From positions 1 to 64,000 of the forward strand of contig CANQVH010000009.1 of NCBI GenBank assembly GCA_947627245.1: a DNA stretch of 64,000 nt, given 5' to 3'. The position numbers and the translations under genes were made by a program. The notes beneath the pieces were generated by a model. That model had not been told where the DNA came from. It was given only the letters and a program-made list of their open reading frames with translations, and searched no databases. Shown here one piece after another: positions 1-64,000 of this stretch (position 1 is the stretch's first letter; every line of letters starts with the position of its first letter). The DNA comes from an uncultured Lachnospiraceae bacterium. Its GTDB lineage: Bacteria > Bacillota > Clostridia > Lachnospirales > Lachnospiraceae.

Positions 1-1
1 T

Positions 2-1420
2 GGGAAGAAGGCTGCGGCACGGGTCGTGATTCAAAATTTCTATCCAAATGATGATGTAGGCATCGGCTACCTGTGCAACCCGGATCTTGTGGCGTTCTCC
101 GGCGGGACGGCCGGCATCGCGGAGGTGGCCCCGAACGGTGTCGTGACGCCCTTGACAACAGGTTCTGCTTCCTTAAAAGTGTCGCTGCGAAGCGATGCTT
201 CCGTGTGTACGGAAGTTCCATTTGAAGTAGCAACGAATACCTTGCTGAAAGAGCCGACCATTACCAAGATTGAACCGGGTGAGAATGCATCGCTGCAGGA
301 GCTTGTGATGCCTAAATATAACGTGGTTGACTGTTTTGGCAACAAAATGCAGGAGGGCGTGGACTATTATATCGAGTACACGAATAACGATGTGACGACA
401 AATGCCGGTGGTACGGCCTATGCGCGCATCTGGATGATGGGAAATTATGCGGATCCACAGGCGGCCGGTTATGATTTTTATGTCCAGAGATTTACCCTCC
501 CAAAAACATTTTCGTCTACGGACCCTGTATTGCCGCCGGTTTATACCGGGTCGGATGAAGAAGATGATACAGGAAGCGGCTCTGAAACTGAAGAGGGCGG
601 AGATAACGAGGATTATGGCGACAACAACGACGATTATGATGATAATGATGATTATGAAGATCCAGATGAAGGCAGCGGGCAGGAACCAGAGACCTCGCCT
701 GTAGAGGACCCGGACAGCGGTTCCGATACCGACAAAGGGAACACCGGGACTACAAACAGTGGGGGAAGCTCAAGCACAGATAAAGACAAAGGAAGTTCGG
801 GTACTTCCGGATCCAATAAGGATAAGGGGAACACGAACACTTCCAGTTCAAATAAGGGAAACACGGGTTCCGGTTCCAGCAAGAATACTTCCGGCAGCAC
901 GGACACCAAAAAGAAGACTATGACGATGAAGCTTGCAAAAACTTCGTATGTGTACACTGGGAAAGCGTTCAAACCGGCTGTGACTGTGTATGTAAACGGA
1001 AAGAAGATTGCCGCATCGAAGTATACGGTTTCGTACAAGAACAATAAGAATGTCGGAACAGCAAAAGCTGTTGTGGCAGGAAAGGGGACTTATAAAGGAC
1101 TCTCTGTATCAGCATCGTTCAATATCACACTGAAGAAGCCTTCTCTGTCCAGCCTGAAGTCTGCCAGCAAGAAAAAGATGGTAGTGAAGTGGGTAAGGGA
1201 TACACAGGCGGATGGATACCAGATCCAGTATGCACTCAACCTGAGCTTTTCCAAGAGCCTGAAGACAAAGAAGCTGGCTGGAAACAACAAAGTGTCCCTC
1301 ACACTGAAAAAACTCAAGAGCAAAAAGACGTATTATGTCCGGATCCGCACCTATAAGAAAGTTGGCGGAAAGTACTGGTACAGTTCTTGGAGCACTGTCA
1401 AAAAGGCAAAAGTAAAATAA
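2..1420 (+). CDS. Secreted/surface protein, C-terminal part (5' end outside window)
   Basis: The reading frame is open from base 2, so the true start lies upstream. What is visible is an N-terminal beta-rich segment, a long low-complexity linker rich in Asp/Glu and then Ser/Gly/Asn/Thr/Lys (about residues 175-300), an Ig-like module, and a C-terminal fibronectin-III-like domain rich in Lys. There is no LPXTG motif and no C-terminal membrane anchor, so it is probably secreted or held non-covalently to the wall. The linker-plus-Ig/FN3 plan is common in Lachnospiraceae extracellular proteins. A strong terminator follows directly. Function and partner are unknown. Confidence 0.75.
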   Translation, partial: GKKAAARVVIQNFYPNDDVGIGYLCNPDLVAFSGGTAGIAEVAPNGVVTPLTTGSASLKVSLRSDASVCTEVPFEVATNTLLKEPTITKIEPGENASLQELVMPKYNVVDCFGNKMQEGVDYYIEYTNNDVTTNAGGTAYARIWMMGNYADPQAAGYDFYVQRFTLPKTFSSTDPVLPPVYTGSDEEDDTGSGSETEEGGDNEDYGDNNDDYDDNDDYEDPDEGSGQEPETSPVEDPDSGSDTDKGNTGTTNSGGSSSTDKDKGSSGTSGSNKDKGNTNTSSSNKGNTGSGSSKNTSGSTDTKKKTMTMKLAKTSYVYTGKAFKPAVTVYVNGKKIAASKYTVSYKNNKNVGTAKAVVAGKGTYKGLSVSASFNITLKKPSLSSLKSASKKKMVVKWVRDTQADGYQIQYALNLSFSKSLKTKKLAGNNKVSLTLKKLKSKKTYYVRIRTYKKVGGKYWYSSWSTVKKAKVK

Positions 1421-1445
1421 GGACCAGTTGTAAAACAAGTATCGG

Positions 1446-1473
1446 CTCCCCGGGAAATCCCCGGGGAGTTTTT
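1446..1473 (+). terminator. Rho-independent terminator
   Basis: A CTCCCCGGG/CCCCGGGGAG stem with an AAAT loop is followed by five T. It ends the transcript of the secreted protein just upstream. Confidence 0.9.
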
Positions 1474-1523
1474 GTGGCTGTACACCGTAGCTGCCCGTTT
1501 TTTTCGATATAAAAAAGCAGAGA

Positions 1524-1532
1524 TGACATATT
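1524..1532 (+). promoter_or_regulatory. TGACATATT promoter-like box
   Basis: TGACATATT is followed by GGAGATGAA and lies 47 nt before the start codon at 1572. The TG one base before CATATT fits an extended -10. The same 17-base context recurs at 8591. Confidence 0.6.
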
Positions 1533-1571
1533 GGAGATGAAGAAAAATAATGAAAGACAGGAGGTTTCTAT

Positions 1572-1829
1572 ATGGGATATTTTAGAAAAATAGATCCTGG
1601 AGGCTGGACAGCGGTCCAAGTATCCAATTTCATTGAAAAACTTGACCGTGGCAGTAACTTATATCAGATTTCTGACCTTCTCGACCAGATAGACAGTATG
1701 CCTGTCTGTAAAGGGATCATACTTCATCTGATCAGGGAAAATAAGGCCCTTCAGAAGAAACGGAGACTTAAAATATGTACAAGAACAGGAGGAATGCAAG
1801 ATGCATGCAGAGGAAATCTTCAAGAATGA
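1572..1829 (+). CDS. Small hypothetical protein (85 aa)
   Basis: The start is supported by AGGAGG 7 nt upstream and by the promoter-like box 47 nt upstream. The 85-residue product is basic at its C-terminus, has no membrane segment and no recognised domain. Its end overlaps the HD-domain gene by 29 bases, so the two are translated from one mRNA. Residues 30-65 look like a helical bundle; nothing points to a specific role. Confidence 0.65.
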   Translation: MGYFRKIDPGGWTAVQVSNFIEKLDRGSNLYQISDLLDQIDSMPVCKGIILHLIRENKALQKKRRLKICTRTGGMQDACRGNLQE

Positions 1830-2721
1830 ACTGGGTTCATTTGAAGCGCCTGTATCCGGATACCGTGATTTTACGTTATCGATTCTCAACAGACTCCCTG
1901 CCTATTTCTTGACCCCAGGGCGTGACGGTGGCGATAACTCGGTCGTCTCCCATACAAAAGCGTCTGTGGCGTTCGCAAACACGCTCCTTGAGCTGGAGGC
2001 ATACCGGAGCATGTTTGGGGCATCAGAACGTGACATAATCCGTTCCGCCTTGCTACTGCATGACGGAATGATTTACGGAACAGCAGAAAATCCGGGGCAG
2101 ATCAACCCGAGTCATCCAGACCTGATGGCGGAATTCATTGAACTGGATACGGAAGCTGCCCTGCCTCCTTTTATGAGAGGAGAGGTCGTATCAGCGGTCA
2201 GGAAGCATTCCGGTAACAGAAGCATCAACGGAGCTGGGGTCCCGAATGGAAGCGAGATCGACCGGTTTGTCCATATGTGTGTCTATCTTGCGACCAAAAA
2301 GGAGACAACGGTATTGCTTCCGGGTGTTGCGGACTATTACAAGCGTAACCTTGGTATGCAGGCTATGAATGTCGATACTGCTATCAGTATTGTACGGCAG
2401 ATGACTGACGGATGCTATTGGGATGGGCAAGTATATTCTGACAATAATTCGACGTTTGTTGTCCTGAACAACAGCAAAGTCTATGTTGCAGCCGAACTGC
2501 GGGAAGCTTTCCTGATTGTTGGGCAGGCAAGATGTGCAAGTACGCAGAATCATGAGTACCTTCAGCGGGGAACACTCGCATGGGACGCTTTTGTGGCGCT
2601 GTATCCGGATTGGAACCACATGGTATATGGCTCGGCTGGGGCTTTGTATATCCAGAGCAAAGGGCAAAACGTGGGCATATCGGACGAACAGGCAAGGGCA
2701 CTTGGTGTTGTAATCCCATAA
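1801..2721 (+). CDS. HD-domain phosphohydrolase-like protein
   Basis: A GGAGG precedes the ATG, inside the end of the preceding gene. The N-terminal half has the spaced metal-ligand pattern of the HD superfamily: a His in the SHT motif near residue 50, the HD pair in LLLHDGM near residue 88, then His in HPD and KHSGN. HD proteins hydrolyse phosphate esters or (di)nucleotides; the substrate here is unknown. The C-terminal 120 residues have no recognised domain. Length is 306 aa. A strong terminator follows, so this and the 85-aa gene form a closed two-gene operon. Confidence 0.75.
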   Translation: MHAEEIFKNELGSFEAPVSGYRDFTLSILNRLPAYFLTPGRDGGDNSVVSHTKASVAFANTLLELEAYRSMFGASERDIIRSALLLHDGMIYGTAENPGQINPSHPDLMAEFIELDTEAALPPFMRGEVVSAVRKHSGNRSINGAGVPNGSEIDRFVHMCVYLATKKETTVLLPGVADYYKRNLGMQAMNVDTAISIVRQMTDGCYWDGQVYSDNNSTFVVLNNSKVYVAAELREAFLIVGQARCASTQNHEYLQRGTLAWDAFVALYPDWNHMVYGSAGALYIQSKGQNVGISDEQARALGVVIP

Positions 2722-2733
2722 TGATCGGAAACA

Positions 2734-2759
2734 GTCCAGCAGAAATGCTGGACTTTTTC
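2734..2759 (+). terminator. Rho-independent terminator
   Basis: A GTCCAGCA/TGCTGGAC stem with a GAAA tetraloop is followed by five T, downstream of the HD-domain gene. Confidence 0.92.
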
Positions 2760-2782
2760 TGTGGGCTATGGGAGGCGTGTTT

Positions 2783-2820
2783 TTGAAAAAACTGACAGGA
2801 TTTTCTGAATCTTACATATT
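2783..2820 (+). promoter_or_regulatory. TACATATT promoter-like box with upstream A-tract
   Basis: TACATATT starts at 2813 and TTGAAAAA lies exactly 30 nt upstream, a weak match to TATAAAAA. The gene start at 2879 is 66 nt downstream. Confidence 0.5.
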
Positions 2821-2878
2821 ATCGGCGTTACTATTAAAATTAATTCTTGGGGTGGCCCAAGAGGAAAGGAGATATGCA

Positions 2879-5200
2879 ATGGTTAAGAAGTATTTTCGCC
2901 CCTTTATCTGCGCTGTCTGTACGGCTATTTCGGTTCTGCTGGGTGCAGGGAATATTCCGATGTATATTGCGGCTGCTGAGCTGCAGATGGAGTCAGAAAG
3001 CGGAGTAGAGCTCACAGGAGAAAGTGAAACCGAAGCAGTTTCAGAAACGGAGACGGAAGCCGTTACGGAAACAGAAACACAGCCCGCTGAGTCTGAAACA
3101 GAGCCGGCCACTCAGGCAGGAGCAGATGCGACGGAGCAGACGGAGCCGGCAATTGAACTGGCACAGCCTGCAACGGAACAGATTTCTAACGAGGCAACCG
3201 CACCGATAGCTGCATCAGTACAGGAATCTGAGACTGAGGCAGCAACGCTGCCTGCTGCGGGTACGGAGACGGTCGCCAGCACTGAAGCGGATGGAACACA
3301 GGAAGGCAGCCCTTCCAGCGGCGGCAAGCAGACAGAATCTGAGAGTACGGGAACCAAAGAGTCTGAGAGCGAAACGAAGTCAGATACCCCGGCAGAAGTG
3401 AGCTTCGGCAAGGAAAAGTATGAGCTGGGTGACGAGATCGAGCTTTCTGTCGACAAGTTTGTTGACAGCAAGGCTTCTTCTGCATCGCTGGAGTTCGACA
3501 TCCCGGTGGGCATGGCATTCAAAGAGATCGGAGCCAGCCCGGTGTTTACTGATCGATCCTCAAAAATCCAGTATAAAAATGATAAGGAGGAATGGAAGGA
3601 CTATAATGACGAGGTGGATCCGGCTGAAATCAAGGGGCTTCGCATCCTTCTGGAGAAGGAGGAAGAGAAGACCGGGATTACTCAGGAAAAGAAGTTCCTC
3701 GCAAAGTTTACGGCTGTAAACCGTATCAATGACGATTTTGAGCTTGTCACGAAGGCGGTGCATGAGGAAAATGAGGACACTGTTACGGCAAAGACCCATA
3801 TTGTTGTTGAGGGCGAGGTCGCGGATGTTGTGATGACGCAGACCCCGGAAGCCCCTGCACAGGGTACTGAGGTACGTCAGGAGAACAGTGTTGCTTACAA
3901 ATTGAGCGCTGATACAGTCCTTACGTATACGGTTGATCCCGGGGTAGACCTGCTTGGGCTTGAATTTGAGAAGGATGGCATGTTTATCGGCGGAACTGCT
4001 GTTATCACGAGCAACACTGGTGAAACGCAGGTTGAGATCACTGAGAATCTTGACCTGAAATCGTATGCTGGCATCACGAGTGTTAAGCTCACGCCGAAGG
4101 CAAAGGTGGAAAAGGGCACGAAGAGCACGTTTGCCGCGGTACTCTCTATCCGTGAGTACATGGACGCTTATACCAATAAGCTCTCTGTCGCGGCTGGGAC
4201 TTCGGACAATCAGGCTGTGTCCGAATTTTCGCAGGTGTTTGATATTGACTACAGCTCGCTGGAGAAGCCTGTCCTTTCTTACGAGGGCAAGAAGGTAGCG
4301 TTTGGCGAGAACGGTGTGATCGTATTAAGTGGGATTGGGATCCATTCGTATAAGACTGTGAACAGCCTCGATTATGCGATCATGACGCCTGAGTTTGCAA
4401 CGATCCGTGAAATCAAGCTTCCGGCGTTTACCGGGGCGTCATCCATTTCCGTCTATGCCGAGAACGGGAACACGGAAACCCTTCTGGGCGAATACAAGCC
4501 CGGTGATACGGTGAGTGTTGAAAAGGATGGCATTTCCGGATTCCGTTTTGCATTTAAGCTTGACGGCAATGACCTTACCATGACGGAGAACGGTTCGATC
4601 ACCCTTGCAAGCCTTAATGAGAACAACCGCGTGAATTATTTTGCATTCCGTGCTTCCATGAAGGCTGTGACGCCGGATACGGAGATGACTTCCATTTCGG
4701 ATATCCTTGCGGTTACCTTCGAACTGTACAAGAAACCAAACAACAGCCAGACGGAAACCGAAAAGCCGTCCGTTACGCCGCAGCAGCCACAGCAGCCGCA
4801 GCAGCCGGTGCAGCCGCAGGTACCTGTTGATACGGATGTACCGGATGCGGATGATGACAACGATGACGAACCGAGCGAATATGATAAGATCAAGGAAAAG
4901 GAGGAGGAAAAGAAGCAGTCTATCGTCGATAAGACGCTTGAGTCAGATAAAGCCTCAAAAGAAAAGCAGAAAGAACTGCTTGCAAAGCGTATTGCTTCTA
5001 TCCGTGGCAGCGCGATCAATATCAATGCTGTTTCTACAAATGACGAAGCTGGGACAGAAGGTACTACAGAGGCAGCTCTGGATTTCGAAGACTGGCTTGT
5101 AAAGCCGATCAGCGAGGGTATTGTGGAGAACCTTGTACCTGCTGAGGTGCAGCCGATCGATGAAGGACTGATCGAAAACCTTATTCCTTCTGAGGCATAA
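2879..5200 (+). CDS. Large secreted protein with Glu/Thr-rich N-terminus
   Basis: The ATG at 2879 is chosen over the longer frame from 2768 because AAAGGAG sits just upstream and a typical signal peptide (basic start, hydrophobic core, Ala-rich cleavage region) follows. After the signal come about 100 residues of SETE/TETE low complexity, then several beta-sandwich modules (residues about 170-580, cohesin/Ig-like in feel), a PQQPQQP linker, an Asp-rich segment and a helical Lys/Glu tail. The end carries two near-identical motifs (EGIVENLVP and EGLIENLIP). No LPXTG is present. It is likely an extracellular adhesin or matrix protein; the ligand is unknown. Confidence 0.75.
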   Translation: MVKKYFRPFICAVCTAISVLLGAGNIPMYIAAAELQMESESGVELTGESETEAVSETETEAVTETETQPAESETEPATQAGADATEQTEPAIELAQPATEQISNEATAPIAASVQESETEAATLPAAGTETVASTEADGTQEGSPSSGGKQTESESTGTKESESETKSDTPAEVSFGKEKYELGDEIELSVDKFVDSKASSASLEFDIPVGMAFKEIGASPVFTDRSSKIQYKNDKEEWKDYNDEVDPAEIKGLRILLEKEEEKTGITQEKKFLAKFTAVNRINDDFELVTKAVHEENEDTVTAKTHIVVEGEVADVVMTQTPEAPAQGTEVRQENSVAYKLSADTVLTYTVDPGVDLLGLEFEKDGMFIGGTAVITSNTGETQVEITENLDLKSYAGITSVKLTPKAKVEKGTKSTFAAVLSIREYMDAYTNKLSVAAGTSDNQAVSEFSQVFDIDYSSLEKPVLSYEGKKVAFGENGVIVLSGIGIHSYKTVNSLDYAIMTPEFATIREIKLPAFTGASSISVYAENGNTETLLGEYKPGDTVSVEKDGISGFRFAFKLDGNDLTMTENGSITLASLNENNRVNYFAFRASMKAVTPDTEMTSISDILAVTFELYKKPNNSQTETEKPSVTPQQPQQPQQPVQPQVPVDTDVPDADDDNDDEPSEYDKIKEKEEEKKQSIVDKTLESDKASKEKQKELLAKRIASIRGSAININAVSTNDEAGTEGTTEAALDFEDWLVKPISEGIVENLVPAEVQPIDEGLIENLIPSEA

Positions 5201-5221
5201 AGCTTGTATCGCTTGAAGCAG

Positions 5222-5252
5222 AAAATGGGGCCATCAAGCCCCATTTTCCTTT
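5222..5252 (+). terminator. Rho-independent terminator
   Basis: An AAAATGGGG/CCCCATTTT hairpin is followed by a short T-rich stretch after the secreted protein gene. Confidence 0.85.
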
Positions 5253-5290
5253 GCAACATATTAAGGAAATGGAGACGATAAAGTTTCCTG

Positions 5291-5328
5291 TATAAAAACG
5301 CTCCGTTAATTATTGTTTCTTACATATT
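5291..5328 (+). promoter_or_regulatory. Bipartite TATAAAAA-N22-TACATATT promoter-like element
   Basis: TATAAAAA starts at 5291 and TACATATT at 5321, the 30-nt phase seen at several other operons. It precedes the operon of the 258-aa protein and topoisomerase III; the start codon is 75 nt downstream. Confidence 0.7.
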
Positions 5329-5395
5329 GGAACCAGCCAACTGGGATCTGCTGTTTGCACGCATTTCCCCGTATTTTTACTGCAAGGAGGTTTGT

Positions 5396-6172
5396 ATGTC
5401 AGAAATCAGAATATCTTATGACCTGTATGATGGAATGTGCGATGTGCTGTCGGAGCTGGGAGCAGGTGAAGCCATTATCCCGTCATGGAATGTGATCAAG
5501 AGGCTTCATAAACTGGATGTGGGACTTACGGCAGGACTGCTCGCGTACTTCAGTGAAAATGCAACAGCTTCAAATGATGATGAAAAGAAGAGGCTTACCT
5601 ATATCAATGAGCTTATTTCTGAATATGTAGAGTTCTTTGAAGGAGATGAGCCTGATGCGGGCGTTACAGTTATCAAGGAAGGCGATTATACCGCCATTAC
5701 AGAGCTCGCAAAAGAATGTATTCCTTATATGAAAAAGGATATGCCCAAAGAAAGCTCGGTGGTAAAGCAGCTTGGACCATACATCCGGTACTGCTTCCTG
5801 CTTGCTTATTGCTTTTATGAAAAGGCAGCAGGCAAAGCTCCGGGACTGAAGAAGATTCTGGTAGATAATTTTCGTTTGGAATGGGATGAAAAGCCGGTTG
5901 AGATCACGCAGACGGAATATGAGGCACTGTTGGATGATTTCGCATCCAACCGGTATGGCAATGAGCATTGGGTTCCCGACATGGAAGATGTTATGGATTA
6001 TATTATCCCCAATTTCCCTAAGTGCTATGATTTTGTGTTCTGGATCATCGAAACACAGGAGCCAAAATCGGGGAAAGAGAAAGCGACAATCTCATACCTC
6101 CGGGAGCTGTTTGATAAAAATGTAAGGATCCTTGATAAAAATGGAAAAAGGAGTGAGACACTATGGTCGTAA
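5396..6172 (+). CDS. Hypothetical protein (258 aa), co-transcribed with topB
   Basis: The start at 5396 has AAGGAGG 6 nt upstream, better than the upstream in-frame ATG at 5327. The product is acidic and mostly helical, with no signal peptide or recognised domain. Its last 10 bases overlap the topoisomerase III start, so translation is coupled. A role with topoisomerase III in replication or segregation is inferred only from this linkage. Confidence 0.65.
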   Translation: MSEIRISYDLYDGMCDVLSELGAGEAIIPSWNVIKRLHKLDVGLTAGLLAYFSENATASNDDEKKRLTYINELISEYVEFFEGDEPDAGVTVIKEGDYTAITELAKECIPYMKKDMPKESSVVKQLGPYIRYCFLLAYCFYEKAAGKAPGLKKILVDNFRLEWDEKPVEITQTEYEALLDDFASNRYGNEHWVPDMEDVMDYIIPNFPKCYDFVFWIIETQEPKSGKEKATISYLRELFDKNVRILDKNGKRSETLWS

Positions 6173-8544
6173 TATACGCTGAAAAACCGTCTGTCGGACG
6201 GACGATCGCATCTGCACTCGGTGGCAGCACGTTTGACAAATCGCAGGAAAAACAGGGATATTTCATTATTATGTACCGAGGCCTTGAGCATGCGGTTACA
6301 TGGGGCGTCGGGCACCTTTGCGCACTTGCAGAGGCAGCACAGTATAACCCGGACTACAAGAACTGGCGCAACCTTCCTTCCCCGTTCATCCCTGATGATT
6401 ATAAAATCGTGCTGAATGAAAAGGGCAGGGATATCAAAACCACGTATCGGACTGTAAAAAAGCTTTTTGACCAGGCAGACTGGATCATCAACGCTACAGA
6501 CTTTGACCGTGAGGGAGAGCTTATATTCTACTACCTGTACCAGTATTCCGGATGCACGAAACCCGTCATGCGTGCGAACTTGGCGAGTATGGAGGATGAA
6601 GGGATCAGGCAGACTTTTGACAGCCTGATGAAAAGCTCTGATTTCGCGGGTCTCCTTGCATCCGCACGCTGCAGGAGCATTGCTGACTGGGTGGTCGGCT
6701 GTAATCTCACGGTTGCCATGACGCTTGCCGCAGGTTCACAGAATATCTGCTCGATCGGGCGTGTACAGACCCCGACCCTCGCCATGGTGGTGGCACGAGA
6801 CGAGGAGATTGCAAACTTCAAGCCCGAGGACTACTTCACAGTCGAAGCAAAGTTCACAAAAGCAAATGGTGAGTATTATAAGGCTGTACATAAAGAAAAA
6901 CGCTTCAAAACGAGGAATGAGGCAGAAGCAGTGCTGGCACGCTGCTGCAGCAGCAGGGGTACGGTAACTGATATCGAGACAAAGGAATCTTTCCGGAACG
7001 TGCCCGGACTTTATGACCTGAACCTTCTGCAGATGGCCGCGAACGGAAAGTATGGGATGAGCCTGAACACTACGCTTGCTGTTACGCAGAAGCTGTACGA
7101 AAAGGGGCTTGTCACATACCCGAGGACAGACTGCCATTTTCTGCCGGAGGATATGAAAGACAAGATCTTAAACGTGCAGGAAATGCTCCGGAATAATGGT
7201 TTTGGACACCTGTTCAATGCAGATGCTGATCCGCGGAACATGTCGGTCAATCCAAAGCGGTTTTTTGATGACAGCAAGCTGGGCAGCCATTTTGCAATCG
7301 TCCCGACAGAACGTGCAGCCTCTGGGCTTGACCCTGATGAACAGAAGGTCTATGGGCTTATAGCGGATTCCGTGATCCGGATGCTGTATCCGCCGGCTAA
7401 AGTCGCAAGCACGACCATCATTACGGCTGCCGGCAATGACGAGTTCGTTTCAAACGGGAACATGGTGCTGGAGAAGGGATGGCTGTTTGTAAATGGGGAG
7501 CTGAAGGAAGAGCTGCTGCCGGATCTTACGGAAGGGGAACAGGTGTCCGGTGAGTATGCTGTGGAGGCAAAGAAGACGAAACCTCCTGCGCACTATACGG
7601 ATAAGACGCTCCTTGCAGCGATGATGTCAGCAGGAAAGATCCTTGAAGAAGACGAATTGCGCACATTCATGGACCAGCATAAAATCGAGGGGATTGGGAC
7701 CACGGCAACCCGTGCCCCGATCATCGAGACGCTTCTGGGACGCGGATATATCGTCCGGGACAAGAAAAAGATCCTTGCAACCCAGCGTGGAATAAACCTG
7801 ATCCATACAATTCCAGTTGAAGATATTAAGTCGGCCGTGATGACGGCAAAATATGAAAAGCAGCTTGATATGATTGTCAATGGGCAGGAGACCCCGGAAC
7901 ATTTTCTGGATGGCATTTACAGGGACCTTACGCAGTGGTGTAACGAGATCCGGGCGATGCCGGTGAGGGAGAAGCTGGGGGAGAAACCGTCTACGGATCT
8001 GATGTGTCCATCCTGCGGCGCACCGCTTGTTAAATTCTCGTGGGGGTATGGATGCTCGGAGCACAATAACGGGTGTAAGTTCTCTATCGGGAAGATCGCA
8101 GGGAAGATGCTTACCGAGAAACAGGTAAAAGAGCTGCTTTCACAGGAGAAGATCGGGCCACTGGACGGGTTTAAAAAGAAGGATGGGGGATCCTTCTCCG
8201 CTTCGCTGAAACTGGTAGCAGAAGAGGATGGTACTTACAAGATCGCCTTTGATTTTCCGGGTCCTAAGGCAGATGAGGAAAAAGATCTGTATTCAACCTG
8301 CCCTGACTGTGGGGCAAAGATTATAAAAGGACGGTGGGGATGGGAATGCAGTGCCCACTGCGGAATATCCGTCCCGTATGAGCTCTGCAAGCGCAAGATC
8401 GAGCCAAAAGTGGCTGAATCCCTTCTCGCTGCGGGAAGCACGCCTATCCTTGAAGGGTTCATCAGCAAGAAGGGGAAACCGTTCAATGCATCCCTCACAT
8501 TTGAGGACAAGAAAGTCAAGTTTGTTTTCCCAAACAGGGGATAA
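6163..8544 (+). CDS. topB: DNA topoisomerase III (type IA)
   Basis: The protein relaxes or decatenates DNA through a transient 5'-phosphotyrosine bond. The Toprim domain opens with VIYAEKPS and has the acidic DFDREGE motif near residue 113. SIGRVQTPTL marks the central region, and the catalytic tyrosine lies in VTYPRTD near residue 318. Two C-terminal Cys/His zinc-binding modules (about residues 609-640 and 711-740) resemble the repeated tail of plasmid and integrative-element topoisomerases. Length (793 aa) is normal for that group. It starts inside the preceding gene. A plasmid-type TopB supports replication or decatenation of a large mobile replicon. Confidence 0.93.
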   Translation: MVVIYAEKPSVGRTIASALGGSTFDKSQEKQGYFIIMYRGLEHAVTWGVGHLCALAEAAQYNPDYKNWRNLPSPFIPDDYKIVLNEKGRDIKTTYRTVKKLFDQADWIINATDFDREGELIFYYLYQYSGCTKPVMRANLASMEDEGIRQTFDSLMKSSDFAGLLASARCRSIADWVVGCNLTVAMTLAAGSQNICSIGRVQTPTLAMVVARDEEIANFKPEDYFTVEAKFTKANGEYYKAVHKEKRFKTRNEAEAVLARCCSSRGTVTDIETKESFRNVPGLYDLNLLQMAANGKYGMSLNTTLAVTQKLYEKGLVTYPRTDCHFLPEDMKDKILNVQEMLRNNGFGHLFNADADPRNMSVNPKRFFDDSKLGSHFAIVPTERAASGLDPDEQKVYGLIADSVIRMLYPPAKVASTTIITAAGNDEFVSNGNMVLEKGWLFVNGELKEELLPDLTEGEQVSGEYAVEAKKTKPPAHYTDKTLLAAMMSAGKILEEDELRTFMDQHKIEGIGTTATRAPIIETLLGRGYIVRDKKKILATQRGINLIHTIPVEDIKSAVMTAKYEKQLDMIVNGQETPEHFLDGIYRDLTQWCNEIRAMPVREKLGEKPSTDLMCPSCGAPLVKFSWGYGCSEHNNGCKFSIGKIAGKMLTEKQVKELLSQEKIGPLDGFKKKDGGSFSASLKLVAEEDGTYKIAFDFPGPKADEEKDLYSTCPDCGAKIIKGRWGWECSAHCGISVPYELCKRKIEPKVAESLLAAGSTPILEGFISKKGKPFNASLTFEDKKVKFVFPNRG

Positions 8545-8548
8545 GGAA

Positions 8549-8577
8549 TGGGCCGCCCGCCGGCCTTTTTCTTTTTG
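8549..8577 (+). terminator. Probable terminator after topB
   Basis: A short GC-rich hairpin built on GGCC repeats is followed by TTTTTCTTTTT. Confidence 0.65.
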
Positions 8578-8590
8578 GCATCATCCCAGA

Positions 8591-8599
8591 TGACATATT
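8591..8599 (+). promoter_or_regulatory. TGACATATT promoter-like box
   Basis: TGACATATT with downstream GGAGATGAA lies 49 nt before the Rad50-like ATPase gene. It is the closest copy of the box at 1524. Confidence 0.6.
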
Positions 8600-8639
8600 G
8601 GAGATGAACAATATTTTCTGATGAAAGGAGATTCTATAT

Positions 8640-10709
8640 ATGGAAATCAAAAAACTTGTAACGGAGAATTTTAAGGCATGCCCGGACGGAACTTATCAGT
8701 TCGGGAAAGTCAATGTCCTTATCGGCCCGAACGGAAAAGGAAAGACTTCTCTTCAGAACGCTCTGCGTTATGTGCTTACGGGAAAACTTCCGGAGGATCC
8801 GATCAGGCATGGAGAGGACCATGTAACCGTTTCCGCAGTCCTTGATGACGGACAGAACACAACCATTGAAAGAACCAATTATGTCGCAGACACATGGCGG
8901 ATCAATGGTGAGGAGGTAAAGGAAAAGGATTTCACGGCCGAAGTACTTAAAAACCGCGATTTTTACGAAAGGAGCGGCAAGCTTTTGGCAGTGAACAGGG
9001 CTCACACAAACCGGTTCTTTTACAACAAGGACCAGTCAACGCTCTGGGATTTCCTGCAGAATGGCAGGGTGGAAGGCTCCAAGATCACCGGATTGAAAGA
9101 GCTTGAGGTTGAGCTGGAAGACGGCACGGTTTTGTACTTGATCAGGTCAAAGCCGTCCAATGCGCGTATTGATGGAAAAACATCTACGGGCAAGGCTGTG
9201 ACGGAACTGCTTAGGGACCGGATTGGCGGCGAACCGAAGGGTCTTGAGCTGGTTACCTCTTCAGAGGTTTTCCAGGCCATGCATATTGGTGACTTTGGAC
9301 GTTACCTTATGAGCATGGTACCCGTCCAGCTTGACTTTGAAAAGCTCTCACAGCTTGCAAAGCTCACAAAAGATGAGCGCGACGTGCTCAGCCCTCTGTT
9401 CCCACCGTCCCCGTCACCTGTAACACCGGGCGATGTAGCCTCCGTGCATAAGCTTCTTATGGCTACACGGCAGGGTATCACGAAACGCATGGAGGAACTG
9501 CGGGCGAAGGCCCAGTTCGAGGGCCAGCTTCCGCCTCTGACACAGGAGAATGTGGACAAAAAGATCAAAGAAATCAACGGGCAGCTTGCAGCGTACGACC
9601 AGCTAAAACAGGCATGGGATGTGTACAAAAAGCGTGTGGAAGAGCGCCGGAAGTCCATCAGTACGCTCAGGGAGTGGATTGAAAAATACAATTCGTTCGG
9701 GCATGTGGATAATCCGACAGAAGGGGAGCTTCAGAAGCTCCTTGCGCAAGAAACCGAAATCCGTTCGCGTATCATGCAGAATGAAAAACAGGCGGTTTTG
9801 CTCCAGCAGTCAAATGTTCCGCTTAAGAAGATGCTCGATAATTTGGACACAAAGGTCTGCCCGTTGTGCGATAAGCTTGTCTGCAGCACGGACAAGACTG
9901 GGGCAAAAAAGGATCTTGCCGACGCGATTGAAGCAAATGAGGCAGCATCAGTGTTAGCATCTCAGACGGCTGAAAAGGACAAGAAAGCCTTGGAGCAGTT
10001 GCTCGCCGATGAGGAACGGGTTAGAAACAATGTGAGCCGCTTCAATGAGAAGCTGGCACTTTACAACCAGATCGAGGACTTCAAAAAGTCAATCCCGGAT
10101 GAGCCTAAGATGCCGGCTCCTCTTCAGGAACCGGCCGGGCTTACGGAAGAGCTGCAGAAGTACAGCGAGTACAAAAGGCAGTATCTCCTATACGATGAAT
10201 GCAAGAAGAGTCTTGCTGATTATGAGAAGGTAAAAATCCAGCATATGCTGTATACAAGTCTTGTCAGGAAATCAGAACCGAAAAACGGACTCCTTACAGT
10301 TACGATACTGGATTATCTCCTCACTCCTTTCGCAGACCATGTAAACCATTTTGCGAAAGGGATCTATGGAGACACGGAGCTTCAGTTTAAGATGGCAGAT
10401 TCCGGGCTTCAGGTACTCTGCAAACCGCATGGAAGGGATTGCTTCCTTCCGGTAAACGTCCTTTCCAGAGGTGAGGCAATGCTTGCTACGTTTGCGCTCA
10501 TGGATATGGTGTCCAGCATCTCCAATGCGAGAATGCTTATGTTCGACAATCTGGAGTCTCTTGACGAGGAGTCGCTTGGGAAACTTATTTCCATGTTCCA
10601 GACAGATGAAATGTTATCCCAGTATGATCACATTTTTCTTTCGATGGTGGGACATGGGAGTATTACTGATGTGGTGGAAAAGTTCCCTGTTACCGTTCTT
10701 AACTTCTGA
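8640..10709 (+). CDS. SMC/Rad50/RecF-like ATPase with zinc-hook motif
   Basis: This 689-aa protein has the split-ATPase plan of the SMC/Rad50 family. Walker A (GPNGKGKTS) is at residues about 29-37, an ABC-type signature region (SRGEAML) near 609 and Walker B (MLMFDNLE) near 631. The middle is predicted coiled coil, interrupted near residue 406 by a CxxC (CPLC) that resembles a Rad50 zinc hook. It is shorter than Rad50, so the coils are short. Such proteins act in double-strand-break processing or replication-fork repair; no SbcD-like nuclease lies beside it. The start has AAAGGAG, and a terminator follows. Confidence 0.85.
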   Translation: MEIKKLVTENFKACPDGTYQFGKVNVLIGPNGKGKTSLQNALRYVLTGKLPEDPIRHGEDHVTVSAVLDDGQNTTIERTNYVADTWRINGEEVKEKDFTAEVLKNRDFYERSGKLLAVNRAHTNRFFYNKDQSTLWDFLQNGRVEGSKITGLKELEVELEDGTVLYLIRSKPSNARIDGKTSTGKAVTELLRDRIGGEPKGLELVTSSEVFQAMHIGDFGRYLMSMVPVQLDFEKLSQLAKLTKDERDVLSPLFPPSPSPVTPGDVASVHKLLMATRQGITKRMEELRAKAQFEGQLPPLTQENVDKKIKEINGQLAAYDQLKQAWDVYKKRVEERRKSISTLREWIEKYNSFGHVDNPTEGELQKLLAQETEIRSRIMQNEKQAVLLQQSNVPLKKMLDNLDTKVCPLCDKLVCSTDKTGAKKDLADAIEANEAASVLASQTAEKDKKALEQLLADEERVRNNVSRFNEKLALYNQIEDFKKSIPDEPKMPAPLQEPAGLTEELQKYSEYKRQYLLYDECKKSLADYEKVKIQHMLYTSLVRKSEPKNGLLTVTILDYLLTPFADHVNHFAKGIYGDTELQFKMADSGLQVLCKPHGRDCFLPVNVLSRGEAMLATFALMDMVSSISNARMLMFDNLESLDEESLGKLISMFQTDEMLSQYDHIFLSMVGHGSITDVVEKFPVTVLNF

Positions 10710-10717
10710 TTTTCATG

Positions 10718-10752
10718 AAAATCCCCCCCCGGTTTAGGCTGGGGGATTTTTA
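10718..10752 (+). terminator. Rho-independent terminator
   Basis: AAAATCCCCCC pairs with GGGGGATTTTT across a short loop after the Rad50-like gene. Confidence 0.85.
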
Positions 10753-10828
10753 TATTTTGCTATATCGCGTTGAAACATTAGCTTTTATACGTTTTTTTTG
10801 TATATATAAAAATTCCAGCCATACAGTC

Positions 10829-10836
10829 TGCATATT
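10829..10836 (+). promoter_or_regulatory. TGCATATT promoter-like box of the sigma factor gene
   Basis: TGCATATT lies 43 nt before the sigma gene start; TATAAAAA is 24 rather than 30 nt upstream. The variant suggests auto-regulation, but with a weaker or different promoter than the main set. Confidence 0.45.
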
Positions 10837-10871
10837 GGTTATGCCAGTCATTTACAGGGGAGGAATGAAAT

Positions 10872-11792
10872 ATGGAAAACTTAAGAAATGCATCACTGGT
10901 GGAAGGATTGTTGACGGATGATTATGAACTGCGGGTGTACTCCGGAACAGTTCTTGCCAAGAGGTTTGGAAATGAGGTGCTTGAGATGATCGCTGCAGCT
11001 TGGAAAGGAGAAGGGGACTTTCCGCATGCATTTTATAATGACAAAGGCTGCCGCGAAGCATTGGGCAGGGCGGACCATGAATTCCTGTCCGTGTCCGCAA
11101 TCATGGACTTTTACAGAAACGGCCCGGACAAACTGCATGCCTGCGTAAAAAGGCAGATGGTCTTATCGCATCGGGACTATATTTTTTATCTGATGAACCA
11201 TTATTATCCGTCTTTTGTCAGGTCGTACGCAGACGACCTGTATGATTGCGGGGTCATTGGGCTTCTGGCGGCTATGGAAGGGTATAACGGGCAGAATGCA
11301 TTCACGACGTACAGTAAATTTTATATTATCCATGAGATGGCGTCCTTTACTTATTACCTGCAAGGGAACCCTTCCTGTTATTATGCGAAAATTCAAAAAC
11401 AGATCCGCGACGTGATCGGCAATGATATTGATACAGATATCTCCATAAAAGAAATATCAAGGAAGACAGGAATCCGGGAAGATATTGTTGTACGTGAACT
11501 GAGGATGATGCATACGACGGAATTTGTCCGGATCGATGAGTTCCCGGCATTGGTTGAGGGTATTGTTGACGAGCGAGTAAATATTGAGAAAACGGTTGAG
11601 GATAGATTACTGTATGGGATGCTTAAACAGGCTGTGACAAAACTTGAAAGAGAAGATAAAGAACTGCTCATGCTTTATTTCTGGAGAAATTATTCATTCG
11701 GACGCATAGCAAGGGAAAAAGGGGTCTGCTACAGCAGGGTAAAAAAACGATACATGCAAATACTTGACGCTTTGCGCAAAGAGATCATATAA
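10872..11792 (+). CDS. Sigma-70 family RNA polymerase sigma factor
   Basis: The 306-aa product has a region-2-like block about residues 95-155 (YADDLYDCGVIGLLAAMEGY followed by FTTYSKFYIIHEM), matching the core-binding and -10-recognition helices. A helix-turn-helix around 180-205 resembles region 3. A clear region 4 follows at the C-terminus, with SFGRIAREKGVCYSRVKKRY as the recognition helix-turn-helix. The first 90 residues are not typical and may be a regulatory domain. GGGAGG precedes the start. It should direct host RNA polymerase to a private promoter set; the repeated CATATT boxes across this window are the obvious candidates. No anti-sigma gene was recognised next to it. Confidence 0.88.
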   Translation: MENLRNASLVEGLLTDDYELRVYSGTVLAKRFGNEVLEMIAAAWKGEGDFPHAFYNDKGCREALGRADHEFLSVSAIMDFYRNGPDKLHACVKRQMVLSHRDYIFYLMNHYYPSFVRSYADDLYDCGVIGLLAAMEGYNGQNAFTTYSKFYIIHEMASFTYYLQGNPSCYYAKIQKQIRDVIGNDIDTDISIKEISRKTGIREDIVVRELRMMHTTEFVRIDEFPALVEGIVDERVNIEKTVEDRLLYGMLKQAVTKLEREDKELLMLYFWRNYSFGRIAREKGVCYSRVKKRYMQILDALRKEII

Positions 11793-11806
11793 TTCCATTC
11801 ATTAAC

Positions 11807-11891
11807 GCGGTGGCCGGGACTCGAACCCGAAAGCCGCTTGACGCGAACTACGGATTAGCAATCCGCTGCTGTACCATTGAGCCACCACCGC
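11807..11891 (-). tRNA. tRNA-Ser(GCT)
   Basis: The cloverleaf has 7-bp acceptor GCGGTGG/CCACCGC, anticodon loop TTGCTAA and a long class II variable arm. CCA is not encoded. It is the last gene of array 1. Confidence 0.93.
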
Positions 11892-11895
11892 ATAC

Positions 11896-11978
11896 GCCGC
11901 AGGCAGGATTCGAACCTGCATGCCGTCTCCGGCTGCCTGTTTTCAAGACAGGTGCTCCACCAGTTGAGCGACTGCGGC
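11896..11978 (-). tRNA. tRNA-Ser(TGA)
   Basis: Acceptor GCCGCAG/CTGCGGC, anticodon loop CTTGAAA and a long variable arm are all present. Confidence 0.93.
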
Positions 11979-11990
11979 AAATATTTCAGC

Positions 11991-12072
11991 GCCACAGGCA
12001 GGATTCGAACCTGCATGCCGTCTCCGGGTACCTGCTTTCGGGGCAGGCGCTCCACCATTGAGCGACTGTGGC
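11991..12072 (-). tRNA. tRNA-Ser(CGA)
   Basis: The anticodon loop is CCCGAAA, with a long variable arm. It closely resembles the adjacent tRNA-Ser(TGA), suggesting tandem duplication. Its codon TCG is absent from the array's leader peptide. Confidence 0.92.
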
Positions 12073-12077
12073 AAAAC

Positions 12078-12165
12078 GCCGTCTGCACGATTTGAACGTG
12101 CGCACCGCCGAAGCGGTGGTCACCGGTTTCCAGCCGGGCACATTACCATGCTCTGTCAAGACGGC
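12078..12165 (-). tRNA. tRNA-Ser(GGA)
   Basis: The anticodon loop is CTGGAAA with a long variable arm. It completes a full serine set (GCT, TGA, CGA, GGA). Confidence 0.9.
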
Positions 12166-12173
12166 ATATGGAT

Positions 12174-12255
12174 GGGCAGGGAGGGATTTGAACCCCCGAA
12201 GCCTTGCGGCAACAGATTTACAGTCTGCCTACTTTAACCTCTTGCATACCTACCC
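12174..12255 (-). tRNA. tRNA-Tyr(GTA)
   Basis: Acceptor GGGTAGG/CCTGCCC, anticodon loop CTGTAAA and a class II variable arm as expected for bacterial tRNA-Tyr. Confidence 0.93.
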
Positions 12256-12279
12256 GTATAATTGCCCTTGCCGGGCAGC

Positions 12280-12350
12280 CGCCCCTGAGGGACTCGAACC
12301 CTCACTTTATGGCTGAGAACCATACGTCGTAACCTTTAGACTAAGGGGCG
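12280..12350 (-). tRNA. tRNA-Glu(CTC)
   Basis: Acceptor CGCCCCT/AGGGGCG, anticodon loop TTCTCAG and a perfect GAGGG T-stem. Confidence 0.9.
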
Positions 12351-12356
12351 AAAATC

Positions 12357-12426
12357 GTGCATGGGGGAATTGAACCCGCCATCTCCGGATTGAAGGGCCG
12401 GCGTCGTAACCACTTGACTAATGCAC
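12357..12426 (-). tRNA. tRNA-Glu(TTC)
   Basis: The anticodon loop is CCTTCAA. One mismatch occurs in the acceptor stem and one in the anticodon stem, so the gene is slightly degenerate. Confidence 0.85.
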
Positions 12427-12432
12427 GGGAGT

Positions 12433-12505
12433 GGGGCGGGGAGGTGTCGAGCCTCCATCCTGCAGGTTTTCAGCCTGCCGCTCAGACCGCATAAGCTACC
12501 GCTCC
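12433..12505 (-). tRNA. tRNA-Phe(GAA)
   Basis: The anticodon loop CTGAAAA lies in a perfect GCAGG/CCTGC stem. The acceptor has one A-C mismatch. Confidence 0.88.
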
Positions 12506-12517
12506 ATGCTGCACGGG

Positions 12518-12739
12518 CTATGCCGTGCATGTTGCAATGATATCGTCAATGCGCACATTCCAGATGCTGGAAAGCACGACAAGGTTATCTACGGTCGGAA
12601 CAGCCTGCCCGTTCTGCCATTTACATACGGCTGCCGCGGAGATCCCGCATATTCGCTGGATGTCCTTGATTGTCATTCCAGCCCTGATCCTCATGTCCCG
12701 GATATTCTGACCTGTCTTTACCGTATCAATGATCGGCAT
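12518..12739 (-). CDS. Small XRE-type helix-turn-helix protein inside the tRNA array
   Basis: The 73-aa product begins MPIIDTVKTGQNI; AAAGGAG on the minus strand fixes this start, while the longer open frame merely runs through tRNA genes. The sequence matches the Cro/CI fold: a helix with RIRAGMTIKDIQ, then CGISAAAVCKWQNG as the DNA-reading helix. It sits between tRNA-Leu(CAG) and tRNA-Phe on the same transcript. It could regulate the array or the element; a housekeeping role is less likely. Confidence 0.82.
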   Translation of the reverse strand: MPIIDTVKTGQNIRDMRIRAGMTIKDIQRICGISAAAVCKWQNGQAVPTVDNLVVLSSIWNVRIDDIIATCTA

Positions 12740-12772
12740 TTCTATCATCTCCTTTCCAAAATATACTGCAAG

Positions 12773-12852
12773 TCGGCATAGAGAGACTCGAACTCTCATC
12801 CTGTTGGACTGCATCCTGAGTGCAGTGCGTCTGCCATTGCGCCATATGCCGA
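12773..12852 (-). tRNA. tRNA-Leu(CAG)
   Basis: The anticodon loop CTCAGGA is closed by CTGCA/TGCAG. The variable region is about 11 nt, shorter than usual for leucine. The acceptor can extend to 8 bp. Confidence 0.87.
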
Positions 12853-12856
12853 TCGT

Positions 12857-12930
12857 ACAGGAGGTGGGGTTCGAACCCACGAGCCCGGTTTTTTGAAAAC
12901 CAGAGGTCTTCCGGCTGCCTTCACTCCTGC
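12857..12930 (-). tRNA. tRNA-Leu(CAA), short variable loop
   Basis: Acceptor GCAGGAG/CTCCTGT, anticodon loop TTCAAAA and T-stem GTGGG/CCCAC. Only 5 nt (GGCTC) separate the anticodon and T stems, whereas bacterial tRNA-Leu normally has a long class II arm. The D-stem is the 3-bp type of class II tRNAs. Confidence 0.85.
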
Positions 12931-12932
12931 AT

Positions 12933-13005
12933 ACCCCGGATGGGATTCGAACCCATAAATACACGGTCCTTAGCCGTGCCTGTGTGCCAGTTCCAGCACC
13001 GGGGC
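12933..13005 (-). tRNA. tRNA-Leu(AAG), short variable loop
   Basis: A perfect GCCCCGG/CCGGGGT acceptor, anticodon loop CTAAGGA in CACGG/CCGTG, and a 5-nt variable loop (TATTT). An A34 leucine anticodon is unusual in bacteria, and the short loop departs from class II form. It is the first complete tRNA after the leader terminator. Confidence 0.85.
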
Positions 13006-13007
13006 AG

Positions 13008-13033
13008 ATGTACCTGATAGGATTCGAACCTAC
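13008..13033 (-). pseudogene. tRNA 3'-half remnant
   Basis: A T-arm (GTAGG, TTCGAAT, CCTAT) plus a 3' acceptor-like CAGGTAC is present, but no matching 5' half is seen. It lies directly after the terminator U-tract on the minus strand. Either a tRNA was truncated by insertion of the attenuator, or the T-arm is kept as a processing signal. Confidence 0.55.
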
Positions 13034-13069
13034 AAAAAAAACCGCTTTGCGTGGGTTACGCAAAGCGGT
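13034..13069 (-). terminator. Attenuator/terminator between leader ORF and tRNA array 1
   Basis: On the minus strand a perfect 12-bp stem (ACCGCTTTGCGT/ACGCAAAGCGGT, loop AACCC) is followed by eight T. It lies after the 38-aa leader ORF and before every tRNA, so array transcription must pass it. The loop and 3' arm can alternatively pair with leader bases 13130-13144 (GCGTGG with CCACGC, extended by UUU/AAA across a bulge), an antiterminator geometry. Confidence 0.88.
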
Positions 13070-13099
13070 GTATGCAGTATATTCTTGATTAGGAGGATC

Positions 13100-13216
13100 C
13101 TAGACCTGCAGCCTTACACTTTCCGTTCTATCCACGCGAAATAATCCCTTGCACTCAAGATACAGGGACTCTGATTCGTATGAATAAAACAAACTGGTAA
13201 TCGTTCTGCAGTTCAT
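13100..13216 (-). CDS. 38-aa leader peptide of tRNA array 1 (putative attenuation sensor)
   Basis: AAAGGAG lies a few bases before the ATG. Residues 8-21 read SLFYSYESESLYLE, 14 consecutive residues drawn only from Ser, Leu, Phe, Tyr and Glu, the five amino acids of the downstream array. The run includes AGT (read by Ser-GCT), TTG (Leu-CAA), TTT (Phe), TAT and TAC (Tyr), TCA (Ser-TGA), GAA and GAG (the two Glu tRNAs), TCC (Ser-GGA), CTG (Leu-CAG) and CTT (Leu-AAG). Only TCG for Ser-CGA is absent. The segment that can form an antiterminator follows at codons 25-29. The stop is 31 nt before the terminator stem. The layout matches amino-acid-operon leader peptides, but here the regulated genes are tRNAs. 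Confidence 0.82.
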   Translation of the reverse strand: MNCRTITSLFYSYESESLYLECKGLFRVDRTESVRLQV

Positions 13217-13245
13217 AGCCGTTCTCCTTTCTTAATCCTGTACCT

Positions 13246-13274
13246 ATTGTATCAGTCCTTTTCCAGATTTGCAA
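13246..13274 (-). promoter_or_regulatory. Housekeeping-type promoter of tRNA array 1
   Basis: On the minus strand TTGCAA and TACAAT are separated by exactly 17 bp, 30 nt upstream of the leader peptide start. It lacks the CATATT box, so the array should be read by the host's main sigma factor. Confidence 0.75.
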
Positions 13275-13352
13275 TACAACTACAAGTTGAATTTGAAAAA
13301 AATCTTTCCCTTTCCATGGATTTCTGCTTTTTTATTGAGAAGGCATGTGCAA

Positions 13353-13361
13353 TGACATATT
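13353..13361 (+). promoter_or_regulatory. TGACATATT promoter-like box
   Basis: TGACATATT with downstream TGAAATGAA precedes a structured leader; the first gene starts 156 nt downstream, unlike the usual 43-50 nt. Confidence 0.55.
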
Positions 13362-13399
13362 TGAAATGAAATGATGTACCGATGGCCAGAGCAGAAAAA

Positions 13400-13489
13400 C
13401 AGATGAGCCAGAGGTGTAAATTCCGCAAAGGAATAATAGCAGGAACTATTTATCCGAGGCTCGTCTGTCATCAGATGAGCCTTCTTTTC
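13400..13489 (+). promoter_or_regulatory. Switch-like leader RNA with mutually exclusive hairpins
   Basis: CAGATGAGCC occurs at 13400 and again at 13472; GGCTCGTCTG at 13458 can pair perfectly (one G-U) with either. Pairing with the first copy closes a three-way junction holding two small hairpins (ATTCC/GGAAT and AATAG/CTATT). Pairing with the second copy makes a terminator followed by TTCTTTTC. This is the architecture of a riboswitch or attenuator upstream of the three-gene regulator operon. The ligand is unknown. A 11-codon ORF (13371-13406) ends inside the first arm, so translation could also throw the switch. Confidence 0.65.
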
Positions 13490-13509
13490 ATGAAAGGGGA
13501 AATCGGAAG

Positions 13510-14325
13510 ATGACAAACGAGTATTTAAAAGTAGCAAACGGGGACGCTGAGCTTATGGGTAATGTGGTCCACCAGATGCGTGGACATAGAACCGTGCCCG
13601 ACTATTCAATGGACTGTGGGTATGCCGGCAGGACACTCACGAGAATTACCGGAAATGAGAGAAAGTCCGACATTTCCGAAAAAATGATGTCCGTGCTTTA
13701 TGAAAACAGGGATCCGGAATCCATTATCACAGATGATAACGTGCTTGCAGCGAACGGATGCATTAAAACGGAGTACCTTGACGCAATGCGGCGTAAAATG
13801 GTACGAGATGGGGTTTTCGTTGTTACGAAGATGCCTGAGATGGGTGCGGATATTTTTTCAGACCATGGTGATGGATGCTTTTCTCTGTGTACCATGGAGC
13901 AGCCGGTTGAATTTAAAGCCAAGACAAAAAAGAGGAGAGGCAGAAAATTGAAGGTAGCTATGTCCATGGATACCATGAAGGTCGTGGAGAACATGGAGAA
14001 AACCCTTACGGAAAAGGAACGCAAGGCAGATTCCTATGTGGCATTCCTGTGGGATCTTGCGAAGTTTTCCCTCGCGCTTAGCGCAAAGGAATACAATGTG
14101 CTGCGTTACCATGTCCGGCGTTTGTCAGAGGATGCCTTCTTCTGCGCTGTACTTCATGATTATTGTGAGCTGGTGGAGTATGATGACGCCCATGATATGG
14201 AAAAGCTGAGAAAGTTCTTCAATGGCGAGAGGGCAGATGTTCCGGAATGGGCAGAAGAATCGAAGGATTGTTTTGATGTCCTTTATGACTTGCTGTTCGT
14301 GTTTGACAGGAACTATTTAGGGTAA
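13510..14325 (+). CDS. Helix-turn-helix-like regulator paralogue 1
   Basis: GAAAGGGG precedes the ATG. The first 100 residues contain a divergent HTH-like block (GYAGRTLTRITGNERK) followed by VLAANGC, a pattern shared with the next two genes (CISNVIYGQ then LLLAANGI; SISKVLHGR then FAAANGL). A Lys/Arg-rich KKRRGRK patch lies mid-protein, then a helical C-terminal domain. It is first of three tandem paralogues transcribed through the switch-like leader. A DNA-binding regulatory role is inferred from the fold-like pattern only. Confidence 0.6.
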   Translation: MTNEYLKVANGDAELMGNVVHQMRGHRTVPDYSMDCGYAGRTLTRITGNERKSDISEKMMSVLYENRDPESIITDDNVLAANGCIKTEYLDAMRRKMVRDGVFVVTKMPEMGADIFSDHGDGCFSLCTMEQPVEFKAKTKKRRGRKLKVAMSMDTMKVVENMEKTLTEKERKADSYVAFLWDLAKFSLALSAKEYNVLRYHVRRLSEDAFFCAVLHDYCELVEYDDAHDMEKLRKFFNGERADVPEWAEESKDCFDVLYDLLFVFDRNYLG

Positions 14326-14337
14326 GGAGGCGGAACG

Positions 14338-15096
14338 ATGGAAAACTCGAAAGAAAAATACTGGAAAGAAGTCCGAGAGCAAAACTATATCAATGTCATG
14401 GATGTTGATTGCTCACTGGTGATCAAGCTTATTGACATCGCACGGGGGAAGAAGTCTCTTGAACGGTTCCTCCATGACAACAAGCTTAGCTGTTCTTGTA
14501 TCTCCAATGTTATATACGGGCAAGTGAAAAGGATGCATGTCAAGGACATTGTGATTATTTCACAGAACCTGCCTTCCGGCAGCCCTGTGACAAAAAAACT
14601 GCTGCTTGCCGCAAATGGCATCTATGAAAAAGAAGGCAGGATGGTGTCCTTGGAAAAAATGACAGCTTCCATACAGGAATCGCGCAAGATGATCAGGGCC
14701 TTGGATGAGCCGATTAAAAAGAGCAGCATGTCTGCTTCCAAAAAGTATAAGCGTAAGAAGCTGGAACAGCATAAAGGGGAAAACAGCAAAAAGGCAGAAA
14801 TAATGGCATTCCCTGTGGAATACGACAGCTATGAAGCCTTTATCGACGACCTTTCTTTTTATGGAAAAAGGCAGCCGGAATCTGTTTTGTTCTTTCTGAA
14901 AAAGAATCAGAGGCGTTTATTTGCGGACAAAGATTTTTGCAGGGTTCTTTCTTTGTACCGGAAATATGCGGATGCTGAAAAGGAACAGCGTGTATCTGAT
15001 CTAAAGGCCTTTTACGAGAATGGGACGGATGTACAGGAATGTAAGCCGTTATCGAACCGGTATAAGCTTATTTTGGATACCTATTGCAAAGCGTGA
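14338..15096 (+). CDS. Helix-turn-helix-like regulator paralogue 2
   Basis: The start has AAGGAGG and lies 12 nt after the previous stop. The N-terminal 95 residues follow the same scheme as the neighbours, with CISNVIYGQVKRMHVKDIV as the putative DNA-reading helix and LLLAANGIY after it. A Lys-rich segment (KKYKRKKLEQHKGENSKK) links to a C-terminal helical domain with an FPVEYDSYEAFIDDLSFY motif. The third paralogue has a similar YPVPDVDNFERFTENLSFF there, so the homology extends over both domains. Confidence 0.65.
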   Translation: MENSKEKYWKEVREQNYINVMDVDCSLVIKLIDIARGKKSLERFLHDNKLSCSCISNVIYGQVKRMHVKDIVIISQNLPSGSPVTKKLLLAANGIYEKEGRMVSLEKMTASIQESRKMIRALDEPIKKSSMSASKKYKRKKLEQHKGENSKKAEIMAFPVEYDSYEAFIDDLSFYGKRQPESVLFFLKKNQRRLFADKDFCRVLSLYRKYADAEKEQRVSDLKAFYENGTDVQECKPLSNRYKLILDTYCKA

Positions 15097-15160
15097 TTTG
15101 CTGCTTCGGAAAAATGTTCTGTATGGGAACTATAACAAATATGAAATGGAGGAACTTATT

Positions 15161-15847
15161 ATGAAAACTGCAAAAATAACGCTTGACGGCGGATATTTTA
15201 ATATAAAGAAACCAGATAGAAACCTTGTAAGCAGCATCATCCTTGACTGCATTGGCCCGGCCAGAAACATAAGCGGATTTGAACGTGAATGCGGACTGGC
15301 AACAGGGAGCATCAGTAAGGTTCTTCATGGAAGGACGACAACGCCGATGAGCCTTGACAAGATGCAAAAAATTCTCAACAAAGCGGATAAAAACTGCCAT
15401 ATTACCATGGATGGTTTTGCAGCCGCCAACGGACTGCTTTCTGTCAAGGCGGCAGAGAGACTCCTTGAGTCCTTGAAACCCGCCTGCAAGGATATCCCGG
15501 ATTACAGGCGTTTTGAATATAAAGACGCGGAGCTCGTGAGATATCCGGTTCCCGATGTTGATAATTTCGAAAGGTTTACTGAAAACCTGTCGTTCTTTGT
15601 TGAGAACTATGCGGTAACACGTGGGTTGATGCTCAAAGCGGACGAGCTGTTTGAGGATAAGATGCTTGTCCTCAGCCTTGAGAAGTGGAGATGCCATTTT
15701 TATTCTGAGGGCATGCTGAATACGGGTTCTGTTGAAGAGGATCCTTCTAAACCGCTTGTTTCGCCGAAAAGCCTTGCGGATAAGTATGGCAAAGTCATCC
15801 TGAAGTCTCTTGAGACGATGGGATATATGGCTGTGCTGGCTGGCTGA
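15161..15847 (+). CDS. Helix-turn-helix-like regulator paralogue 3
   Basis: The start at 15161 has GGAGG 8 nt upstream; the longer frame from 15020 overlaps the previous gene. It has the clearest HTH of the three: ISGFERECGLATGSISKVLH, typical of Cro/CI-like proteins, followed by a short helix and FAAANGL. Length is 228 aa. A strong terminator ends the operon here. Confidence 0.7.
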   Translation: MKTAKITLDGGYFNIKKPDRNLVSSIILDCIGPARNISGFERECGLATGSISKVLHGRTTTPMSLDKMQKILNKADKNCHITMDGFAAANGLLSVKAAERLLESLKPACKDIPDYRRFEYKDAELVRYPVPDVDNFERFTENLSFFVENYAVTRGLMLKADELFEDKMLVLSLEKWRCHFYSEGMLNTGSVEEDPSKPLVSPKSLADKYGKVILKSLETMGYMAVLAG

Positions 15848-15857
15848 TTGATTTGTG

Positions 15858-15889
15858 AAAACTGTCCTTTTTATAAGGGCAGTTTTTTT
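15858..15889 (+). terminator. Rho-independent terminator
   Basis: An AAACTGTCC/GGGCAGTTT hairpin with seven T closes the three-paralogue operon. Confidence 0.9.
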
Positions 15890-15907
15890 GTACAGAAGAT
15901 GCAGGAT

Positions 15908-15915
15908 TACATATT
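15908..15915 (+). promoter_or_regulatory. TACATATT promoter-like box
   Basis: The box lies 46 nt before the next start. The flanks (GGAT before, TGAGATGAA after) match the TGACATATT class rather than the A-tract class. Confidence 0.55.
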
Positions 15916-15953
15916 TGAGATGAATATATTTATTGAAAAAAGGAGGATATGTC

Positions 15954-16271
15954 ATGTACGATATTATGTTGCTGGAGAAACCATTGGATGATGGGCTTAC
16001 CCGTGCGGAGATCATTGACATGCTTGATGCCATGTCATTCGATGAGGTCAGTATACTCGAAATCGATAACCCTCAGGGTTCTTCCGTAGCGGTTGGATTC
16101 ATCACCATGCCCGCTTTTGAGTCAATAAGCTACGATTCCAGCAGACTGGCGGAATTTATAGGAAATATCCTTGGTGATATCTCGAACGAGAACGACCTTG
16201 GAGTATATGATTTCCAGAATTCCCCTAATTCCTGCAAGCTGCGGGTATATCTTTCCAGAAATATCGGCTGA
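15954..16271 (+). CDS. Hypothetical protein (105 aa)
   Basis: AAGGAGG supports the ATG at 15954. The acidic 105-aa product has an alternating beta/alpha pattern and no cysteine-rich or membrane segment. It is a single-gene unit between the CATATT box and a strong terminator. No family was recognised. Confidence 0.65.
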   Translation: MYDIMLLEKPLDDGLTRAEIIDMLDAMSFDEVSILEIDNPQGSSVAVGFITMPAFESISYDSSRLAEFIGNILGDISNENDLGVYDFQNSPNSCKLRVYLSRNIG

Positions 16272-16277
16272 GAGAAA

Positions 16278-16299
16278 GGCGCCCTTCGGGGCGTTTTTC
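16278..16299 (+). terminator. Rho-independent terminator
   Basis: A GGCGCCC/GGGCG stem with a TTCG tetraloop is followed by five T. Confidence 0.92.
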
Positions 16300-16304
16300 T
16301 CTTG

Positions 16305-16342
16305 TATGGAAACGGGCTTTTGGCAAAGCGTTTTTACATATT
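16305..16342 (+). promoter_or_regulatory. Bipartite TATGGAAA-N22-TACATATT promoter-like element
   Basis: TATGGAAA at 16305 and TACATATT at 16335 are exactly 30 nt apart, squeezed between the previous terminator and the start 45 nt downstream. Confidence 0.68.
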
Positions 16343-16379
16343 ATAAGCGATAGCCAAATTATGAAGAAAGGAGAATATT

Positions 16380-18989
16380 ATGAAGGCTAAAATAAGGAAC
16401 TTTACAGGTTTTCTGGCAGACCGCATCGGTATGGGCCAAGAACAGATGAAGGTTGAATACGACAGACGGAAAGAAATCCTTGATGCCGTATATGTTGAAA
16501 AAGGGTGCAAGGACAGCGAAATAGGCAATGTCCTGAATGAGTGGCTGGCTGAGCACAGCCCGCTTTATGGCTGTATCGGGGAGCAGTACCGGGTAAACTC
16601 GGATAATCTCCAGACAGCGCTCCAGGTTGCTTCCTACGTCGAAGAATACGGACTGAAGTGGGATGTCATGGATATCTGCCTCGGGTACGCACTCGTGTCA
16701 TACGGCAGATGTGTTACCATTGCGATGGAGGAGATGCTGTATGAGATCGAAGAGCCGGCGGATTACTCAAATGTCAGTATCTCCCAGCTCAGGAATCCTT
16801 CCGATTCCCTGCCGGCATTTTTGCCTGCCGGGCTTGATGATGAAACATTATCCATGGCGACAAAGAAGGAAGACGATCTCCAGACCCAGCTTGCAGCAAT
16901 GGAAGCAAGGGAAAAGGATATTGAAAGCGGGGCAGCAGAAGAGCTGTCTTCGCTTATGGAAGAAATCCGCAAAAAAGAACTCGAACTGGAAGCACGTAAA
17001 AAATCCATGATGGCTGAGCTGCAGAGAGAAAAGGACGCAATGCTTGAAAAAATCAACCAGCTCAAAAAGCAGATCTATGTCATGGAAGCGGAGATCTACC
17101 GCATCCAGTGCTTTGAGGGCAAAACAGTGGAACTCCTGAAACTCCGAAACGGCCGTAATGCTCCGGATGACACACCGTTTGTGCTGAACCAGAAGCTGTT
17201 GTATCTGGATGAGGATCTTTCAAGACTCCTGTCTGTATACAATGAAGATATTATGAATAACTACAGGATCTTCGAGGAAGCGGCGAAATACAGTGACGAA
17301 CTTGTTGACGCGTTCTGTCACCAAGAGAAATGCATCACTTTCTTCAAGGTATCCAAGGATGCAAAGGAGTTCGGTTACAACGACAAGGGTATGGTCGCTG
17401 CATATTCCATGCTCCACGGGCAGAAGATCGGGTTTCTGATCCGGAACGGAGAAAACCTATACTGCGGGTGGATGGAAGAAGAATGGAAGAAAGATTCCGC
17501 GCTTACTTTCTCCGAAGATTTTTTCTTGCGTTCGGGGAGCTCTTACGTGTCTGCCGATGGCACCCAGACGGCAAAATCCACGCCGGTAGGGGAACGTGTC
17601 AGCCGCATGTTTGCGCTGTCAATCCTCCAAGGACTCATCTCTAGGGGAGACATCCTTAACTTCCCGGAGCCGGTAAGCATTATGGAACAGTCGCGCTACA
17701 TCGTGTTCAATTACGCGGACATGTGGTTGGATGACAACCGGTACGGTGACTTTGAGACCATTGTCAGGAACCTGCACCATTACAATAAGGTTGGGGACGA
17801 TATCCTCGTCGTCCAGAGGCTGTTTTCGGACTCAAAAGGCGAGAGGGGCATCGGTTACGCAAACCGTACGCATGACTGCTCCGTCCCATCCGGGCTGAAC
17901 CGGATCAACCTTATCGAAGATGGACGGTATTATGTATCCGCAGAAAAGACATGGTCAGAATGTGGTGCCCGTTCCAATTACGAGCTGGAGAAAGATGAGT
18001 TCATGAACCTGACCTACTTCAACTCACTTTGGATGGAGTATTATATCCAGACCAAAAAGATCGGCAGGTTCGGGATCATGTATGTAAGCGGAAGCGGACT
18101 GTCCGGAGGGCATTATGACAAGATGAGCTATTCCTACCTAATCCCGTTTTTCCGGAAGGCGTTGTTCTTCCTGCGTGACAGGGAAGGAAAAGAGAAGAAA
18201 ATGATACTTCCTTACTACCCGGAGCTCGAAGCTGTACCGGAATGGCAGGTCAAGCTGTCAAACTGGAAGATCATGAATAAGGTGCGCCAGATCACGGATT
18301 ATCAGGCAAAACGCTTTGCGGCTTATCTGGAAAAAGGTGATTTCAAAGAAGCGTCACATTTGTTTGAGAAGAAATGGGATCCTCCGAAGGTGGAAGACCT
18401 CGATAAGAGGTATAGCAGTATCGAACTCCGTGACACCGGTCTGTTCCGAAACCATATGGATCTGCACAATTACAGCGGGTATGACCATCAGCATCCCCAA
18501 TACGGATGGAGTTCCAGAGGGGATAAATATTCCTTCTGTAATGAAAAGGATTTTGAGGATGAGGAACTCGTAAAGAAGACCTGCGAGGAGAACTACCAAA
18601 AGCTTCTCTGTATCCAGGAAGAAGTGATGAAAATGGTACAGGAACAGAACATCACAGACAAGGATATCAGCCGGATGTTCCATGACATCGTTTTTTCTTC
18701 CAAGAGGGACAGGGAAGATGATGTGCTGAAAAGTGCCCTGCGCTCCTTCTGTAACCTGATTGACCTGCACCAGCCGATCCCCTCATATGATGACATGAGG
18801 AAGGACCGGTATCTGGACAGTGCCTTTGATGAATGCATCATGCAGTCTAAGATACGGCATTGGATCCCAAAAGCAGACGGGGTTTATCCACTGATCTATT
18901 ACCGCACGATCCAGGACAGTGTCCTGTATACGGTTAACTGGGGGATTAACTGGGTTCTTGAGGAACGGTACAAAGTGGAAGCCAAATAA
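16380..18989 (+). CDS. Large hypothetical protein with coiled coil (869 aa)
   Basis: AAAGGAG precedes the ATG. Residues about 155-245 form a strongly charged coiled coil (heptads rich in Glu, Lys, Leu). The N-terminal 130 residues are helical, and the remaining 600 residues look like a globular, aromatic-rich enzyme or structural domain with no Walker motif, signal peptide or membrane segment. It stands alone between a promoter-like element and a terminator. The length and single-gene unit suggest an important element function, but no family was recognised. Confidence 0.65.
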   Translation: MKAKIRNFTGFLADRIGMGQEQMKVEYDRRKEILDAVYVEKGCKDSEIGNVLNEWLAEHSPLYGCIGEQYRVNSDNLQTALQVASYVEEYGLKWDVMDICLGYALVSYGRCVTIAMEEMLYEIEEPADYSNVSISQLRNPSDSLPAFLPAGLDDETLSMATKKEDDLQTQLAAMEAREKDIESGAAEELSSLMEEIRKKELELEARKKSMMAELQREKDAMLEKINQLKKQIYVMEAEIYRIQCFEGKTVELLKLRNGRNAPDDTPFVLNQKLLYLDEDLSRLLSVYNEDIMNNYRIFEEAAKYSDELVDAFCHQEKCITFFKVSKDAKEFGYNDKGMVAAYSMLHGQKIGFLIRNGENLYCGWMEEEWKKDSALTFSEDFFLRSGSSYVSADGTQTAKSTPVGERVSRMFALSILQGLISRGDILNFPEPVSIMEQSRYIVFNYADMWLDDNRYGDFETIVRNLHHYNKVGDDILVVQRLFSDSKGERGIGYANRTHDCSVPSGLNRINLIEDGRYYVSAEKTWSECGARSNYELEKDEFMNLTYFNSLWMEYYIQTKKIGRFGIMYVSGSGLSGGHYDKMSYSYLIPFFRKALFFLRDREGKEKKMILPYYPELEAVPEWQVKLSNWKIMNKVRQITDYQAKRFAAYLEKGDFKEASHLFEKKWDPPKVEDLDKRYSSIELRDTGLFRNHMDLHNYSGYDHQHPQYGWSSRGDKYSFCNEKDFEDEELVKKTCEENYQKLLCIQEEVMKMVQEQNITDKDISRMFHDIVFSSKRDREDDVLKSALRSFCNLIDLHQPIPSYDDMRKDRYLDSAFDECIMQSKIRHWIPKADGVYPLIYYRTIQDSVLYTVNWGINWVLEERYKVEAK

Positions 18990-18990
18990 G

Positions 18991-19016
18991 AAAAAGACCC
19001 GTTTACGGGTCTTTTT
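18991..19016. terminator. Bidirectional terminator
   Basis: An AAAAAGACCCG/CGGGTCTTTTT hairpin with a TTTA loop is A-rich on one side and T-rich on the other. Confidence 0.9.
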
Positions 19017-19110
19017 CCATTTTGGGACGTTAACTGAAACAGAGTCCAAACTCTTTTAGAATATTATATCCGCAAAATGTGAAAAGGCAATACTTTCGGG
19101 CTGCTGTCTG

Positions 19111-19148
19111 TATAAAAATGATCCTATAATTCTAAAAAAATACATATT
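19111..19148 (+). promoter_or_regulatory. Bipartite TATAAAAA-N22-TACATATT promoter-like element
   Basis: TATAAAAA at 19111 and TACATATT at 19141. The start codon follows at only 29 nt, giving a short leader. It heads the 19.2-23.3 kb operon ending with RecG. Confidence 0.72.
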
Positions 19149-19169
19149 TAAAATAAAAAAGGAGAAATT

Positions 19170-19526
19170 ATGGGGATGATTTTATGTGAACAGGAAACAA
19201 CAATAAACTTTATGCGTGAGAGTGGACAGGCCGTGATCTATACGTCGGACACAACCATGATAACGCGTCTTGACAAACTGGTGGAAAGCGAAGCCGCTCC
19301 TCACTGGAAGCTGAAAGAAAACCATTATTCGCAAGATGGCGAGCTCGTGGCAAAGACCTACATAACAGCAAAACGCCTGATTTCCTTCCGGGGTAATTTT
19401 GTCTCAAGCCATATGACCGAAGAACAGAAAGAAGCTGCGCGTATCCGGCTGCAGAAATACAGGGAAGAGCGGCAGAAGCATGCAGCAGAAAGAGAGGACA
19501 GTGGAAATGCCCAGCAACCGTCCTGA
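19170..19526 (+). CDS. Small conserved mobile-element protein (118 aa)
   Basis: AAAGGAG lies 6 nt before the ATG. The sequence (CEQETTINFMR near the start, YTSDTTMITRLDKL, then KRLISFR) resembles a small protein I have seen often in Firmicutes phages and integrative elements; its function is unknown. The last 35 residues are a charged helix. The gene end overlaps the following nuclease-like gene. Confidence 0.75.
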   Translation: MGMILCEQETTINFMRESGQAVIYTSDTTMITRLDKLVESEAAPHWKLKENHYSQDGELVAKTYITAKRLISFRGNFVSSHMTEEQKEAARIRLQKYREERQKHAAEREDSGNAQQPS

Positions 19527-20004
19527 GATCACGAAGCTGCTTTCGGAAGCTGTATGCTGCTTCCTTAACCTTAAAAATGATCCGCGTATATACTACGCAA
19601 AAGAGGTTACGTTTGATTACGGAACGTCACATGCTGTCAGGGTCGACTTTATGAAGTTTGCCCCAAAGAACAATTCGGTATCAGGAATCGAAAAAGGCGA
19701 TTTTTCCTGTTATGAAGTGAAATCTTCCATAGAGGATTTCCGATCCAAGAACGGACACAATTTCCTTGGCGACTATAACTATTACGTAATGCCTGCAGAT
19801 GTCTACGAAGCTGTTAAGGCAGAGATCCCTTATGGGGTCGGCGTATATGTCCCTGACGGCATGCTGCCCAGACGGGACTGCTACAGGCTGAAAAGCGTGA
19901 AAGCTGCAAAAAGAAAAGATAGAAGCCGGCCGCTTGCTGAGATGCTGTTGATGATGTTCCGGTCTGCAAACCGGGATTTTCTAAAAGGAGAGAAAGATGC
20001 TTGA
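19507..20004 (+). CDS. PD-(D/E)xK nuclease-fold protein (MmcB-like)
   Basis: The pattern VRVDFMKF, with a conserved Asp, about 25 residues before CYEVKSSIEDF (ExK) matches the metal-binding core of PD-(D/E)xK nucleases and MmcB-like proteins. The start at 19507 (MPSNRPEIT) is preferred because GAGAGG lies upstream; an in-frame ATG at 19480 would add nine residues. It overlaps genes at both ends, in one operon with a DUF5688-like gene and recG. A role in DNA processing is inferred. Confidence 0.65.
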   Translation: MPSNRPEITKLLSEAVCCFLNLKNDPRIYYAKEVTFDYGTSHAVRVDFMKFAPKNNSVSGIEKGDFSCYEVKSSIEDFRSKNGHNFLGDYNYYVMPADVYEAVKAEIPYGVGVYVPDGMLPRRDCYRLKSVKAAKRKDRSRPLAEMLLMMFRSANRDFLKGEKDA

Positions 20005-20878
20005 CTATGATTCTTTTAAAAAAGGGCTGTTCGAAGCTGTCTGTAACGATCAATGGATAAAAGAGAATAATGTATTCCCTTTTATCGGTTATGATTTCGG
20101 GCAGGATTTTCTGTCATCGAATAAAACAGGACTTGTTTTGAATGACTCCCCAGTATTACTGCTGTCAAATCTGTATGACACTTACACAGAAACGCAAACA
20201 AGGATCAAGGATTACGCGGATAGGGTCGTATTCTTCCTTCGATGCTTTTATGAAAAAATAGAGGATTGGATCGGTCAGCCTAGAGATATCCTTGACAGAC
20301 AGGTGTTCTTCCGTGTCACTGCGGACAGACGGCTGTCAGGCTCCTGTGTGTTTGTCAATGTTCTTGGGCTCGATATTATATTTGGCTGTAAGGTTGATGA
20401 GAATATTGATGTTTTTATTACTATGGATATGATGGGGATGCTTGGCTACAGTATAGAAGAGCTCCAGTACTTAGCCCAGAAGAATACGCCGAGGCTTTTC
20501 CCTGTAAAAATAATCGACTCTGCCAATCTTGCAGGCTATGATTCCGGTGCGCGTGTCATTCTGGTGTCGAACACGGCAGGGAGATACGGGGTAAGCACAA
20601 TTTTTTACCCCGGGCTCATGGAAAGCCTTTCAGCTAAGTTCAAGGGGAAACATGGTTTCTTTGTTTTTCCTTACGATGAGAATTGCATGGCTGTGACGGC
20701 TTCCTATCCAGACAGGGAAACCGAACCGTGGAGTGAACCACGCAAAGTAATCAGGTTTAAAGAACCGGATCGGTTCTGCGATAAGGTATACTATTTTGAT
20801 TCTGCGGCGAAAAAGCTGAAAATGGCAAGAAATTCCGAGGGAAGAAAACGGTGGGAGCCAAAAAGCAAAATAGGTTAG
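19997..20878 (+). CDS. Hypothetical protein, DUF5688-like (293 aa)
   Basis: AAAAGGAG supports the start, which overlaps the previous gene by 8 nt. The 293-aa protein has no signal or membrane segment. Its organisation resembles clostridial DUF5688 proteins (N-terminal helices, central strand-rich block, a PRLFPVKIIDSANL-type motif), but I cannot verify the family without a search. Confidence 0.6.
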   Translation: MLDYDSFKKGLFEAVCNDQWIKENNVFPFIGYDFGQDFLSSNKTGLVLNDSPVLLLSNLYDTYTETQTRIKDYADRVVFFLRCFYEKIEDWIGQPRDILDRQVFFRVTADRRLSGSCVFVNVLGLDIIFGCKVDENIDVFITMDMMGMLGYSIEELQYLAQKNTPRLFPVKIIDSANLAGYDSGARVILVSNTAGRYGVSTIFYPGLMESLSAKFKGKHGFFVFPYDENCMAVTASYPDRETEPWSEPRKVIRFKEPDRFCDKVYYFDSAAKKLKMARNSEGRKRWEPKSKIG

Positions 20879-20891
20879 AAAGGAAATTCCT

Positions 20892-21137
20892 ATGATTAAG
20901 ATCAAGACACAAGACGGAAAAGTGATAACTGCATTGTCCTTCCATTTTGATGGGAGGACGGGAAAGGTATACGCCTATAAAGGGGATACGCATGAGCTTC
21001 GGATGGAAAATTTCGTGGTATGCGGAACGTATAATCAAGCAAGGGCCTTGGAGGTCTTCAATGATATAGTTTCGAAATGTCAGGAAAACAGAAAAACTGA
21101 TACAGATGAGCCTGTATATATAATGCCGGAAAGCTGA
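20892..21137 (+). CDS. Small conserved protein (81 aa), paralogue of the gene at 44459
   Basis: AAAGGAAA precedes the ATG. The protein starts MIKIKTQDGKVI and contains VVCGTYNQARALEVF, closely parallel to the product at 44459 (MKITTQDGQVV and IVCGTYKDRCRATEVF). Both end in a Tyr-x-Met-Pro-x tail. A compact all-beta fold with one helix is likely. Function unknown; one copy sits beside recG, the other beside an AAA+ ATPase. Confidence 0.7.
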   Translation: MIKIKTQDGKVITALSFHFDGRTGKVYAYKGDTHELRMENFVVCGTYNQARALEVFNDIVSKCQENRKTDTDEPVYIMPES

Positions 21138-21146
21138 GGAGAGAAG

Positions 21147-23102
21147 ATGCAGATTACAGAATTGAAGGGTGTCGGGGATAAAACAAAAGCCTTATTGAAT
21201 AAGCTAAAGATAGAAACGGTCGAGGACCTGCTCCTGCATTACCCGCACCGGTATGAACAATATCAGACTCCTGTACCAATTGTGCAACTGCAGCCGGGGA
21301 AAAGGGCAATCAGGTGTTTTGTTACAGAGAATGTCAGGGCCGGAAACAATAAATCAATGAGCCTGCGTGTTCATGATCATACTGGAAGCATCATCCTGAG
21401 GTGGTTCCATAACCCGTATGTTGGGAAGATGCTGAAGCGTGGCATGGAATACGTTTTTTATGGCACGGTTGACGTGTATAACGGGTATCTGTATTTCTCA
21501 CAGCCAGAGTTCTGTCTGGCGGATACATATATTGTAAAGATTGGATCCCTGATGCCGGTATATCGTCTGACGAATGGGCTCAAGAATGAGTCCTTGTTTA
21601 AATTGATCCTTGGGGTATTGCAGTCTATGCCAGAACCGGACGAAACACTACCGGATGAAATTCGATATAAATATCATCTGATATCAAAGGGGGATTCGGT
21701 AAGGTGCATCCATTACCCAGCCAGTGAAGAAGATTTAATGCTGGCTAAACGCAGGATCATCTTCGAAGAATTTTATCAGCTCCTGCTTGCCCTAAAAAAA
21801 CGGGCAACAGATAAAGGGCTGAACTACTTCAGGATTCATGGAAGCCCTTCCTTGAAGCGCATTATTGATATCCAGCCGTATAACCTTACAGCTTCTCAGG
21901 CCTCAGCCATTTGGGATATCCAAGACGATTTCAGGAAAGAACGTGTGGCAAACAGATTGATACAAGGGGATGTTGGATGTGGAAAAACAATCGTTGCACT
22001 GTGTGCAATGGTTATCATGGCGGACAACGGGTTTCAGTCAGCATTGATGGCACCAACAGAAGTCCTTGCCTCACAGCACTTTAAAGAGGTGTGCCGCAAC
22101 CTTGAGAAAATCGGGAAAATGGAGGACTTTATGCCTGTGCTTCTTACCGGTTCTATGAAAGAGAAAGAAAAGGAACGCGCGAGGGAGCTGCTGGCATCTG
22201 GGAAAAGCAAAATTGTTGTAGGGACCCATGCCCTTATCCAAGAGAAGGTTGAATATCGCGACCTTGCTTTGGTCGTGATCGATGAACAGCACAGGTTTGG
22301 TGTGGAGCAGAGGGAGGCTTTAAGCAATAAAGGGTTACGTCCGGTACATACAATTATAATGACTGCAACCCCGATCCCGCGTACGACTGCAAACATTCTG
22401 TTTGGCGGAATGGATATTTCGGTTATGAATGAAAAACCGGCAAACCGGCTTCCTGTTATCAATCATGTGATGAGGGGAAATGATATCGGTCAGGCCTATT
22501 CTCTGATTGGCAGGGAACTTCAGAATGGGCATCAGGCTTATATCATCTGCCCTATGGTAGATGCTGAGGAAAGTGAGAAAAAGAGCGTTGAAAAGTACGG
22601 GGCAAGGATTGAGGCAACATTCCCGGGTATCAGATACAGTACCATGTACGGAGCAATGGATCCCGTAAAGAAGCAGCAGGCTATGGACGAGTTTGCTTCC
22701 GGGACATCATCCATCCTCATCTCCACAACGGTCGTTGAGGTTGGGGTGAATGTCCCGAATGCGACTGTTATGCTGATTGAGAATGCGAATATGTTCGGCA
22801 TGCTGCAGCTTCATCAGTTACGTGGACGTGTCGGGAGAGGGGACGCACAGTCCTACTGCATTTTTATGGCTCCGGATGCTCCCTGTGAGAAACTGGAGGT
22901 ACTTGGACGGACAAATGATGGGTTTGAGGTGGCGGAGGCAGATTACCGCATCCGGAAAGCAGGCAGCCTGCTCGGTACACAACAGAGCGGAGATATGGGA
23001 TTTAAACTTGCAGACATCATTCGTGATGAAGATATATTAAAACAGGCACAGGAGGCCGTGGAAGCAGTAACCCATACTGTAAAGGAAGGAGGAGCTCGAT
23101 GA
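21147..23102 (+). CDS. recG: ATP-dependent DNA helicase RecG
   Basis: RecG reverses stalled replication forks and processes Holliday junctions. The 651-aa product has the N-terminal OB/wedge domain, Walker A GDVGCGKT near residue 276, the DEQH box (VVIDEQHRFG), motif III TATPIPRT and motif VI LRGRVGRG. It is slightly shorter than chromosomal RecG (about 680-690 aa). GAGGAG precedes the start. A private recG on a mobile replicon suggests fork restart or recombination-dependent replication together with the window's TopB and Rad50-like proteins. Confidence 0.92.
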   Translation: MQITELKGVGDKTKALLNKLKIETVEDLLLHYPHRYEQYQTPVPIVQLQPGKRAIRCFVTENVRAGNNKSMSLRVHDHTGSIILRWFHNPYVGKMLKRGMEYVFYGTVDVYNGYLYFSQPEFCLADTYIVKIGSLMPVYRLTNGLKNESLFKLILGVLQSMPEPDETLPDEIRYKYHLISKGDSVRCIHYPASEEDLMLAKRRIIFEEFYQLLLALKKRATDKGLNYFRIHGSPSLKRIIDIQPYNLTASQASAIWDIQDDFRKERVANRLIQGDVGCGKTIVALCAMVIMADNGFQSALMAPTEVLASQHFKEVCRNLEKIGKMEDFMPVLLTGSMKEKEKERARELLASGKSKIVVGTHALIQEKVEYRDLALVVIDEQHRFGVEQREALSNKGLRPVHTIIMTATPIPRTTANILFGGMDISVMNEKPANRLPVINHVMRGNDIGQAYSLIGRELQNGHQAYIICPMVDAEESEKKSVEKYGARIEATFPGIRYSTMYGAMDPVKKQQAMDEFASGTSSILISTTVVEVGVNVPNATVMLIENANMFGMLQLHQLRGRVGRGDAQSYCIFMAPDAPCEKLEVLGRTNDGFEVAEADYRIRKAGSLLGTQQSGDMGFKLADIIRDEDILKQAQEAVEAVTHTVKEGGAR

Positions 23103-23347
23103 AAACTATATGGATTACGAAATATGCGCTTACCAATGGCATTATCAAAGCGGAGGCGGAAGCGTATGGACTGAGCAGGGACATTGTCCGTGTCACCAGC
23201 GGGAAATATGCCGGGACTATACTTTCGAAAAACGGCTGGTGCGGTTCCCACGAAGAAGCTGTAGCGAAAGCTGAGGATATGCGGAGGAAAAAGATCTTGT
23301 CCTTACAGAAGCAGGCCGACAAGCTCACCAGAATGCAGTTCGAATGA
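23099..23347 (+). CDS. Small hypothetical protein (82 aa) coupled to recG
   Basis: Its ATG overlaps the recG stop as ATGA. The sequence has a beta-hairpin start (IWITKYALTNGII), GKYAGTIL in the middle and a basic helix at the C-terminus (AEDMRRKKILSLQKQADKL). Similar small proteins occur in clostridial mobile elements. Its operon position suggests, without proof, a link to recG. Confidence 0.7.
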   Translation: MKTIWITKYALTNGIIKAEAEAYGLSRDIVRVTSGKYAGTILSKNGWCGSHEEAVAKAEDMRRKKILSLQKQADKLTRMQFE

Positions 23348-23364
23348 TCTGACCAAGAGAATGA

Positions 23365-23389
23365 GGAGTGCTCAGGCACTCCTTTTTTT
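23365..23389 (+). terminator. Rho-independent terminator
   Basis: A GGAGTGC/GCACTCC hairpin with a TCAG loop and seven T ends the recG operon. Confidence 0.92.
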
Positions 23390-23435
23390 GATGCCGCTTG
23401 GAATGCTGTATTTTCATCTTTTATTTTTTATTTCT

Positions 23436-23443
23436 TACATATT
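23436..23443 (+). promoter_or_regulatory. TACATATT promoter-like box
   Basis: The box is 36 nt before the SGNH gene; the nearest upstream element is TATTTTCA, 27 nt away. Confidence 0.55.
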
Positions 23444-23471
23444 TGTGTAAATTCTTACGGAGGTGAAAGGT

Positions 23472-24140
23472 ATGAAATGGCTCATTATTATAAGTATTCT
23501 CGTATGCGTGCTAGTCTTGATGTTTTTCTTTGGAAATCCTGCTAGGACTGCCATAGTGGCAGGGATTTTTACCGGCATATTAATTGCGTTTGTAGCGGTT
23601 AGCTGTTATGCCCATGCGGAAACACTGGAAGATAGGATCGATAGATATGAAGAGCTGCATGGGATCCCTAAAATATCAAAATTCATATTTGTTGGTGATT
23701 CAAGGACTGTAGGCATGCAGGCGGCCATTCCGCAAAACGAAGATATTTGGTCGTGTAAGGAGGCTATTGGTTATGATTGGATGGTATCCGAAGGGATTCC
23801 ATCAGTAGAGACCCAGATTACGGATAATTCGGCCGTGTTTGTATTGCTTGGAGTTAACGATCTCGGAAACGGTGCAAAATATGCCGAATACCTAAACAGT
23901 AAAGCCTCTGCTTGGAAAGGAAAAGCATATTTTGTTTCTGTTGGGCCAGTATGCAATACCACTGTTACCAATGCACAGATAGAGTCATTCAATTCTATTA
24001 TCCGTGATAATGCAGATTCTTATAAGTACATCGATCTTTATAACAATATGAATGCAGATGGGTTCAGTACGGTGGATGGACTTCACTACACCGCGGGGAC
24101 TTATCAGTATATTTATAACTTCCTTAAAGACTCAATATGA
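23472..24140 (+). CDS. Membrane-anchored SGNH/GDSL-type hydrolase
   Basis: A GGAGG-type site precedes ATG 23472. Two hydrophobic segments (residues about 3-20 and 26-48) anchor the N-terminus, and the rest should be outside the cell. Block I is GDSRTVGM, block III is LLGVNDLG and block V is DGLHY, giving the Ser, Gly, Asn and Asp-His set of SGNH hydrolases. Members deacylate or de-esterify wall polymers or glycans; the substrate is unknown. Length is 222 aa. Confidence 0.85.
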   Translation: MKWLIIISILVCVLVLMFFFGNPARTAIVAGIFTGILIAFVAVSCYAHAETLEDRIDRYEELHGIPKISKFIFVGDSRTVGMQAAIPQNEDIWSCKEAIGYDWMVSEGIPSVETQITDNSAVFVLLGVNDLGNGAKYAEYLNSKASAWKGKAYFVSVGPVCNTTVTNAQIESFNSIIRDNADSYKYIDLYNNMNADGFSTVDGLHYTAGTYQYIYNFLKDSI

Positions 24141-24206
24141 CCAGATAGCAACAAGACAGGAACATCGGGATCTTTTGTTATGGCTGGGATTTGATTTTTC
24201 AGGAAT

Positions 24207-24236
24207 AAGAAAAAGCCTCCATGGAGGCTTTTTCTT
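24207..24236. terminator. Bidirectional terminator between convergent genes
   Basis: AAGAAAAAGCCTCC pairs with GGAGGCTTTTTCTT, ending the SGNH gene (+) and the 24244-24615 gene (-). Confidence 0.92.
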
Positions 24237-24243
24237 ATGCGGA

Positions 24244-24615
24244 TCATGCGAACAGTCTGATATCTTCTGCCTGCCCAGCAATATCTCCATAGAACTCAGA
24301 AATCTGAGTTTTTAGGAAATCCAAAATCCTAAAAAACTCAGTTCTTTGGAGGAGCTCCACCATGAAGCGTTTGCTCGGTTTCCCATCAGAAAACACTCCA
24401 TTGTAATGGTAAATGCATCCACCGAAGATGGAGAGTGCTTTTACCATTTCCTTTTTTTCTCTTTCCAACGTGAGAAGCTGGTACTTCCCAAAAATCTGGG
24501 AGACCATCCTCTCCGGGCGGGGAAACGAAGTTCCCATGTTTCTTGCTTTGGCACAGACGATTCCGTACGCCAGTGCCTTTTCAATGACTTCTTTTTTAAA
24601 CATTTCCTTACTCAT
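24244..24615 (-). CDS. Hypothetical protein (123 aa)
   Basis: AAAAGGAGG precedes the minus-strand ATG. The helical, basic product has no signal peptide or known motif. Upstream there is no CATATT box; a weak TATATT hexamer near 24648 could be a housekeeping -10. It faces the SGNH gene across a shared terminator. Confidence 0.65.
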   Translation of the reverse strand: MSKEMFKKEVIEKALAYGIVCAKARNMGTSFPRPERMVSQIFGKYQLLTLEREKKEMVKALSIFGGCIYHYNGVFSDGKPSKRFMVELLQRTEFFRILDFLKTQISEFYGDIAGQAEDIRLFA

Positions 24616-24900
24616 AACAGATCCTCCTTTTGCCGTATGCGGCTTAATATAGTTCTTAGGTTCCTATATATAAAGATCCGCGGCCCGGATCATTGTTTTC
24701 AGAAGCATGGTACGTAGCTTTATCGATAGATAAATCTCCATGAATCGATTTCTTCTGTGAACTTCTGATCCGGAGTAAGAGAGTCTCCATTTATCAGCAT
24801 TTTTAAGTTCAATTACAATATGTAATTCTGATTTCCATTCCAATGAAAAAAATGTAGGCTTGGACACAGCATCATTTCCTGTCCGAGTTTTTTGGAAAAA
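24616..24900. other. Intergenic stretch, divergent promoters
   Basis: The 285 bp between the minus gene and the next plus gene are AT-rich. A hairpin CTTGGACA/TGTCCGAG with six T at 24859-24893 looks like a plus-strand terminator although no plus-strand gene was found upstream. A 67-codon GTG-started minus frame (24664-24867) is the only ORF and has weak support. Confidence 0.4.
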
Positions 24901-24908
24901 TACATATT
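24901..24908 (+). promoter_or_regulatory. TACATATT promoter-like box
   Basis: The box lies 32 nt before the GTG at 24933. There is no TATAAAAA 30 nt upstream, where a terminator-like hairpin lies instead. Confidence 0.55.
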
Positions 24909-24932
24909 AAATAGAAAAAGGAGGTGTTTATT

Positions 24933-27839
24933 GTGAAACACAAATTTGCTGCATTGTTTATGACGCTTGTTGTGGTGCTCTCCAGCACGAACATGGTTTT
25001 TGCATCCTCGGATATTACGGTACATGTCAATACCGCTGTCAGGCTTGGTGACAATGTTGTTGTCGACTCCAATGCAATATCGGAGTCTGATCTGATGAAG
25101 AAATATGAAGAAAGCAAGGAACAGGTCACGAGCAGTACATCTGATGTTGATTCAAATGCGGACCGTATTCTGGAAGACCTCGTTCCTCCAACGATAACGG
25201 TTGATGACCTTAAAGGCAGTAAGACAAAGAAGTCCCTTACATATGAAGAGTTTATGGGGCTTCTTGGCGAAATGGGGGAGCTCCCGGATAGTTCCCCGAT
25301 TATTGATGAATATGAAAAGGCGCTAAAAAGAAAGCAGGATAAACAAAGGAAGGCAAACCAGCTTACAGCTAAAGAAATTAAGGATTTTTATGAAAAGATC
25401 CGGAAAGGACTCAATCCTTTTACGGGTGAACCTTTTGACGAATCCGATAATTTTGTCGATGACAATGAGGAAGGAAGAAAGGCTGCATGGGAGAACGCGC
25501 ATCCGGTTGATACTCCGAGAGGTGGAACAAGCAGCGGCAGTAGTAACGGAAACGGGTCTTCGACAGATGACCAGTTTCAGCAGAACTCGGACGAAATGTC
25601 TGATTTTATAAAAGAACAATATGAGGATATGATAAAGAACGGAGAGTATAATCTGGTACAGCACGAAAAACTTGACAAATCGGAATATGAAGACGATGAA
25701 TTGGTATACAAAAAAAAGAACAACAATATAACAGATATTCATTACCGCTGCTCAAAATGTGGGGAACTGTATGGCTTTGATAAGTTTTGCGCCTGTGACC
25801 GCCCTAAATATTTGGACGGCGAAGTATACCAGTATGTATGTGACAATAAGAGCATATTAAGCTGGGGATGGAATTTTAAAGGGTTTAATGATAAAGGGGT
25901 GGCAAAAAACAGAGCGTTTTGGAGCTCGCCCTTAACTTGTGGTCTTTGCCATAAAAAACTCACACTTGATAGCATAAGCTTTAAAAAATCAGATGATGAT
26001 AAGTTTTATATTGGTTCAAATGGCACATTTAAATGCCATGAATGCCAAAATAAATATGGCGGCGGGGCTGAGAAGCTGAATTATTATGAAGGACATCCTG
26101 AAGATCTGCTTCCGGAAGGGTGGCCGGAATGGGCAGATCCGAACAAGATAGATGACTTGTTTCAAAGATTTTCGGTTTATATCCAGAATATATATGCGGA
26201 CGATTTGAATACTCTGGAAGCACCATACATAGGAATGCTTCAGACATTTTTGGGAGCGGAAAGAAAGATTGCAGAGGACAATGGCAATACGGATGACATG
26301 GAGTTTTTAGATTCCATGATAGAATATGTAAAAATTGCAGATCCGGAAAAACTAGACGCTGCTTCCGCTGAAGTTGTAGAAAGAGACTGGACTAAATACG
26401 ATCCTCATTTTGATGAGTTTATCAGTCCATGCACTCCACTGCTTCCAGATGGCAACAGCCTTGCAACAGATGACGATATGTTTAACTATTTTCTCGCGAC
26501 GGTTCCGGAGGAAAAGCGTGAAGAGTTTACGAAATTGAGAGATACTTATAAAAATGGAAGCGATAAGGAGATGGAGGAGGAGTTCCTCGATACGATTGAA
26601 TTAGATAATAGCTATGAGTTTGCATGGAACCTGATGTATCTTCACGCCAATGGAAGCGAAGAGGATGTTTTTGATTATTTTATGTCCGATGCGTCAAATA
26701 TCCCTGAAGAAATGAGGGGCAAGTTCATTGACCTGAAAGGGAAATTTGAAAAGGGTGATCCGGGGGCATTCGATGAGTTTTTGGATACGATCAAGTCAGA
26801 GAATACTTGGTCCCTAGCGTGGAACCTGATGCATTTGTACGAAACCCAAGGATGGGATGCTGCCGTGGAATTCTTTATGAGCCGTGTCCCGGATGACATG
26901 CGTGAAAAGTTCGAAGAAGCAGCAGGAAATTCTGAGCCTGTTACGCAGACGCAGCCTGACAGCCGCCCAAACAGCGAGAGGAGAGCAGAAAATAATAAGA
27001 AGATTAAAAAATACATAGATAAATACTGCCCGGATAATGATAAGCCGATTGATGAATGGACGGAAGAAGATTTCCAAAAAATGTACGAGAAAATGGTTGA
27101 GGACTATAACAAGAGCGTGCCTCCACTTAATGACATGGAAGGGGAAAAGATTAAAGATACAGAAAAATTCGAAGATGACGCCAATAAAATCTTTGGCGAC
27201 TGGACAGCGGATCAGAGTACTTGGACGGAAGGGCAGTGGGCAATGTATGATGAGTTCCGTGATAAATACGGAAATGACGAAACCTACAAGGATATGATCG
27301 ATGAGGGCGTATTTGGCGCAGATATGAGCCCTGAAGAGATATCGAAAGCAATAGACAATTATATTGCAGGCTTTACTTCGGTCAAGGATAACGTAACTCT
27401 TGTAACAGTTGTTGATTATACGGATATCAGGGATGTCGGACAGGGCGGATCCTACGATGTGAAAGGGAATACGAGGGCTTCCGTGACAGATGAGTCCGGA
27501 AAGGTTGTTGCAGAAAGGGAGTCTGTAGGAGGAATGCCCATGACATGGGTAGCTTATGAAGCAGGACGCTATACAGTAACAAGATATGTTGATGTCTATC
27601 ATATTGAGTGGAACTTTCAAGAGTGTACAGCAAGAGTAAATGCGGAGATTATACTTCCTGACGGGACATCTGCCGGACTGATCAGCGGGTATGAAACGAC
27701 AAGAATAATTGAAAACAAGGATGGCTTTAAGCAGACTAACTGCAGGACTCTCGCAGCAGATTCGTTTGTCGTGAATGTAATTGAAGACAGTAGTGATATT
27801 AATAAGGCAGAATTCTATGATACAGAAAGGGTGAAATAA
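24933..27839 (+). CDS. Large secreted protein with zinc-ribbon-like cysteines and internal repeats
   Basis: GTG 24933 is preferred because GGAGG is well placed, giving a signal peptide (KHKFAALFMTLVVVLSSTNMVFA). Residues about 270-375 hold Cys pairs CSKC, CAC, CGLC and CHEC that look like one or two zinc ribbons, unusual for an exported protein. Residues about 515-670 hold two and a half repeats ending in LDTI..AWNLM.L. A Ser/Gly linker and a C-terminal beta domain complete it. The next gene, a one-helix membrane protein, is 2 nt downstream. A cell-surface assembly role is possible; no family was recognised. Confidence 0.72.
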   Translation: MKHKFAALFMTLVVVLSSTNMVFASSDITVHVNTAVRLGDNVVVDSNAISESDLMKKYEESKEQVTSSTSDVDSNADRILEDLVPPTITVDDLKGSKTKKSLTYEEFMGLLGEMGELPDSSPIIDEYEKALKRKQDKQRKANQLTAKEIKDFYEKIRKGLNPFTGEPFDESDNFVDDNEEGRKAAWENAHPVDTPRGGTSSGSSNGNGSSTDDQFQQNSDEMSDFIKEQYEDMIKNGEYNLVQHEKLDKSEYEDDELVYKKKNNNITDIHYRCSKCGELYGFDKFCACDRPKYLDGEVYQYVCDNKSILSWGWNFKGFNDKGVAKNRAFWSSPLTCGLCHKKLTLDSISFKKSDDDKFYIGSNGTFKCHECQNKYGGGAEKLNYYEGHPEDLLPEGWPEWADPNKIDDLFQRFSVYIQNIYADDLNTLEAPYIGMLQTFLGAERKIAEDNGNTDDMEFLDSMIEYVKIADPEKLDAASAEVVERDWTKYDPHFDEFISPCTPLLPDGNSLATDDDMFNYFLATVPEEKREEFTKLRDTYKNGSDKEMEEEFLDTIELDNSYEFAWNLMYLHANGSEEDVFDYFMSDASNIPEEMRGKFIDLKGKFEKGDPGAFDEFLDTIKSENTWSLAWNLMHLYETQGWDAAVEFFMSRVPDDMREKFEEAAGNSEPVTQTQPDSRPNSERRAENNKKIKKYIDKYCPDNDKPIDEWTEEDFQKMYEKMVEDYNKSVPPLNDMEGEKIKDTEKFEDDANKIFGDWTADQSTWTEGQWAMYDEFRDKYGNDETYKDMIDEGVFGADMSPEEISKAIDNYIAGFTSVKDNVTLVTVVDYTDIRDVGQGGSYDVKGNTRASVTDESGKVVAERESVGGMPMTWVAYEAGRYTVTRYVDVYHIEWNFQECTARVNAEIILPDGTSAGLISGYETTRIIENKDGFKQTNCRTLAADSFVVNVIEDSSDINKAEFYDTERVK

Positions 27840-27840
27840 T

Positions 27841-28077
27841 ATGCTTTGGAAAGGGTTTGTTCTGGTATTTATGCTTTGCTTTGCCTGCGGTTTCCTCTTC
27901 GCAGTTTTATTCCTTTACTGGAAAATGCATAATAGCAGGAAGTATTCTTTTAAGGTTGGTGTTTATGATGGGAAGAATTCAGTTGAAGATGTGAAGATCA
28001 GGCAGTATCTGAAAGACAATATGGAACACCATTCCAGCAAGGCGTTCAAGTCTATTGAAGACCCAGATGAGCGTTAG
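27841..28077 (+). CDS. Small membrane protein (78 aa)
   Basis: The start follows the previous stop by one base, with GAAAGGGTG upstream. One hydrophobic helix (residues about 5-28, rich in Phe, Leu and Cys) is followed by a 50-residue soluble tail, probably cytoplasmic. Coupling suggests a membrane partner of the secreted protein. Confidence 0.7.
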   Translation: MLWKGFVLVFMLCFACGFLFAVLFLYWKMHNSRKYSFKVGVYDGKNSVEDVKIRQYLKDNMEHHSSKAFKSIEDPDER

Positions 28078-28086
28078 GGTAATGGG

Positions 28087-28118
28087 AAAGGGCTGTGCTT
28101 TTAGGGCATGGCCCTTTT
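28087..28118 (+). terminator. Rho-independent terminator
   Basis: AAGGGCTGTGC pairs with GCATGGCCCTT (with wobbles) and is followed by T. Confidence 0.75.
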
Positions 28119-28140
28119 TACATGAGGTATTGCTGGAAAA

Positions 28141-28148
28141 TACATATT
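28141..28148 (+). promoter_or_regulatory. TACATATT promoter-like box
   Basis: The box is 47 nt before the MoxR ATPase start; the 30-nt upstream position holds the previous terminator rather than TATAAAAA. Confidence 0.55.
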
Positions 28149-28187
28149 GTAATTGAAATTTATGTATTGAAAGAAGGAGGAAACAAC

Positions 28188-29900
28188 ATGGTAGAAAGCT
28201 TTAAAATAAAGGACCAGTTATTTAACCACAGGGGTATACTGGATCATTTTACGGGGCTGAAGGTAACTACACAGTCCCCGAAGGGTGTTGCCTGCAGCTT
28301 GAATAGCACATCCAATCAGGTCTCAAAGATCTCCATTGTAGGGGTAACGATAGACATGATTATGGATGGTAGAATAGCTGTGGCGAGCGTCGACGACGGT
28401 AATGCGTATGTCGAATACCATACTTCTACTGGTGAGGTGGTATCTCTGCTTGTAATGGCACCAAATAAAGGCGAATTCCAGGTAATTGCCAGAAAATTCA
28501 GTTCATTACTGAAAAACATGGAACATGGAACCAAGATTTTTGTGGTGTCCGTGATTGCCGCGATCCTGTATTGCCCGGAAATGCGGAACATCATGCGCAG
28601 CCAGAATCCTGAGCTGAATGCTGTTTTCACTGAGCTTGATTCGTACTTTGATGCTGCTCAGGACTATAAGGCAATGCATCTCATGGATTCAAACCTGTTT
28701 TTAACCTGTGACATAATGTATTATGGCATTTTTAAACAGGGAACAGAAGTAGAGATCAATGCCGAAGACGAAGGCGTGTTCGATGCCCAGATGCAGCGTT
28801 TCCTACAGAATAATTCGATGAGGCATATTGCGTCGACAAGGGAGTTGGAGCGTTATACCATACCTGAGCACGAAGAGGCTACCCAAAAAACAAATCAGAA
28901 TTCCCTGTTTACAGAGCCGCTTGCAGATTTCTTTGAGCGGTGTAAAAGAGGTGAGTTCTTGATCAGGTATCCGTGGCCGGAAATCAGGAAAAACATGATC
29001 GTGCCTCTTTCGTTTTTGGAATCTTTCTTCCCGACAGAGTCCTTCCGGCTCATGCTTTTGAGCGTGTGGTACCAGATCAGGGAAGTGCAGAAGCGCATGG
29101 ATGAAGTCTCGAAGAAGTATCCCGGAAAGAAACTGGCAGAGTTGGTGCAGGAGGGAGCCTATGACGAAGTGATGGGCAAGAACCCGATCAACATTAAGGT
29201 GATGGGCAAGCCCGGCACAGGAAAAACAACGGTTATTGAGGCTGTACTTGCGTCTCTCGGTTACCCGAAAGGTCTGATCAGTTGTAAGGACCGTATGGAA
29301 GAGGACGACATTGAAGGGCTGAATAAGTTCGTCAATGGCACTGTCCTTAACATCCCGACGAAAGCCGGACAGTTGCACTCAGATGGCGGGGCAATACTCC
29401 TTGAGGAGTTCAACCTTCCGGATCCCGGTATCCTGCAGGGGGCTCTCGGGCAAGCACTCGCATACCCGTTCATCCTCAAAGAAGATGGTTACAAAGAGAA
29501 GCGTCGGCATCCGATGACGATCTACTTTGCAACTATGAATATCGGAACGGCCGGGACAAAGCCAATGAATGAAGCATTGTCTTCAAGGTTTCCAGAGGGA
29601 TATGTCATTGAGGATGTGCCCGAGGCTGAGTTTATTTCTATCCTCGTGGCATCTGGATATGAAAAGTCCGACTGTCGTAAGGTTTATCGTGTTTACACGC
29701 AGATTTTGAATTATTTGAGAGAGTACCATGAGGAGCTTAGCCTGTCGATCACGCTCAGGCACTGTCTGAACGCGCTGGACAAATTGAAGATCGGGTTTAC
29801 GGAGAAACAGGCGTATGAGAATACGTTCCTTTCGCAGTTGTACTCCAGTGATCCGGAGGTAGCAAACGATATAAGGGAAACTCTTCAGGTATTGATGTAA
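28188..29900 (+). CDS. MoxR-family AAA+ ATPase
   Basis: GGAGG supports the start. The first 300 residues are a unique N-terminal region. The AAA+ core has Walker A GKPGTGKTT near residue 339, Walker B GAILLEEFNL near 402, sensor-1 FATMN, and an arginine-finger region EALSSRFPEG. MoxR ATPases act as remodelling chaperones, almost always with a von Willebrand A partner, which is exactly the next gene 13 nt downstream. The complex may insert metal, dissociate assemblies or activate a client protein of the element. Confidence 0.87.
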   Translation: MVESFKIKDQLFNHRGILDHFTGLKVTTQSPKGVACSLNSTSNQVSKISIVGVTIDMIMDGRIAVASVDDGNAYVEYHTSTGEVVSLLVMAPNKGEFQVIARKFSSLLKNMEHGTKIFVVSVIAAILYCPEMRNIMRSQNPELNAVFTELDSYFDAAQDYKAMHLMDSNLFLTCDIMYYGIFKQGTEVEINAEDEGVFDAQMQRFLQNNSMRHIASTRELERYTIPEHEEATQKTNQNSLFTEPLADFFERCKRGEFLIRYPWPEIRKNMIVPLSFLESFFPTESFRLMLLSVWYQIREVQKRMDEVSKKYPGKKLAELVQEGAYDEVMGKNPINIKVMGKPGTGKTTVIEAVLASLGYPKGLISCKDRMEEDDIEGLNKFVNGTVLNIPTKAGQLHSDGGAILLEEFNLPDPGILQGALGQALAYPFILKEDGYKEKRRHPMTIYFATMNIGTAGTKPMNEALSSRFPEGYVIEDVPEAEFISILVASGYEKSDCRKVYRVYTQILNYLREYHEELSLSITLRHCLNALDKLKIGFTEKQAYENTFLSQLYSSDPEVANDIRETLQVLM

Positions 29901-29913
29901 AGGAGGATCAGCT

Positions 29914-32076
29914 ATGATGAATAGTGCCAACTATATCCGGGCAATGGGTATGACAGGGACAGCGCTTACCGGGCGCCCCTGTCATGTAAAGCAGATGGAT
30001 ATAAGTGGACAGATTGCGTATCACATCCGGCAAGGCAGAGAAGATGTCATTGCGATAGACTTCGAGCACGATTTTGGCTGTGAGGAAGATGAAACTGCAA
30101 CGCTCCTGTACGGGCTGTTCACGCATGAAATCATGCATGCAATCCGAACGGACTCCAGCTATAAGGAACAGCGTCTTGCAGAATATCCTATGGTGGAACG
30201 ATCCCCACGTAAAGATATATGGAACATTGTTGAAGACCCAGCTATTGAGTATTTTGCTAAATGGGAGGTGTCTGATACTTTATTCCGATGCCTGAAAAAA
30301 ACGATCTTGTTTTTGTATAACGAGGCTCCGGAAATCCAGGATTGCGGTGATGATGCATGGTTGCAGTTTATTGCATCCCTTGTTATGTTTGGGGATGTAG
30401 GTGCTTTGAAAGGGAGATTCACTTTTCCAGAGGCACTGGAGTGCTTTAAAAAATGCGCGCCAATCATGCTGCGGGCTATTGAGGAACCGGATGCACGCAA
30501 GAGATTTGAACTGTCTCAGGAAATTTTCGAAATAGCAAAGCCATTGTGGGTTGAGCACTACGATAACAACTTAGACGCGTTTAGTTCTGTTAGTGATATG
30601 CTCTCTGAACTTGGTGTGACTGAGTCGGGCGGTATCGGAAGCCCTGTATCAAATGATGCCTGCAATAATAAGGATACTGTTGAAGATGACGCTATGCGTA
30701 GAAGGAAACAGACACTGAAGATTTTTGAGGAGTCTGAGCCAGATTCCATGGACGGAAATCCAGGACAGGATAAGCCAGATGTTGGCGGAGCAGGCAGTGC
30801 TGATGGAGCTGAGGACACCGGAACAAACACCGGTTCTGAAAACTCTAACGGCAGCGGCGGCAACGTATCCTATGGAGAAGCAGATGGTGCCACTACAGGA
30901 ACGGACAGCAATGCTGAAAAGAAAAAAGGCAGTGTTGTGGGGAGTGATAGCGACGGCTCTGGGGATGTTGACTCGGACACTAAGACTACAGGCTCCAAAG
31001 CTGACAGCGATGGAAAAACTGGCTCTTGTAATAAACAAGGCTCAAAGAGTAGTCCGGACTCCGTACTTGATGTTATCAACGGAAAACTGGAAGAACTCTT
31101 GAAACAGTTTTCAGATGAAATCGACATAAAAGCAGAAATCGATGATTCTTTAATACAGGCGATCAAGAGGATGGTAGCGTCTGCTGGCCGTGAAAAGACC
31201 AATACTCAGAGAGCAACGCGCCGGGATATGGATATCGATGACCTCCATTTGGTAGTAAAATCTCCCTACTACAAAAACTCATCAATTAGAGTCCTGCAGA
31301 AGTCAGAGTCATATGGGGACGAATATGATGAGCTTTGTTTGAAAAGACACAGTGATATCGTGAACTTTCGGGCACAGCTTAAGAAAATCCTTCAGAATAA
31401 GTATTCGGATAAGGAGTATTCAACCAGCGGAAAGATCAATGTTGACCGCATGTGTGGACGGAAGCTGACTGCCCGTGTGTTTGAAAAGAGAAAGAAACCA
31501 GATGATAAATCGGATCTTGCTATTGTGCTTATGGTTGACCAATCAGGGTCCATGCGTAAAAGTATGGGTGCGGTAAAGGAAGTTTGTACAATTATCATGG
31601 AGGCCCTTAGCAAATTTGATATTCCAGTCAAGTTGGTCGGCTTTACTACAGCCGATAGGAACCTTGATGCGGAATACTATTATTACGGGAAATGGGCGAA
31701 TGACCGCAATACACGCATGATGATACCCGGTATTTCGGCGGGAGGAGGAACATTCCTCGGACATGCCATAAGGTACGGCGGAGAACTCTTGAAGAAAAGG
31801 CCGGAAAAGAAAAAACTATTTGTTATAATAACCGACGCGGAACCTCAATTCTATAAGTATAAATCGGTCGACGACGCGTACAGTGATTGCAGGTATGCGG
31901 TACAGGATATCAGTAAATTTGCAGAAGTACTCGGACTCGGGATCTATAACTCCGATGACAGCATGTCTGTAAAAGCTTTTCGGTTCATTTTCGGAAAAAA
32001 TTGTTTATCTGTGAGCAAATCATCTGCCATTGTTACAGAGCTTCCCAAAATTATTGGGAAACTTCTTAAATCTTAA
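29914..32076 (+). CDS. vWA-domain protein with HExxH metallopeptidase-like N-terminus
   Basis: AAGGAGG precedes the ATG. Residues 71-75 are HEIMH, a zinc-metalloprotease signature, in a domain like those of DUF2201/CobT-like proteins. A Ser/Gly/Asp-rich low-complexity linker spans roughly residues 230-385. The C-terminal vWA domain has an intact MIDAS start (MVDQSGSM, near residue 541) and a later ITDAEPQF acidic motif. With the MoxR gene it forms a classical ATPase/vWA pair; the protease-like domain suggests the client may be cleaved or metal-loaded. No signal peptide, so cytosolic. A terminator follows. Confidence 0.82.
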   Translation: MMNSANYIRAMGMTGTALTGRPCHVKQMDISGQIAYHIRQGREDVIAIDFEHDFGCEEDETATLLYGLFTHEIMHAIRTDSSYKEQRLAEYPMVERSPRKDIWNIVEDPAIEYFAKWEVSDTLFRCLKKTILFLYNEAPEIQDCGDDAWLQFIASLVMFGDVGALKGRFTFPEALECFKKCAPIMLRAIEEPDARKRFELSQEIFEIAKPLWVEHYDNNLDAFSSVSDMLSELGVTESGGIGSPVSNDACNNKDTVEDDAMRRRKQTLKIFEESEPDSMDGNPGQDKPDVGGAGSADGAEDTGTNTGSENSNGSGGNVSYGEADGATTGTDSNAEKKKGSVVGSDSDGSGDVDSDTKTTGSKADSDGKTGSCNKQGSKSSPDSVLDVINGKLEELLKQFSDEIDIKAEIDDSLIQAIKRMVASAGREKTNTQRATRRDMDIDDLHLVVKSPYYKNSSIRVLQKSESYGDEYDELCLKRHSDIVNFRAQLKKILQNKYSDKEYSTSGKINVDRMCGRKLTARVFEKRKKPDDKSDLAIVLMVDQSGSMRKSMGAVKEVCTIIMEALSKFDIPVKLVGFTTADRNLDAEYYYYGKWANDRNTRMMIPGISAGGGTFLGHAIRYGGELLKKRPEKKKLFVIITDAEPQFYKYKSVDDAYSDCRYAVQDISKFAEVLGLGIYNSDDSMSVKAFRFIFGKNCLSVSKSSAIVTELPKIIGKLLKS

Positions 32077-32079
32077 AAG

Positions 32080-32105
32080 AAAGGCCTGCTTAGCAGGCCT
32101 TTTTA
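32080..32105 (+). terminator. Rho-independent terminator
   Basis: AAAGGCCTGC/GCAGGCCTTT with a TTA loop and a T-run closes the MoxR/vWA operon. Confidence 0.92.
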
Positions 32106-32124
32106 TTTGTGGGATACATGCAAA

Positions 32125-32133
32125 TGACATATT
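32125..32133 (+). promoter_or_regulatory. TGACATATT promoter-like box
   Basis: Preceded by TGCAAA and followed by GGGGGTGTGAA; 47 nt before the TTG start chosen for the next gene. Confidence 0.55.
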
Positions 32134-32171
32134 GGGGGTGTGAAGAGATTTTGACGGAAGGAGGGGTGAAT

Positions 32172-32924
32172 TTGGCGGAAAAATATGATGCATTGTATGA
32201 GATGAGGCGGTCCTTGTCTGCATCCGATTTTAGAGCCGTATTGTCGTATTACAATATTCCAGTAAAAAAGAACAGCATTCTTTGCCCATTCCATAACGAT
32301 ACCCACTACGGAAGCTGCAGCATCAATAAAGATGGCAGAGGAGCAACCTGCTGGGTATGCTCGTCGAATAAGCCGGGAAGGATGGGGCGAAGCATTTCTC
32401 CGGTAGATGTTGTTATGGAACGTGAAGGGCTGGAGTATACAGAAGCCTTGGAGTTCCTCTGGTGTACGATCCTTGGACGGACCATGCCTACATACCAGAC
32501 CCAATCGAAATCAAACTTCCCTCTTGAGGGGAAAGAACTTGAATTCATCGGGATGTGGAATGCACGAGGGAGGATGGTTCCTATCCCAGTGAACGGCTGC
32601 AGCAAACATGAAGAAATTCCAAAGGGTATGGATAAAGTACAATCTGGAGAGGCCTGTTATGCAGTGATCAAAAATGTGAAAGCGCCATCGATTTATAATC
32701 TCTATGATACGGATAAAGATGCCGCTTTAGAAATACTTCAAGGGAAGGCTTCTGAAACGGAACGCTATTATCTGGATCTCCTTGGAGGTACATTCGACAG
32801 GGAATCGGCGAATTGGAAACTTTATTGCGAGAACCGGGAAGAAGTGCTAGGATTACGGGATTATCTGCATAATAAGGTTGCGGAAGCAAGAAGCATATCT
32901 GCCAAATTGCTAAGAGCTTCATAA
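32172..32924 (+). CDS. DnaG-like primase zinc-finger domain protein
   Basis: GGAGG lies 7 nt before TTG 32172, which opens LAEKYDALYEM; an in-frame GTG six bases earlier is too close to it. Residues about 20-75 match the CHC2 zinc-binding domain of DnaG: CPFHNDTHYGSC, then CWVC. The rest (to 250 aa) lacks the Toprim catalytic motifs, so it is not a full primase. It may recruit or load a primase, or regulate replication initiation of the element. Confidence 0.75.
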   Translation: MAEKYDALYEMRRSLSASDFRAVLSYYNIPVKKNSILCPFHNDTHYGSCSINKDGRGATCWVCSSNKPGRMGRSISPVDVVMEREGLEYTEALEFLWCTILGRTMPTYQTQSKSNFPLEGKELEFIGMWNARGRMVPIPVNGCSKHEEIPKGMDKVQSGEACYAVIKNVKAPSIYNLYDTDKDAALEILQGKASETERYYLDLLGGTFDRESANWKLYCENREEVLGLRDYLHNKVAEARSISAKLLRAS

Positions 32925-32954
32925 AAAAAGGTACGCGTTTGCGTACCTTTTTTT
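32923..32954. terminator. Bidirectional terminator
   Basis: AAAAAAGGTACGC/GCGTACCTTTTTT separates convergent genes. Confidence 0.92.
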
Positions 32955-32973
32955 GTGAAGCGTTTCAGCCCGG

Positions 32974-34899
32974 TTACTCAACAACTTCAACTGTAAAATC
33001 AAGCTTCTGTCCTCTGAATGTTAGAACTACTGGGTAGCTTCCCGGTACAGATTTTGGTGTAAAGTCAAGGGTGAAATCAGTTTCTGTTATTTTACGCCCA
33101 TCCCTATATTCTGCCACAAGCGTGATTGTACTTGGGTCTATATTCTCGTTTACACGGATTGTCGAACGGCTCATTGTCATGCTCAAAGCTATCGGGATGT
33201 TCCTGTCATAGCATATGACGCTTAGGTCGACGCTCTTGCCTTCAACCGTCACGGTGATGGAAGCTTTTTGGTTATGTCCATTAGCTGGCGTAAATGTAAA
33301 TGTAAAGTCATCGATCTGACTTGAACTGCCATCTGTATAATTGCCAGTTATTGAAAAATCCGACTTAGATGGCGTTTCATCCAAGAAAAGATATTCGCGC
33401 AAGAATTTTACATCGACGCTTTTTAGCGTAAGATCACCTGATACTACATTGATAGTTACGCTTCCTTTCGCGTTGCCCCATGTAATATTGATCTTGTATT
33501 GCCCGGGCGTCATCTTCGGGGTAAAGTCATGTGTGAAATCGGTTACTTCCTGTTCCGTTCCGTCGGAATATATTGCTGTTACCTTTATTTGCCCCGGAGC
33601 AAGATTCTCGCCAACTTTTACGGTTCCGGCGGTAAGTTCAAATTTAACTTTGGTAACGTATGGCTCTGACGTAGAAGCAGAAGCCTTTACACGTATATCT
33701 TCTGAAAAACTTCCACTGGTAACATGAATGGTGTAATATCCATCGCTGTATGATGTAGTAAATCCAAATTCACCTGCAGGTGCTTTCGTTCCGTTAGAGT
33801 AGAGCGTGTAAACTGTAAAGTCCGACATTGGGAAGTCATAACCCTCAGGGATCTCAGTCTTACTGAAATGGACTTCGATTCCGACAGCTTTCACATTTTC
33901 CGGTGTGTCAATAGAACCGTCAGTGTCGTCGCCGGTCGTATCATCCGGGTCATCCGGAGTGCCGGAGTCTGGAAGAGTAGGCGTACCTGTACTCGGAACG
34001 GCTGGCGTATCGGCTCCATTGGTGCCGTCCATCTCCAGATCATTGTTAAGCTCTGGATTCTCGATATCGTTATCGGCATCGTCAGAATCCTCGCCAGAAA
34101 CAGGAACTTCAACTGTTATGGCTTTCCCTTCTACTTCAACTACAACTTCATAATATCCGTTGGCGCTTGCATAGTTGCATGTAATGCGGAAATTCTTGAT
34201 ATTTTTCCGCTTGCCATTCGAGTATTCCCCGTATACTGTAAAATCATCAAGTGAGAATCTGTGTCCTTCGGGAACACTGTCATAATTGCATTTTACTATG
34301 AATTTTATCAAGTCAGCTTTTTTGTAGCTGGAATCATCTGACTGATCAGATGATCCTTTGCCGGATACTTTCTTTTTTACAGTTACTTTTTTCGGGAATG
34401 CTTTAATTTGTGCTCCCCTGTAGGTAATCTTTGCGGTGACTATGCAGGATCCGCTTTTTATGCCTTTGATAACACCTTTCTTGCTTACAGTTGCTACATT
34501 GCCGTTACTGCTAGAATAGGAGATTTTGCATTTCTTAGGGGCTACGGCTTTTACCTTCTGGCTTTTGCCAATCTGCAAGGTAAGATTCGAAGTGTCATAT
34601 CTTACCGAATTCCTTTTGAGGACAAGGACATATTCTTTCTCTTTAAGTTTTTTGCCCTTGTAATACCTCAGGACTGCCTCTCCTTGTGCTTTGGGAATGA
34701 TGACAGATTTCTTCCCGCTTTTCTTTACGGAAATGACCTTTTTTTTGCTCGACTTGACAGTCAGCTTTTTTACTGCCTTTTTGCTGCCCACATACATAAC
34801 TGATGCGGTATTTACAGCGGCAATGCCGGATACCGGGACTGTTAATGCGAGACAGATGCATAAAAGCAGCGTGCGATACATGTTTTTAAGGGATTTCAT
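32974..34899 (-). CDS. Secreted protein with repeated bacterial Ig-like domains (641 aa)
   Basis: AAAGGAG precedes the ATG at 34899, giving a signal peptide (MKSLKNMYRTLLLCICLAL and on). A Lys-rich BIG-like module comes first. At least four tandem modules of about 75 residues follow, each with a YSDGT/YSNGK turn and a PGxY motif, separated mid-protein by a Pro/Thr/Asp-rich linker (about residues 285-345). No LPXTG or membrane anchor is present. It is a probable wall-associated adhesin or scaffold. It has its own CATATT box in the minus orientation. Confidence 0.8.
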   Translation of the reverse strand: MKSLKNMYRTLLLCICLALTVPVSGIAAVNTASVMYVGSKKAVKKLTVKSSKKKVISVKKSGKKSVIIPKAQGEAVLRYYKGKKLKEKEYVLVLKRNSVRYDTSNLTLQIGKSQKVKAVAPKKCKISYSSSNGNVATVSKKGVIKGIKSGSCIVTAKITYRGAQIKAFPKKVTVKKKVSGKGSSDQSDDSSYKKADLIKFIVKCNYDSVPEGHRFSLDDFTVYGEYSNGKRKNIKNFRITCNYASANGYYEVVVEVEGKAITVEVPVSGEDSDDADNDIENPELNNDLEMDGTNGADTPAVPSTGTPTLPDSGTPDDPDDTTGDDTDGSIDTPENVKAVGIEVHFSKTEIPEGYDFPMSDFTVYTLYSNGTKAPAGEFGFTTSYSDGYYTIHVTSGSFSEDIRVKASASTSEPYVTKVKFELTAGTVKVGENLAPGQIKVTAIYSDGTEQEVTDFTHDFTPKMTPGQYKINITWGNAKGSVTINVVSGDLTLKSVDVKFLREYLFLDETPSKSDFSITGNYTDGSSSQIDDFTFTFTPANGHNQKASITVTVEGKSVDLSVICYDRNIPIALSMTMSRSTIRVNENIDPSTITLVAEYRDGRKITETDFTLDFTPKSVPGSYPVVLTFRGQKLDFTVEVVE

Positions 34900-34942
34900 A
34901 CAAATCGCTCCTTTCTTTGTTGTAATTTTTAGCGTCACATTT

Positions 34943-34950
34943 AATATGTA
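34943..34950 (-). promoter_or_regulatory. TACATATT promoter-like box (minus strand)
   Basis: The minus-strand box starts 51 nt before the start codon of the Ig-like protein; it shows that the motif follows gene orientation. Confidence 0.6.
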
Positions 34951-35008
34951 AATCCAAAATTTTTGCAGTGTAAATCTGCAATATTATATAGGATTTACAG
35001 AGATGTCC

Positions 35009-35245
35009 TTAGTCAGATTTATCGATTTTTTCTGCAATTTCACTCAGGCTTTCTGTGCCAAGTTCTGATAGAATAGAAGAGGATAGTATATACATCATCA
35101 CAACAAATGCTGTATAATACTTGCTGATCCCGTGTATTTCGGATTCCTCTTTTACGCTTGTAAGGATTGATCGGATTACCTTTTTGGCAGATACCGCAAG
35201 CGTATTGTCGATACGGTATACAGTCTTGTTAACTTTTATAATCAT
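35009..35245 (-). CDS. Small hypothetical protein (78 aa)
   Basis: GGAGGAGG precedes the minus-strand ATG, which overlaps the stop of the 234-aa gene by 4 nt. A hydrophobic helix near residues 46-61 might insert in the membrane. Second gene of a two-gene operon next to the palindrome array. Confidence 0.6.
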   Translation of the reverse strand: MIIKVNKTVYRIDNTLAVSAKKVIRSILTSVKEESEIHGISKYYTAFVVMMYILSSSILSELGTESLSEIAEKIDKSD

Positions 35246-35946
35246 GAGTACACCTCCTCCAGTTTATAATTGGCAAGAGTCCTGCGTTTCCTGCCCTTTT
35301 CATTGACCATTTCCTTTTGATATTTAAATTTATAAAAACGATACAGGAACTCATCTTTATCATCTGCTGGAAGCGCAAAATGTAAGAAATCCACTGGAGT
35401 ATCAAAGGCATCTCTGCAAGCATTCAAGAGCTTATACTTTTTCAGGTATTCATACCCGGTTTCACAGGAGAAGATGCTATATAATTCGTTGATTGATTCG
35501 AATATAATATTGTTATTAATAAGATACTGGAAACAGATGCCTGCTTTAACAAGCCCATCGTTTCCTATAAAATAATCCTTCGGGTATTTTGTTATAGAGC
35601 CATCAAGGATCATCTCATAAGTATGGATGGTTTTGTCGCGTAAGCTGAGATTGTGATTATTATAAACAAGCGTAACCAAATAATAGAGATCTTTCTCCTT
35701 GTCGTACTCGATTGGGAACGGGATATATTTGAGCAGAGGGTAGAGCCTAAGCTTAACCAGCAGTTCCTTGTCTATTTTTTTCTCAATAGCCTCTGGAGGC
35801 CAGCGAAGATATTTTCTAAATGAGTAGTTGAAAAGCTTGATTGCATTCTCGGTATTTTTTGTGTTATCTTTGCCAAAATATTTTGAAGAGAATCCGTCCC
35901 TTTTTCCAATCATTACTTCATCATACTCACGGTACAGATCATTCAT
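35242..35946 (-). CDS. Hypothetical protein (234 aa) beside the palindrome array
   Basis: GGGGGA precedes the ATG. The Lys/Tyr-rich, mostly helical product has no recognised domain. It is transcribed away from the 36.3-36.7 kb array through a perfect bipartite promoter-like element. The arrangement (array, then divergently placed two-gene operon) resembles partition or copy-control loci, which makes it a candidate array-binding protein, but the sequence gives no direct proof. Confidence 0.6.
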   Translation of the reverse strand: MNDLYREYDEVMIGKRDGFSSKYFGKDNTKNTENAIKLFNYSFRKYLRWPPEAIEKKIDKELLVKLRLYPLLKYIPFPIEYDKEKDLYYLVTLVYNNHNLSLRDKTIHTYEMILDGSITKYPKDYFIGNDGLVKAGICFQYLINNNIIFESINELYSIFSCETGYEYLKKYKLLNACRDAFDTPVDFLHFALPADDKDEFLYRFYKFKYQKEMVNEKGRKRRTLANYKLEEVYS

Positions 35947-35987
35947 AATGCATTTCCCCCATTTATATTTTCAGATTGAATGCTCAT

Positions 35988-36025
35988 AATATGTAAAATT
36001 CGGGTTTTTCTGGATTGTTTTTATA
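35988..36025 (-). promoter_or_regulatory. Bipartite TATAAAAA-N22-TACATATT element (minus strand)
   Basis: Read on the minus strand, TATAAAAA starts at 36025 and TACATATT at 35995, again exactly 30 nt. Its presence in inverted orientation before a minus-strand gene argues strongly for a promoter. Confidence 0.72.
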
Positions 36026-37088
36026 CAGCGAAAAATGTGTATTTCCGTAGGGGATGAGTTCTCGGATTTCAGAGGGAAGTTTAATAATTTGAGACGAAAT
36101 AATTTGGAGAAGCTCCTGAAAACCTTATTTAACCAATCTGTCATTTAAAATTATTCAAAAACAGGTTATTATTATTAAAACGATAGCAAAACAGGGTAAA
36201 AATTACAAAATAAGTAATTCTATATAGAAAAATGGGGCGTTTTCATATCAAAATGGGTGTTTTTAGCCTGTAAAACCCAAAATAACGAGACGAAATAATT
36301 TGAAAAGAAAAGCAAAAATAAAAGAAATATCTTATGCCTTCTTTTTTATAAAAATGGCTTGTATCAGCAGGTTAAAACCGTATGAAATGTGCTTGTAGGT
36401 ATAAAAAAATGGCATTACTGCCATAATCAAGAGATTGCTCCTTACAAAAATGGCATTACTGCCATAATCAAGCGGTTCTTTCTCATAAAAATGGCAGTTC
36501 TGCCATTTTTGAGGTATGCTTTTGTATGAAAATGGCAGTTCTGCCATTTTTGAGGTATGCTTTTGTATGAAAATGGCAGTTCTGCCATTTTTGAGGTATG
36601 CTTTTGTATGAAAATGGCAGTTCTGCCATTTTTAAGTAGCTTTTCTGTATAGAGAAAATGGCATTACTGCCATAATTAAGTCGTTCTTCCATATGAAAAT
36701 GGCAGTATAGCCATATTTTATTCAGGGTTGCATATACCAGAGAGAATGCATCAGATTAAATCGTATGTATAATAAGAATTAAGATATGTAAGCAGCATTT
36801 TGCACCGGGGAGGGACGGTATAAAAAGGGAAAAAGGACCTAATTGGCATGAAATGGGGGTAATTTCGCCTGAAATGGTACCTAAATAATAAAAAATACCT
36901 CGTTTTTGGACGATCTTGTATAAAAGGACAAATACATATAAATGACAAAACTGGCTGTATTAAAAAAAATAGTTGTGTGCAGTATGTCATTCTGCACTGG
37001 TATAAAAACGTGGGAGACTGGGTAACCAGTCTTCTTTTTTGTATGAAAATCCTGATTCAAACGATTTTCCCTATAGGTATATTGCAAA
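35996..37088. other. Gene-free AT-rich block: candidate origin/centromere
   Basis: About 1.1 kb without a credible gene. It contains two copies of the 16-mer GAGACGAAATAATTTG (36091 and 36287), nine palindromes at 36350-36720, long A/T runs, and a small terminator hairpin (AGACTGG/CCAGTCT, T6) at 37014-37040. Such a block on a replicon usually holds replication or partition sites. Confidence 0.55.
36346..36716. repeat. Array of nine palindromes on a 41-bp period
   Basis: The core ATGGCAGTTCTGCCAT or ATGGCATTACTGCCAT starts at 36409, 36450, 36491, 36532, 36573, 36614, 36658 and 36699, with a degenerate copy at 36354. The spacings are 41 bp six times, plus one of 44 and one of 55. Three central units are identical over the whole 41 bp, including TTGTATGAAAA before and TTTTTGAGGTATGC after the core. 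A 41-bp step is about four helical turns, so the sites face the same side of DNA. This suits iterons or a partition centromere. Confidence 0.85.
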
Positions 37089-37097
37089 TGACATATT
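37089..37097 (+). promoter_or_regulatory. TGACATATT promoter-like box
   Basis: Preceded by TGCAAA, 48 nt before the GTG at 37137; it marks the right border of the gene-free block. Confidence 0.55.
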
Positions 37098-37136
37098 ACA
37101 AACAAAGATAATTTGTGAAGAAAGGAGAAATAAAAG

Positions 37137-37682
37137 GTGGAAAACGAAGTGAAGAAACAAACAGAAAAAGAAACCCAAACTGAGGAGACAAAAAAATATT
37201 ATATGATGCAGAAAACAGCCGGAGCAGTGATCCTGATATTGACTGTTATAGGAATTACTATCGGCTGTTGGATATCCGCAAGGACAGAAGACTGGAGTGC
37301 TTTCGGTGGCGTATCGTTTTGCTTGATTATGGGTGCGCTGATCGTGGCTTGCAGTGTAGACTTTATCAGTACGGATAAACTGCTGATCCGGAACAAATTC
37401 TGGAAAGAGCATGGTGGAATGACCCAATGGGAATCCTCGTTCCTAACCGAGAAAGAAATGGAAGAGGATCGAAAAAGGATAAAGCAGTTTCTGGAGCAGG
37501 AGTACCCATATGAAGTCAAGCCAGATAAAATCACGGAAGATATGCTGAATAAAATTGCAGACTTGTATAATGACGACTTGGAAAAGATCGACACAAACCG
37601 TTTGATCGATGCATGTATGCAAGTAATCGGAATGAACCAGCAGCTTCCGGGTTTATTGGAAGAAAATGTACCATCTTTATAA
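37137..37682 (+). CDS. Membrane protein with two helices (181 aa)
   Basis: AAAGGAG precedes the GTG start. A charged 25-residue N-terminus rich in Lys, Glu and Thr is followed by two hydrophobic helices (residues about 27-47 and 57-75) and a 105-residue acidic cytoplasmic tail. No family recognised. First plus-strand gene after the palindrome array. Confidence 0.68.
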   Translation: MENEVKKQTEKETQTEETKKYYMMQKTAGAVILILTVIGITIGCWISARTEDWSAFGGVSFCLIMGALIVACSVDFISTDKLLIRNKFWKEHGGMTQWESSFLTEKEMEEDRKRIKQFLEQEYPYEVKPDKITEDMLNKIADLYNDDLEKIDTNRLIDACMQVIGMNQQLPGLLEENVPSL

Positions 37683-37686
37683 GCGA

Positions 37687-37711
37687 AAGAGCCGGGATAT
37701 CCCGGTTCTTT
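37687..37711 (+). terminator. Rho-independent terminator
   Basis: AAGAGCCGGGA/TCCCGGTTCTT hairpin with a T-rich tail. Confidence 0.85.
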
Positions 37712-37849
37712 ATATATATGGCTTTTATACAGATGTTTTCTGAGACAAAGTATGGTATCATACTAATTGCCTATGTAGGCTACTCGGACGTTGAATGAAC
37801 GAGTAGCCCTACCCATCATCTTAAAATGCATCCATGAAATTTTATATTT

Positions 37850-37857
37850 TACATATT
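37850..37857 (+). promoter_or_regulatory. TACATATT promoter-like box
   Basis: The box is only 26 nt before the start; a weak CTTAAAAT lies exactly 30 nt upstream. Confidence 0.5.
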
Positions 37858-37875
37858 TTTAGAGGAGGTGATCGT

Positions 37876-38331
37876 ATGAACGAAATAGTTGTACTGATAC
37901 TTATAACGGCAATGATGGGTATCATTGGGGTCATTTTTGGTGTTGCAGCCATAGTAATGATGGTTTCGAACCGGAAGCAAAAAAAACGCTGCAACAGGGA
38001 AACAAAGGGGACAGTTGTAGAAATACAAAAATGCCAAATGACGGGTGCTATAGGGGAAGCCCCGATGTATACGTGGTATCCGGTATTCCAGTATGAAGTG
38101 AATGGAAAGGAAATGAAAGAACGGGCCGGGTATGGCTCCCCAAAAAACAAATTTTATATAGGACAGAATGTAACGGTCTGTTATAATCCGGAACGGTATA
38201 ACGAATTCTGGATAAAAGAGGAAAAAGGACTTGGGCTGCCTGGGATATTCCTGATCATATCAGTAGGGCTGTTATTTGCAGGACTGTGTACCAGAGTAGC
38301 TTTCCTTCTAATAAAGGAGGGGATATCATGA
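37876..38331 (+). CDS. DUF3592-like membrane protein (151 aa)
   Basis: AGGAGG fixes ATG 37876 rather than the upstream 37834 frame. An N-terminal helix and a C-terminal helix flank a soluble domain with GTVVEIQ, WYPVFQYEVNGKE and VTVCYNPE, the pattern of DUF3592 proteins. Role unknown. It overlaps the lipoprotein gene by 4 nt. Confidence 0.78.
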   Translation: MNEIVVLILITAMMGIIGVIFGVAAIVMMVSNRKQKKRCNRETKGTVVEIQKCQMTGAIGEAPMYTWYPVFQYEVNGKEMKERAGYGSPKNKFYIGQNVTVCYNPERYNEFWIKEEKGLGLPGIFLIISVGLLFAGLCTRVAFLLIKEGIS

Positions 38332-39011
38332 AAAAGATTGTAAGGTTTCTCATGGTTTGCTTTGCAGTCCTGGTGGTTACTGGATGCTCTATGAGTGACA
38401 GCAGGGCGGAAGCGCTGCTCCATAAAAAGTACAATGAAGAATTTTCGGTTATAAGCAGCCGGAAAGGAACCTTTTCTTCTAGTATATATTTCGTAAAATC
38501 CGAAAAGAATCCAGATATTTGCTTCAGGATGGAAGGAACGGCAAATGATTTTTCCGACACATACATATCAAGGCTCATATGCGGCAGAATGGCAAAACAG
38601 GTAGAAGAAAACCTTGGAAATATTGATACATATGTCTGTATAGAACCAATGCTGACGGGGACTTTGCTGACTGATCCGAACTCATCACTGGATGACTTCA
38701 TAGACGAAGGCCCGAACAAATTCACGATTTTTGCTTTCCTGAATAAAAACACCTCTTCGGAGTCGGTCCTTAAAGAATTCCCGCATATGCTTGACGGGAT
38801 CAGTCCTATAAACGGGAGCGTCGCTGTATACCTCATGGATAAAAAAGACATGGAAGAGGTAAAAGAATATGTGAAAACACATGACGATTTTTACGAAGAA
38901 TTCTTTGAATGGACCGACTCGATGTTTGGTGGAACCATACTATTTGAAAACAGTAGCCTTCCGGTGTCAGAGATCAGTGAGGGTTACGAATGGCTGGAAG
39001 AGCTGGAATAA
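38328..39011 (+). CDS. Putative lipoprotein (227 aa)
   Basis: AAAGGAGG precedes the ATG. A signal peptide ending in the lipobox LVVTGC (Cys about residue 19) predicts lipid anchoring on the outer membrane face. The soluble part is acidic with no recognised domain. Translationally coupled to the DUF3592-like gene. Confidence 0.78.
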   Translation: MKKIVRFLMVCFAVLVVTGCSMSDSRAEALLHKKYNEEFSVISSRKGTFSSSIYFVKSEKNPDICFRMEGTANDFSDTYISRLICGRMAKQVEENLGNIDTYVCIEPMLTGTLLTDPNSSLDDFIDEGPNKFTIFAFLNKNTSSESVLKEFPHMLDGISPINGSVAVYLMDKKDMEEVKEYVKTHDDFYEEFFEWTDSMFGGTILFENSSLPVSEISEGYEWLEELE

Positions 39012-39063
39012 GGCAGGGCTACAGGATACATGCAATGCATGTACCATGGAAATTATTATTTTG

Positions 39064-39092
39064 AAAAAGGGGATTTTATATCCTCTTTTTTT
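39064..39092 (+). terminator. Rho-independent terminator
   Basis: AAAAAGGGGAT/ATCCTCTTTTT hairpin followed by further T. Confidence 0.85.
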
Positions 39093-39112
39093 ATTGATAT
39101 ATTACTTTGCTG

Positions 39113-39150
39113 TATGAAAATCGGCTGTCAGTTTTCAAAAAATACATATT
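39113..39150 (+). promoter_or_regulatory. Bipartite TATGAAAA-N22-TACATATT promoter-like element
   Basis: TATGAAAA at 39113 and TACATATT at 39143 are 30 nt apart; the start is 47 nt downstream. Confidence 0.68.
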
Positions 39151-39189
39151 TGAAAAGCAACTAAAAATTAGGAAAGGATTGGTATAAAG

Positions 39190-40428
39190 ATGAAAAAAAG
39201 AATCACAAAAGTCACGGCAATACTGTTGTCCCTTGGATTGGTTCTCAATACAGCTTTTGTTTATGCAGCAGATGTATCCGAAACCAACCCCATGCCGGAA
39301 GTAAGCAGCACAGAAATCATGGGCTCGGAAACTGATCCGGAAACAGGATTGGAACTGGAGACAGAGTCCGAAACTGAATCTGAAACTGAATCTGAATCTG
39401 AATCAGAGCTTGAATCAGAACTATTTCCGTATGAACTGATATCGGAAACGGATCTTGATACAGGTCCTGTTTCAGAATTTGAAACAGAACCAGTGTTAGA
39501 AGATACGGAATGTTTTTCGGAGCCAGAGTTGGAAACTAAGGTTACCATTGAGCCGACGGCAGAATCTATACAAGATGACGTCCTGCCAATATCAGCAGCT
39601 ATTGCTGACAATGCTACACTGAGTGTCGTGGCAAAAACAAAAAACTACGAGCTCCCGGATAACATTCCGCAGTTCTTACAGGACGACTTTATATTCACAA
39701 TAATGTCCGGCATGGCGGTACTTCCGGGAGGGAAAATCACTTACGGGTTTAATGTAAGCCATGTGGGAAATGTGGAAGCGGACAACATTATCGTTACCGG
39801 ACGGGTACCAGAAGGCCTTACCGTTGAAAAAGGCTGGGGCAGTATGAAAAAGCATACGGCTGAGTTACCGCCGGTCACGTTCCAGGATAACGGTGATACA
39901 GTCGAATGGACGATCCCGAAGATCACGTCGGTGACCGGGAGTGCGGACCTGTACGTCACGTTTGATATCCCGGAAGCAACGGCTCGCTCCGGCTGGGATT
40001 TTTCAGTAACAGCGAAGGCTGATAACAGCGGCACGGCGGAAACGACGTATTCCGTTTCCAATCCGGAGTCTGCAGCAGAGACATCCTATACGATGCTTCT
40101 GGCGTTTGACCCGAACGGCGGGGAGCTGGATGCGCCATTCTGCCTGATGGATATGTATAAAGCAGACAATGACGAGAGCCTTGTGTCATCTATTGACGAC
40201 AATCCGGAAGTCACGATGACATTCCCGGGCAACTGGTATTCCGGATACGGTTCCGGCGGCTGGGCAGGCGACCCGGATCCGTCAGCACTTGGCGGGGACG
40301 CTATCTTTGCCGGCTGGAGCACGTCCATACATGAAGGCGTACAGGACGAGAAACCGAAAACGATACGTGCGCAATCTCCTTCCTCAGCGAAGCAGGAGGG
40401 GTGGCACGTCATAAAGCCGTTTTTTTGA
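39190..40428 (+). CDS. Secreted surface protein, C-terminus cut by an IS605-type end
   Basis: A GGAAAGG site and signal peptide open the gene. A Glu/Ser/Thr repeat region (residues about 35-100) is followed by a DUF11-like beta domain (about 165-300), then the beginning of an InlB-type repeat (LAFDPNGGELD to GDAIFAGWST). From 40365 the DNA matches the left end of the TnpB element at 54073, so the last about 20 residues (RAQSPSSAKQ onwards) are encoded by transposon DNA and the original C-terminus is lost. It may still be secreted, but anchoring domains are missing. Confidence 0.75.
   Translation: MKKRITKVTAILLSLGLVLNTAFVYAADVSETNPMPEVSSTEIMGSETDPETGLELETESETESETESESESELESELFPYELISETDLDTGPVSEFETEPVLEDTECFSEPELETKVTIEPTAESIQDDVLPISAAIADNATLSVVAKTKNYELPDNIPQFLQDDFIFTIMSGMAVLPGGKITYGFNVSHVGNVEADNIIVTGRVPEGLTVEKGWGSMKKHTAELPPVTFQDNGDTVEWTIPKITSVTGSADLYVTFDIPEATARSGWDFSVTAKADNSGTAETTYSVSNPESAAETSYTMLLAFDPNGGELDAPFCLMDMYKADNDESLVSSIDDNPEVTMTFPGNWYSGYGSGGWAGDPDPSALGGDAIFAGWSTSIHEGVQDEKPKTIRAQSPSSAKQEGWHVIKPFF
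40365..40427 (+). mobile_element. IS605/IS1341-type left-end fragment
   Basis: About 60 bp starting ACGTGCGCAATCTCCTTCCT closely match the left end of the complete element at 54073-55561, with a GAAGC-type hairpin and GGCACG. No transposase or right end is adjacent, so this is a relic. Confidence 0.8.
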
Positions 40429-40473
40429 TAGCTGGACAAGAGTTCAGACAAGAATGAAAGGAGAGCCTGTTTT

Positions 40474-40858
40474 ATGGCTGATATAAAGAATGAATACAAC
40501 ATTTAGAATATATTGTGAATCGGCAAAGAAAGCTGCTGCTTTGGTATACGGGTTTATGACGGGCATGGATTTGTTCCAGCCGGAATGTGATTTCTTGAAA
40601 AACAACAGAACCTGTATTCTGGAAGAAAGGGAAGTGGCTTCCATGACAAAGGCGGATTTCGCAAAAGAAATCGTTGGTTCGGGGATCGTGTCATGCTCCG
40701 GATATACCGATATCGAATGCGAAAAACGGGTGTCCCTGACCCTGCTGCAGAACATGAGTCTCGTTCTTGTTAGTTTCCCATACTCTTACAGTGGAATGAC
40801 CCCGAAAATGAAAAATTTTCTTCTTGACTTGAAATATATAATGGAACAACCATCATGA
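40474..40858 (+). pseudogene. Small protein gene with probable early frameshift
   Basis: The best ribosome site (GAAAGGAG) serves ATG 40474, but that frame reads only MADIKNEYNI before a stop. A second frame from ATG 40490 (no good ribosome site) encodes 122 aa beginning MNTTFRIYCESAKKAAALVY. The two frames overlap at the same bases, as expected from a one-base change near codon 11. Alternatively, the short ORF could couple translation to the second. The product has no recognised domain. Confidence 0.55.
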
Positions 40859-40988
40859 TCAAATTAATACTTTATTAATGTACAAACCAGATAAAATATG
40901 TTAAGGTATTTGCATAACCAAGGTGTGCTTTAGAAAGAATCCCTGTATAAAATTCTTTTACTCAATGTACATCTTTTGGTTATTTCCG

Positions 40989-41029
40989 CCGGGCTGCATA
41001 TCTTCCTGCTTATCAGCAGCCCGGTTTTC
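40989..41029 (+). terminator. Rho-independent terminator
   Basis: CCGGGCTGC/GCAGCCCGG stem with an 18-nt loop and TTTTC tail. Confidence 0.75.
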
Positions 41030-41034
41030 ATTGG

Positions 41035-41069
41035 AGATACTGCTATTCTCATGGCAGTATCTTTTTTTA
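41035..41069 (+). terminator. Rho-independent terminator
   Basis: AGATACTGC/GCAGTATCT stem with a long T-run. Confidence 0.9.
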
Positions 41070-41088
41070 CACAAAAAAAATCATGTCG

Positions 41089-41126
41089 TATAAAAACGAG
41101 CTATTTTTTTAGAAAAAATACATATT
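41089..41126 (+). promoter_or_regulatory. Bipartite TATAAAAA-N22-TACATATT promoter-like element
   Basis: TATAAAAA at 41089 and TACATATT at 41119. It is the last such box before 47.7 kb and so may drive the whole 41.2-45.6 kb gene run. Confidence 0.72.
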
Positions 41127-41191
41127 GGGAAAAGTAAAATGCTGGTATGAGGATAATGATTTTTATACCAAGCAAAGGAGGATCAGTAGCT

Positions 41192-41701
41192 GTGTGTATT
41201 GCAAAATTCATAAAAACCAATATGTACTTTGGTATCGACAGGAAAAGGTACAAAAACCTGAGAAAACACAAGGACAGAAAAACAGTCCGGAGGCTCGTAG
41301 AAAAGCTCGGCTCCGATACGGTAAACCGCGGTTATATCGTCCGGGTATATCAGCTTCCTGCAAACAGGGCAGAATTTTATCCGGGACGGCATATGCTCAT
41401 CGAAGAAGCCGAATACGTTTCAGGGATCTTCGGGGTGGAATTCTATGGGCAATCTGGGTTATGGAATGACTTTGCATGCTGCCGTAAAGCGGAAGAAGAC
41501 GGGATCAGGTTCATAAATGACATCCCGGGTCTTGAAAAAGGCAGGTATGTGGATACGAAGACCAACAGAGATATCTGTCTTGCATGTCTGAAATCGGATC
41601 CGAACTACCGGATTGAAAACTGGCTTAGGACTTATACCCCATTCGGACGTATCTATACAGATACCTATGGGGATCCGGCAAAAATCATCAGGGCCGAATA
41701 A
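41192..41701 (+). CDS. Hypothetical protein (169 aa)
   Basis: AAAGGAGG lies 10 nt before GTG 41192, preferred over the upstream ATGs. The product is basic at first (KHKDRKTVRRLVEKL), with Cys pairs FACC and CLAC and a C-terminal TYTPFGRIY. No domain recognised. The next ORF continues in the same frame after the single TAA, which could be coincidence. Confidence 0.62.
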   Translation: MCIAKFIKTNMYFGIDRKRYKNLRKHKDRKTVRRLVEKLGSDTVNRGYIVRVYQLPANRAEFYPGRHMLIEEAEYVSGIFGVEFYGQSGLWNDFACCRKAEEDGIRFINDIPGLEKGRYVDTKTNRDICLACLKSDPNYRIENWLRTYTPFGRIYTDTYGDPAKIIRAE

Positions 41702-41746
41702 GAAAATGGCTATGGAAAATATATCGGGAATGAGAAGGTGGATTAT

Positions 41747-41995
41747 ATGCTGTCGTTTCATGTGATGGATATACAGACCGGGGGAAAGCCCGATCTGGAA
41801 ACTATAATAAAAAAAGAGGACTGGACAGGAAAAGTAGATTACCGGTATAAACCTTCTTTTATCCTGAAAGAAAGCGGGGAACTGATTTTGCGTGATCTGT
41901 TTGGTAATATTGCAAGATGCCCCCATGACCGTTTCAGGGTTGAAATGGTTTATCCGGTAGATGGCGGATATGGATCATACGCTTATATATATTAG
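41747..41995 (+). CDS. Hypothetical protein (82 aa)
   Basis: GAGAAGG precedes ATG 41747; an in-frame GTG at 41738 is an alternative. The frame is open back to the previous gene's TAA, so the two might once have been one gene. The product is beta-rich with DWTGKVDYRYKPSF and RDLFGNIARCPHDRF. Function unknown. Confidence 0.55.
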   Translation: MLSFHVMDIQTGGKPDLETIIKKEDWTGKVDYRYKPSFILKESGELILRDLFGNIARCPHDRFRVEMVYPVDGGYGSYAYIY

Positions 41996-42003
41996 GAGGA
42001 ATT

Positions 42004-42384
42004 ATGTCAGAGTACAGAACTATCATTCTGCTCCTTTGTATAATGATTGCAAATTATATCATTTGGACATGTATCAGCTTTTATTTGTACAGGAAAAGAA
42101 TAAAGGATGCGGATAATAAAGCGCAACAAGACAATAGCATCATAAAACAAAAGCCATTGACACCGGAACAGATCCGTGACATCCACGCAAAAGGCAAGAT
42201 TACTCCGGAAGAAAAAGCAACAGAATGGGAGAGTCTGGATTTGTGCGTGCCGGGGGATATAATGGAAAAAGCATATCTGAGGTGCAGGAAATACGACAAC
42301 TGTCATGAGTGCCTGATGGACTATGCTGCAGAGCTGAACTCGGAATTCTCGTCTATGTATGGCTCTTATCATAACATATATTAA
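42004..42384 (+). CDS. Membrane-anchored hypothetical protein (126 aa)
   Basis: AGGAGG precedes the ATG. One N-terminal helix (residues about 6-29) is followed by a soluble tail with a short SHOCT-like stretch (LTPEQIRDIHAKGKITPEEK) and Cys residues (CRKYDNCHEC). Function unknown. Confidence 0.68.
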   Translation: MSEYRTIILLLCIMIANYIIWTCISFYLYRKRIKDADNKAQQDNSIIKQKPLTPEQIRDIHAKGKITPEEKATEWESLDLCVPGDIMEKAYLRCRKYDNCHECLMDYAAELNSEFSSMYGSYHNIY

Positions 42385-42472
42385 CTATTGCTATGCCCCA
42401 AATACAGTTGGTTCATGGAAACAGTAGAAGGGATGCTGTACCGGTGCACTATTCGTTTGAAAGGGGAAATTT

Positions 42473-42643
42473 ATGGCGTTTGAAAAGAAATGCGACCTAT
42501 GCGGGAACTTATATGAGAATTACAACGCATTTTTTGATCCAAAGATGGAAGACGGCAACAGGCTTGACCCCGATGTCAATGGGGTTGCCTTCGTGAAAGC
42601 GAACTGGGAACTTATCACATACCAGAGTTTCCAGAATTTCTGA
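42473..42643 (+). CDS. Truncated zinc-ribbon paralogue (56 aa)
   Basis: GAAAGGGG precedes the ATG. It begins MAFEKKCDLCGNLYENYNAF, nearly identical to the gene at 43391, but after about residue 42 it diverges and stops, lacking the second Cys pair. It looks like a partial duplicate. Confidence 0.65.
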   Translation: MAFEKKCDLCGNLYENYNAFFDPKMEDGNRLDPDVNGVAFVKANWELITYQSFQNF

Positions 42644-42658
42644 CAGGAGGTGCAGGGT

Positions 42659-43282
42659 ATGAGCTACAGCTTTCTGATTGGGATCAAAAAAGATTATACA
42701 GCGGAAATCATCCACGACTATAAAAACTCGTGGCTGTTTTCGCCGATCATCTGGGAAGTATTGTCAGACAAGTATATCCGTGACTATGTACGGACACCGT
42801 ATGGCTATAACAAATCCTTCTTCGGGATAGACGGGAATAAGATTTGGCTCCGGACGAATGAGGCGTTGAATGAAAGCAGCAACCTTGCCGACCGGGTCTG
42901 CTGGGAACTGTCGAACCAGCAGATATTCTTTTCAAAAGACCAGCAGTTGGTTTCCAGAAGCATCATTGATTTTGTGTCGCAGAACAAGGAATATGGCAAG
43001 CAGGAATCAGGGGTGTGCCCGCTGGAACAGGTACATATCACAGCCAGATTCATGGAAGCAGCCAATGACATCTCGATGCTGGATGGGAATATGTACCCAT
43101 ACTTCCTGTTAAAAAACAACTCATCGGATGATACGGTGGAATCCTGGTTCGAAAAATACGATGCGGAAAAGGATAAAACGGTTGCAATCCCGCTGTATGA
43201 GAAAAAAGAGAATGTAACCGAATTCGTGGTGATTGAGAAAAGAAAAATCCGGTTTATCAGCAACTTGGATTTTCAATATTGA
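42659..43282 (+). CDS. Hypothetical protein (207 aa)
   Basis: AGGAGG fixes ATG 42659. The sequence is aromatic-rich (SYSFLIGIKKDY at the start, then a DYVRTPYGYNKSFF segment), without signal or membrane helices or a recognised family. It lies between the truncated and the complete zinc-ribbon paralogue. Confidence 0.65.
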   Translation: MSYSFLIGIKKDYTAEIIHDYKNSWLFSPIIWEVLSDKYIRDYVRTPYGYNKSFFGIDGNKIWLRTNEALNESSNLADRVCWELSNQQIFFSKDQQLVSRSIIDFVSQNKEYGKQESGVCPLEQVHITARFMEAANDISMLDGNMYPYFLLKNNSSDDTVESWFEKYDAEKDKTVAIPLYEKKENVTEFVVIEKRKIRFISNLDFQY

Positions 43283-43327
43283 TGTCTTTTATGGTTAAAG
43301 AATGAGGGTCTTATGGACTGATATTCG

Positions 43328-43352
43328 GTCATTCATTGTCCGAGTAGTTCAC
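43328..43352 (+). repeat. IS605-like right-end motif (solo)
   Basis: TTCGG, a loop and CCGAG precede TAGTTCAC, the sequence that ends the complete TnpB element at 55561. No transposase is adjacent. Weak evidence. Confidence 0.35.
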
Positions 43353-43390
43353 TGCGAACTCCAAATAACTGATTTCGAAAGGAGAAACTC

Positions 43391-43660
43391 ATGGCGCTTG
43401 CGAAGAAATGCGATATATGCGGGAACTTATATGAGAATTATAATACGTTTTTTGATCCGGGAATGGAGGAGAGCAACGGGCTTGACCTCGATGTCAATGG
43501 GATCGCTTTCGTCAATATTGACGAGGAAGACATGTATTTTGCCCAGAAGCCCATCGACTGCTGCCCGGTATGCATGGATAAGCTCAAGACGCATATCAGG
43601 AAAATGATGAAGGATGCCGGGAACGGCAATATGGCGGAGGACAGCGATGGAAATATTTAA
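43391..43660 (+). CDS. Zinc-ribbon-like small protein (89 aa)
   Basis: AAAGGAG supports the start. Two Cys pairs, CDIC near residue 8 and CPVC near residue 59, could bind one zinc. A DxDVNGIAFVN segment lies between, similar to clostridial phage and plasmid small proteins. It overlaps the following YopX-like pseudogene. Confidence 0.7.
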   Translation: MALAKKCDICGNLYENYNTFFDPGMEESNGLDLDVNGIAFVNIDEEDMYFAQKPIDCCPVCMDKLKTHIRKMMKDAGNGNMAEDSDGNI

Positions 43661-44060
43661 AGCAAAATCCTTAAAAACCGGACTTTGGGAGACCAGTAAC
43701 TGTTCGGAAGGAACTTTAGAAAACGGAGTGTGGTTAGTATGACTTCCTTCCCGATACGCTGTGCCTTTATACAAGTATATCGGACATGGACGGGAAGGAC
43801 GTCTACACGAACGATATCATAGAGGTCACAACGGATATCGGGAAAAGCACCGGCATTATCCGGTTCGGAAAATACCAGAATGCTTTTGCCTTTGCGAACG
43901 GCGGGCACATCGGTTTCTACATCGACTGGGTAAAAAAGGCATACTGTTAAAAGAGCTTAGATACTGGCAGCAGAAACTGCGTGTCATCGGGAATGCTATC
44001 GATGACGATATCAGGAAACTGGGAGAAAGGGCCCTGCAGGAATCCGGGCATGAAGGCTAA
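43647..44060 (+). pseudogene. YopX-family gene broken by two frameshifts
   Basis: GGAGG precedes ATG 43647. The first frame ends at 43742; a second frame from about 43741 encodes DFLPDTLCLYTSISDMDGKD through NGGHIGFYIDW and stops at 43950. A third frame from the A6 run near 43932 continues ELRYWQQKLRVIGNAID to 44060. All three pieces align in order with the intact YopX-like protein at 44070. One extra A in the A6 run would restore the second junction, so decay, sequencing error or programmed slippage are all possible. Confidence 0.75.
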
Positions 44061-44069
44061 GGAGGACGT

Positions 44070-44462
44070 ATGTGGCTGTTCAAAGGAAAATGTGCCAAAG
44101 ACGGGGAATGGAAAGAGAGCGCCTGTTCTACAGGAGTTATGGAAGACGGAGTCAAGACTGACTTTATACCGGATACCGTATGTGTTTATACAAGCGCATC
44201 TGATAAGAAAAGAAAAAAGATTTTCACAAACGACATACTTCATGCGAACGAGAACGACATTGGCGTTGTGAGGTTCGGGCGTTACCTTGATACATTCGGT
44301 CCTGGGGACGGCGGGCATATCGGATTCTATGTCGAATGGACCGGCGATGCCAGGAGCTTATTCCGCAAAGACCTGGGATACTGGGCAGATAACGCATATG
44401 TCATCGGGAATACCATTGACAATCCGGATTGTATCCAGATTGGGGAAGGAAAAGAATTGTGA
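44070..44462 (+). CDS. YopX-like phage/plasmid protein (130 aa)
   Basis: AAGGAGG precedes the ATG. The series VCVYTSASDKKRKKIFTNDI, GVVRFGRYL and GHIGFYVEW is the YopX-family signature, common in Firmicutes phages and integrative elements and of unknown function. Its neighbour upstream is a decayed paralogue. Confidence 0.82.
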   Translation: MWLFKGKCAKDGEWKESACSTGVMEDGVKTDFIPDTVCVYTSASDKKRKKIFTNDILHANENDIGVVRFGRYLDTFGPGDGGHIGFYVEWTGDARSLFRKDLGYWADNAYVIGNTIDNPDCIQIGEGKEL

Positions 44463-44671
44463 AGATTACAACGCAGGATGGGCAGGTTGTCCACGCCCAT
44501 ACCATCGAAGTCGGCAGCAACGTGATCCGATACACGCCGGACGAGGATCACCGCAGGAAGATCGTATGCGGGACATACAAGGACCGGTGCCGGGCAACGG
44601 AAGTCTTTTCCGAAATGGCAGAGACCGGCTGGACCCAGAAAAATCCGGAATATGTAATGCCAAAGGAGTGA
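44459..44671 (+). CDS. Small conserved protein (70 aa), paralogue of the gene at 20892
   Basis: GTG 44459 overlaps the YopX stop (GTGA) with GGAAGGA upstream. The MKITTQDGQVV start and IVCGTYKDR block align with the 81-aa product near recG. Function unknown. Confidence 0.7.
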   Translation: MKITTQDGQVVHAHTIEVGSNVIRYTPDEDHRRKIVCGTYKDRCRATEVFSEMAETGWTQKNPEYVMPKE

Positions 44672-44675
44672 GTGG

Positions 44676-45617
44676 ATGAACAACATAGAGCGAGGATTAT
44701 TGCAGAGCGTGTGCGAGAACAACATGTTCGGGGCTAAGAAATATGCCCGGTGCATACTGCTCAATAACAAGGCGAAATCAAACGAGTATTTCTGCAACGA
44801 AATGATCCACAAGCTGGATATGGAAGACGAGATGGTATTGCCGGCAAACCTGAAAGGCCTGCTTTTCGTGGAGGATCCGAAAGAGACGTTCAAGGAAGGC
44901 CGTTATTATCTCAGCAGCCGGGAACAGGCCGTATCGGAAAAGATCTTCCGTATGTGCCATGCCTCACAGAAGCTCGCGGAGCTTGGAGTGAACTATGTCA
45001 ACTCGACCATGCTGTATGGCGAAAGCGGTACCGGAAAAACGACATTCGGGCGCTGTATCGCGTATAAACTGGGGCTGCCGTTCGCATACCTGAACTTTAC
45101 CAGGGTGATCGACAGCTACCTGGGTGCCACATCAAAGAATCTGTCGAACATTTTCGATTATGTCAATGGCCGCAAGTGCGTCCTGATGCTCGATGAGATC
45201 GATGCGATCGGCATGGCGCGGAAATCGAAGAATGAAGTCGGGGAGCTGTCAAGGGTCGTGATCGGGCTCATGCAGAACCTGGATCGGCTGACCGGGGACA
45301 CGGTCGTGATCGGGGCGACAAACCGTCTGGACATCATTGATCCGGCACTGCTGCGGAGGTTCACGGTCAAGCATGAAGTGGTACGCCCGAACCGGGAGGA
45401 ACGGCTTGGGATGGTGCGGAAGTTCTTCGGTGACGTCGGGTACGATATCCCGGAGGACAAGCTACAGAAATTCGCTGAGCCAGGGGACACGCAGGCAGGG
45501 CTGGAGAACCGTATGATCATGGAGCTGGTCAACTTTTATTCGGAGCAGGAAGATTCTGTGGAAGAAAAAATCGATAAACAGGGAGACAATAATGTATACG
45601 ATCAAACTACTGCTTGA
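44676..45617 (+). CDS. AAA+ ATPase, FtsH/ClpX-like core (313 aa)
   Basis: AAAGGAG precedes the ATG. The core has Walker A YGESGTGKTTF near residue 114, Walker B VLMLDEIDAIG near 169, sensor-1 GATNRLD and arginine-finger DPALLRRF. This is the classical AAA clade, without protease or membrane domain. The last few residues (about from TTA back to 45607) lie where an IS110 relic begins, so the natural C-terminus may be altered. Likely remodels a protein complex of the element. Confidence 0.85.
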   Translation: MNNIERGLLQSVCENNMFGAKKYARCILLNNKAKSNEYFCNEMIHKLDMEDEMVLPANLKGLLFVEDPKETFKEGRYYLSSREQAVSEKIFRMCHASQKLAELGVNYVNSTMLYGESGTGKTTFGRCIAYKLGLPFAYLNFTRVIDSYLGATSKNLSNIFDYVNGRKCVLMLDEIDAIGMARKSKNEVGELSRVVIGLMQNLDRLTGDTVVIGATNRLDIIDPALLRRFTVKHEVVRPNREERLGMVRKFFGDVGYDIPEDKLQKFAEPGDTQAGLENRMIMELVNFYSEQEDSVEEKIDKQGDNNVYDQTTA

Positions 45618-45985
45618 TACAACTGCGTATCTGGTAGATGGCAGTGAGGATCATCCGGGCGATCACAGTAATGGCACGTTTCTTGCCGCGGCGTTTCATG
45701 ATGCGCTCATATTTGGACTTGTAATAAGGGGCTTGTTGGCTTTCACGGCTGCATAGGCGACTTGCACCAATGCAGGTTTGAGGTAGACACCGGCACGTGT
45801 GATCAAGACAGATTTCTTCTTACTGGCTGGCTGATTACTGCTGCGAGTCAGGCCGGCCCTGCAGTATAAACGCTTTGAGCTTAAAAACTGTGTCATGTCA
45901 GTACCAATCTTGGAAATGACAGTGACCGCACTTCTGCGGTCAATACCGGGAATGATGCAGAGTAACTGGACAGTATTTTCGTAAG
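45607..45985 (-). pseudogene. IS110-family transposase C-terminal remnant
   Basis: On the minus strand the frames read CIIPGIDRRSAVTVISKIG, then KKKSVLITRAGVYLKPALVQ, and after a frameshift near 45720, YYKSKYERIMKRRGKKRAIT to a stop at 45607. This is the Transposase_20 (helix-hairpin-helix) half of IS110 transposases. The catalytic DEDD half is missing, so it is inactive. Confidence 0.85.
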
Positions 45986-46035
45986 GTTAAACCAGAGAAT
46001 CGATTATTGGGTCTATATCATTTATCGAAGATGTG

Positions 46036-46045
46036 ATATAATCCA
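46036..46045 (+). promoter_or_regulatory. Extended -10 promoter TGATATAAT
   Basis: A TG-N-TATAAT extended -10 lies about 40 nt before the phosphoesterase start and has no CATATT box. It lies just past the IS110 relic, so it may be a new promoter for the genes downstream. Confidence 0.5.
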
Positions 46046-46081
46046 TATGTGCGTGGACGAGACGCAGGAGAATATGTCGCT

Positions 46082-46840
46082 ATGCAAAATAAAGAACATA
46101 TAAGAATACTTGTGATTCCGGATATCCATCTGAAACCATGGATTTTTGACTGTGCGGAGATTATCTTGAGGGTCAGAAAGGCAGACCGTGCTGTCTGCCT
46201 CATGGATATGCCAGACGATCTGAATATGCAGTTTCAAATCGGCCTGTATGAAAAAACATTCGATCGGGCAATTAAGTTCGCCAAGGATCATCCAGATACA
46301 CTCTGGTGCTACGGCAACCATGACCTGAGCTATCCATGGGGAATGCTGGAAACTGGGTATTCCTTATATGCGGAAAGAACGGTCATATCAAAGCTGGACA
46401 AATTGATTAATTCTTTGCAGGATCCATCCCAGATCGCGTTCATGCATCGGGTCGGGAATGTCCTTTTCTCGCACGGCGGACTGACTGCGGATTTTGTCCG
46501 AAAGCTGAATGAGGAGTTCACGGAAGATGATATTGACGATATCCTGTCGGTAGTAAACAGTGTTCCGCCAAAATATATGTGGAATGACGAATCACCGCTG
46601 TGGCTCCGCCCGCAGTACAGGGATGTGGAAGCATTTCGGAAAGATACGTACCTTCAGGTAGTTGGGCATACGCCGGTTGAGACGATCACTCTCAGGAATG
46701 GGTTCCTTTCAACTGACGTGTTTTCCAGACGTTCAGATGGAAGCCAGATCGGGGAATCGGCAATGGCCGTAATTGATACGAAAACAAAGGAATACGAAAA
46801 GGTGGAGGCAGAAAGGAAGGAAGAGGATGAGCTGTACTGA
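46082..46840 (+). CDS. Calcineurin-like metallophosphoesterase (252 aa)
   Basis: GCAGGAG lies 11 nt before ATG 46082; an upstream GTG at 46049 is less likely. Metal-ligand motifs appear in order: PDIH near the start, YGNHD near residue 80, FSHGG and VVGHTPV. This matches PP2A/ApaH-like or MPP-superfamily phosphoesterases, with nucleotides, nucleic acids or phosphoproteins as possible substrates. The spacing resembles phage serine/threonine phosphatase-like enzymes. Confidence 0.87.
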   Translation: MQNKEHIRILVIPDIHLKPWIFDCAEIILRVRKADRAVCLMDMPDDLNMQFQIGLYEKTFDRAIKFAKDHPDTLWCYGNHDLSYPWGMLETGYSLYAERTVISKLDKLINSLQDPSQIAFMHRVGNVLFSHGGLTADFVRKLNEEFTEDDIDDILSVVNSVPPKYMWNDESPLWLRPQYRDVEAFRKDTYLQVVGHTPVETITLRNGFLSTDVFSRRSDGSQIGESAMAVIDTKTKEYEKVEAERKEEDELY

Positions 46841-47054
46841 CATCGGGAAACTGGCTGATTCCATGATCAGCATTTCCACACTAAAAGGCAGGACTTTGAA
46901 AAAGATCTGGGAAGAGGATATCCAGCTCACAGCAAAAGAAGATACCAGCTTCGACGAGGTGCAGGGATTCATACAGAAAAAGCAGGAGCAGGGCCGGCTG
47001 TATGAGAAATATGATAAATCAGTCTTGAAGTCGCAGATTGCGACTTCAAGATAA
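46827..47054 (+). CDS. Small hypothetical protein (75 aa)
   Basis: The ATG overlaps the phosphoesterase end, with GGAAGAGG upstream. Charged helical protein, no motif recognised. Translational coupling suggests functional association. Confidence 0.6.
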   Translation: MSCTDIGKLADSMISISTLKGRTLKKIWEEDIQLTAKEDTSFDEVQGFIQKKQEQGRLYEKYDKSVLKSQIATSR

Positions 47055-47213
47055 TAAGCAGGAAGCGGAGATGGGCGAAAAGAAAGCTATATGATAATGA
47101 CAAGGCGACTGTATCAAGTTCTGAAATAGGAGATATGGTGAAGAATTTTGTAAGAAGTTTGGTTATCCAAAAGATGATTCTGGAAAAGAAGAATGTGATA
47201 GTTGGGAGTAAGA

Positions 47214-47624
47214 ATGAAACTTAAAAGCGTGATCAGTCGACTTGGAACCGAAGCTATAGTCGACGAAAATACGAGAGCGTTGTATGATTACGATAACAAG
47301 AAACGGAAGATCATGTACACTGCGCAAGCTGTTGAGAATGGTGAATATATAAATACGTGGATAACATATATAGAAGATGGAACTGTTAATACACTGGAAG
47401 AGCGATTAACTAAGTTTCAAAATCCACTGTACGCTGCGTATACAGAGTTTGTTAAATACGACAGGAAGAAAAGTGATCCGGATGGTCGTATTTATGAAGA
47501 GTTTTTAAACGAAATCAGAGAAAAAGAAGATCTGTTTTTTACAGAAGATGGAAATTATAGGAATAAATTTTGCGTTACAATAGATCTTTTTGGAAAGAAG
47601 GTTGTTTTTAATGATATAAATTGA
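47214..47624 (+). CDS. Hypothetical protein (136 aa), AT-rich
   Basis: GGGAG precedes ATG 47214. Codon use is more AT-rich than its neighbours, suggesting separate origin. Mixed alpha/beta protein with no recognised domain. Confidence 0.55.
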   Translation: MKLKSVISRLGTEAIVDENTRALYDYDNKKRKIMYTAQAVENGEYINTWITYIEDGTVNTLEERLTKFQNPLYAAYTEFVKYDRKKSDPDGRIYEEFLNEIREKEDLFFTEDGNYRNKFCVTIDLFGKKVVFNDIN

Positions 47625-47732
47625 GGAAAGAAGCGAATTAGCGGATAACAGAAAGAGGCTATTTTGATGGTAAGAAACAAGTTATCTTCAAAATAACGAA
47701 AAAGGATAGGAAAGACGCAAAGAATGCTTAAG

Positions 47733-47768
47733 AAAAGGCGCTGGTATGAAAAAGCGTCTTTTTTTTTG
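47733..47768 (+). terminator. Rho-independent terminator
   Basis: GGCGCT/AGCGTC with a loop of about 10 nt and a run of nine T. Confidence 0.75.
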
Positions 47769-47774
47769 TAATTT

Positions 47775-47782
47775 AACATATT
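47775..47782 (+). promoter_or_regulatory. AACATATT promoter-like box
   Basis: A variant of the box 36 nt before the next start, right after a terminator. Confidence 0.45.
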
Positions 47783-47810
47783 GGGATTATAATATCAGGA
47801 GAAACTTTTT

Positions 47811-48308
47811 ATGGACGTTGTATATTTCGAACTTAATAACTGGATGCCGGGAGAGCATTATCCGAATGAGGAGCCATTCCTTACCTGGCTGAAGAATGAT
47901 TTTGACCTCTATTTTCTGAACCACGACTGGGTGGAAAAGAACGAACTCTGTGTCGTGGCAAGCCATGTGGACATGTCCGTGAATTTCTGTATCACAGCAA
48001 AGCGGGAGTGGGTGGAGGAAAACTGCCCACGGCTCCTTACGGAGTATACGCAGTTTTTGCGCAAGCCGGATGAAGATGATGAAGACGGAATTGTATATGG
48101 ACAATTCGGGCACGAATTTCTTCCGTATGAGGAATGCTATATTGGAATCTCATTTGCCACTGATGAGGACGAGGATATCTTCTGGGGCGACGAAGACGAA
48201 GAATACGAAGACGAAGAATACGAAGACGAAGAATACGAAGACGAAGAATACGAAGAATACGAAGAATATGACGAAGAATACGACGATGAGGACGAATGGG
48301 AGGAGTGA
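47811..48308 (+). CDS. Conserved hypothetical protein with acidic repeat tail (165 aa)
   Basis: AGGAGAAAC precedes the ATG. The first 120 residues (VVYFELNNWMPG then EEPFLTWLKNDF) resemble a widespread clostridial mobile-element protein of unknown function. The tail is built from DEEYE units encoded by a 12-bp tandem repeat (48194-48255), a stretch prone to slippage. Confidence 0.72.
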   Translation: MDVVYFELNNWMPGEHYPNEEPFLTWLKNDFDLYFLNHDWVEKNELCVVASHVDMSVNFCITAKREWVEENCPRLLTEYTQFLRKPDEDDEDGIVYGQFGHEFLPYEECYIGISFATDEDEDIFWGDEDEEYEDEEYEDEEYEDEEYEEYEEYDEEYDDEDEWEE

Positions 48309-48489
48309 TCCGTTTTTGGAACTGATCCGGATCCGGCTGCAACTGGGGGAAAGACGGACGGCTGTATGGGGCAAAAAGGATTAATTTTTCGTACCAGAAG
48401 AAAAGGGCGTTTTTCAGAGAAATGAACTTCTTGCTGGGATCAGACCCCTAAAAAAGACATGAGTATATTTGACAGAAAGGAGATTTATT

Positions 48490-48873
48490 ATGACGACAAA
48501 GGATTCCTTGAATAAAATTATCGAACACAAAAAGGAAAAAGGCTGCGGTAATCCGGTATTCATCCTGATGATGTTTGAGCATCCGGATAAGGAGCTGGTA
48601 TATCCGACGGGGAAGCACAGCGGGTTCCCGGATCTCGGTGATACACGGGATATAGGGTTCTTCCATAACCTTGATGTTGCAATCATGAGCATGAATGAAA
48701 ATGACGCGAATATCCGTGAAGGATTATATAATGCAGGGTTTATCCTGTGTCACTTCCCCGGTATGTATCAGGAAGCGGGTCCAAGCGAACGTATGTATTT
48801 TATATGGGACGAAGAAAAGGAACGCTTTATTCAGCAGGAAGAGCCGGAAATGTTTGCGAAGTGCGCTTATTAA
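48490..48873 (+). CDS. Hypothetical protein (127 aa)
   Basis: AAAGGAG fixes ATG 48490. The sequence (NPVFILMMFEHPDKELVYPTG, then DLGDTRDIGFFHN) looks like a compact alpha/beta protein of a kind seen in clostridial plasmids; function unknown. Confidence 0.68.
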   Translation: MTTKDSLNKIIEHKKEKGCGNPVFILMMFEHPDKELVYPTGKHSGFPDLGDTRDIGFFHNLDVAIMSMNENDANIREGLYNAGFILCHFPGMYQEAGPSERMYFIWDEEKERFIQQEEPEMFAKCAY

Positions 48874-48889
48874 GGAGGTGGGGAAGGCA

Positions 48890-49336
48890 GTGGCATACAG
48901 AGAAGAAATAATGGATCTATTTGAAGTACCGGACGATTATTTCCTTGCACACTGTATCAGTGCCGATTTTGCGCTCGGCCGCGGGATCGCTGTCGAGTTT
49001 AACAAGCGCTTCAACATGGAAAATGCCTTGCAGCGGCAAAAACCAAGGTACCTGAGGAACTATATTAACGGCAGGGTCGGCGGCGACTGTATCCGTATTG
49101 GGCGGGTATTGAACCTGGTCACGAAAGAGTACTGTTATCAGAAGCCGACGCTTGGGACGATGTGGGCTGCCCTGAGGAAGATGAAAGAGGTCTGCCTTCA
49201 GGACAACATCCGGAAGGTCGCCATGCCGATGATCGGGTCGGGGCTTGATCGGCTGAAATGGCACGATGTATCAGCGACGATCAAGGATATGTTCCGGGAT
49301 ACGGATATTGAAATTTTAGTATGCAGGCTCAGATAA
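48890..49336 (+). CDS. Macro-domain ADP-ribose hydrolase-like protein (148 aa)
   Basis: AAGGAGG precedes GTG 48890. AHCISADFALGRGIAVEF and MPMIGSGLDRLKW match the ADP-ribose-binding loops of the ALC1/TARG1-like macro-domain group, which remove ADP-ribose from proteins, DNA or O-acetyl esters. Phages and mobile elements carry such genes to undo ADP-ribosylation. No DarT-like toxin lies next to it, so a DarTG pair is not supported. Confidence 0.83.
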   Translation: MAYREEIMDLFEVPDDYFLAHCISADFALGRGIAVEFNKRFNMENALQRQKPRYLRNYINGRVGGDCIRIGRVLNLVTKEYCYQKPTLGTMWAALRKMKEVCLQDNIRKVAMPMIGSGLDRLKWHDVSATIKDMFRDTDIEILVCRLR

Positions 49337-49369
49337 TTTTCCATACAGGAAAATCGAAGGGAAAAAATA

Positions 49370-49435
49370 ATGAAGCTCGGATTCTGTGATTTTTGTAAAA
49401 AAAACGAAGACAACGTCCAAGATGTTCCCAATTGA
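49370..49435 (+). pseudogene. Tiny zinc-ribbon gene fragment (21 aa)
   Basis: GAAGGGA precedes an ATG reading MKLGFCDFCKKNEDN and stopping after 21 codons. The CDFC pair recalls the CDIC start of the 43391 family. Probably a relic. Confidence 0.4.
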
Positions 49436-49451
49436 TGAATGGCTGCCGCAC

Positions 49452-49480
49452 ACTCGTGACTTCAGTCATGAGTAGTTCAC
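49452..49480 (+). repeat. IS605-like right-end hairpin (solo)
   Basis: A 10-bp hairpin (ACTCGTGACT/AGTCATGAGT) is followed directly by TAGTTCAC... in reading AGTAGTTCAC, the same order as the right end of the TnpB element (CTCCGCCTT/AAGGCGGGG then TAGTTCAC). No transposase is nearby. Confidence 0.45.
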
Positions 49481-49537
49481 GATAAGGGGACGCAGAAGAT
49501 GTTTGACCTAGAAGAAAAGGGCTTTTACAGGAATTCA

Positions 49538-49545
49538 ACATATTT
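49538..49545 (+). promoter_or_regulatory. AACATATT promoter-like box
   Basis: A variant 56 nt before the next start. Confidence 0.4.
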
Positions 49546-49593
49546 GGCAGAATCGATATGATGGAAAAGCCAAACGAGGAGTGGAGGAACGTA

Positions 49594-50268
49594 ATGTATA
49601 AGGACTACAAAGAGAAAGTTAAGAAGTTACTTGCACTCGCGGAGAGCCCGAACGAGCACGAGGCGCGTGCAGCACTGCTTAAGGCGCGCCAGCTTATGGC
49701 GGAACACAAGATCGCTGAGGCTGATATGGAGGACATTAAAAAGCAAAAGGTTGTCAATAAGATCATCGACGGAATTACCTGCAGCAAAAGACGGGATCCT
49801 TGGATCATTGACCTGAGCGGGACGATCATGGGTAATTACTGCTGTAAAGCCTACCGGACGAGGGCTTGCGGAAAGCAGACTTTCCAAATAGGTATAATTG
49901 GTTTCGAAGAAGATGTTGAAATAGCAGAGGCGGTGTTTCTTTACGCATTAGACTGTGCCCGATCCGAGATCAAGCAGATAAAAACAAATAACAATATATA
50001 TTGCAGCAGTTATGTAAAATCACTTTGTGACAGTTACGGAATTGGATTCGTATATGGTATTTCAAAGATGTTCAGTCAACAACAGAAAGAAAACGAGGAA
50101 AGTTGGGGACTTGTTCTTACTCTTCCGAAAGAAGTTAAGGAAGCATCTTCATATCTCGGTAAAAATGATTTCAAAGCGAATATAGATTACAATAGAAGTA
50201 TGCTTGTCAAGGGAGTCAGAGACGGTGAAAGCTTCAGCCCGGGAAAAAGGCTAAAGAGGTACCAATGA
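49594..50268 (+). CDS. DUF2786-domain protein (224 aa)
   Basis: GGAGGAAC precedes ATG 49594. The N-terminal 45 residues (KVKKLLALAESPNEHEARAA, then KARQLMAEHKI) are the DUF2786 pattern. The remainder, with a WIIDLSGTIMGNYCC block, matches the C-terminal domain that usually accompanies it in phage proteins. Function unknown, frequently phage- or plasmid-encoded. Confidence 0.83.
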   Translation: MYKDYKEKVKKLLALAESPNEHEARAALLKARQLMAEHKIAEADMEDIKKQKVVNKIIDGITCSKRRDPWIIDLSGTIMGNYCCKAYRTRACGKQTFQIGIIGFEEDVEIAEAVFLYALDCARSEIKQIKTNNNIYCSSYVKSLCDSYGIGFVYGISKMFSQQQKENEESWGLVLTLPKEVKEASSYLGKNDFKANIDYNRSMLVKGVRDGESFSPGKRLKRYQ

Positions 50269-50339
50269 CCCATGACTGAAGTTACTGGCGTTCTTGCCTA
50301 TCGCGTAAATTCAATACCAATGATTCTGAAGGAGGCTTT

Positions 50340-53078
50340 ATGAAAAAACATGTTATGCTGGCCCTGATGTTGGCCTTGTGTATTGCCAGACCGGTTGTGG
50401 CTGCAGAAATTGGTGATTTGGAAACTGGGCTGATCGTTGAAGACATCTGCGAACCGTTTTCTGAATCAGAAACAGATAATACATCCGTGATGCCGGAAGG
50501 GGACGTGGTAACTATCGACCTTGCGGATGCTTCTGATGACAGGGAGATACAGCAGGATATTGGCGTGGTTGTAGGAGGAGAAGATGAGGTTTCCCTCTCT
50601 GCGGAGAACTTTCCGGACAGCGTCTTCTGTGAGTACCTGAGCAAATTTGACCTTGATAAAAATGGCAGCCTTAATACAGAAGAGATCGCATCCGTAAAAG
50701 AGATCGATATAGAAGGGAAAGGGACTGTCAGTGACCTGACCGGCCTTTCTTATTTTACCGGACTGGAAACCTTGATGTGTGATAATAACTTGCTGACATC
50801 GCTTGATGTAAGCAGTAATACGAAGCTGAAGACGCTGACTTGTACATACAACCAGATCACAGGGCTCGACCTGCGGAAAAATACAAAGCTGATGTCTTTG
50901 GTATGCTCCAACAACCAGATCACCGAGCTTGATCTTTCGTGCGCATCAAACCTGCAGGATCTGAGGTGTGCGAAGAACAAACTGGAAAAGCTGGACCTTA
51001 GAAAAAACACGAGGATAACATGGCTTGACTGCAGCGGGAATAAGCTTACGGCACTGGATGTCCCCGGATGTGCCAGCCTTACATATTTGTTTTGTAATGA
51101 TAACCAGATCTCTGAATTGAATGTCAGCGGCGACAATGCGCTGCAGTGGCTGGAATGCCGCAATAATAAGCTGTCTTCGCTGGATGTCGCGGACGCACTA
51201 AATGTAAAGAATGACAATGATTCTGCCTTTAACCTACTGGATTGTTCAGGGAATCAGCTCACAACTCTTGTGATCGGGAATAAGGATTATTTTAAGGGCC
51301 TGGTATGCAGCGATAACATGATTTCCGGACTGGACCTTACCGGGCTTCCAGATTTGCGCCAGCTTGAATGCGCAAACAACGCACTTATGGATCTGGATGT
51401 TTCGGACAATACAAAGCTCCAGACATTGGACTGCAGCGGAAACCATATCATGTTTTTTGATCTGAGCCGTATGTATATAGATACGACATCCGTGCTCCCA
51501 GACTGTTCCGGGCAGCAGTTTTCGATCGTATTGGATGATACGGATACGGGATACAAAGCGGATCTAAGCCCATTCGTCAGGGACGGAGCTTTGCGGCGGG
51601 TCTCTGAAGCAGGGCTGTCTGGGAGCAATGCGGAGCTTGGATGCGTAACTTTGCTGGACAGCGAAGGAGAGCTTGAAGGGAATATCCTTTCCTTCCCGGA
51701 AGAACAGGCGCCGGAAGTGATCCGTCTTGCCTGTGGGACAGGATACGAAAAGAAGCCGGGAGACAAGGATGTGTTCCTTGTACTGGAATTATACTGCCAT
51801 GCACACGCATATGCCGATGTGCCGGTGGTGATCCATAATCCCAGATGCACGGAGGAAGGTTCAGAAGTATTGCAGTGTACGGAATGCGGTTTTGAAAAGA
51901 CCGTAGTACTCCCGGCAGCGGGGCATAAGTATGAGCGGGATCCTAAGAGCCGTGAGGCGACCTGTACGGAGGATGGACTGGATAAGGAAACCTGTACCGT
52001 CTGCGGTGACTCAAAAGAAGCGGTGGTCCCTGCAAAGGGACACAGCTATCGGCGGACAAGTAAAGCGCCTACCTGTACAGAGGACGGATATACTATGCAG
52101 AAGTGTTCGGTATGCGAAAATGAGCAGGTAACGGAGATCCCGGCAACAGGGCATCACTACGAGAGAAATCCGGAAAGCAGGGATGCAACCTGTACGCAGG
52201 ACGGGATTGATAAAGAAACCTGTACCATCTGCGGGGCTACAAGAGAAACGGTGCTTCCTGCTTTGGGGCATGATTACAGGATAATCAAGGAGAAGGCGGC
52301 CGACTGTGAAAATGCAGGAATTCTGCAGAAGGAATGTACACGCTGCAAGGACAGAAAGGAATACCTTACTATGGCATCAGGGCACAGCTACCGGTTAACA
52401 GTACGTGTTGCCCCGGACTGCACAAAAGATGGGTATGAAAAAGAGGAATGCACGATATGCGGCAAGGATAAGGTGACGGTGCTCCCTGCAACGGGACATT
52501 CGTTTGTTAAAAAGGAAACTCCTGCAACCCATACGGAGGATGGAATCCAATGGGAGGAGTGCGAGGCATGTGGAATGATCCAGAACAGGGAAACGATGCC
52601 GCGGGTCAATGAGCGTGCGGAATCTGGCAGCGGTACACAGCCCCTGTCCATAGTACAAGGGAATACACTCAATCTGAAAAAGCTTTTTCCGGCTGCTGGA
52701 GGGAAGAATGTTACATACAAGAGCTCCAATAAGAAAATCGCCAAAGTAACTAAGAAAGGTGTGGTGAAGGGGCTTAAAGCCGGTACTGTCAGGATCACAG
52801 TAAAATCTGGAAAGAAAAAGTATACCATTAAAATAAAGGTAATCCAGCCTGCGGGCAGGATCGGAAATGTGCCGTCGAAAAAGATACTGAAGAAAGGCAG
52901 GTCATTCCAGCTTAAACCGACTGTAACCCCGGCTGGCAAGATTTCATACAAAAGCTCAAACAGGAAGATTGCATCAGTGACTTCGGACGGCAAGGTAAAA
53001 GCAAAGGGGAGTGGAACTGCAAAAATAACAGTAACAGCAGGAGCCATGAAGAAGGTCTGCAATGTCATAGTCCCGTGA
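50340..53078 (+). CDS. Secreted leucine-rich-repeat protein with Cys repeats and BIG2 domains (912 aa)
   Basis: AGGAGG and a signal peptide (KKHVMLALMLALCIARPVVAA) open the gene. An EF-hand-like DLDKNGSLNTEE lies near residue 102. About ten leucine-rich repeats of 20-22 residues follow (residues about 125-365). Six to seven 45-residue units of the type CTEDGLDKETCTVCG with GHSY/GHKY come next (about 505-760), then two BIG2-type Ig domains at the C-terminus. No sortase motif. Such proteins are typical Lachnospiraceae adhesins. It has no CATATT box. Confidence 0.85.
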   Translation: MKKHVMLALMLALCIARPVVAAEIGDLETGLIVEDICEPFSESETDNTSVMPEGDVVTIDLADASDDREIQQDIGVVVGGEDEVSLSAENFPDSVFCEYLSKFDLDKNGSLNTEEIASVKEIDIEGKGTVSDLTGLSYFTGLETLMCDNNLLTSLDVSSNTKLKTLTCTYNQITGLDLRKNTKLMSLVCSNNQITELDLSCASNLQDLRCAKNKLEKLDLRKNTRITWLDCSGNKLTALDVPGCASLTYLFCNDNQISELNVSGDNALQWLECRNNKLSSLDVADALNVKNDNDSAFNLLDCSGNQLTTLVIGNKDYFKGLVCSDNMISGLDLTGLPDLRQLECANNALMDLDVSDNTKLQTLDCSGNHIMFFDLSRMYIDTTSVLPDCSGQQFSIVLDDTDTGYKADLSPFVRDGALRRVSEAGLSGSNAELGCVTLLDSEGELEGNILSFPEEQAPEVIRLACGTGYEKKPGDKDVFLVLELYCHAHAYADVPVVIHNPRCTEEGSEVLQCTECGFEKTVVLPAAGHKYERDPKSREATCTEDGLDKETCTVCGDSKEAVVPAKGHSYRRTSKAPTCTEDGYTMQKCSVCENEQVTEIPATGHHYERNPESRDATCTQDGIDKETCTICGATRETVLPALGHDYRIIKEKAADCENAGILQKECTRCKDRKEYLTMASGHSYRLTVRVAPDCTKDGYEKEECTICGKDKVTVLPATGHSFVKKETPATHTEDGIQWEECEACGMIQNRETMPRVNERAESGSGTQPLSIVQGNTLNLKKLFPAAGGKNVTYKSSNKKIAKVTKKGVVKGLKAGTVRITVKSGKKKYTIKIKVIQPAGRIGNVPSKKILKKGRSFQLKPTVTPAGKISYKSSNRKIASVTSDGKVKAKGSGTAKITVTAGAMKKVCNVIVP

Positions 53079-53081
53079 ATG

Positions 53082-53112
53082 TTTTCAGGACGCCTTATGG
53101 GCGTCCTGAAAA
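53082..53112. terminator. Bidirectional terminator
   Basis: TTTTCAGGACGCC/GGGCGTCCTGAAAA separates convergent genes. Confidence 0.92.
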
Positions 53113-53164
53113 TTAACCGGCAACATGTAAAAGAGGATCCCCCTGAAGGACGGGGCCGCCTGTA

Positions 53165-53545
53165 TTACCATTTCGAATTGTAATATTCATATTTTGTCAT
53201 TTGGATCAGTTTGTCATGCAATTTTTCGTTCGCCTTTCGGTCGTCGAACATTCCATGGACCATGACGGAACAGAAAGCGTCCGCTAGGCTGATTTTCATC
53301 CCAGGACGATAGCCCGGAACGTATTTCTTGGCCCATTCAGGCGACGTATATTCTTTGATGAAATCCATATAATAATATGTTTTGGACGTATTGTCATCAT
53401 AGTAAATCCTCGCGTCGTATGCAGAAACGGCGAGCGGGGAAACTTTTATATAGTCGTCGTTACCTTCAGGCAACGCGACGACAAAAAACTTTGCCCATGA
53501 ATAGATTTTTTCACCGATACATCTTTTATTATAATTGTTCATCAT
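53165..53545 (-). CDS. Hypothetical protein (126 aa)
   Basis: GGAAAGGA precedes the tandem ATG codons near 53545; the longer frame to 53566 lacks a site. Tyr/Lys-rich alpha/beta protein with no recognised domain. Confidence 0.62.
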   Translation of the reverse strand: MMNNYNKRCIGEKIYSWAKFFVVALPEGNDDYIKVSPLAVSAYDARIYYDDNTSKTYYYMDFIKEYTSPEWAKKYVPGYRPGMKISLADAFCSVMVHGMFDDRKANEKLHDKLIQMTKYEYYNSKW

Positions 53546-53658
53546 GGTTCCTTTCCGGACGGACATATGGTCAGCCTGTGCGGTATTATATAAACATTAT
53601 ATTGCTCATCGTCATCTAAGACAAACATAAATTTCTTTATCGCATTATATCCCCCATA

Positions 53659-53934
53659 TCATATACTCAGAGAAATGTCGCCAACCCCCTTTTTTATAAA
53701 AGTCAGCAAAAGAGCTTTAGCTTCCTGATCAAAATTAACTAAGGGAAGGATTTCCAGAGGGGTTTTCTGTTCAGTCTGTCCTGCCAGTGCAATGATCAGG
53801 TCTCTTGCGGCTGTAGTCGAATAAATAAAAGGTTTATTCTTTCCCGGCAGAAACCATGAAACATCCAGTTCTATTCTTTTTTGCCTTCGTGCGGAGCTTT
53901 TTTTCTTGATGGAGATTTTATTAGAATTATCCAT
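53659..53934 (-). CDS. Small hypothetical protein (91 aa)
   Basis: GTGAGG precedes ATG 53934. A basic N-terminus (KKKSSARRQKR) suggests nucleic-acid contact; the rest is mixed. Last gene downstream of tRNA-Thr on the minus strand, so it may share that transcript. Confidence 0.55.
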   Translation of the reverse strand: MDNSNKISIKKKSSARRQKRIELDVSWFLPGKNKPFIYSTTAARDLIIALAGQTEQKTPLEILPLVNFDQEAKALLLTFIKKGVGDISLSI

Positions 53935-53968
53935 GCATACCTCACTATACAAAAAGTGTGCTTGAGAA

Positions 53969-54040
53969 GCCGAAACCCGGGCTCGAACCGGGAACCTTCG
54001 GGTTACAAATCCGATGCTCTGCCAATTGAGCTATTCCGGC
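53969..54040 (-). tRNA. tRNA-Thr(TGT)
   Basis: Acceptor GCCGGAA/TTTCGGC, anticodon loop TTTGTAA and a perfect CCCGG T-stem. Last tRNA of cluster 2, now separated from the others by a TnpB element. Confidence 0.93.
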
Positions 54041-54072
54041 ATAAGAGCTGATGTGCGGACTTGAACAATGAC
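54041..54072 (-). pseudogene. Displaced 3' part of the split tRNA-Pro
   Basis: On the minus strand TTCAAGTCCG lies here. It fits the T-loop and 3' T-stem that would complete GTCGG at 55562 on the other side of the inserted element. The acceptor does not match well, so the 3' half has decayed or been altered on insertion. Confidence 0.45.
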
Positions 54073-54175
54073 ACGTGCGCAATCTCCTTCCTCCGCGGAG
54101 CAGGGAGGGGTTGGCACGCCATAAAATCGCTTTTGACAGCATTCCTATGTATGCTGGATATTGCCAGTATTCCTG

Positions 54176-54213
54176 TATAAAACATATCCTTTTTCCCGTA
54201 TTTTTTACATATT
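54176..54213 (+). promoter_or_regulatory. Bipartite TATAAAAC-N22-TACATATT element before tnpB
   Basis: TATAAAAC at 54176 and TACATATT at 54206, the same 30-nt phase as the replicon's own operons although inside an insertion element; 79 nt before the tnpB start. Confidence 0.65.
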
Positions 54214-54284
54214 AAACAGGAACATACAATGTTTCCAGCAATAAAACAGGCATCCGGGAAGGGACACAGATAGGAGGTGCAAAC

Positions 54285-55412
54285 ATGGCGAACCGGGCAA
54301 TCGTATACCGCATCTACCCTAATAAAGGGCAGGAGACGCTGCTGCAGAAGACCTTCGGCTGCGTGCGCTTCGTGTACAACCATATGCTCTCCCTCCAGGA
54401 GGAGCGGTACAAGGCAGGCGAAAAATACCTGCCAAGGACGGCAGCAAACAATTACTGCAACCAGGAACTTAAGGAAGAATACCCGTTCCTGCGCGAGCCG
54501 GACAAGTTCGCGCTCACGAACGCCGTCTTCCACATGGACGCCGCCTACCAGGCCATGTTCGGACACCGCGGGAAGCATCCGAAGTACAAGAGCAAGCATT
54601 ACTCGAAAAAGTCCTATACGACGAACATCTCAAACGGGAACATTGCCGTCGGTGACGGACACGTGAAGCTCCCGAAGCTCGGACGTGTGAAGGCAGCGAC
54701 CCACCGCATGGCGCCGGAGGGCTGGGCACTGAAGTCCGCCACCGTCTCGCAGGGGAAGGACGGCACCTACCAGGTATCCGTGCTCTATGAGTATGAAAGC
54801 ACAGTCCTGCCCATGGGGATCTCCGGGGATAACACCATCGGCCTCGACTTCAAGATGTCCGGGCTGTACGTGGCTTCCGATGGCACCCAGGCCGACATGC
54901 CGGGTTACTACCGCAGGGCACAGAAGCGCCTTGCCCGCGAACAGCGGAGGCTCTCCCGGAAGCAGAAGGACTCAAAGAACCGCAATAAACAGCGCATACG
55001 CCTTGCGCGTGTCCATGCCCATGTGGCAAACCAGAGGAAGGACTTCCTGCACAAGCAGTCTGCTGCGATAGCCAAACAGTACACCTGTGTCTGTGTGGAG
55101 GACCTTGACCTGAAGGCCATGTCGGACAGCGGGTTTTACAACGGGAAGTCTGTCCATGACGACGCCTACGGCATGTTCCTTGGGATGCTCCAGTACAAGC
55201 TGGAGGTAAACGGCGGCATGCTCGTAAAGGTGGGCCGGTGGTACCCCAGCAGCCAGATGTGCGGGCACTGCGGGTATAAGAACTCGGAACTCAGGGACCT
55301 GTCCATACGGAAATGGGCCTGCCCGGTATGCGGCACGGTACACGACCGCGATGTAAACGCGGCTGAAAACATAAAACATGAGGGGCTCCGCCTGCTCAGG
55401 GAGGCGGCCTGA
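54285..55412 (+). CDS. tnpB: TnpB, RNA-guided RuvC nuclease
   Basis: AGGAGG precedes the ATG. The 375-aa protein has the full RuvC-like core: Asp in TIGLDFKMSG (near residue 188), Glu in CVCVEDLDLKAM (near 270) and the final Asp in HDRDVNAAENI, with a Cys4 zinc finger between (CGHC and CPVC). TnpB cleaves DNA guided by the element's right-end RNA and helps the transposon persist. All catalytic residues appear intact, so this is not a nuclease-dead TldR-like repressor. Confidence 0.93.
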   Translation: MANRAIVYRIYPNKGQETLLQKTFGCVRFVYNHMLSLQEERYKAGEKYLPRTAANNYCNQELKEEYPFLREPDKFALTNAVFHMDAAYQAMFGHRGKHPKYKSKHYSKKSYTTNISNGNIAVGDGHVKLPKLGRVKAATHRMAPEGWALKSATVSQGKDGTYQVSVLYEYESTVLPMGISGDNTIGLDFKMSGLYVASDGTQADMPGYYRRAQKRLAREQRRLSRKQKDSKNRNKQRIRLARVHAHVANQRKDFLHKQSAAIAKQYTCVCVEDLDLKAMSDSGFYNGKSVHDDAYGMFLGMLQYKLEVNGGMLVKVGRWYPSSQMCGHCGYKNSELRDLSIRKWACPVCGTVHDRDVNAAENIKHEGLRLLREAA

Positions 55413-55561
55413 ACCTATAGATCCGGTAGGGCGGGAACCGCCCGAACCTGGCATCAGCCATACGCCTGTAGAGGCTGTGGGAAAACTGCCCGTGTGGGTG
55501 TGACAATAACCGCGGCCGTTGAAGCAGGAAGCTCCGCCTTCTACAAGGCGGGGTAGTTCAC
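55413..55561 (+). ncRNA. Right-end omegaRNA (reRNA) scaffold of TnpB
   Basis: The GC-rich stretch after tnpB ends in hairpin CTCCGCCTT/AAGGCGGGG and TAGTTCAC, the usual scaffold end. The guide would be the bases just outside, from 55562, which are part of tRNA-Pro. So this TnpB would target tRNA-Pro sequence. Confidence 0.75.
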
Positions 55562-55615
55562 CCGACGGCCTCCTGCTCCCGAAGCAGGCGCTCTACCAAA
55601 CTGAGCTAACTCCGT
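55562..55615 (-). pseudogene. tRNA-Pro(CGG), 5' part, split by the TnpB element
   Basis: Acceptor 5' strand ACGGAGT, D-arm and anticodon loop TTCGGGA in CCTGC/GCAGG are present up to the T-stem 5' strand GTCGG, where the element begins. The 3' part is missing at this side. Confidence 0.85.
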
Positions 55616-55619
55616 ATAA

Positions 55620-55691
55620 GTGCGTGAAGGGATTCGAACCTTCACCCGCTGCTTGGAAGGCAGCCATGCTTGCCGTTGACACCACACGCAC
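55620..55691 (-). tRNA. tRNA-Gly(TCC)
   Basis: Acceptor GTGCGTG/CACGCAC, anticodon loop CTTCCAA in GCTGC/GCAGC, good T-arm. Confidence 0.92.
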
Positions 55692-55962
55692 ATACACCCT
55701 TACGGGCGAGCTGGAATGGTGGGGGGGGGGTCGAACCCACAACCCTCCGGTTAACAGCCGGATGCTCTACCTTTGAGCTACACTCCAATAAAAAAGATAC
55801 CCGTTGCCTTCTGGTTACAGGTACCTGGATAAGCGGATATGCCATGAGTCTTATCTCATGTGCCCCGGTACCTGCTGCCCCAGTGCATGCTGTCGCCGGC
55901 GTTCCCGTTGTGAACGCCTTGCCGTTTGCTATGAGACTGGTCATGCGAAAAATAGTAGTCAT
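55642..55962 (-). CDS. Leader ORF of tRNA cluster 2 (putative attenuation sensor)
   Basis: AGGAAAGGA precedes ATG 55962. Codons 18-34 read TTGTPATACTGAAGTGA: 17 residues of only Thr, Gly, Ala, Pro and one Cys, with AAC (Asn) at codon 13. Downstream tRNAs are Asn, Gly, Pro and Thr; the single Pro codon is CCG, matching anticodon CGG, and ACA and GGA/GGG match the Thr and Gly tRNAs. The frame has no stop before the terminator and formally continues through tRNA-Asn to 55642, so the true end is uncertain. The only functional part is probably 55790-55962. Ala and Cys tRNAs are not found nearby. Confidence 0.5.
   Translation of the reverse strand: MTTIFRMTSLIANGKAFTTGTPATACTGAAGTGAHEIRLMAYPLIQVPVTRRQRVSFLLECSSKVEHPAVNRRVVGSTPPPPFQLARKGVCACGVNGKHGCLPSSG
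55712..55787 (-). tRNA. tRNA-Asn(GTT)
   Basis: Anticodon loop CTGTTAA in TCCGG/CCGGA. The 3' T-stem side contains a run of ten C (G on the plus strand), which disturbs the T-stem and might be a sequencing error. Confidence 0.82.
55790..55826 (-). terminator. Attenuator/terminator before tRNA cluster 2
   Basis: On the minus strand AGGTACCTGTAACC pairs with GGCAACGGGTATCT (12 of 14 pairs, AGAA loop), followed by TTTTTT, ending 2 nt before tRNA-Asn. Its 5' arm GGTACCTG can instead pair perfectly with CAGGTACC in the leader codon run (plus 55867-55874), an antiterminator arrangement. Confidence 0.75.
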
Positions 55963-56088
55963 GGCTTTAATTTCCTTTCCTATGAAATAAAAAATGAGAA
56001 GCAAGCCCGGACGAAAATACACACATCCATACTGATCCTGTATGCTGGTCTATCTTACAATCGTGGGCAGGCACTTCCCATACAAAGT

Positions 56089-56117
56089 AAAATAAGATAT
56101 CAGCATCTGTTTGTCAA
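56089..56117 (-). promoter_or_regulatory. Housekeeping-type promoter of tRNA cluster 2
   Basis: Minus-strand TTGACA, 17 bp, TATTTT: a near-consensus sigma-A promoter about 125 nt before the leader ORF, without CATATT. Confidence 0.8.
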
Positions 56118-56163
56118 TACCCTTGAGAAGAATGATCACACCTTGCTGTGATAAGAAGAACTT

Positions 56164-56532
56164 TTATACTGCGCCAAAGCTGTTCCTTGCAGTCTTTTTC
56201 TTTTCTGGGATATATTCCATCAGAATCCTGTCGTCTTCCGGATAACATCCGTCACATTCTGTCACGGAAACTTCGCCGGGGTAGGACATGAACTGGACAT
56301 TATCCAGCACAGCCTTCTTCTTTAGTTCCTCTAGGGAATTATACTCCTGCTTGTCTAAGAAGTAGTGTACATTCTTATAAGTATTCCCATCATCACCATA
56401 GGCTCCGAAATGGTGCCGCATTTTGTTGACATTAAAATAAATATCGCAGCAAATTCCAATCTTCAGGTCTTGGCTCAAGACTTCGAATAAGGTATTGACC
56501 GGGCAGATTGCGTTTTTCTTTTTGAAGAACAT
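56164..56532 (-). CDS. Hypothetical protein (122 aa)
   Basis: AAAGGAGG precedes ATG 56532. The sequence has several Cys (ICCDIYFN, ECDGCYP) and a KNVHYFLDKQEYNSLEEL segment. Compact alpha/beta protein of unknown function. Confidence 0.65.
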   Translation of the reverse strand: MFFKKKNAICPVNTLFEVLSQDLKIGICCDIYFNVNKMRHHFGAYGDDGNTYKNVHYFLDKQEYNSLEELKKKAVLDNVQFMSYPGEVSVTECDGCYPEDDRILMEYIPEKKKTARNSFGAV

Positions 56533-56574
56533 ACAAAAGCCTCCTTTTTTACTGTTAATATTTTGTAAAAAAAT

Positions 56575-57045
56575 AAAAATCCGGACTGCGGAAGAAAGAA
56601 GAAAGGAATTGTGCAGTCCGGTGGGAATATGTCTTGTTTTCGAGCTTACCCGCAGGCCTGTTTCCAGGCCTGCAAAGCTCACACGTTGTAAACAACATAT
56701 ATGTAGGAACCGACAGGAAAATATGGGATAAGGAGAACCTGCCGGGATCTCGTCTTATTGATGACTGTATTATAACAAATTTAGGAAAAATGTATATTGA
56801 CAAAACGCAAGAAAAACAGAATTTGAAACGACATGGTTTTTGTGCAAAATCTCTTTTTGAGTATGGTATGAAATTATGGACTAATTTTTTGTTAAAAAGC
56901 TCTATTTTTAAAAAGGAAAATGGAAGAAATTTGTGCAATCATGATACTTTCTTAATCCTTGTATGAAGTAAATCAGGTTTGTGCCCAATAAAAACTTGAA
57001 AAAAATGATGGGTGTTTTCCAAATCGCTTCATACAAGAGGGAATT
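56575..57045 (+). ncRNA. Candidate large structured RNA
   Basis: Within a 600-bp gene-free stretch there are three strong hairpins: CCGGACTGC (56582) with GCAGTCCGG, GCAGGCCTG/CAGGCCTGC with a TTTC loop (56652-56673), and CTTGTATGAAG (56958) with CTTCATACAAG (about 57027). The 110-codon ORF here lacks a ribosome site. Large ornate RNAs such as ROOL and GOLLD occur near tRNA genes in Firmicutes phages, so this location is suggestive. Strand is assumed. The class is not identified. Confidence 0.4.
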
Positions 57046-57097
57046 TTTCCTGTGACTTTGCGTGTATGAGATTTTTTTATTAAGAAAAGAAGCTGTT

Positions 57098-57105
57098 TAC
57101 ATATT
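57098..57105 (+). promoter_or_regulatory. TACATATT promoter-like box
   Basis: The box is 50 nt before the acidic protein; TATGAGAT lies 33 nt upstream. Confidence 0.55.
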
Positions 57106-57147
57106 TGATACGTAACTATTATTTTTGTAACGAGAGGAGGTATCTTT

Positions 57148-58260
57148 ATGGCAGATATTAACTCATTTTTGGAGCACCTTACAGACAATGGGTTTGATGT
57201 CCATGTTGAAGGCGACCGTGCCTATGTGACTTCAGAATTTGAGCCGGAGAGAATTTCGTTTTCAATTGAGGACTTCAGTTCTATGCTCAGCAGCCTGGCA
57301 TACGAACGCTGGGAACTGATTGATGAAGATCGGGGAGATGAAGAAGCTTCGAGATTTGCTTACGAGGTATTCTCTGAACCTGGGATTACCTTGAAAGATG
57401 CTGCCGCACGGTGTGGAGACGAGGAGATTGATGTCCAGATTGATAGAGTTTATGATATCCCGGTCGAAGGAAGTAATGAGACTCAAAGTGGATATCATGT
57501 TGTTATCATGGATAAGTCCAGGGATGAAGTCGGCTGGCGTACAGTAGCTGAGACAGATATACCGGCAGGAGAGAATGGAGAGGTTAATCTGGTAGAAGCG
57601 ATTAAAGATTATCTTGAGCTTAGCCCGGAACAGGCAGAAAAATATGAGAACAGGGTTGATTTTGAAGATAGTTTTTTCGATTCTGTAAAAGAATGGGGAG
57701 AAGATAACGGCTTAACGCTCGACAATCTGGATGCTTATCTGACGGCCGACCCAGATGCCGGTTTCTCCATTGAAGTGCATGATTTTTTTGATGATGATGG
57801 GCTTTATGATGGATCACAGTATGATATTTTGGATCAGGATGGAACGGTTATATACTCGGCTTCTGATGACTTGTCAGATTCTTTTGGAATACTCTGCGAT
57901 GCTGTTGAAAAAATAAGTGGCAACGAAAAAAATTCGGATTTCAAAGAATGCCTCAATGCATTTGCAGAATCCGCAGAAGGTGAGTTTGAACCGGATGTGG
58001 ATATAGACGGCGAAACTGTTCTGGATTTGGAAGGTTTGGAAAATGCCATGATGAATGCGGCAGAAGAAGGAATTGGAAATGAAATTGCGGACAGTGCGGA
58101 TCAAAATGATTCGATATACTCTATTGATACGGACAATACCAACAGCAAAGACGACATTAATCCAAATGATTCGTTGGATGCGGTTGATCCAGGAGATGAT
58201 ACCGCCATAGAAGATGACGAGGACTTCGAAGATTTTGGTTTAAACGACTGGGCAGATTAA
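57148..58260 (+). CDS. Highly acidic protein (370 aa)
   Basis: GAGAGGAGG precedes the ATG. The protein is rich in Asp and Glu throughout and has very few Lys/Arg. An N-terminal domain (residues about 1-60) contains VEGDRAYVTSEFEPER, and a middle GYHVVIMDKSRDEVGWRTV block looks beta-rich; the last 80 residues are an Asp/Asn-rich tail. No signal peptide. The charge suggests DNA mimicry (anti-restriction) or a chaperone/partner of a basic protein, but there is no sequence proof. Confidence 0.65.
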   Translation: MADINSFLEHLTDNGFDVHVEGDRAYVTSEFEPERISFSIEDFSSMLSSLAYERWELIDEDRGDEEASRFAYEVFSEPGITLKDAAARCGDEEIDVQIDRVYDIPVEGSNETQSGYHVVIMDKSRDEVGWRTVAETDIPAGENGEVNLVEAIKDYLELSPEQAEKYENRVDFEDSFFDSVKEWGEDNGLTLDNLDAYLTADPDAGFSIEVHDFFDDDGLYDGSQYDILDQDGTVIYSASDDLSDSFGILCDAVEKISGNEKNSDFKECLNAFAESAEGEFEPDVDIDGETVLDLEGLENAMMNAAEEGIGNEIADSADQNDSIYSIDTDNTNSKDDINPNDSLDAVDPGDDTAIEDDEDFEDFGLNDWAD

Positions 58261-58265
58261 TACCA

Positions 58266-58306
58266 AAGAAAAGGATGCAGCCCATAATAGCTGCATCCTT
58301 CTTCTT
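58266..58306. terminator. Bidirectional terminator
   Basis: AAGGATGCAGC/GCTGCATCCTT separates the acidic protein gene and the convergent minus-strand gene. Confidence 0.88.
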
Positions 58307-58316
58307 ACCAAACATC

Positions 58317-58580
58317 TTAAAGGAAAATTTTGCACATGAGCTGGAGCTTGTTCTGTCTGTCTTTTTCCATCTCAGCCAATTTCCTTATATAACCAAGAAT
58401 TTTCCAGCAAAGTTCCGCCTCATCTTCGTATCCCTGCAGGTTGTACTCCGTTCCCAGGCGGAAGAAATACGACAGGGCATTGGACAGGCTCTGAAGTGTC
58501 TGGCAGCTACGGCATGTCCCGTTTGCAAGGTCTTCCTGTTTCTGTTTGAATTCTTTTTTTGCTTTTGATGATTTTCCCAT
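58317..58580 (-). CDS. Small basic hypothetical protein (87 aa)
   Basis: AAAGGAG precedes ATG 58580. Lys-rich N-terminus (GKSSKAKKEFKQKQED), one CRSC pair, then helices. Possibly nucleic-acid or membrane-surface associated; no family recognised. Confidence 0.6.
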   Translation of the reverse strand: MGKSSKAKKEFKQKQEDLANGTCRSCQTLQSLSNALSYFFRLGTEYNLQGYEDEAELCWKILGYIRKLAEMEKDRQNKLQLMCKIFL

Positions 58581-58694
58581 TTTTTTTCTCCTTTCAAGGA
58601 CCATATTTTCTGTTTCCATATATCTAGGTATAACTTCTGACGTTTTTCCGATTTTTTTGGAAAAATTTTTCAGTTATCTTTCTGTTGTATGGGA

Positions 58695-58812
58695 AATAAG
58701 GTGCCGCAGTCCATGCGGAACGGAGGGGTATATCCATTGATCCGGCCGGGCCGGAAACGGAACTATAGACTTTGCATTCTTGGCTGTCTTACGGGGCGGC
58801 CTATTTTTTTTT
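58695..58812 (+). ncRNA. Candidate small structured RNA
   Basis: Downstream of TATGGGAA at 58688 lie hairpin CCGCA/TGCGG, a GGCCGG-rich fold, and a terminator (GGCTGTC/GGGCGGCC, then nine T) at 58782-58812. No ORF fits. About 120 nt, unrelated to a coding gene upstream on this strand. Confidence 0.4.
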
Positions 58813-58898
58813 ATACGACAAATTTTTGTGATTTTTCAGGGTTTTTGGAGCTTTTCGTTTTATTTCGTTATATTGCTTATTTTTGTTTGATATCCCGG

Positions 58899-58936
58899 TT
58901 TAGAAATTATCTGTTTTTACCAATTTTTTACATATT
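58899..58936 (+). promoter_or_regulatory. TTTAGAAA-N22-TACATATT promoter-like element
   Basis: TACATATT at 58929 with a weak upstream half exactly 30 nt before. The adhesin start is 124 nt downstream, leaving a long leader. Confidence 0.5.
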
Positions 58937-59052
58937 ATGCATGACTATGATAAGTAAGTATTGGTTTCACTGGTTTGTCAACCTTTTCAATTAGATTTTT
59001 AAGAAGATTAACTTGGCAAAATTTATCATTCCCACGAGAGGAGGTATGAAAA

Positions 59053-62000
59053 ATGAAAAAGAAGACAAGACGTGTACTGGCAATGGTGCTTGTATCGGCA
59101 ATGGTCCTGCAGCAGAGCAGCGTCCTTGGTGTCATGGCTGTTGAGACAGAACCTGAAACGGAGGCTGCTGCCATGGCGGAGGCTTCTTTAGAGGAAGCCA
59201 CAGATGCAGCGGTTGAACAGCAGACGTCCGGAAACGAGCAGGAAACATCAGAATCAGTGACAGAAACACCGGATCCTGAAAGCGGCATGCCATCTGAACC
59301 ACAGACATCTGAGAATGCAACGGCTATGGAAGAGACAATCCCAGAAGAAGAGACACAGGCGGCAGAAGAACGTGTGACGGAATCGGATTCGGAAAATATC
59401 GAAGAGATGCAGACAGAAACCGAGGCTGTGGAAACAGAGGCTCAGACAGAAACCATGACGGAACAGCCTGCTGAGATAGAAAACATAACAGAGGCGGCAT
59501 CCGAAATTTTGGAAACTGTAATGGAGACCGAGCCCGTAATCGAAGAAACATTGCCCGAACCAGTTTTTGCAGAACCTCAGACCTATAAATATGAGGACAG
59601 CAGGGCAGTGATCAAGGTTACCGTGCCAAAGGGTGTTGAGCTGCCTTATGGCTCTGAACTGAAAGCTGTACCGGTTCCGGAAGGATCTAAGGAATATGCT
59701 GACGCTGCGGCTGCCGTAGAAGCGGCGAACCCTGACGTGGTTTTCCATAAGCATGTGTTTTACGACATATACTTTGAATCTGACGGCAGGGAAGTAGAGC
59801 CGGTCGGAGGTGAAGTATCTGTCCAGATCAAGCTGAAGGATACGCTGAAAACAGACACAAATACGTCCGGGGAGCCGGCCGTAACAGTAAGCCATCTGAA
59901 AGATGACGGGAATCTTGAAGATGTAACCGATGAAGTAAAGCTGAATAAAAAAGATGAAGTGAAAAGCGTACGTTTTTCCACGGACAGCTTTTCCATCATG
60001 GGGATCAGTGCAGGCGTGAAGGACGGCTATATGACGGACGATACACTGGGCGACTATTCGCTGGAATTCCTTCTGCGTAACTTCAACCTTGTTTCTTTTG
60101 GAAATGTGGATATGGCCCTGCACTGCATGGGCGGAATACTGGTTAAGGGGAACTTGAGCGGTTCCGCATCAGGCTTCGCGGATTCGGAATTCATCACCGA
60201 GGAGTCCTTTGTCAAGGGCTATGTGTCCTTTATGGGCAAGTGCAACTCACGTAACCACTACCGTCCGGATGCATGGGCGTTTTACGTAGGCGCGGGCAGT
60301 GCCGAGAATAAGAATGAGATCACGGCGGACGGAAACGGGAACTATACGGTCCTGAACGGCATGTCCGGGTACAATTCCCTTCCAGATGGCGGCTGCGGGC
60401 CCGTCCTGATGAACGACAATTACGTAGACTGGACAACGCTTTACAACTCCGTGGACGGGACGATGGACGCACTCGCCCTAAAGAGCGTGAAGACGTATAC
60501 GTCCGACTGGGACTGGTCAGAGATCACGATCCCGGCAGGTACGAATGTATCACTGAACACGAACGGGCATAAGGTCAAGATCAAGCTGGACGGCGACACG
60601 ACGGCGACGACGATCATAAACGTGCTTGACAGCGGCGAGGTCACAGTGCCGCAGATCACAGGTTTATCGAGTCAGGAGGACGGCAATTCAATGCCGGTCG
60701 CGTTCACGTTCCCGAATGCAACGGCGGTCAAGATCGTGAGCGAGCTGTCCCCGAGCTTCGGGCATGTCATCGCGCCAGATGCGACGATCGATATCGGAAG
60801 CTGTAACTACAATGGCTGCGTCATCGGCGGGAACATGACGATCTCCGGTGAGGGGCATATGTGGCCGTATACGGGCGGTTCCCTGATCCCGGCCTCTGGC
60901 GGGTTCTCCGCACAGAAGACGGTGGACGGCAAGGTGCCTGCCGCGGGGCAGACGTTTAATTTCACGCTGGAAGAGCTGGAGGACGGCGCATGGGCGGAAG
61001 TTGAGACGAAGCAGAATGACGGATCCAAGGTGGAGTTCTCAAAAATCCTGTATACGGATACGGCGGATCACTGGTACCTCATCTCTGAGGAGTCCGGATC
61101 CGGGAATTATGATTACGACGATTCCGTCTACGCAATCCATGTGACCGTAGAGGAGAGCACGGGCGACGGCGGCATGAAGGTCTATAACGTCAAAGGTACC
61201 GAATATTACAAGGTGAATGACGGCGTAAAGAAAGCCGCCCTTATTTCAGGCTCCGGTGTGGATGCGGGCATGCTTGCGAAAGCATCCGGTCCCGATGTGG
61301 TGAAGTTCGACAACAAAGAGATTACAAGGAAAGAAGTCCAGAAGGTATGGGCTGGCGATACGGATGAGGAACGTCCTGAATCCATCCGGGTCCAGCTGAA
61401 GGCGGACGGAAAAGGCTGCGGTGACGCAGTTACACTGAACGCCGGTAATGGCTGGCATTATGCTTGGGAAAAACTGCCGAAACGTAAGGGCACACTTGAG
61501 ATCGCCTATACGGTCGAGGAAGTAGGCACGGTAGACGGATATGTGTCCACATCGGAGGTTGCGGGCGATATTACGACGATCACGAATACCTATGACCCCG
61601 GTGATACAGACATGCATGTGCAGAAGGTATGGGTAGATGACAATAACCGCGACGGCCTGCGTCCGGATTCCATCACGGTGCAGCTGTATGCAGACGGCGA
61701 AGCTTATGGAAATGCAGTGGCGCTGAATGCGGGCAATGGATGGAAATATGACTGGACGGGACTGCCTGAGAAACAGGGAGGAAAGACGGTTTCCTACGAT
61801 GTAAAGGAAACCAGTTCCGTGCCAGGTTATACAACAGCTTACCAGGCATCCGGCAAGACGGTTACGGTCACGAATACCCACGACACCGCGAAGACGAGCA
61901 AGTCCGTTGTGAAGGTCTGGGAGGACGACGGGAACCGTGACGGACTGCGCCCAGTAAGTATCAAAGTGCAGCTGAAGGCAGACGGTGTGGATTACGGCCC

Positions 62001-64000
62001 TGAAGCCGTGCTGAACGAAGGCAACCACTGGAGCTACAGCTGGACAGGGCTGCAGGAGAACGCGAACGGCAGGGAGATTGCCTATACCGTGGTTGAGACG
62101 GATCAGGTTGCCGGTTATACGGCAACGAGTACGGTGGACGGAAATACGACAACGATCACCAACCACCATGAAGCCGGATATACGTCCATGCATGTGGAAA
62201 AGGTATGGGCGGATGATAACAACCGCGACGGCCTGCGTCCAGATTCCATCGATGTGCAGCTGTATGCCAACGGCAATACGTATGGTGACGCGGTGGTACT
62301 GAATGAAACCAACGGCTGGAGTTACGATTGGGAAGACCTTCCTGAGAAACAGGCTGGGAAGGACGTTTCCTATGAAGTGAAGGAGACCGGTACTGTGGTA
62401 GGATATACCACGGCTTACAAGACAGCAGGAAATACGGTAACGATCACGAACACCCATGATATCGCGAAGACGAGTAAGTCGGTCGTGAAGGTCTGGAAGG
62501 ACGACGGGAACCGTGACGGCCTGCGTCCGGTGAGTATCAAAGTACAACTGGAAGCAGACGGGGTGGATTACGGACCGGAGATCACGCTGGACGAAGGAAA
62601 CGGCTGGAGCCATACATGGGACGGCCTGCCGGAAAAGGCAGACGGAAAGACAATTGCCTATACGGTAACTGAAACCAGCACGGTTGCTGGCTACACGTCT
62701 GCAAGTACGGTGAGCGGGGATGTGACGACTATCACGAATACCCATGAGGCGGGCTATACATCCATGGGTGTCCGGAAGGTATGGGAAGATGATGATAACC
62801 GTGACAACCTGCGCCCGGATTCCATCGAGGTACAGCTGTATGCCGACCATGCTGCATATGGGGATGCAGTAACCCTGAATGCGGAAAACGGATGGAGTTA
62901 TTCCTGGGACAGCCTGCCGGAAAAGGCAGACGGAAAGACGATTGACTATGACATAAAGGAAGTTGGCGTTGTCAGGGGTTACACGGCGGCATACCGATTG
63001 AATGGCAATATCGTAACGATCACAAACACGCATGATATCGAAAAAACGGGCAAGTCTGTCAAAAAAGTGTGGCAAGATGACGGGGACCGTGATGGGCTGC
63101 GTCCAATATCCGTTGAGGTCCAGCTGAAGGCGGACGGCATGCCTGTGGGTGAGGCAGTGACACTGGATGCGGATAATGATTGGAGTTTCCGCTGGGACAG
63201 CCTGCCGGTGAACAACGGCGGCAAGGCGATCCTCTATGCAGTGGAAGAGACCGGGAAGGTGACTGGCTATACGGCCGCATATGCAAATGAGGGTGATGCG
63301 TTTACCATTACGAATACCCATGACCCGGAAAAGACGGAAGCAACGGTAAAGAAAGTCTGGGACGACGAGGACAATGAAGACCTTATCCGTCCGGACGCCG
63401 TAAACCTGGCGCTGTATGCAGACGGCAAGCCGACGGATACGATGGTAACGCTTAACGAAGCGAACCAATGGACGGCAACAGCCACAGGCCTTCCGAAGAA
63501 TGCCAGAAAGGACGGCAGGTCTGCTGCAATCGCATATACTTGGGAAGAAAACGCAGTTCCTGCTGGGTATGAGGTGACTGGCAATACAACGGACGGCACG
63601 GTAACGACCGTGACGAACACGCACCGTGTGGGCACGGCCACGTATGAAGTGGAAAAGGTATGGGCGGACACAAACAATAAGGATGGAATCCGTCCTGTAT
63701 CCGTCAAAGTACAGCTGCTGGCGGATGGGGAAGCCTTTGGGGACACGGTTATCCTGAATGCAGAAAACGGCTGGCATTACGCATGGACAGACCTGCCGGA
63801 GAAGAAGGACGGCAAGCTGGTTGTTTATACAGCGGAAGAAGTTCCCGTCCCGGAAGGCTACGGGGCTTCGTATGAAAATGCCAGCGGGAAGACGGTCATC
63901 ACGAATACGCACATTGCGTCAACGGAGATCGTCCTGTCAGTAAAGAAGGCATTTGACGGGACGTTGGCTGCCGGGCAGTTCAGTTTTAAGCTGGAGGAAG
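59053..64000 (+). CDS. Giant CnaB-repeat surface adhesin (3' end outside window)
   Basis: GAGAGGAGG and a signal peptide open the frame, which stays open to the window end (at least 1649 aa). About 140 residues of Glu/Thr/Ala low complexity are followed by a domain like the choice-of-anchor A family (about residues 335-640), a DUF7601/Cna-like module, then at least nine CnaB-type modules of about 95 residues from roughly 61320. Each has a KVW start, a DGLRPxSIxVQL strand and a final TNTH, the Lys and Asn positions for self-formed isopeptide bonds. Two module types alternate, giving a repeat of about 575 bp. A sortase signal would be expected beyond the window. Confidence 0.88.
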   Translation, partial: MKKKTRRVLAMVLVSAMVLQQSSVLGVMAVETEPETEAAAMAEASLEEATDAAVEQQTSGNEQETSESVTETPDPESGMPSEPQTSENATAMEETIPEEETQAAEERVTESDSENIEEMQTETEAVETEAQTETMTEQPAEIENITEAASEILETVMETEPVIEETLPEPVFAEPQTYKYEDSRAVIKVTVPKGVELPYGSELKAVPVPEGSKEYADAAAAVEAANPDVVFHKHVFYDIYFESDGREVEPVGGEVSVQIKLKDTLKTDTNTSGEPAVTVSHLKDDGNLEDVTDEVKLNKKDEVKSVRFSTDSFSIMGISAGVKDGYMTDDTLGDYSLEFLLRNFNLVSFGNVDMALHCMGGILVKGNLSGSASGFADSEFITEESFVKGYVSFMGKCNSRNHYRPDAWAFYVGAGSAENKNEITADGNGNYTVLNGMSGYNSLPDGGCGPVLMNDNYVDWTTLYNSVDGTMDALALKSVKTYTSDWDWSEITIPAGTNVSLNTNGHKVKIKLDGDTTATTIINVLDSGEVTVPQITGLSSQEDGNSMPVAFTFPNATAVKIVSELSPSFGHVIAPDATIDIGSCNYNGCVIGGNMTISGEGHMWPYTGGSLIPASGGFSAQKTVDGKVPAAGQTFNFTLEELEDGAWAEVETKQNDGSKVEFSKILYTDTADHWYLISEESGSGNYDYDDSVYAIHVTVEESTGDGGMKVYNVKGTEYYKVNDGVKKAALISGSGVDAGMLAKASGPDVVKFDNKEITRKEVQKVWAGDTDEERPESIRVQLKADGKGCGDAVTLNAGNGWHYAWEKLPKRKGTLEIAYTVEEVGTVDGYVSTSEVAGDITTITNTYDPGDTDMHVQKVWVDDNNRDGLRPDSITVQLYADGEAYGNAVALNAGNGWKYDWTGLPEKQGGKTVSYDVKETSSVPGYTTAYQASGKTVTVTNTHDTAKTSKSVVKVWEDDGNRDGLRPVSIKVQLKADGVDYGPEAVLNEGNHWSYSWTGLQENANGREIAYTVVETDQVAGYTATSTVDGNTTTITNHHEAGYTSMHVEKVWADDNNRDGLRPDSIDVQLYANGNTYGDAVVLNETNGWSYDWEDLPEKQAGKDVSYEVKETGTVVGYTTAYKTAGNTVTITNTHDIAKTSKSVVKVWKDDGNRDGLRPVSIKVQLEADGVDYGPEITLDEGNGWSHTWDGLPEKADGKTIAYTVTETSTVAGYTSASTVSGDVTTITNTHEAGYTSMGVRKVWEDDDNRDNLRPDSIEVQLYADHAAYGDAVTLNAENGWSYSWDSLPEKADGKTIDYDIKEVGVVRGYTAAYRLNGNIVTITNTHDIEKTGKSVKKVWQDDGDRDGLRPISVEVQLKADGMPVGEAVTLDADNDWSFRWDSLPVNNGGKAILYAVEETGKVTGYTAAYANEGDAFTITNTHDPEKTEATVKKVWDDEDNEDLIRPDAVNLALYADGKPTDTMVTLNEANQWTATATGLPKNARKDGRSAAIAYTWEENAVPAGYEVTGNTTDGTVTTVTNTHRVGTATYEVEKVWADTNNKDGIRPVSVKVQLLADGEAFGDTVILNAENGWHYAWTDLPEKKDGKLVVYTAEEVPVPEGYGASYENASGKTVITNTHIASTEIVLSVKKAFDGTLAAGQFSFKLEE
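61614..63340 (+). repeat. Tandem CnaB-encoding repeats, alternating A/B units
   Basis: Units begin near 61614, 61898, 62188, 62476, 62764, 63054 and 63340. Units at 61614, 62188 and 62764 (RPDSI, QLYA) resemble each other more than the interleaved ones at 61898, 62476 and 63054 (KSV, RPVSI or RPISV, QLKADG). Growth by two-module duplication is implied. Confidence 0.85.

Follow-up and report, generated by a model that had tools for sequence, protein, structure and literature searches.

The window analysed here, a 64,000-nucleotide stretch of a contig from an uncultured Lachnospiraceae bacterium, carries a compact unit on its minus strand (13274–11805), in which a promoter-like site, a 38-codon leader and a strong terminator precede array 1, a set of 11 tRNA genes with a small HTH gene. 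The promoter-like site, TTGCAA-17-TACAAT with an extended TG (13246–13274), has a motif score of 9/12. An initial annotation of this DNA had called a sigma-A promoter here; the score of the site is ordinary and it is weak by itself, the region holding three sites against 2.4 expected in shuffles. Downstream, an RBS (AAAGGAG, 13224–13230), read in the sequence and also scored by the composition-blind survey described below, lies 7 bases ahead of the ATG of the 38-aa leader ORF MNCRTITSLFYSYESESLYLECKGLFRVDRTESVRLQV (13100–13216), the top candidate by RBS and ATG with composition ignored. The intrinsic terminator, as annotated, is a hairpin of 12 pairs, 7 of them GC (13041–13069; mfe −19.4), with a T7 tract at 13040–13034.

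Beyond the terminator, and still on the minus strand, ARAGORN detected tRNA-Leu(aag) (12931–13006), tRNA-Leu(caa) (12855–12930) and tRNA-Leu(cag) (12772–12851), and, past the Cro/C1-type HTH gene (73 aa, Pfam HTH_3; 12518–12739), tRNA-Phe(gaa) (12431–12505), tRNA-Glu(ttc) (12355–12427), tRNA-Glu(ctc) (12278–12350), tRNA-Tyr(gta) (12173–12255), tRNA-Ser(gga) (12076–12166), tRNA-Ser(cga) (11989–12072), tRNA-Ser(tga) (11894–11979) and tRNA-Ser(gct) (11805–11892). Rfam RF00005 concurs for 11/11. The annotated leader, terminator, tRNAs and HTH gene are thereby all confirmed. The initial annotation contained neither the orphan tRNA 3' half at 13033–13009 (T arm plus acceptor strand, found by eye, with no ARAGORN call), which abuts the terminator, nor the leader of a second array, starting at 55962.

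Array 2, also on the minus strand, begins with a Thr/Gly/Ala-rich leader frame, MTTIFRMTSLIANGKAFTTGTPATACTGAAGTGAHEIRLMAYPLIQ..., and a terminator at 55826–55795 (together 55795–55962); the frame has no in-frame stop codon ahead of the terminator. ARAGORN called tRNA-Asn(gtt) (55716–55787), tRNA-Gly(tcc) (55619–55691) and tRNA-Thr(tgt) (53968–54040), the last split from the other tRNAs by a TnpB gene (54285–55412). A weak tRNA at 55547–55615, with the anticodon loop read by eye as CGG (Pro), scored 28.9 bits against a cut-off of 29.

Array 1 has the features of a mobile-element tRNA array. It packs 11 tRNAs into 1.2 kb; the 10 with a counterpart in the genome bin are 55–71% identical to the best host tRNA; and the window DNA is probably mobile, since a gene pair is common to it and the megaplasmid pRUMAL01. 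Relatives of the HTH gene elsewhere lie inside tRNA arrays or adjoin them. In these respects array 1 resembles other tRNA-dense arrays of mobile elements, some of which include a small HTH gene and for which an anti-defence role has been proposed. Published examples are mycobacterial arrays, one group of which has an XRE regulator in about 87% of cases (PMC5966550), arrays on linear plasmids of Mycobacterium avium (PMC12803027) and viral tRNA clusters (PMC6409571); for phage tRNAs, evasion of anticodon nucleases has been proposed (PMC10264068). The word 'leader' is absent from the first three, and 'attenuat-' from PMC12803027 and PMC6409571. Among the matches listed in open-licence PMC literature, none described tRNA arrays governed by a leader peptide, the queries not extending to rtcB.

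Residues 8–21 of the array 1 leader, SLFYSYESESLYLE (13154–13195, minus strand), are 14 consecutive residues drawn from Leu, Phe, Glu, Tyr and Ser, the five amino acids of array 1, as the initial annotation had noted. Across 2,216 start-to-stop stretches of 15–60 codons on both strands of the window, every start codon counted, the longest such run in any other frame was at most 9, and shuffling the leader's residues reached 14 in 3 of 200,000 trials. The annotation's further claim, that the run's codons match every array anticodon except Ser-CGA, was also borne out, each of the 14 codons having a matching anticodon in the array and 10 of the 11 anticodons being represented. This match is weaker than it sounds because the array anticodons cover all Ser, Glu, Phe and Tyr codons as well as 4/6 Leu codons, and only the three Leu codons in the run could have failed.

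In searches with neighbouring genes, a VWA protein led to pRUMAL01, the decisive relative. The sigma-like protein had no relative in viral contigs or plasmids; in 392 genomes of the order there were 281 with E ≤ 0.001, its own included, weak outside its own bin (none better than 2e-9), and its own-bin relatives had no tRNA array beside them. An SbcC-like protein matched one phage record (26%) and nothing in viral contigs, and an AAA protein three plasmid records and again nothing in viral contigs. The 869-aa protein was found only in its own genome among 397 family genomes and had no match in genome contigs; it matched 44 E. faecium plasmid records, at about 25% among the matches listed, and the two of these searched whole contained no tRNA. 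BLAST of array 1 gave tRNA-sized matches only, in 52 of 98 relatives, 7 plasmids and 20 phages, and protein alignment of the HTH gene product confirmed no relative in viral contigs.

Relatives were compared at the level of whole loci gathered with the HTH gene as bait, those in genome contigs being the best 80 of 139. They come from Ruminococcus (including pRUMAL01), Lachnospiraceae and other Clostridia. Leaders were called by RBS and ATG, blind to composition, and a terminator between leader and tRNA genes was a requirement of the survey's own rule. The survey yielded 109 leader-terminator-tRNA units in 89 of 143 loci; the other 54 gave none. An earlier survey of 109 loci had yielded 82 units in 69 of them, and 3 of these units, with ORFs over 55 aa, were removed before testing; its loci L087–L112 are absent from the uniform survey, six being replaced by wider fetches (L280–L285) and the others omitted, including L089, whose unit is nearly identical to that of L088. 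The same calling found no units at 29 chromosomal tRNA loci (155 tRNAs) and 2 at seven other mobile loci (113 tRNAs), neither convincing; one of these is a 60-codon GTG frame ahead of tRNAs for most amino acids.

Across this family, leader composition follows the tRNA set. All 109 units and 44 representative leaders, at most 50% identical, entered the test, the representatives including at least three false leaders and the related arrays not being fully independent. For these 44 leaders, the cognate fraction was 0.290 against 0.188 when tRNA sets were permuted (z 10.0), and the longest cognate run 4.46 against 2.20 (z 10.9), neither reached in 10,000 permutations. A stricter set of 24 leaders, no more than 40% identical and each with at least 3 tRNAs, gave z 7.7 for fraction and 8.7 for run (0/10,000 each). 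All 17 of 17 amino acids were enriched when their own tRNA was present, although six of the 17 rest on one or two leaders. When leaders within a locus were swapped, the own tRNA set won in 23/26 pairs, with 2 ties and 1 loss. pRUMAL01 alone holds three units, for Leu/Glu, for Asp/Gln/Cys/Phe/Trp, and for Tyr/Ser, the last with the leader SYSYSYSS. Homologous leaders that fail to track their tRNAs had been named beforehand as a refuting outcome, and the result went in favour of the proposal.

The expectation that leader codons covary with anticodons fared less evenly, holding at the amino-acid level across leaders but at the codon level clearly for Ser only. GAG makes up 0.29 of Glu codons whether or not its anticodon is present, Leu shows no clear trend, and Lys and Gln tend in the direction of Ser, their smaller classes holding just 12 and 8 codons. 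In 15 relatives from another leader group, the leader is conserved as a protein, with a synonymous share of 0.60 in frame against 0.06 and 0.22 in the shifted frames; translation itself is a prediction.

An attenuator also needs alternative RNA pairings, and the initial annotation had proposed folding the leader to look for them. In relatives, the codons after the run are predicted to pair with the terminator 5' arm, with pairing z below −2 in 21/44 leaders against 2/44 for the loop plus 3' arm. The pairing-swap and stall analyses omit three representatives (the ferredoxin-like L150, L126 MCRQ... and the window's MCVF...), leaving n = 41, in which own arms pair at −16.25 kcal/mol and swapped arms at −13.25 (0/10,000 permutations), the own arm being best or second best in 10/41 units only. 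The comparison supports an antiterminator pairing predicted to covary with the terminator arm across the family, as in trp and his attenuators. The window's own pairing is no better than shuffles. Its candidate arm, ACGGAAAGTG (codons 31–34; 13117–13126, minus strand), has z 0.2 against the terminator 5' arm and ranks 21/41 against swapped arms, its location agreeing with relatives and with the stall model.

In that model, arm sequestration is 0.67 when cognate codons occupy the A site and 0.31 at the stop codon. Cognate exceeds non-cognate in 39/41 units, in part because cognate codons sit upstream of the arm. The modelled off state is not clean, because few units drop below 0.2: 12/41 at the stop codon and 4/41 when untranslated (mean 0.48). 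For array 2, the modelled profile is high across the run and then falls, the untranslated value being likewise high (0.78).

The tRNA arrays are only part of the story, because relatives place a like attenuator ahead of rtcB, which encodes an RNA ligase. It is present in 31/60 relatives, 27 of which have a leader and terminator upstream of it; a stricter rerun found this arrangement in 27/30 cases against 7/113 control ORFs. Among 80 Ruminococcus-type loci, only L176 contains part of an rtcB. RtcB was not found in the window's genome bin, and the repair genes rtcB and RlaP adjoin the loci of relatives. In proteobacteria, Rtc RNA-repair operons are controlled by the activator RtcR, with RtcB expressed on tRNA damage. 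The relatives share the RtcB ligase with these operons; in place of an activator protein, they apparently use a translated leader with a terminator as the sensor.

Leader-peptide attenuators control the amino-acid operons trp, his, leu and ilv. In bacilli, a His leader precedes hisZ/hisS* (PMC2965389). Like these systems, our unit has a short leader ORF in which regulatory codons are abundant, and transcription read-through is its predicted output; their switch between antiterminator and terminator is predicted here at the level of the family. Unlike in amino-acid operons, the output consists of tRNA genes with the HTH gene, or rtcB in relatives, instead of one pathway's enzymes; a single leader calls for several amino acids that are unrelated, and the sensed molecule would be the product itself. 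T-box riboswitches are Firmicutes leaders that regulate termination in response to tRNA charging, and no leader peptide is known among them. Our proposed leader likewise sits in Firmicutes and would sense tRNA to control termination, differing from them in its leader peptide. T-box control of array 1 was rejected: no T-box covariance model matched in the leader, and the window's only matches at gathering scores were to RF00005.

Combining these observations, we propose, at a probability of roughly 85%, that the unit is a ribosome-mediated transcription attenuator sensing the products of the operon that it controls. The sequence comparison supports leader tracking, leader coding, alternative pairing and specificity to such arrays; codon-level matching beyond Ser and the window's own antiterminator are where the annotated attenuation reading, otherwise supported, falls short. 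Leader translation, ribosome stalling and terminator read-through we infer. A ribosome would translate the leader close behind RNA polymerase. With the tRNAs for codons 8–21 all available, it would proceed towards the stop codon and cover the antiterminator arm, so that the terminator folds and keeps the tRNA genes silent. Were any named tRNA scarce, the ribosome would stall within the run, leaving the codons just downstream free to pair with the terminator 5' arm; the terminator would be blocked and polymerase would enter the HTH and tRNA genes until supply recovers. Since a single leader calls for several amino acids, five in this case and eight in L247, it would act as an OR gate.

Could the run arise without being read? 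Coincidence in one window, a chance ORF, draws on the ordinary promoter score and the unremarkable window antiterminator, and is hardly credible when homologous leaders track other tRNA sets, own sets win 23/26 swaps and shuffles match the run 3 times in 200,000. Composition could also be a by-product of RNA folding, the codons serving to form a long leader hairpin. Leader ORF RNAs do fold strongly (z below −2 in 27/41; −5.2 in the window), yet unrelated leaders vary in composition according to their tRNA set, and in the right frame their differences are biased towards synonymous ones, making this account very improbable. Somewhat less remote, though still improbable, is an attenuator that mainly serves the HTH gene, or rtcB in relatives, with tRNA genes inserted behind it as passengers, so that tRNA loss is sensed and supply is not the purpose. 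Some loci have a leader, a terminator and rtcB or HTH with no detectable tRNA, such as L237 with its Asn/His/Tyr-rich leader. Moreover, tracking in the 13 rtcB operons with tRNAs is modest when judged by run (259/10,000) and not significant when judged by fraction, which 1,668/10,000 permutations reached. Against this, leaders closely follow the tRNA set where arrays exist, including in the Tyr/Ser unit of pRUMAL01, which has no annotated HTH gene.

What the attenuator responds to in nature is a separate question. Codon logic like that of trp and his leaders would suit a starvation sensor, in which low charging with no link to tRNA damage calls up extra tRNA that competes for scarce amino acids, and a leader peptide cannot distinguish an uncharged from a missing tRNA. 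We consider this unlikely: extra tRNA is useless when the amino acid is missing, mixed unrelated amino acids fit no single biosynthetic pathway, and the repair genes rtcB and RlaP neighbour relatives. We lean slightly towards tRNA loss or damage, such as cleavage, over amino-acid hunger as the natural trigger, because extra tRNA does not cure hunger and rtcB stands behind like leaders in relatives.

At about even odds, Clostridia may possess a widespread inducible tRNA repair-and-replace response with a programmable leader peptide as its sensor. The leader's residues would list the watched tRNAs, and loss of any one, for example to an anticodon nuclease in a conflict involving phages or plasmids, would open the operon to supply RtcB ligase, the HTH protein and a new set of divergent tRNAs. 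In mobile elements, the window's among them, a replacement-only form would serve counter-defence. If so, a leader's sequence would predict which tRNAs are attacked, making leaders a written record of tRNAs under threat, and leader-peptide attenuation, familiar from amino-acid enzymes, would also govern the supply and repair of tRNAs and combine several inputs in one short peptide. The purpose of tRNA arrays on mobile elements and phages is a long-standing question, and it would become directly testable if arrays switch on upon shortage of the tRNAs they encode.

Array 1 occupies 13274–11805 on the minus strand and comprises a promoter-like site, a ribosome-binding site, a 38-codon leader, a terminator (a 12-pair hairpin followed by T7), a tRNA 3' half, three tRNA-Leu genes, an HTH gene encoding 73 aa, and then tRNA-Phe, Glu, Glu, Tyr and four Ser. 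Leader residues 8–21, hereafter the run, are drawn solely from L, F, E, Y and S. Apart from the ribosome-binding site and the tRNA 3' half, this layout and the 14-residue run were described in the initial annotation, and they were confirmed. When the leader's residues were shuffled, 3 of 200,000 trials gave a run of 14, and no other frame of the window exceeds 9 for L/F/E/Y/S (2,216 start-to-stop stretches of 15–60 codons). Folded together, leader RNA and terminator reach −75.2 kcal/mol, much more stable than shuffled sequences (z −6.0). The 12 array tRNAs of the window that have a counterpart in the presumed host are just 55–73% identical to its best tRNA for the same amino acid; the Tyr and Asn tRNAs have none in the genome bin.

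The decisive relative of array 1 lies on pRUMAL01 (NC_014824.1), a megaplasmid of Ruminococcus albus 7. Its tRNA array (~99.7–103.1 kb) consists of three units of leader, terminator and tRNA genes, each with its own promoter-like site. Leader 1 (...SYLYSESLLSLVLESEE...) precedes tRNA-Leu, Leu and Glu; leader 2 (...DDYQCFFSFSFDWQD...) precedes tRNA-Asp, Gln, Cys, Phe, Gln and Trp; and leader 3 (...SYSYSYSS...) precedes tRNA-Tyr and four Ser. Two of the three units carry an HTH gene related to that of the window (38% and 37% identity). In unit 1, an odd, uncalled tRNA occupies the position matching the tRNA 3' half that adjoins the array 1 terminator (13033–13009, minus), which suggests that the leader cassette took the place of a tRNA 5' half.

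The window is a section of a 73,279-base contig of the bin. Its AAA (28095–29900) and VWA (29914–32076) gene pair matches pRUMAL01 at 29–31%, and an 869-aa protein (16380–18989) resembles, at ~25% identity, proteins from 44 plasmid records of E. faecium, of pELF type where named. Because of these matches, array 1 likely sits on a large plasmid-like element. The 869-aa protein has no Pfam match and no relatives in the other collections searched. Convergent with array 1 is a gene (10872–11792) whose product weakly matches sigma-70 region 4; elsewhere the bin contains three relatives at 32–34% identity and a fourth, weaker match.

Leader composition was compared with tRNA content across relatives found by searching with the HTH alignment. 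Named genomes contributed 80 loci (the best 80 of 139 relatives), and 60 wider loci came from genomes in the family and order to which the window belongs. The survey, blind to leader composition, located a terminator hairpin with T tract, an upstream ORF by start codon and ribosome-binding site only, and downstream tRNAs, yielding 109 units in 89 of 143 loci. Among 44 representative leaders at most 50% identical, at least three of them false, the cognate fraction was 0.290, versus 0.188 (sd 0.010) with permuted tRNA sets, and the longest cognate run 4.46 versus 2.20, each reached in 0 of 10,000 permutations. Related leaders thus track their tRNA sets at the amino-acid level; failure to do so was a condition under which the initial annotation would have been refuted. 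All 17 amino acids with a tRNA in some representative were commoner in leaders having that tRNA. For G and P this depends on a single leader each, and for D, I, M and N on two apiece; false leaders among them are the one for G and one each of those for N and M. A stricter set (24 units; at least three tRNAs, leaders at most 40% identical) gave z 7.7 for fraction and 8.7 for run, with cognate residues clustered (6.25 versus 3.32 residue-shuffled; 0 of 2,000). Within multi-unit loci, own pairings of leader and tRNAs exceeded swapped ones in 23 of 26, with two ties and one loss, which involves a false leader. Examples include RQHEQEKERCWHRQERQF upstream of tRNA-Trp, Gln, Lys, Glu, Phe, Cys, Arg and His; NKQFNNKQFMQFCKNQKCF upstream of tRNA-Gln, Cys, Phe, Lys and Asn; and LSSSYVLYLSLLLY upstream of tRNA-Tyr, four Leu and two Ser. 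Three loci (L237, L276, L278) have leader, terminator and HTH gene with no detectable tRNA; the L276 leader is almost identical to that of L272, which retains Tyr, Cys, Gln and Ser tRNAs.

The initial annotation had also matched leader to array codon by codon. This holds in the window, but is barely informative. Across 107 distinct leader DNAs, many of them close kin, strict codon:anticodon matching was 0.694 versus 0.657 permuted (0 of 2,000; 896 codons). Ser AGY share was 0.72 with Ser-gct and 0.32 without, and TCA share 0.43 with Ser-tga and 0.13 without, whereas Glu GAG share was 0.29 either way and Leu codons gave no signal. The signal thus lies in Ser, and what the leaders follow is the amino acid of their tRNAs. 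In 15 same-length relatives with Glu/His/Tyr/Ser-type leaders, codon differences of a single base were synonymous at a share of 0.60 in frame versus 0.06 and 0.22 in shifted frames.

The design is not general to tRNA genes or arrays in the loci sampled, since chromosomes of relatives yielded no units at 29 tRNA loci (155 tRNAs, flanks up to 1.5 kb) and seven other mobile loci (113 tRNAs) gave two unconvincing ones. Bacillales megaplasmids of Rossellomorea, Aneurinibacillus and Paenibacillus carry 20, 26 and 44 tRNAs in ~10 kb without convincing leaders, another style of array. A second array in the window (array 2; 55962–53968, minus) has a Thr/Gly/Ala/Pro/Asn-rich leader frame (start 55962; residues 12–34, ANGKAFTTGTPATACTGAAGTGA), a terminator (55826–55795, minus), and tRNA-Asn, Gly, a weak Pro-like and Thr, the last beyond a TnpB (OrfB_IS605) gene (54285–55412) that splits the array. 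This copy may be decaying, because the frame reaches the terminator without a stop, tRNA-Ala was not detected and the array is broken up. The blind survey chose a different, false frame there (MCVF...).

Folding for antiterminators, a check also proposed in the initial annotation, supported the predicted alternative at family level. The stretch that follows the run directly (leader codons ~28–36) pairs with the 5' arm of the terminator at z below −2 in 21 of 44 leaders, versus 2 of 44 when loop and 3' arm are taken instead. Own leader/arm pairs were better than swapped ones by a mean of 3.0 kcal/mol (0 of 10,000; 41 units), which reads as covariation between lineages of differing sequence; after normalisation the own arm was best or second best in just 10 of 41. 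In a simple stall model, where the ribosome masks RNA to 13 bases past the A-site codon start and polymerase is just past the loop, arm sequestration was 0.67 at cognate codons, 0.56 at non-cognate, 0.31 at the stop and 0.48 untranslated. Cognate exceeded non-cognate in 39 of 41 units; part of this difference is positional, as cognate codons come before the arm. Sequestration fell below 0.2 at the stop in 12 of 41 units and untranslated in 4 of 41. The array 1 leader gave 0.6–0.7 across the run, <0.1 at codons 31–32 and 0.35 at the stop; array 2 was high across the run and lower after, its untranslated value also high (0.78).

Similar leaders precede the RNA ligase gene rtcB, which 31 of the 60 wider loci carry; in 22 of the 31 it lies 50–103 bases ahead of the HTH gene. 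Leader and terminator lie ahead of rtcB in 27 of 31, with or without intervening tRNAs, one leader (L271, a 12-codon frame) looking false. When the leader frame had to be 20–60 codons long, 27 of 30 rtcB genes had leader and terminator within a 450-base span, versus 7 of 113 other ORFs at these loci; over 1,200 bases the counts were 26 of 29 versus 13 of 93. rtcB leaders show antiterminator covariation like array leaders (0 of 10,000; n = 27) and a like stall profile; tracking by fraction was not significant in the 13 rtcB operons with tRNAs. The 80 Ruminococcus-type loci include one with a partial rtcB; in the window's bin, nothing matches RtcB. Locus L322, whose rtcB is confirmed as Pfam RtcB, may contain an RNA-repair island: at positions 1238–7139, ahead of two leader-bearing tRNA arrays, rtcB is accompanied by a pair of RlaP genes, which belong to the RNA repair polymerase-beta family, and by one WYL-domain and one DUF2828/DUF7788 (VWA-like) gene.

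Among the open-licence papers listed by the literature searches, none was seen to describe leader-peptide control of tRNA arrays, rtcB being outside the query scope. For array 1, ribosome-mediated attenuation had been proposed. The family conforms in sequence to trp and his attenuators and would work in the same way. The window's own candidate antiterminator pairing does not stand out from shuffles (z 0.2; rank 21 of 41 against other arms). Judging from sequence, we put at roughly 85% the probability that these leaders act by transcription attenuation: scarcity of a tRNA encoded downstream would stall the ribosome in the leader and relieve termination. We lean slightly towards tRNA damage as the natural trigger.
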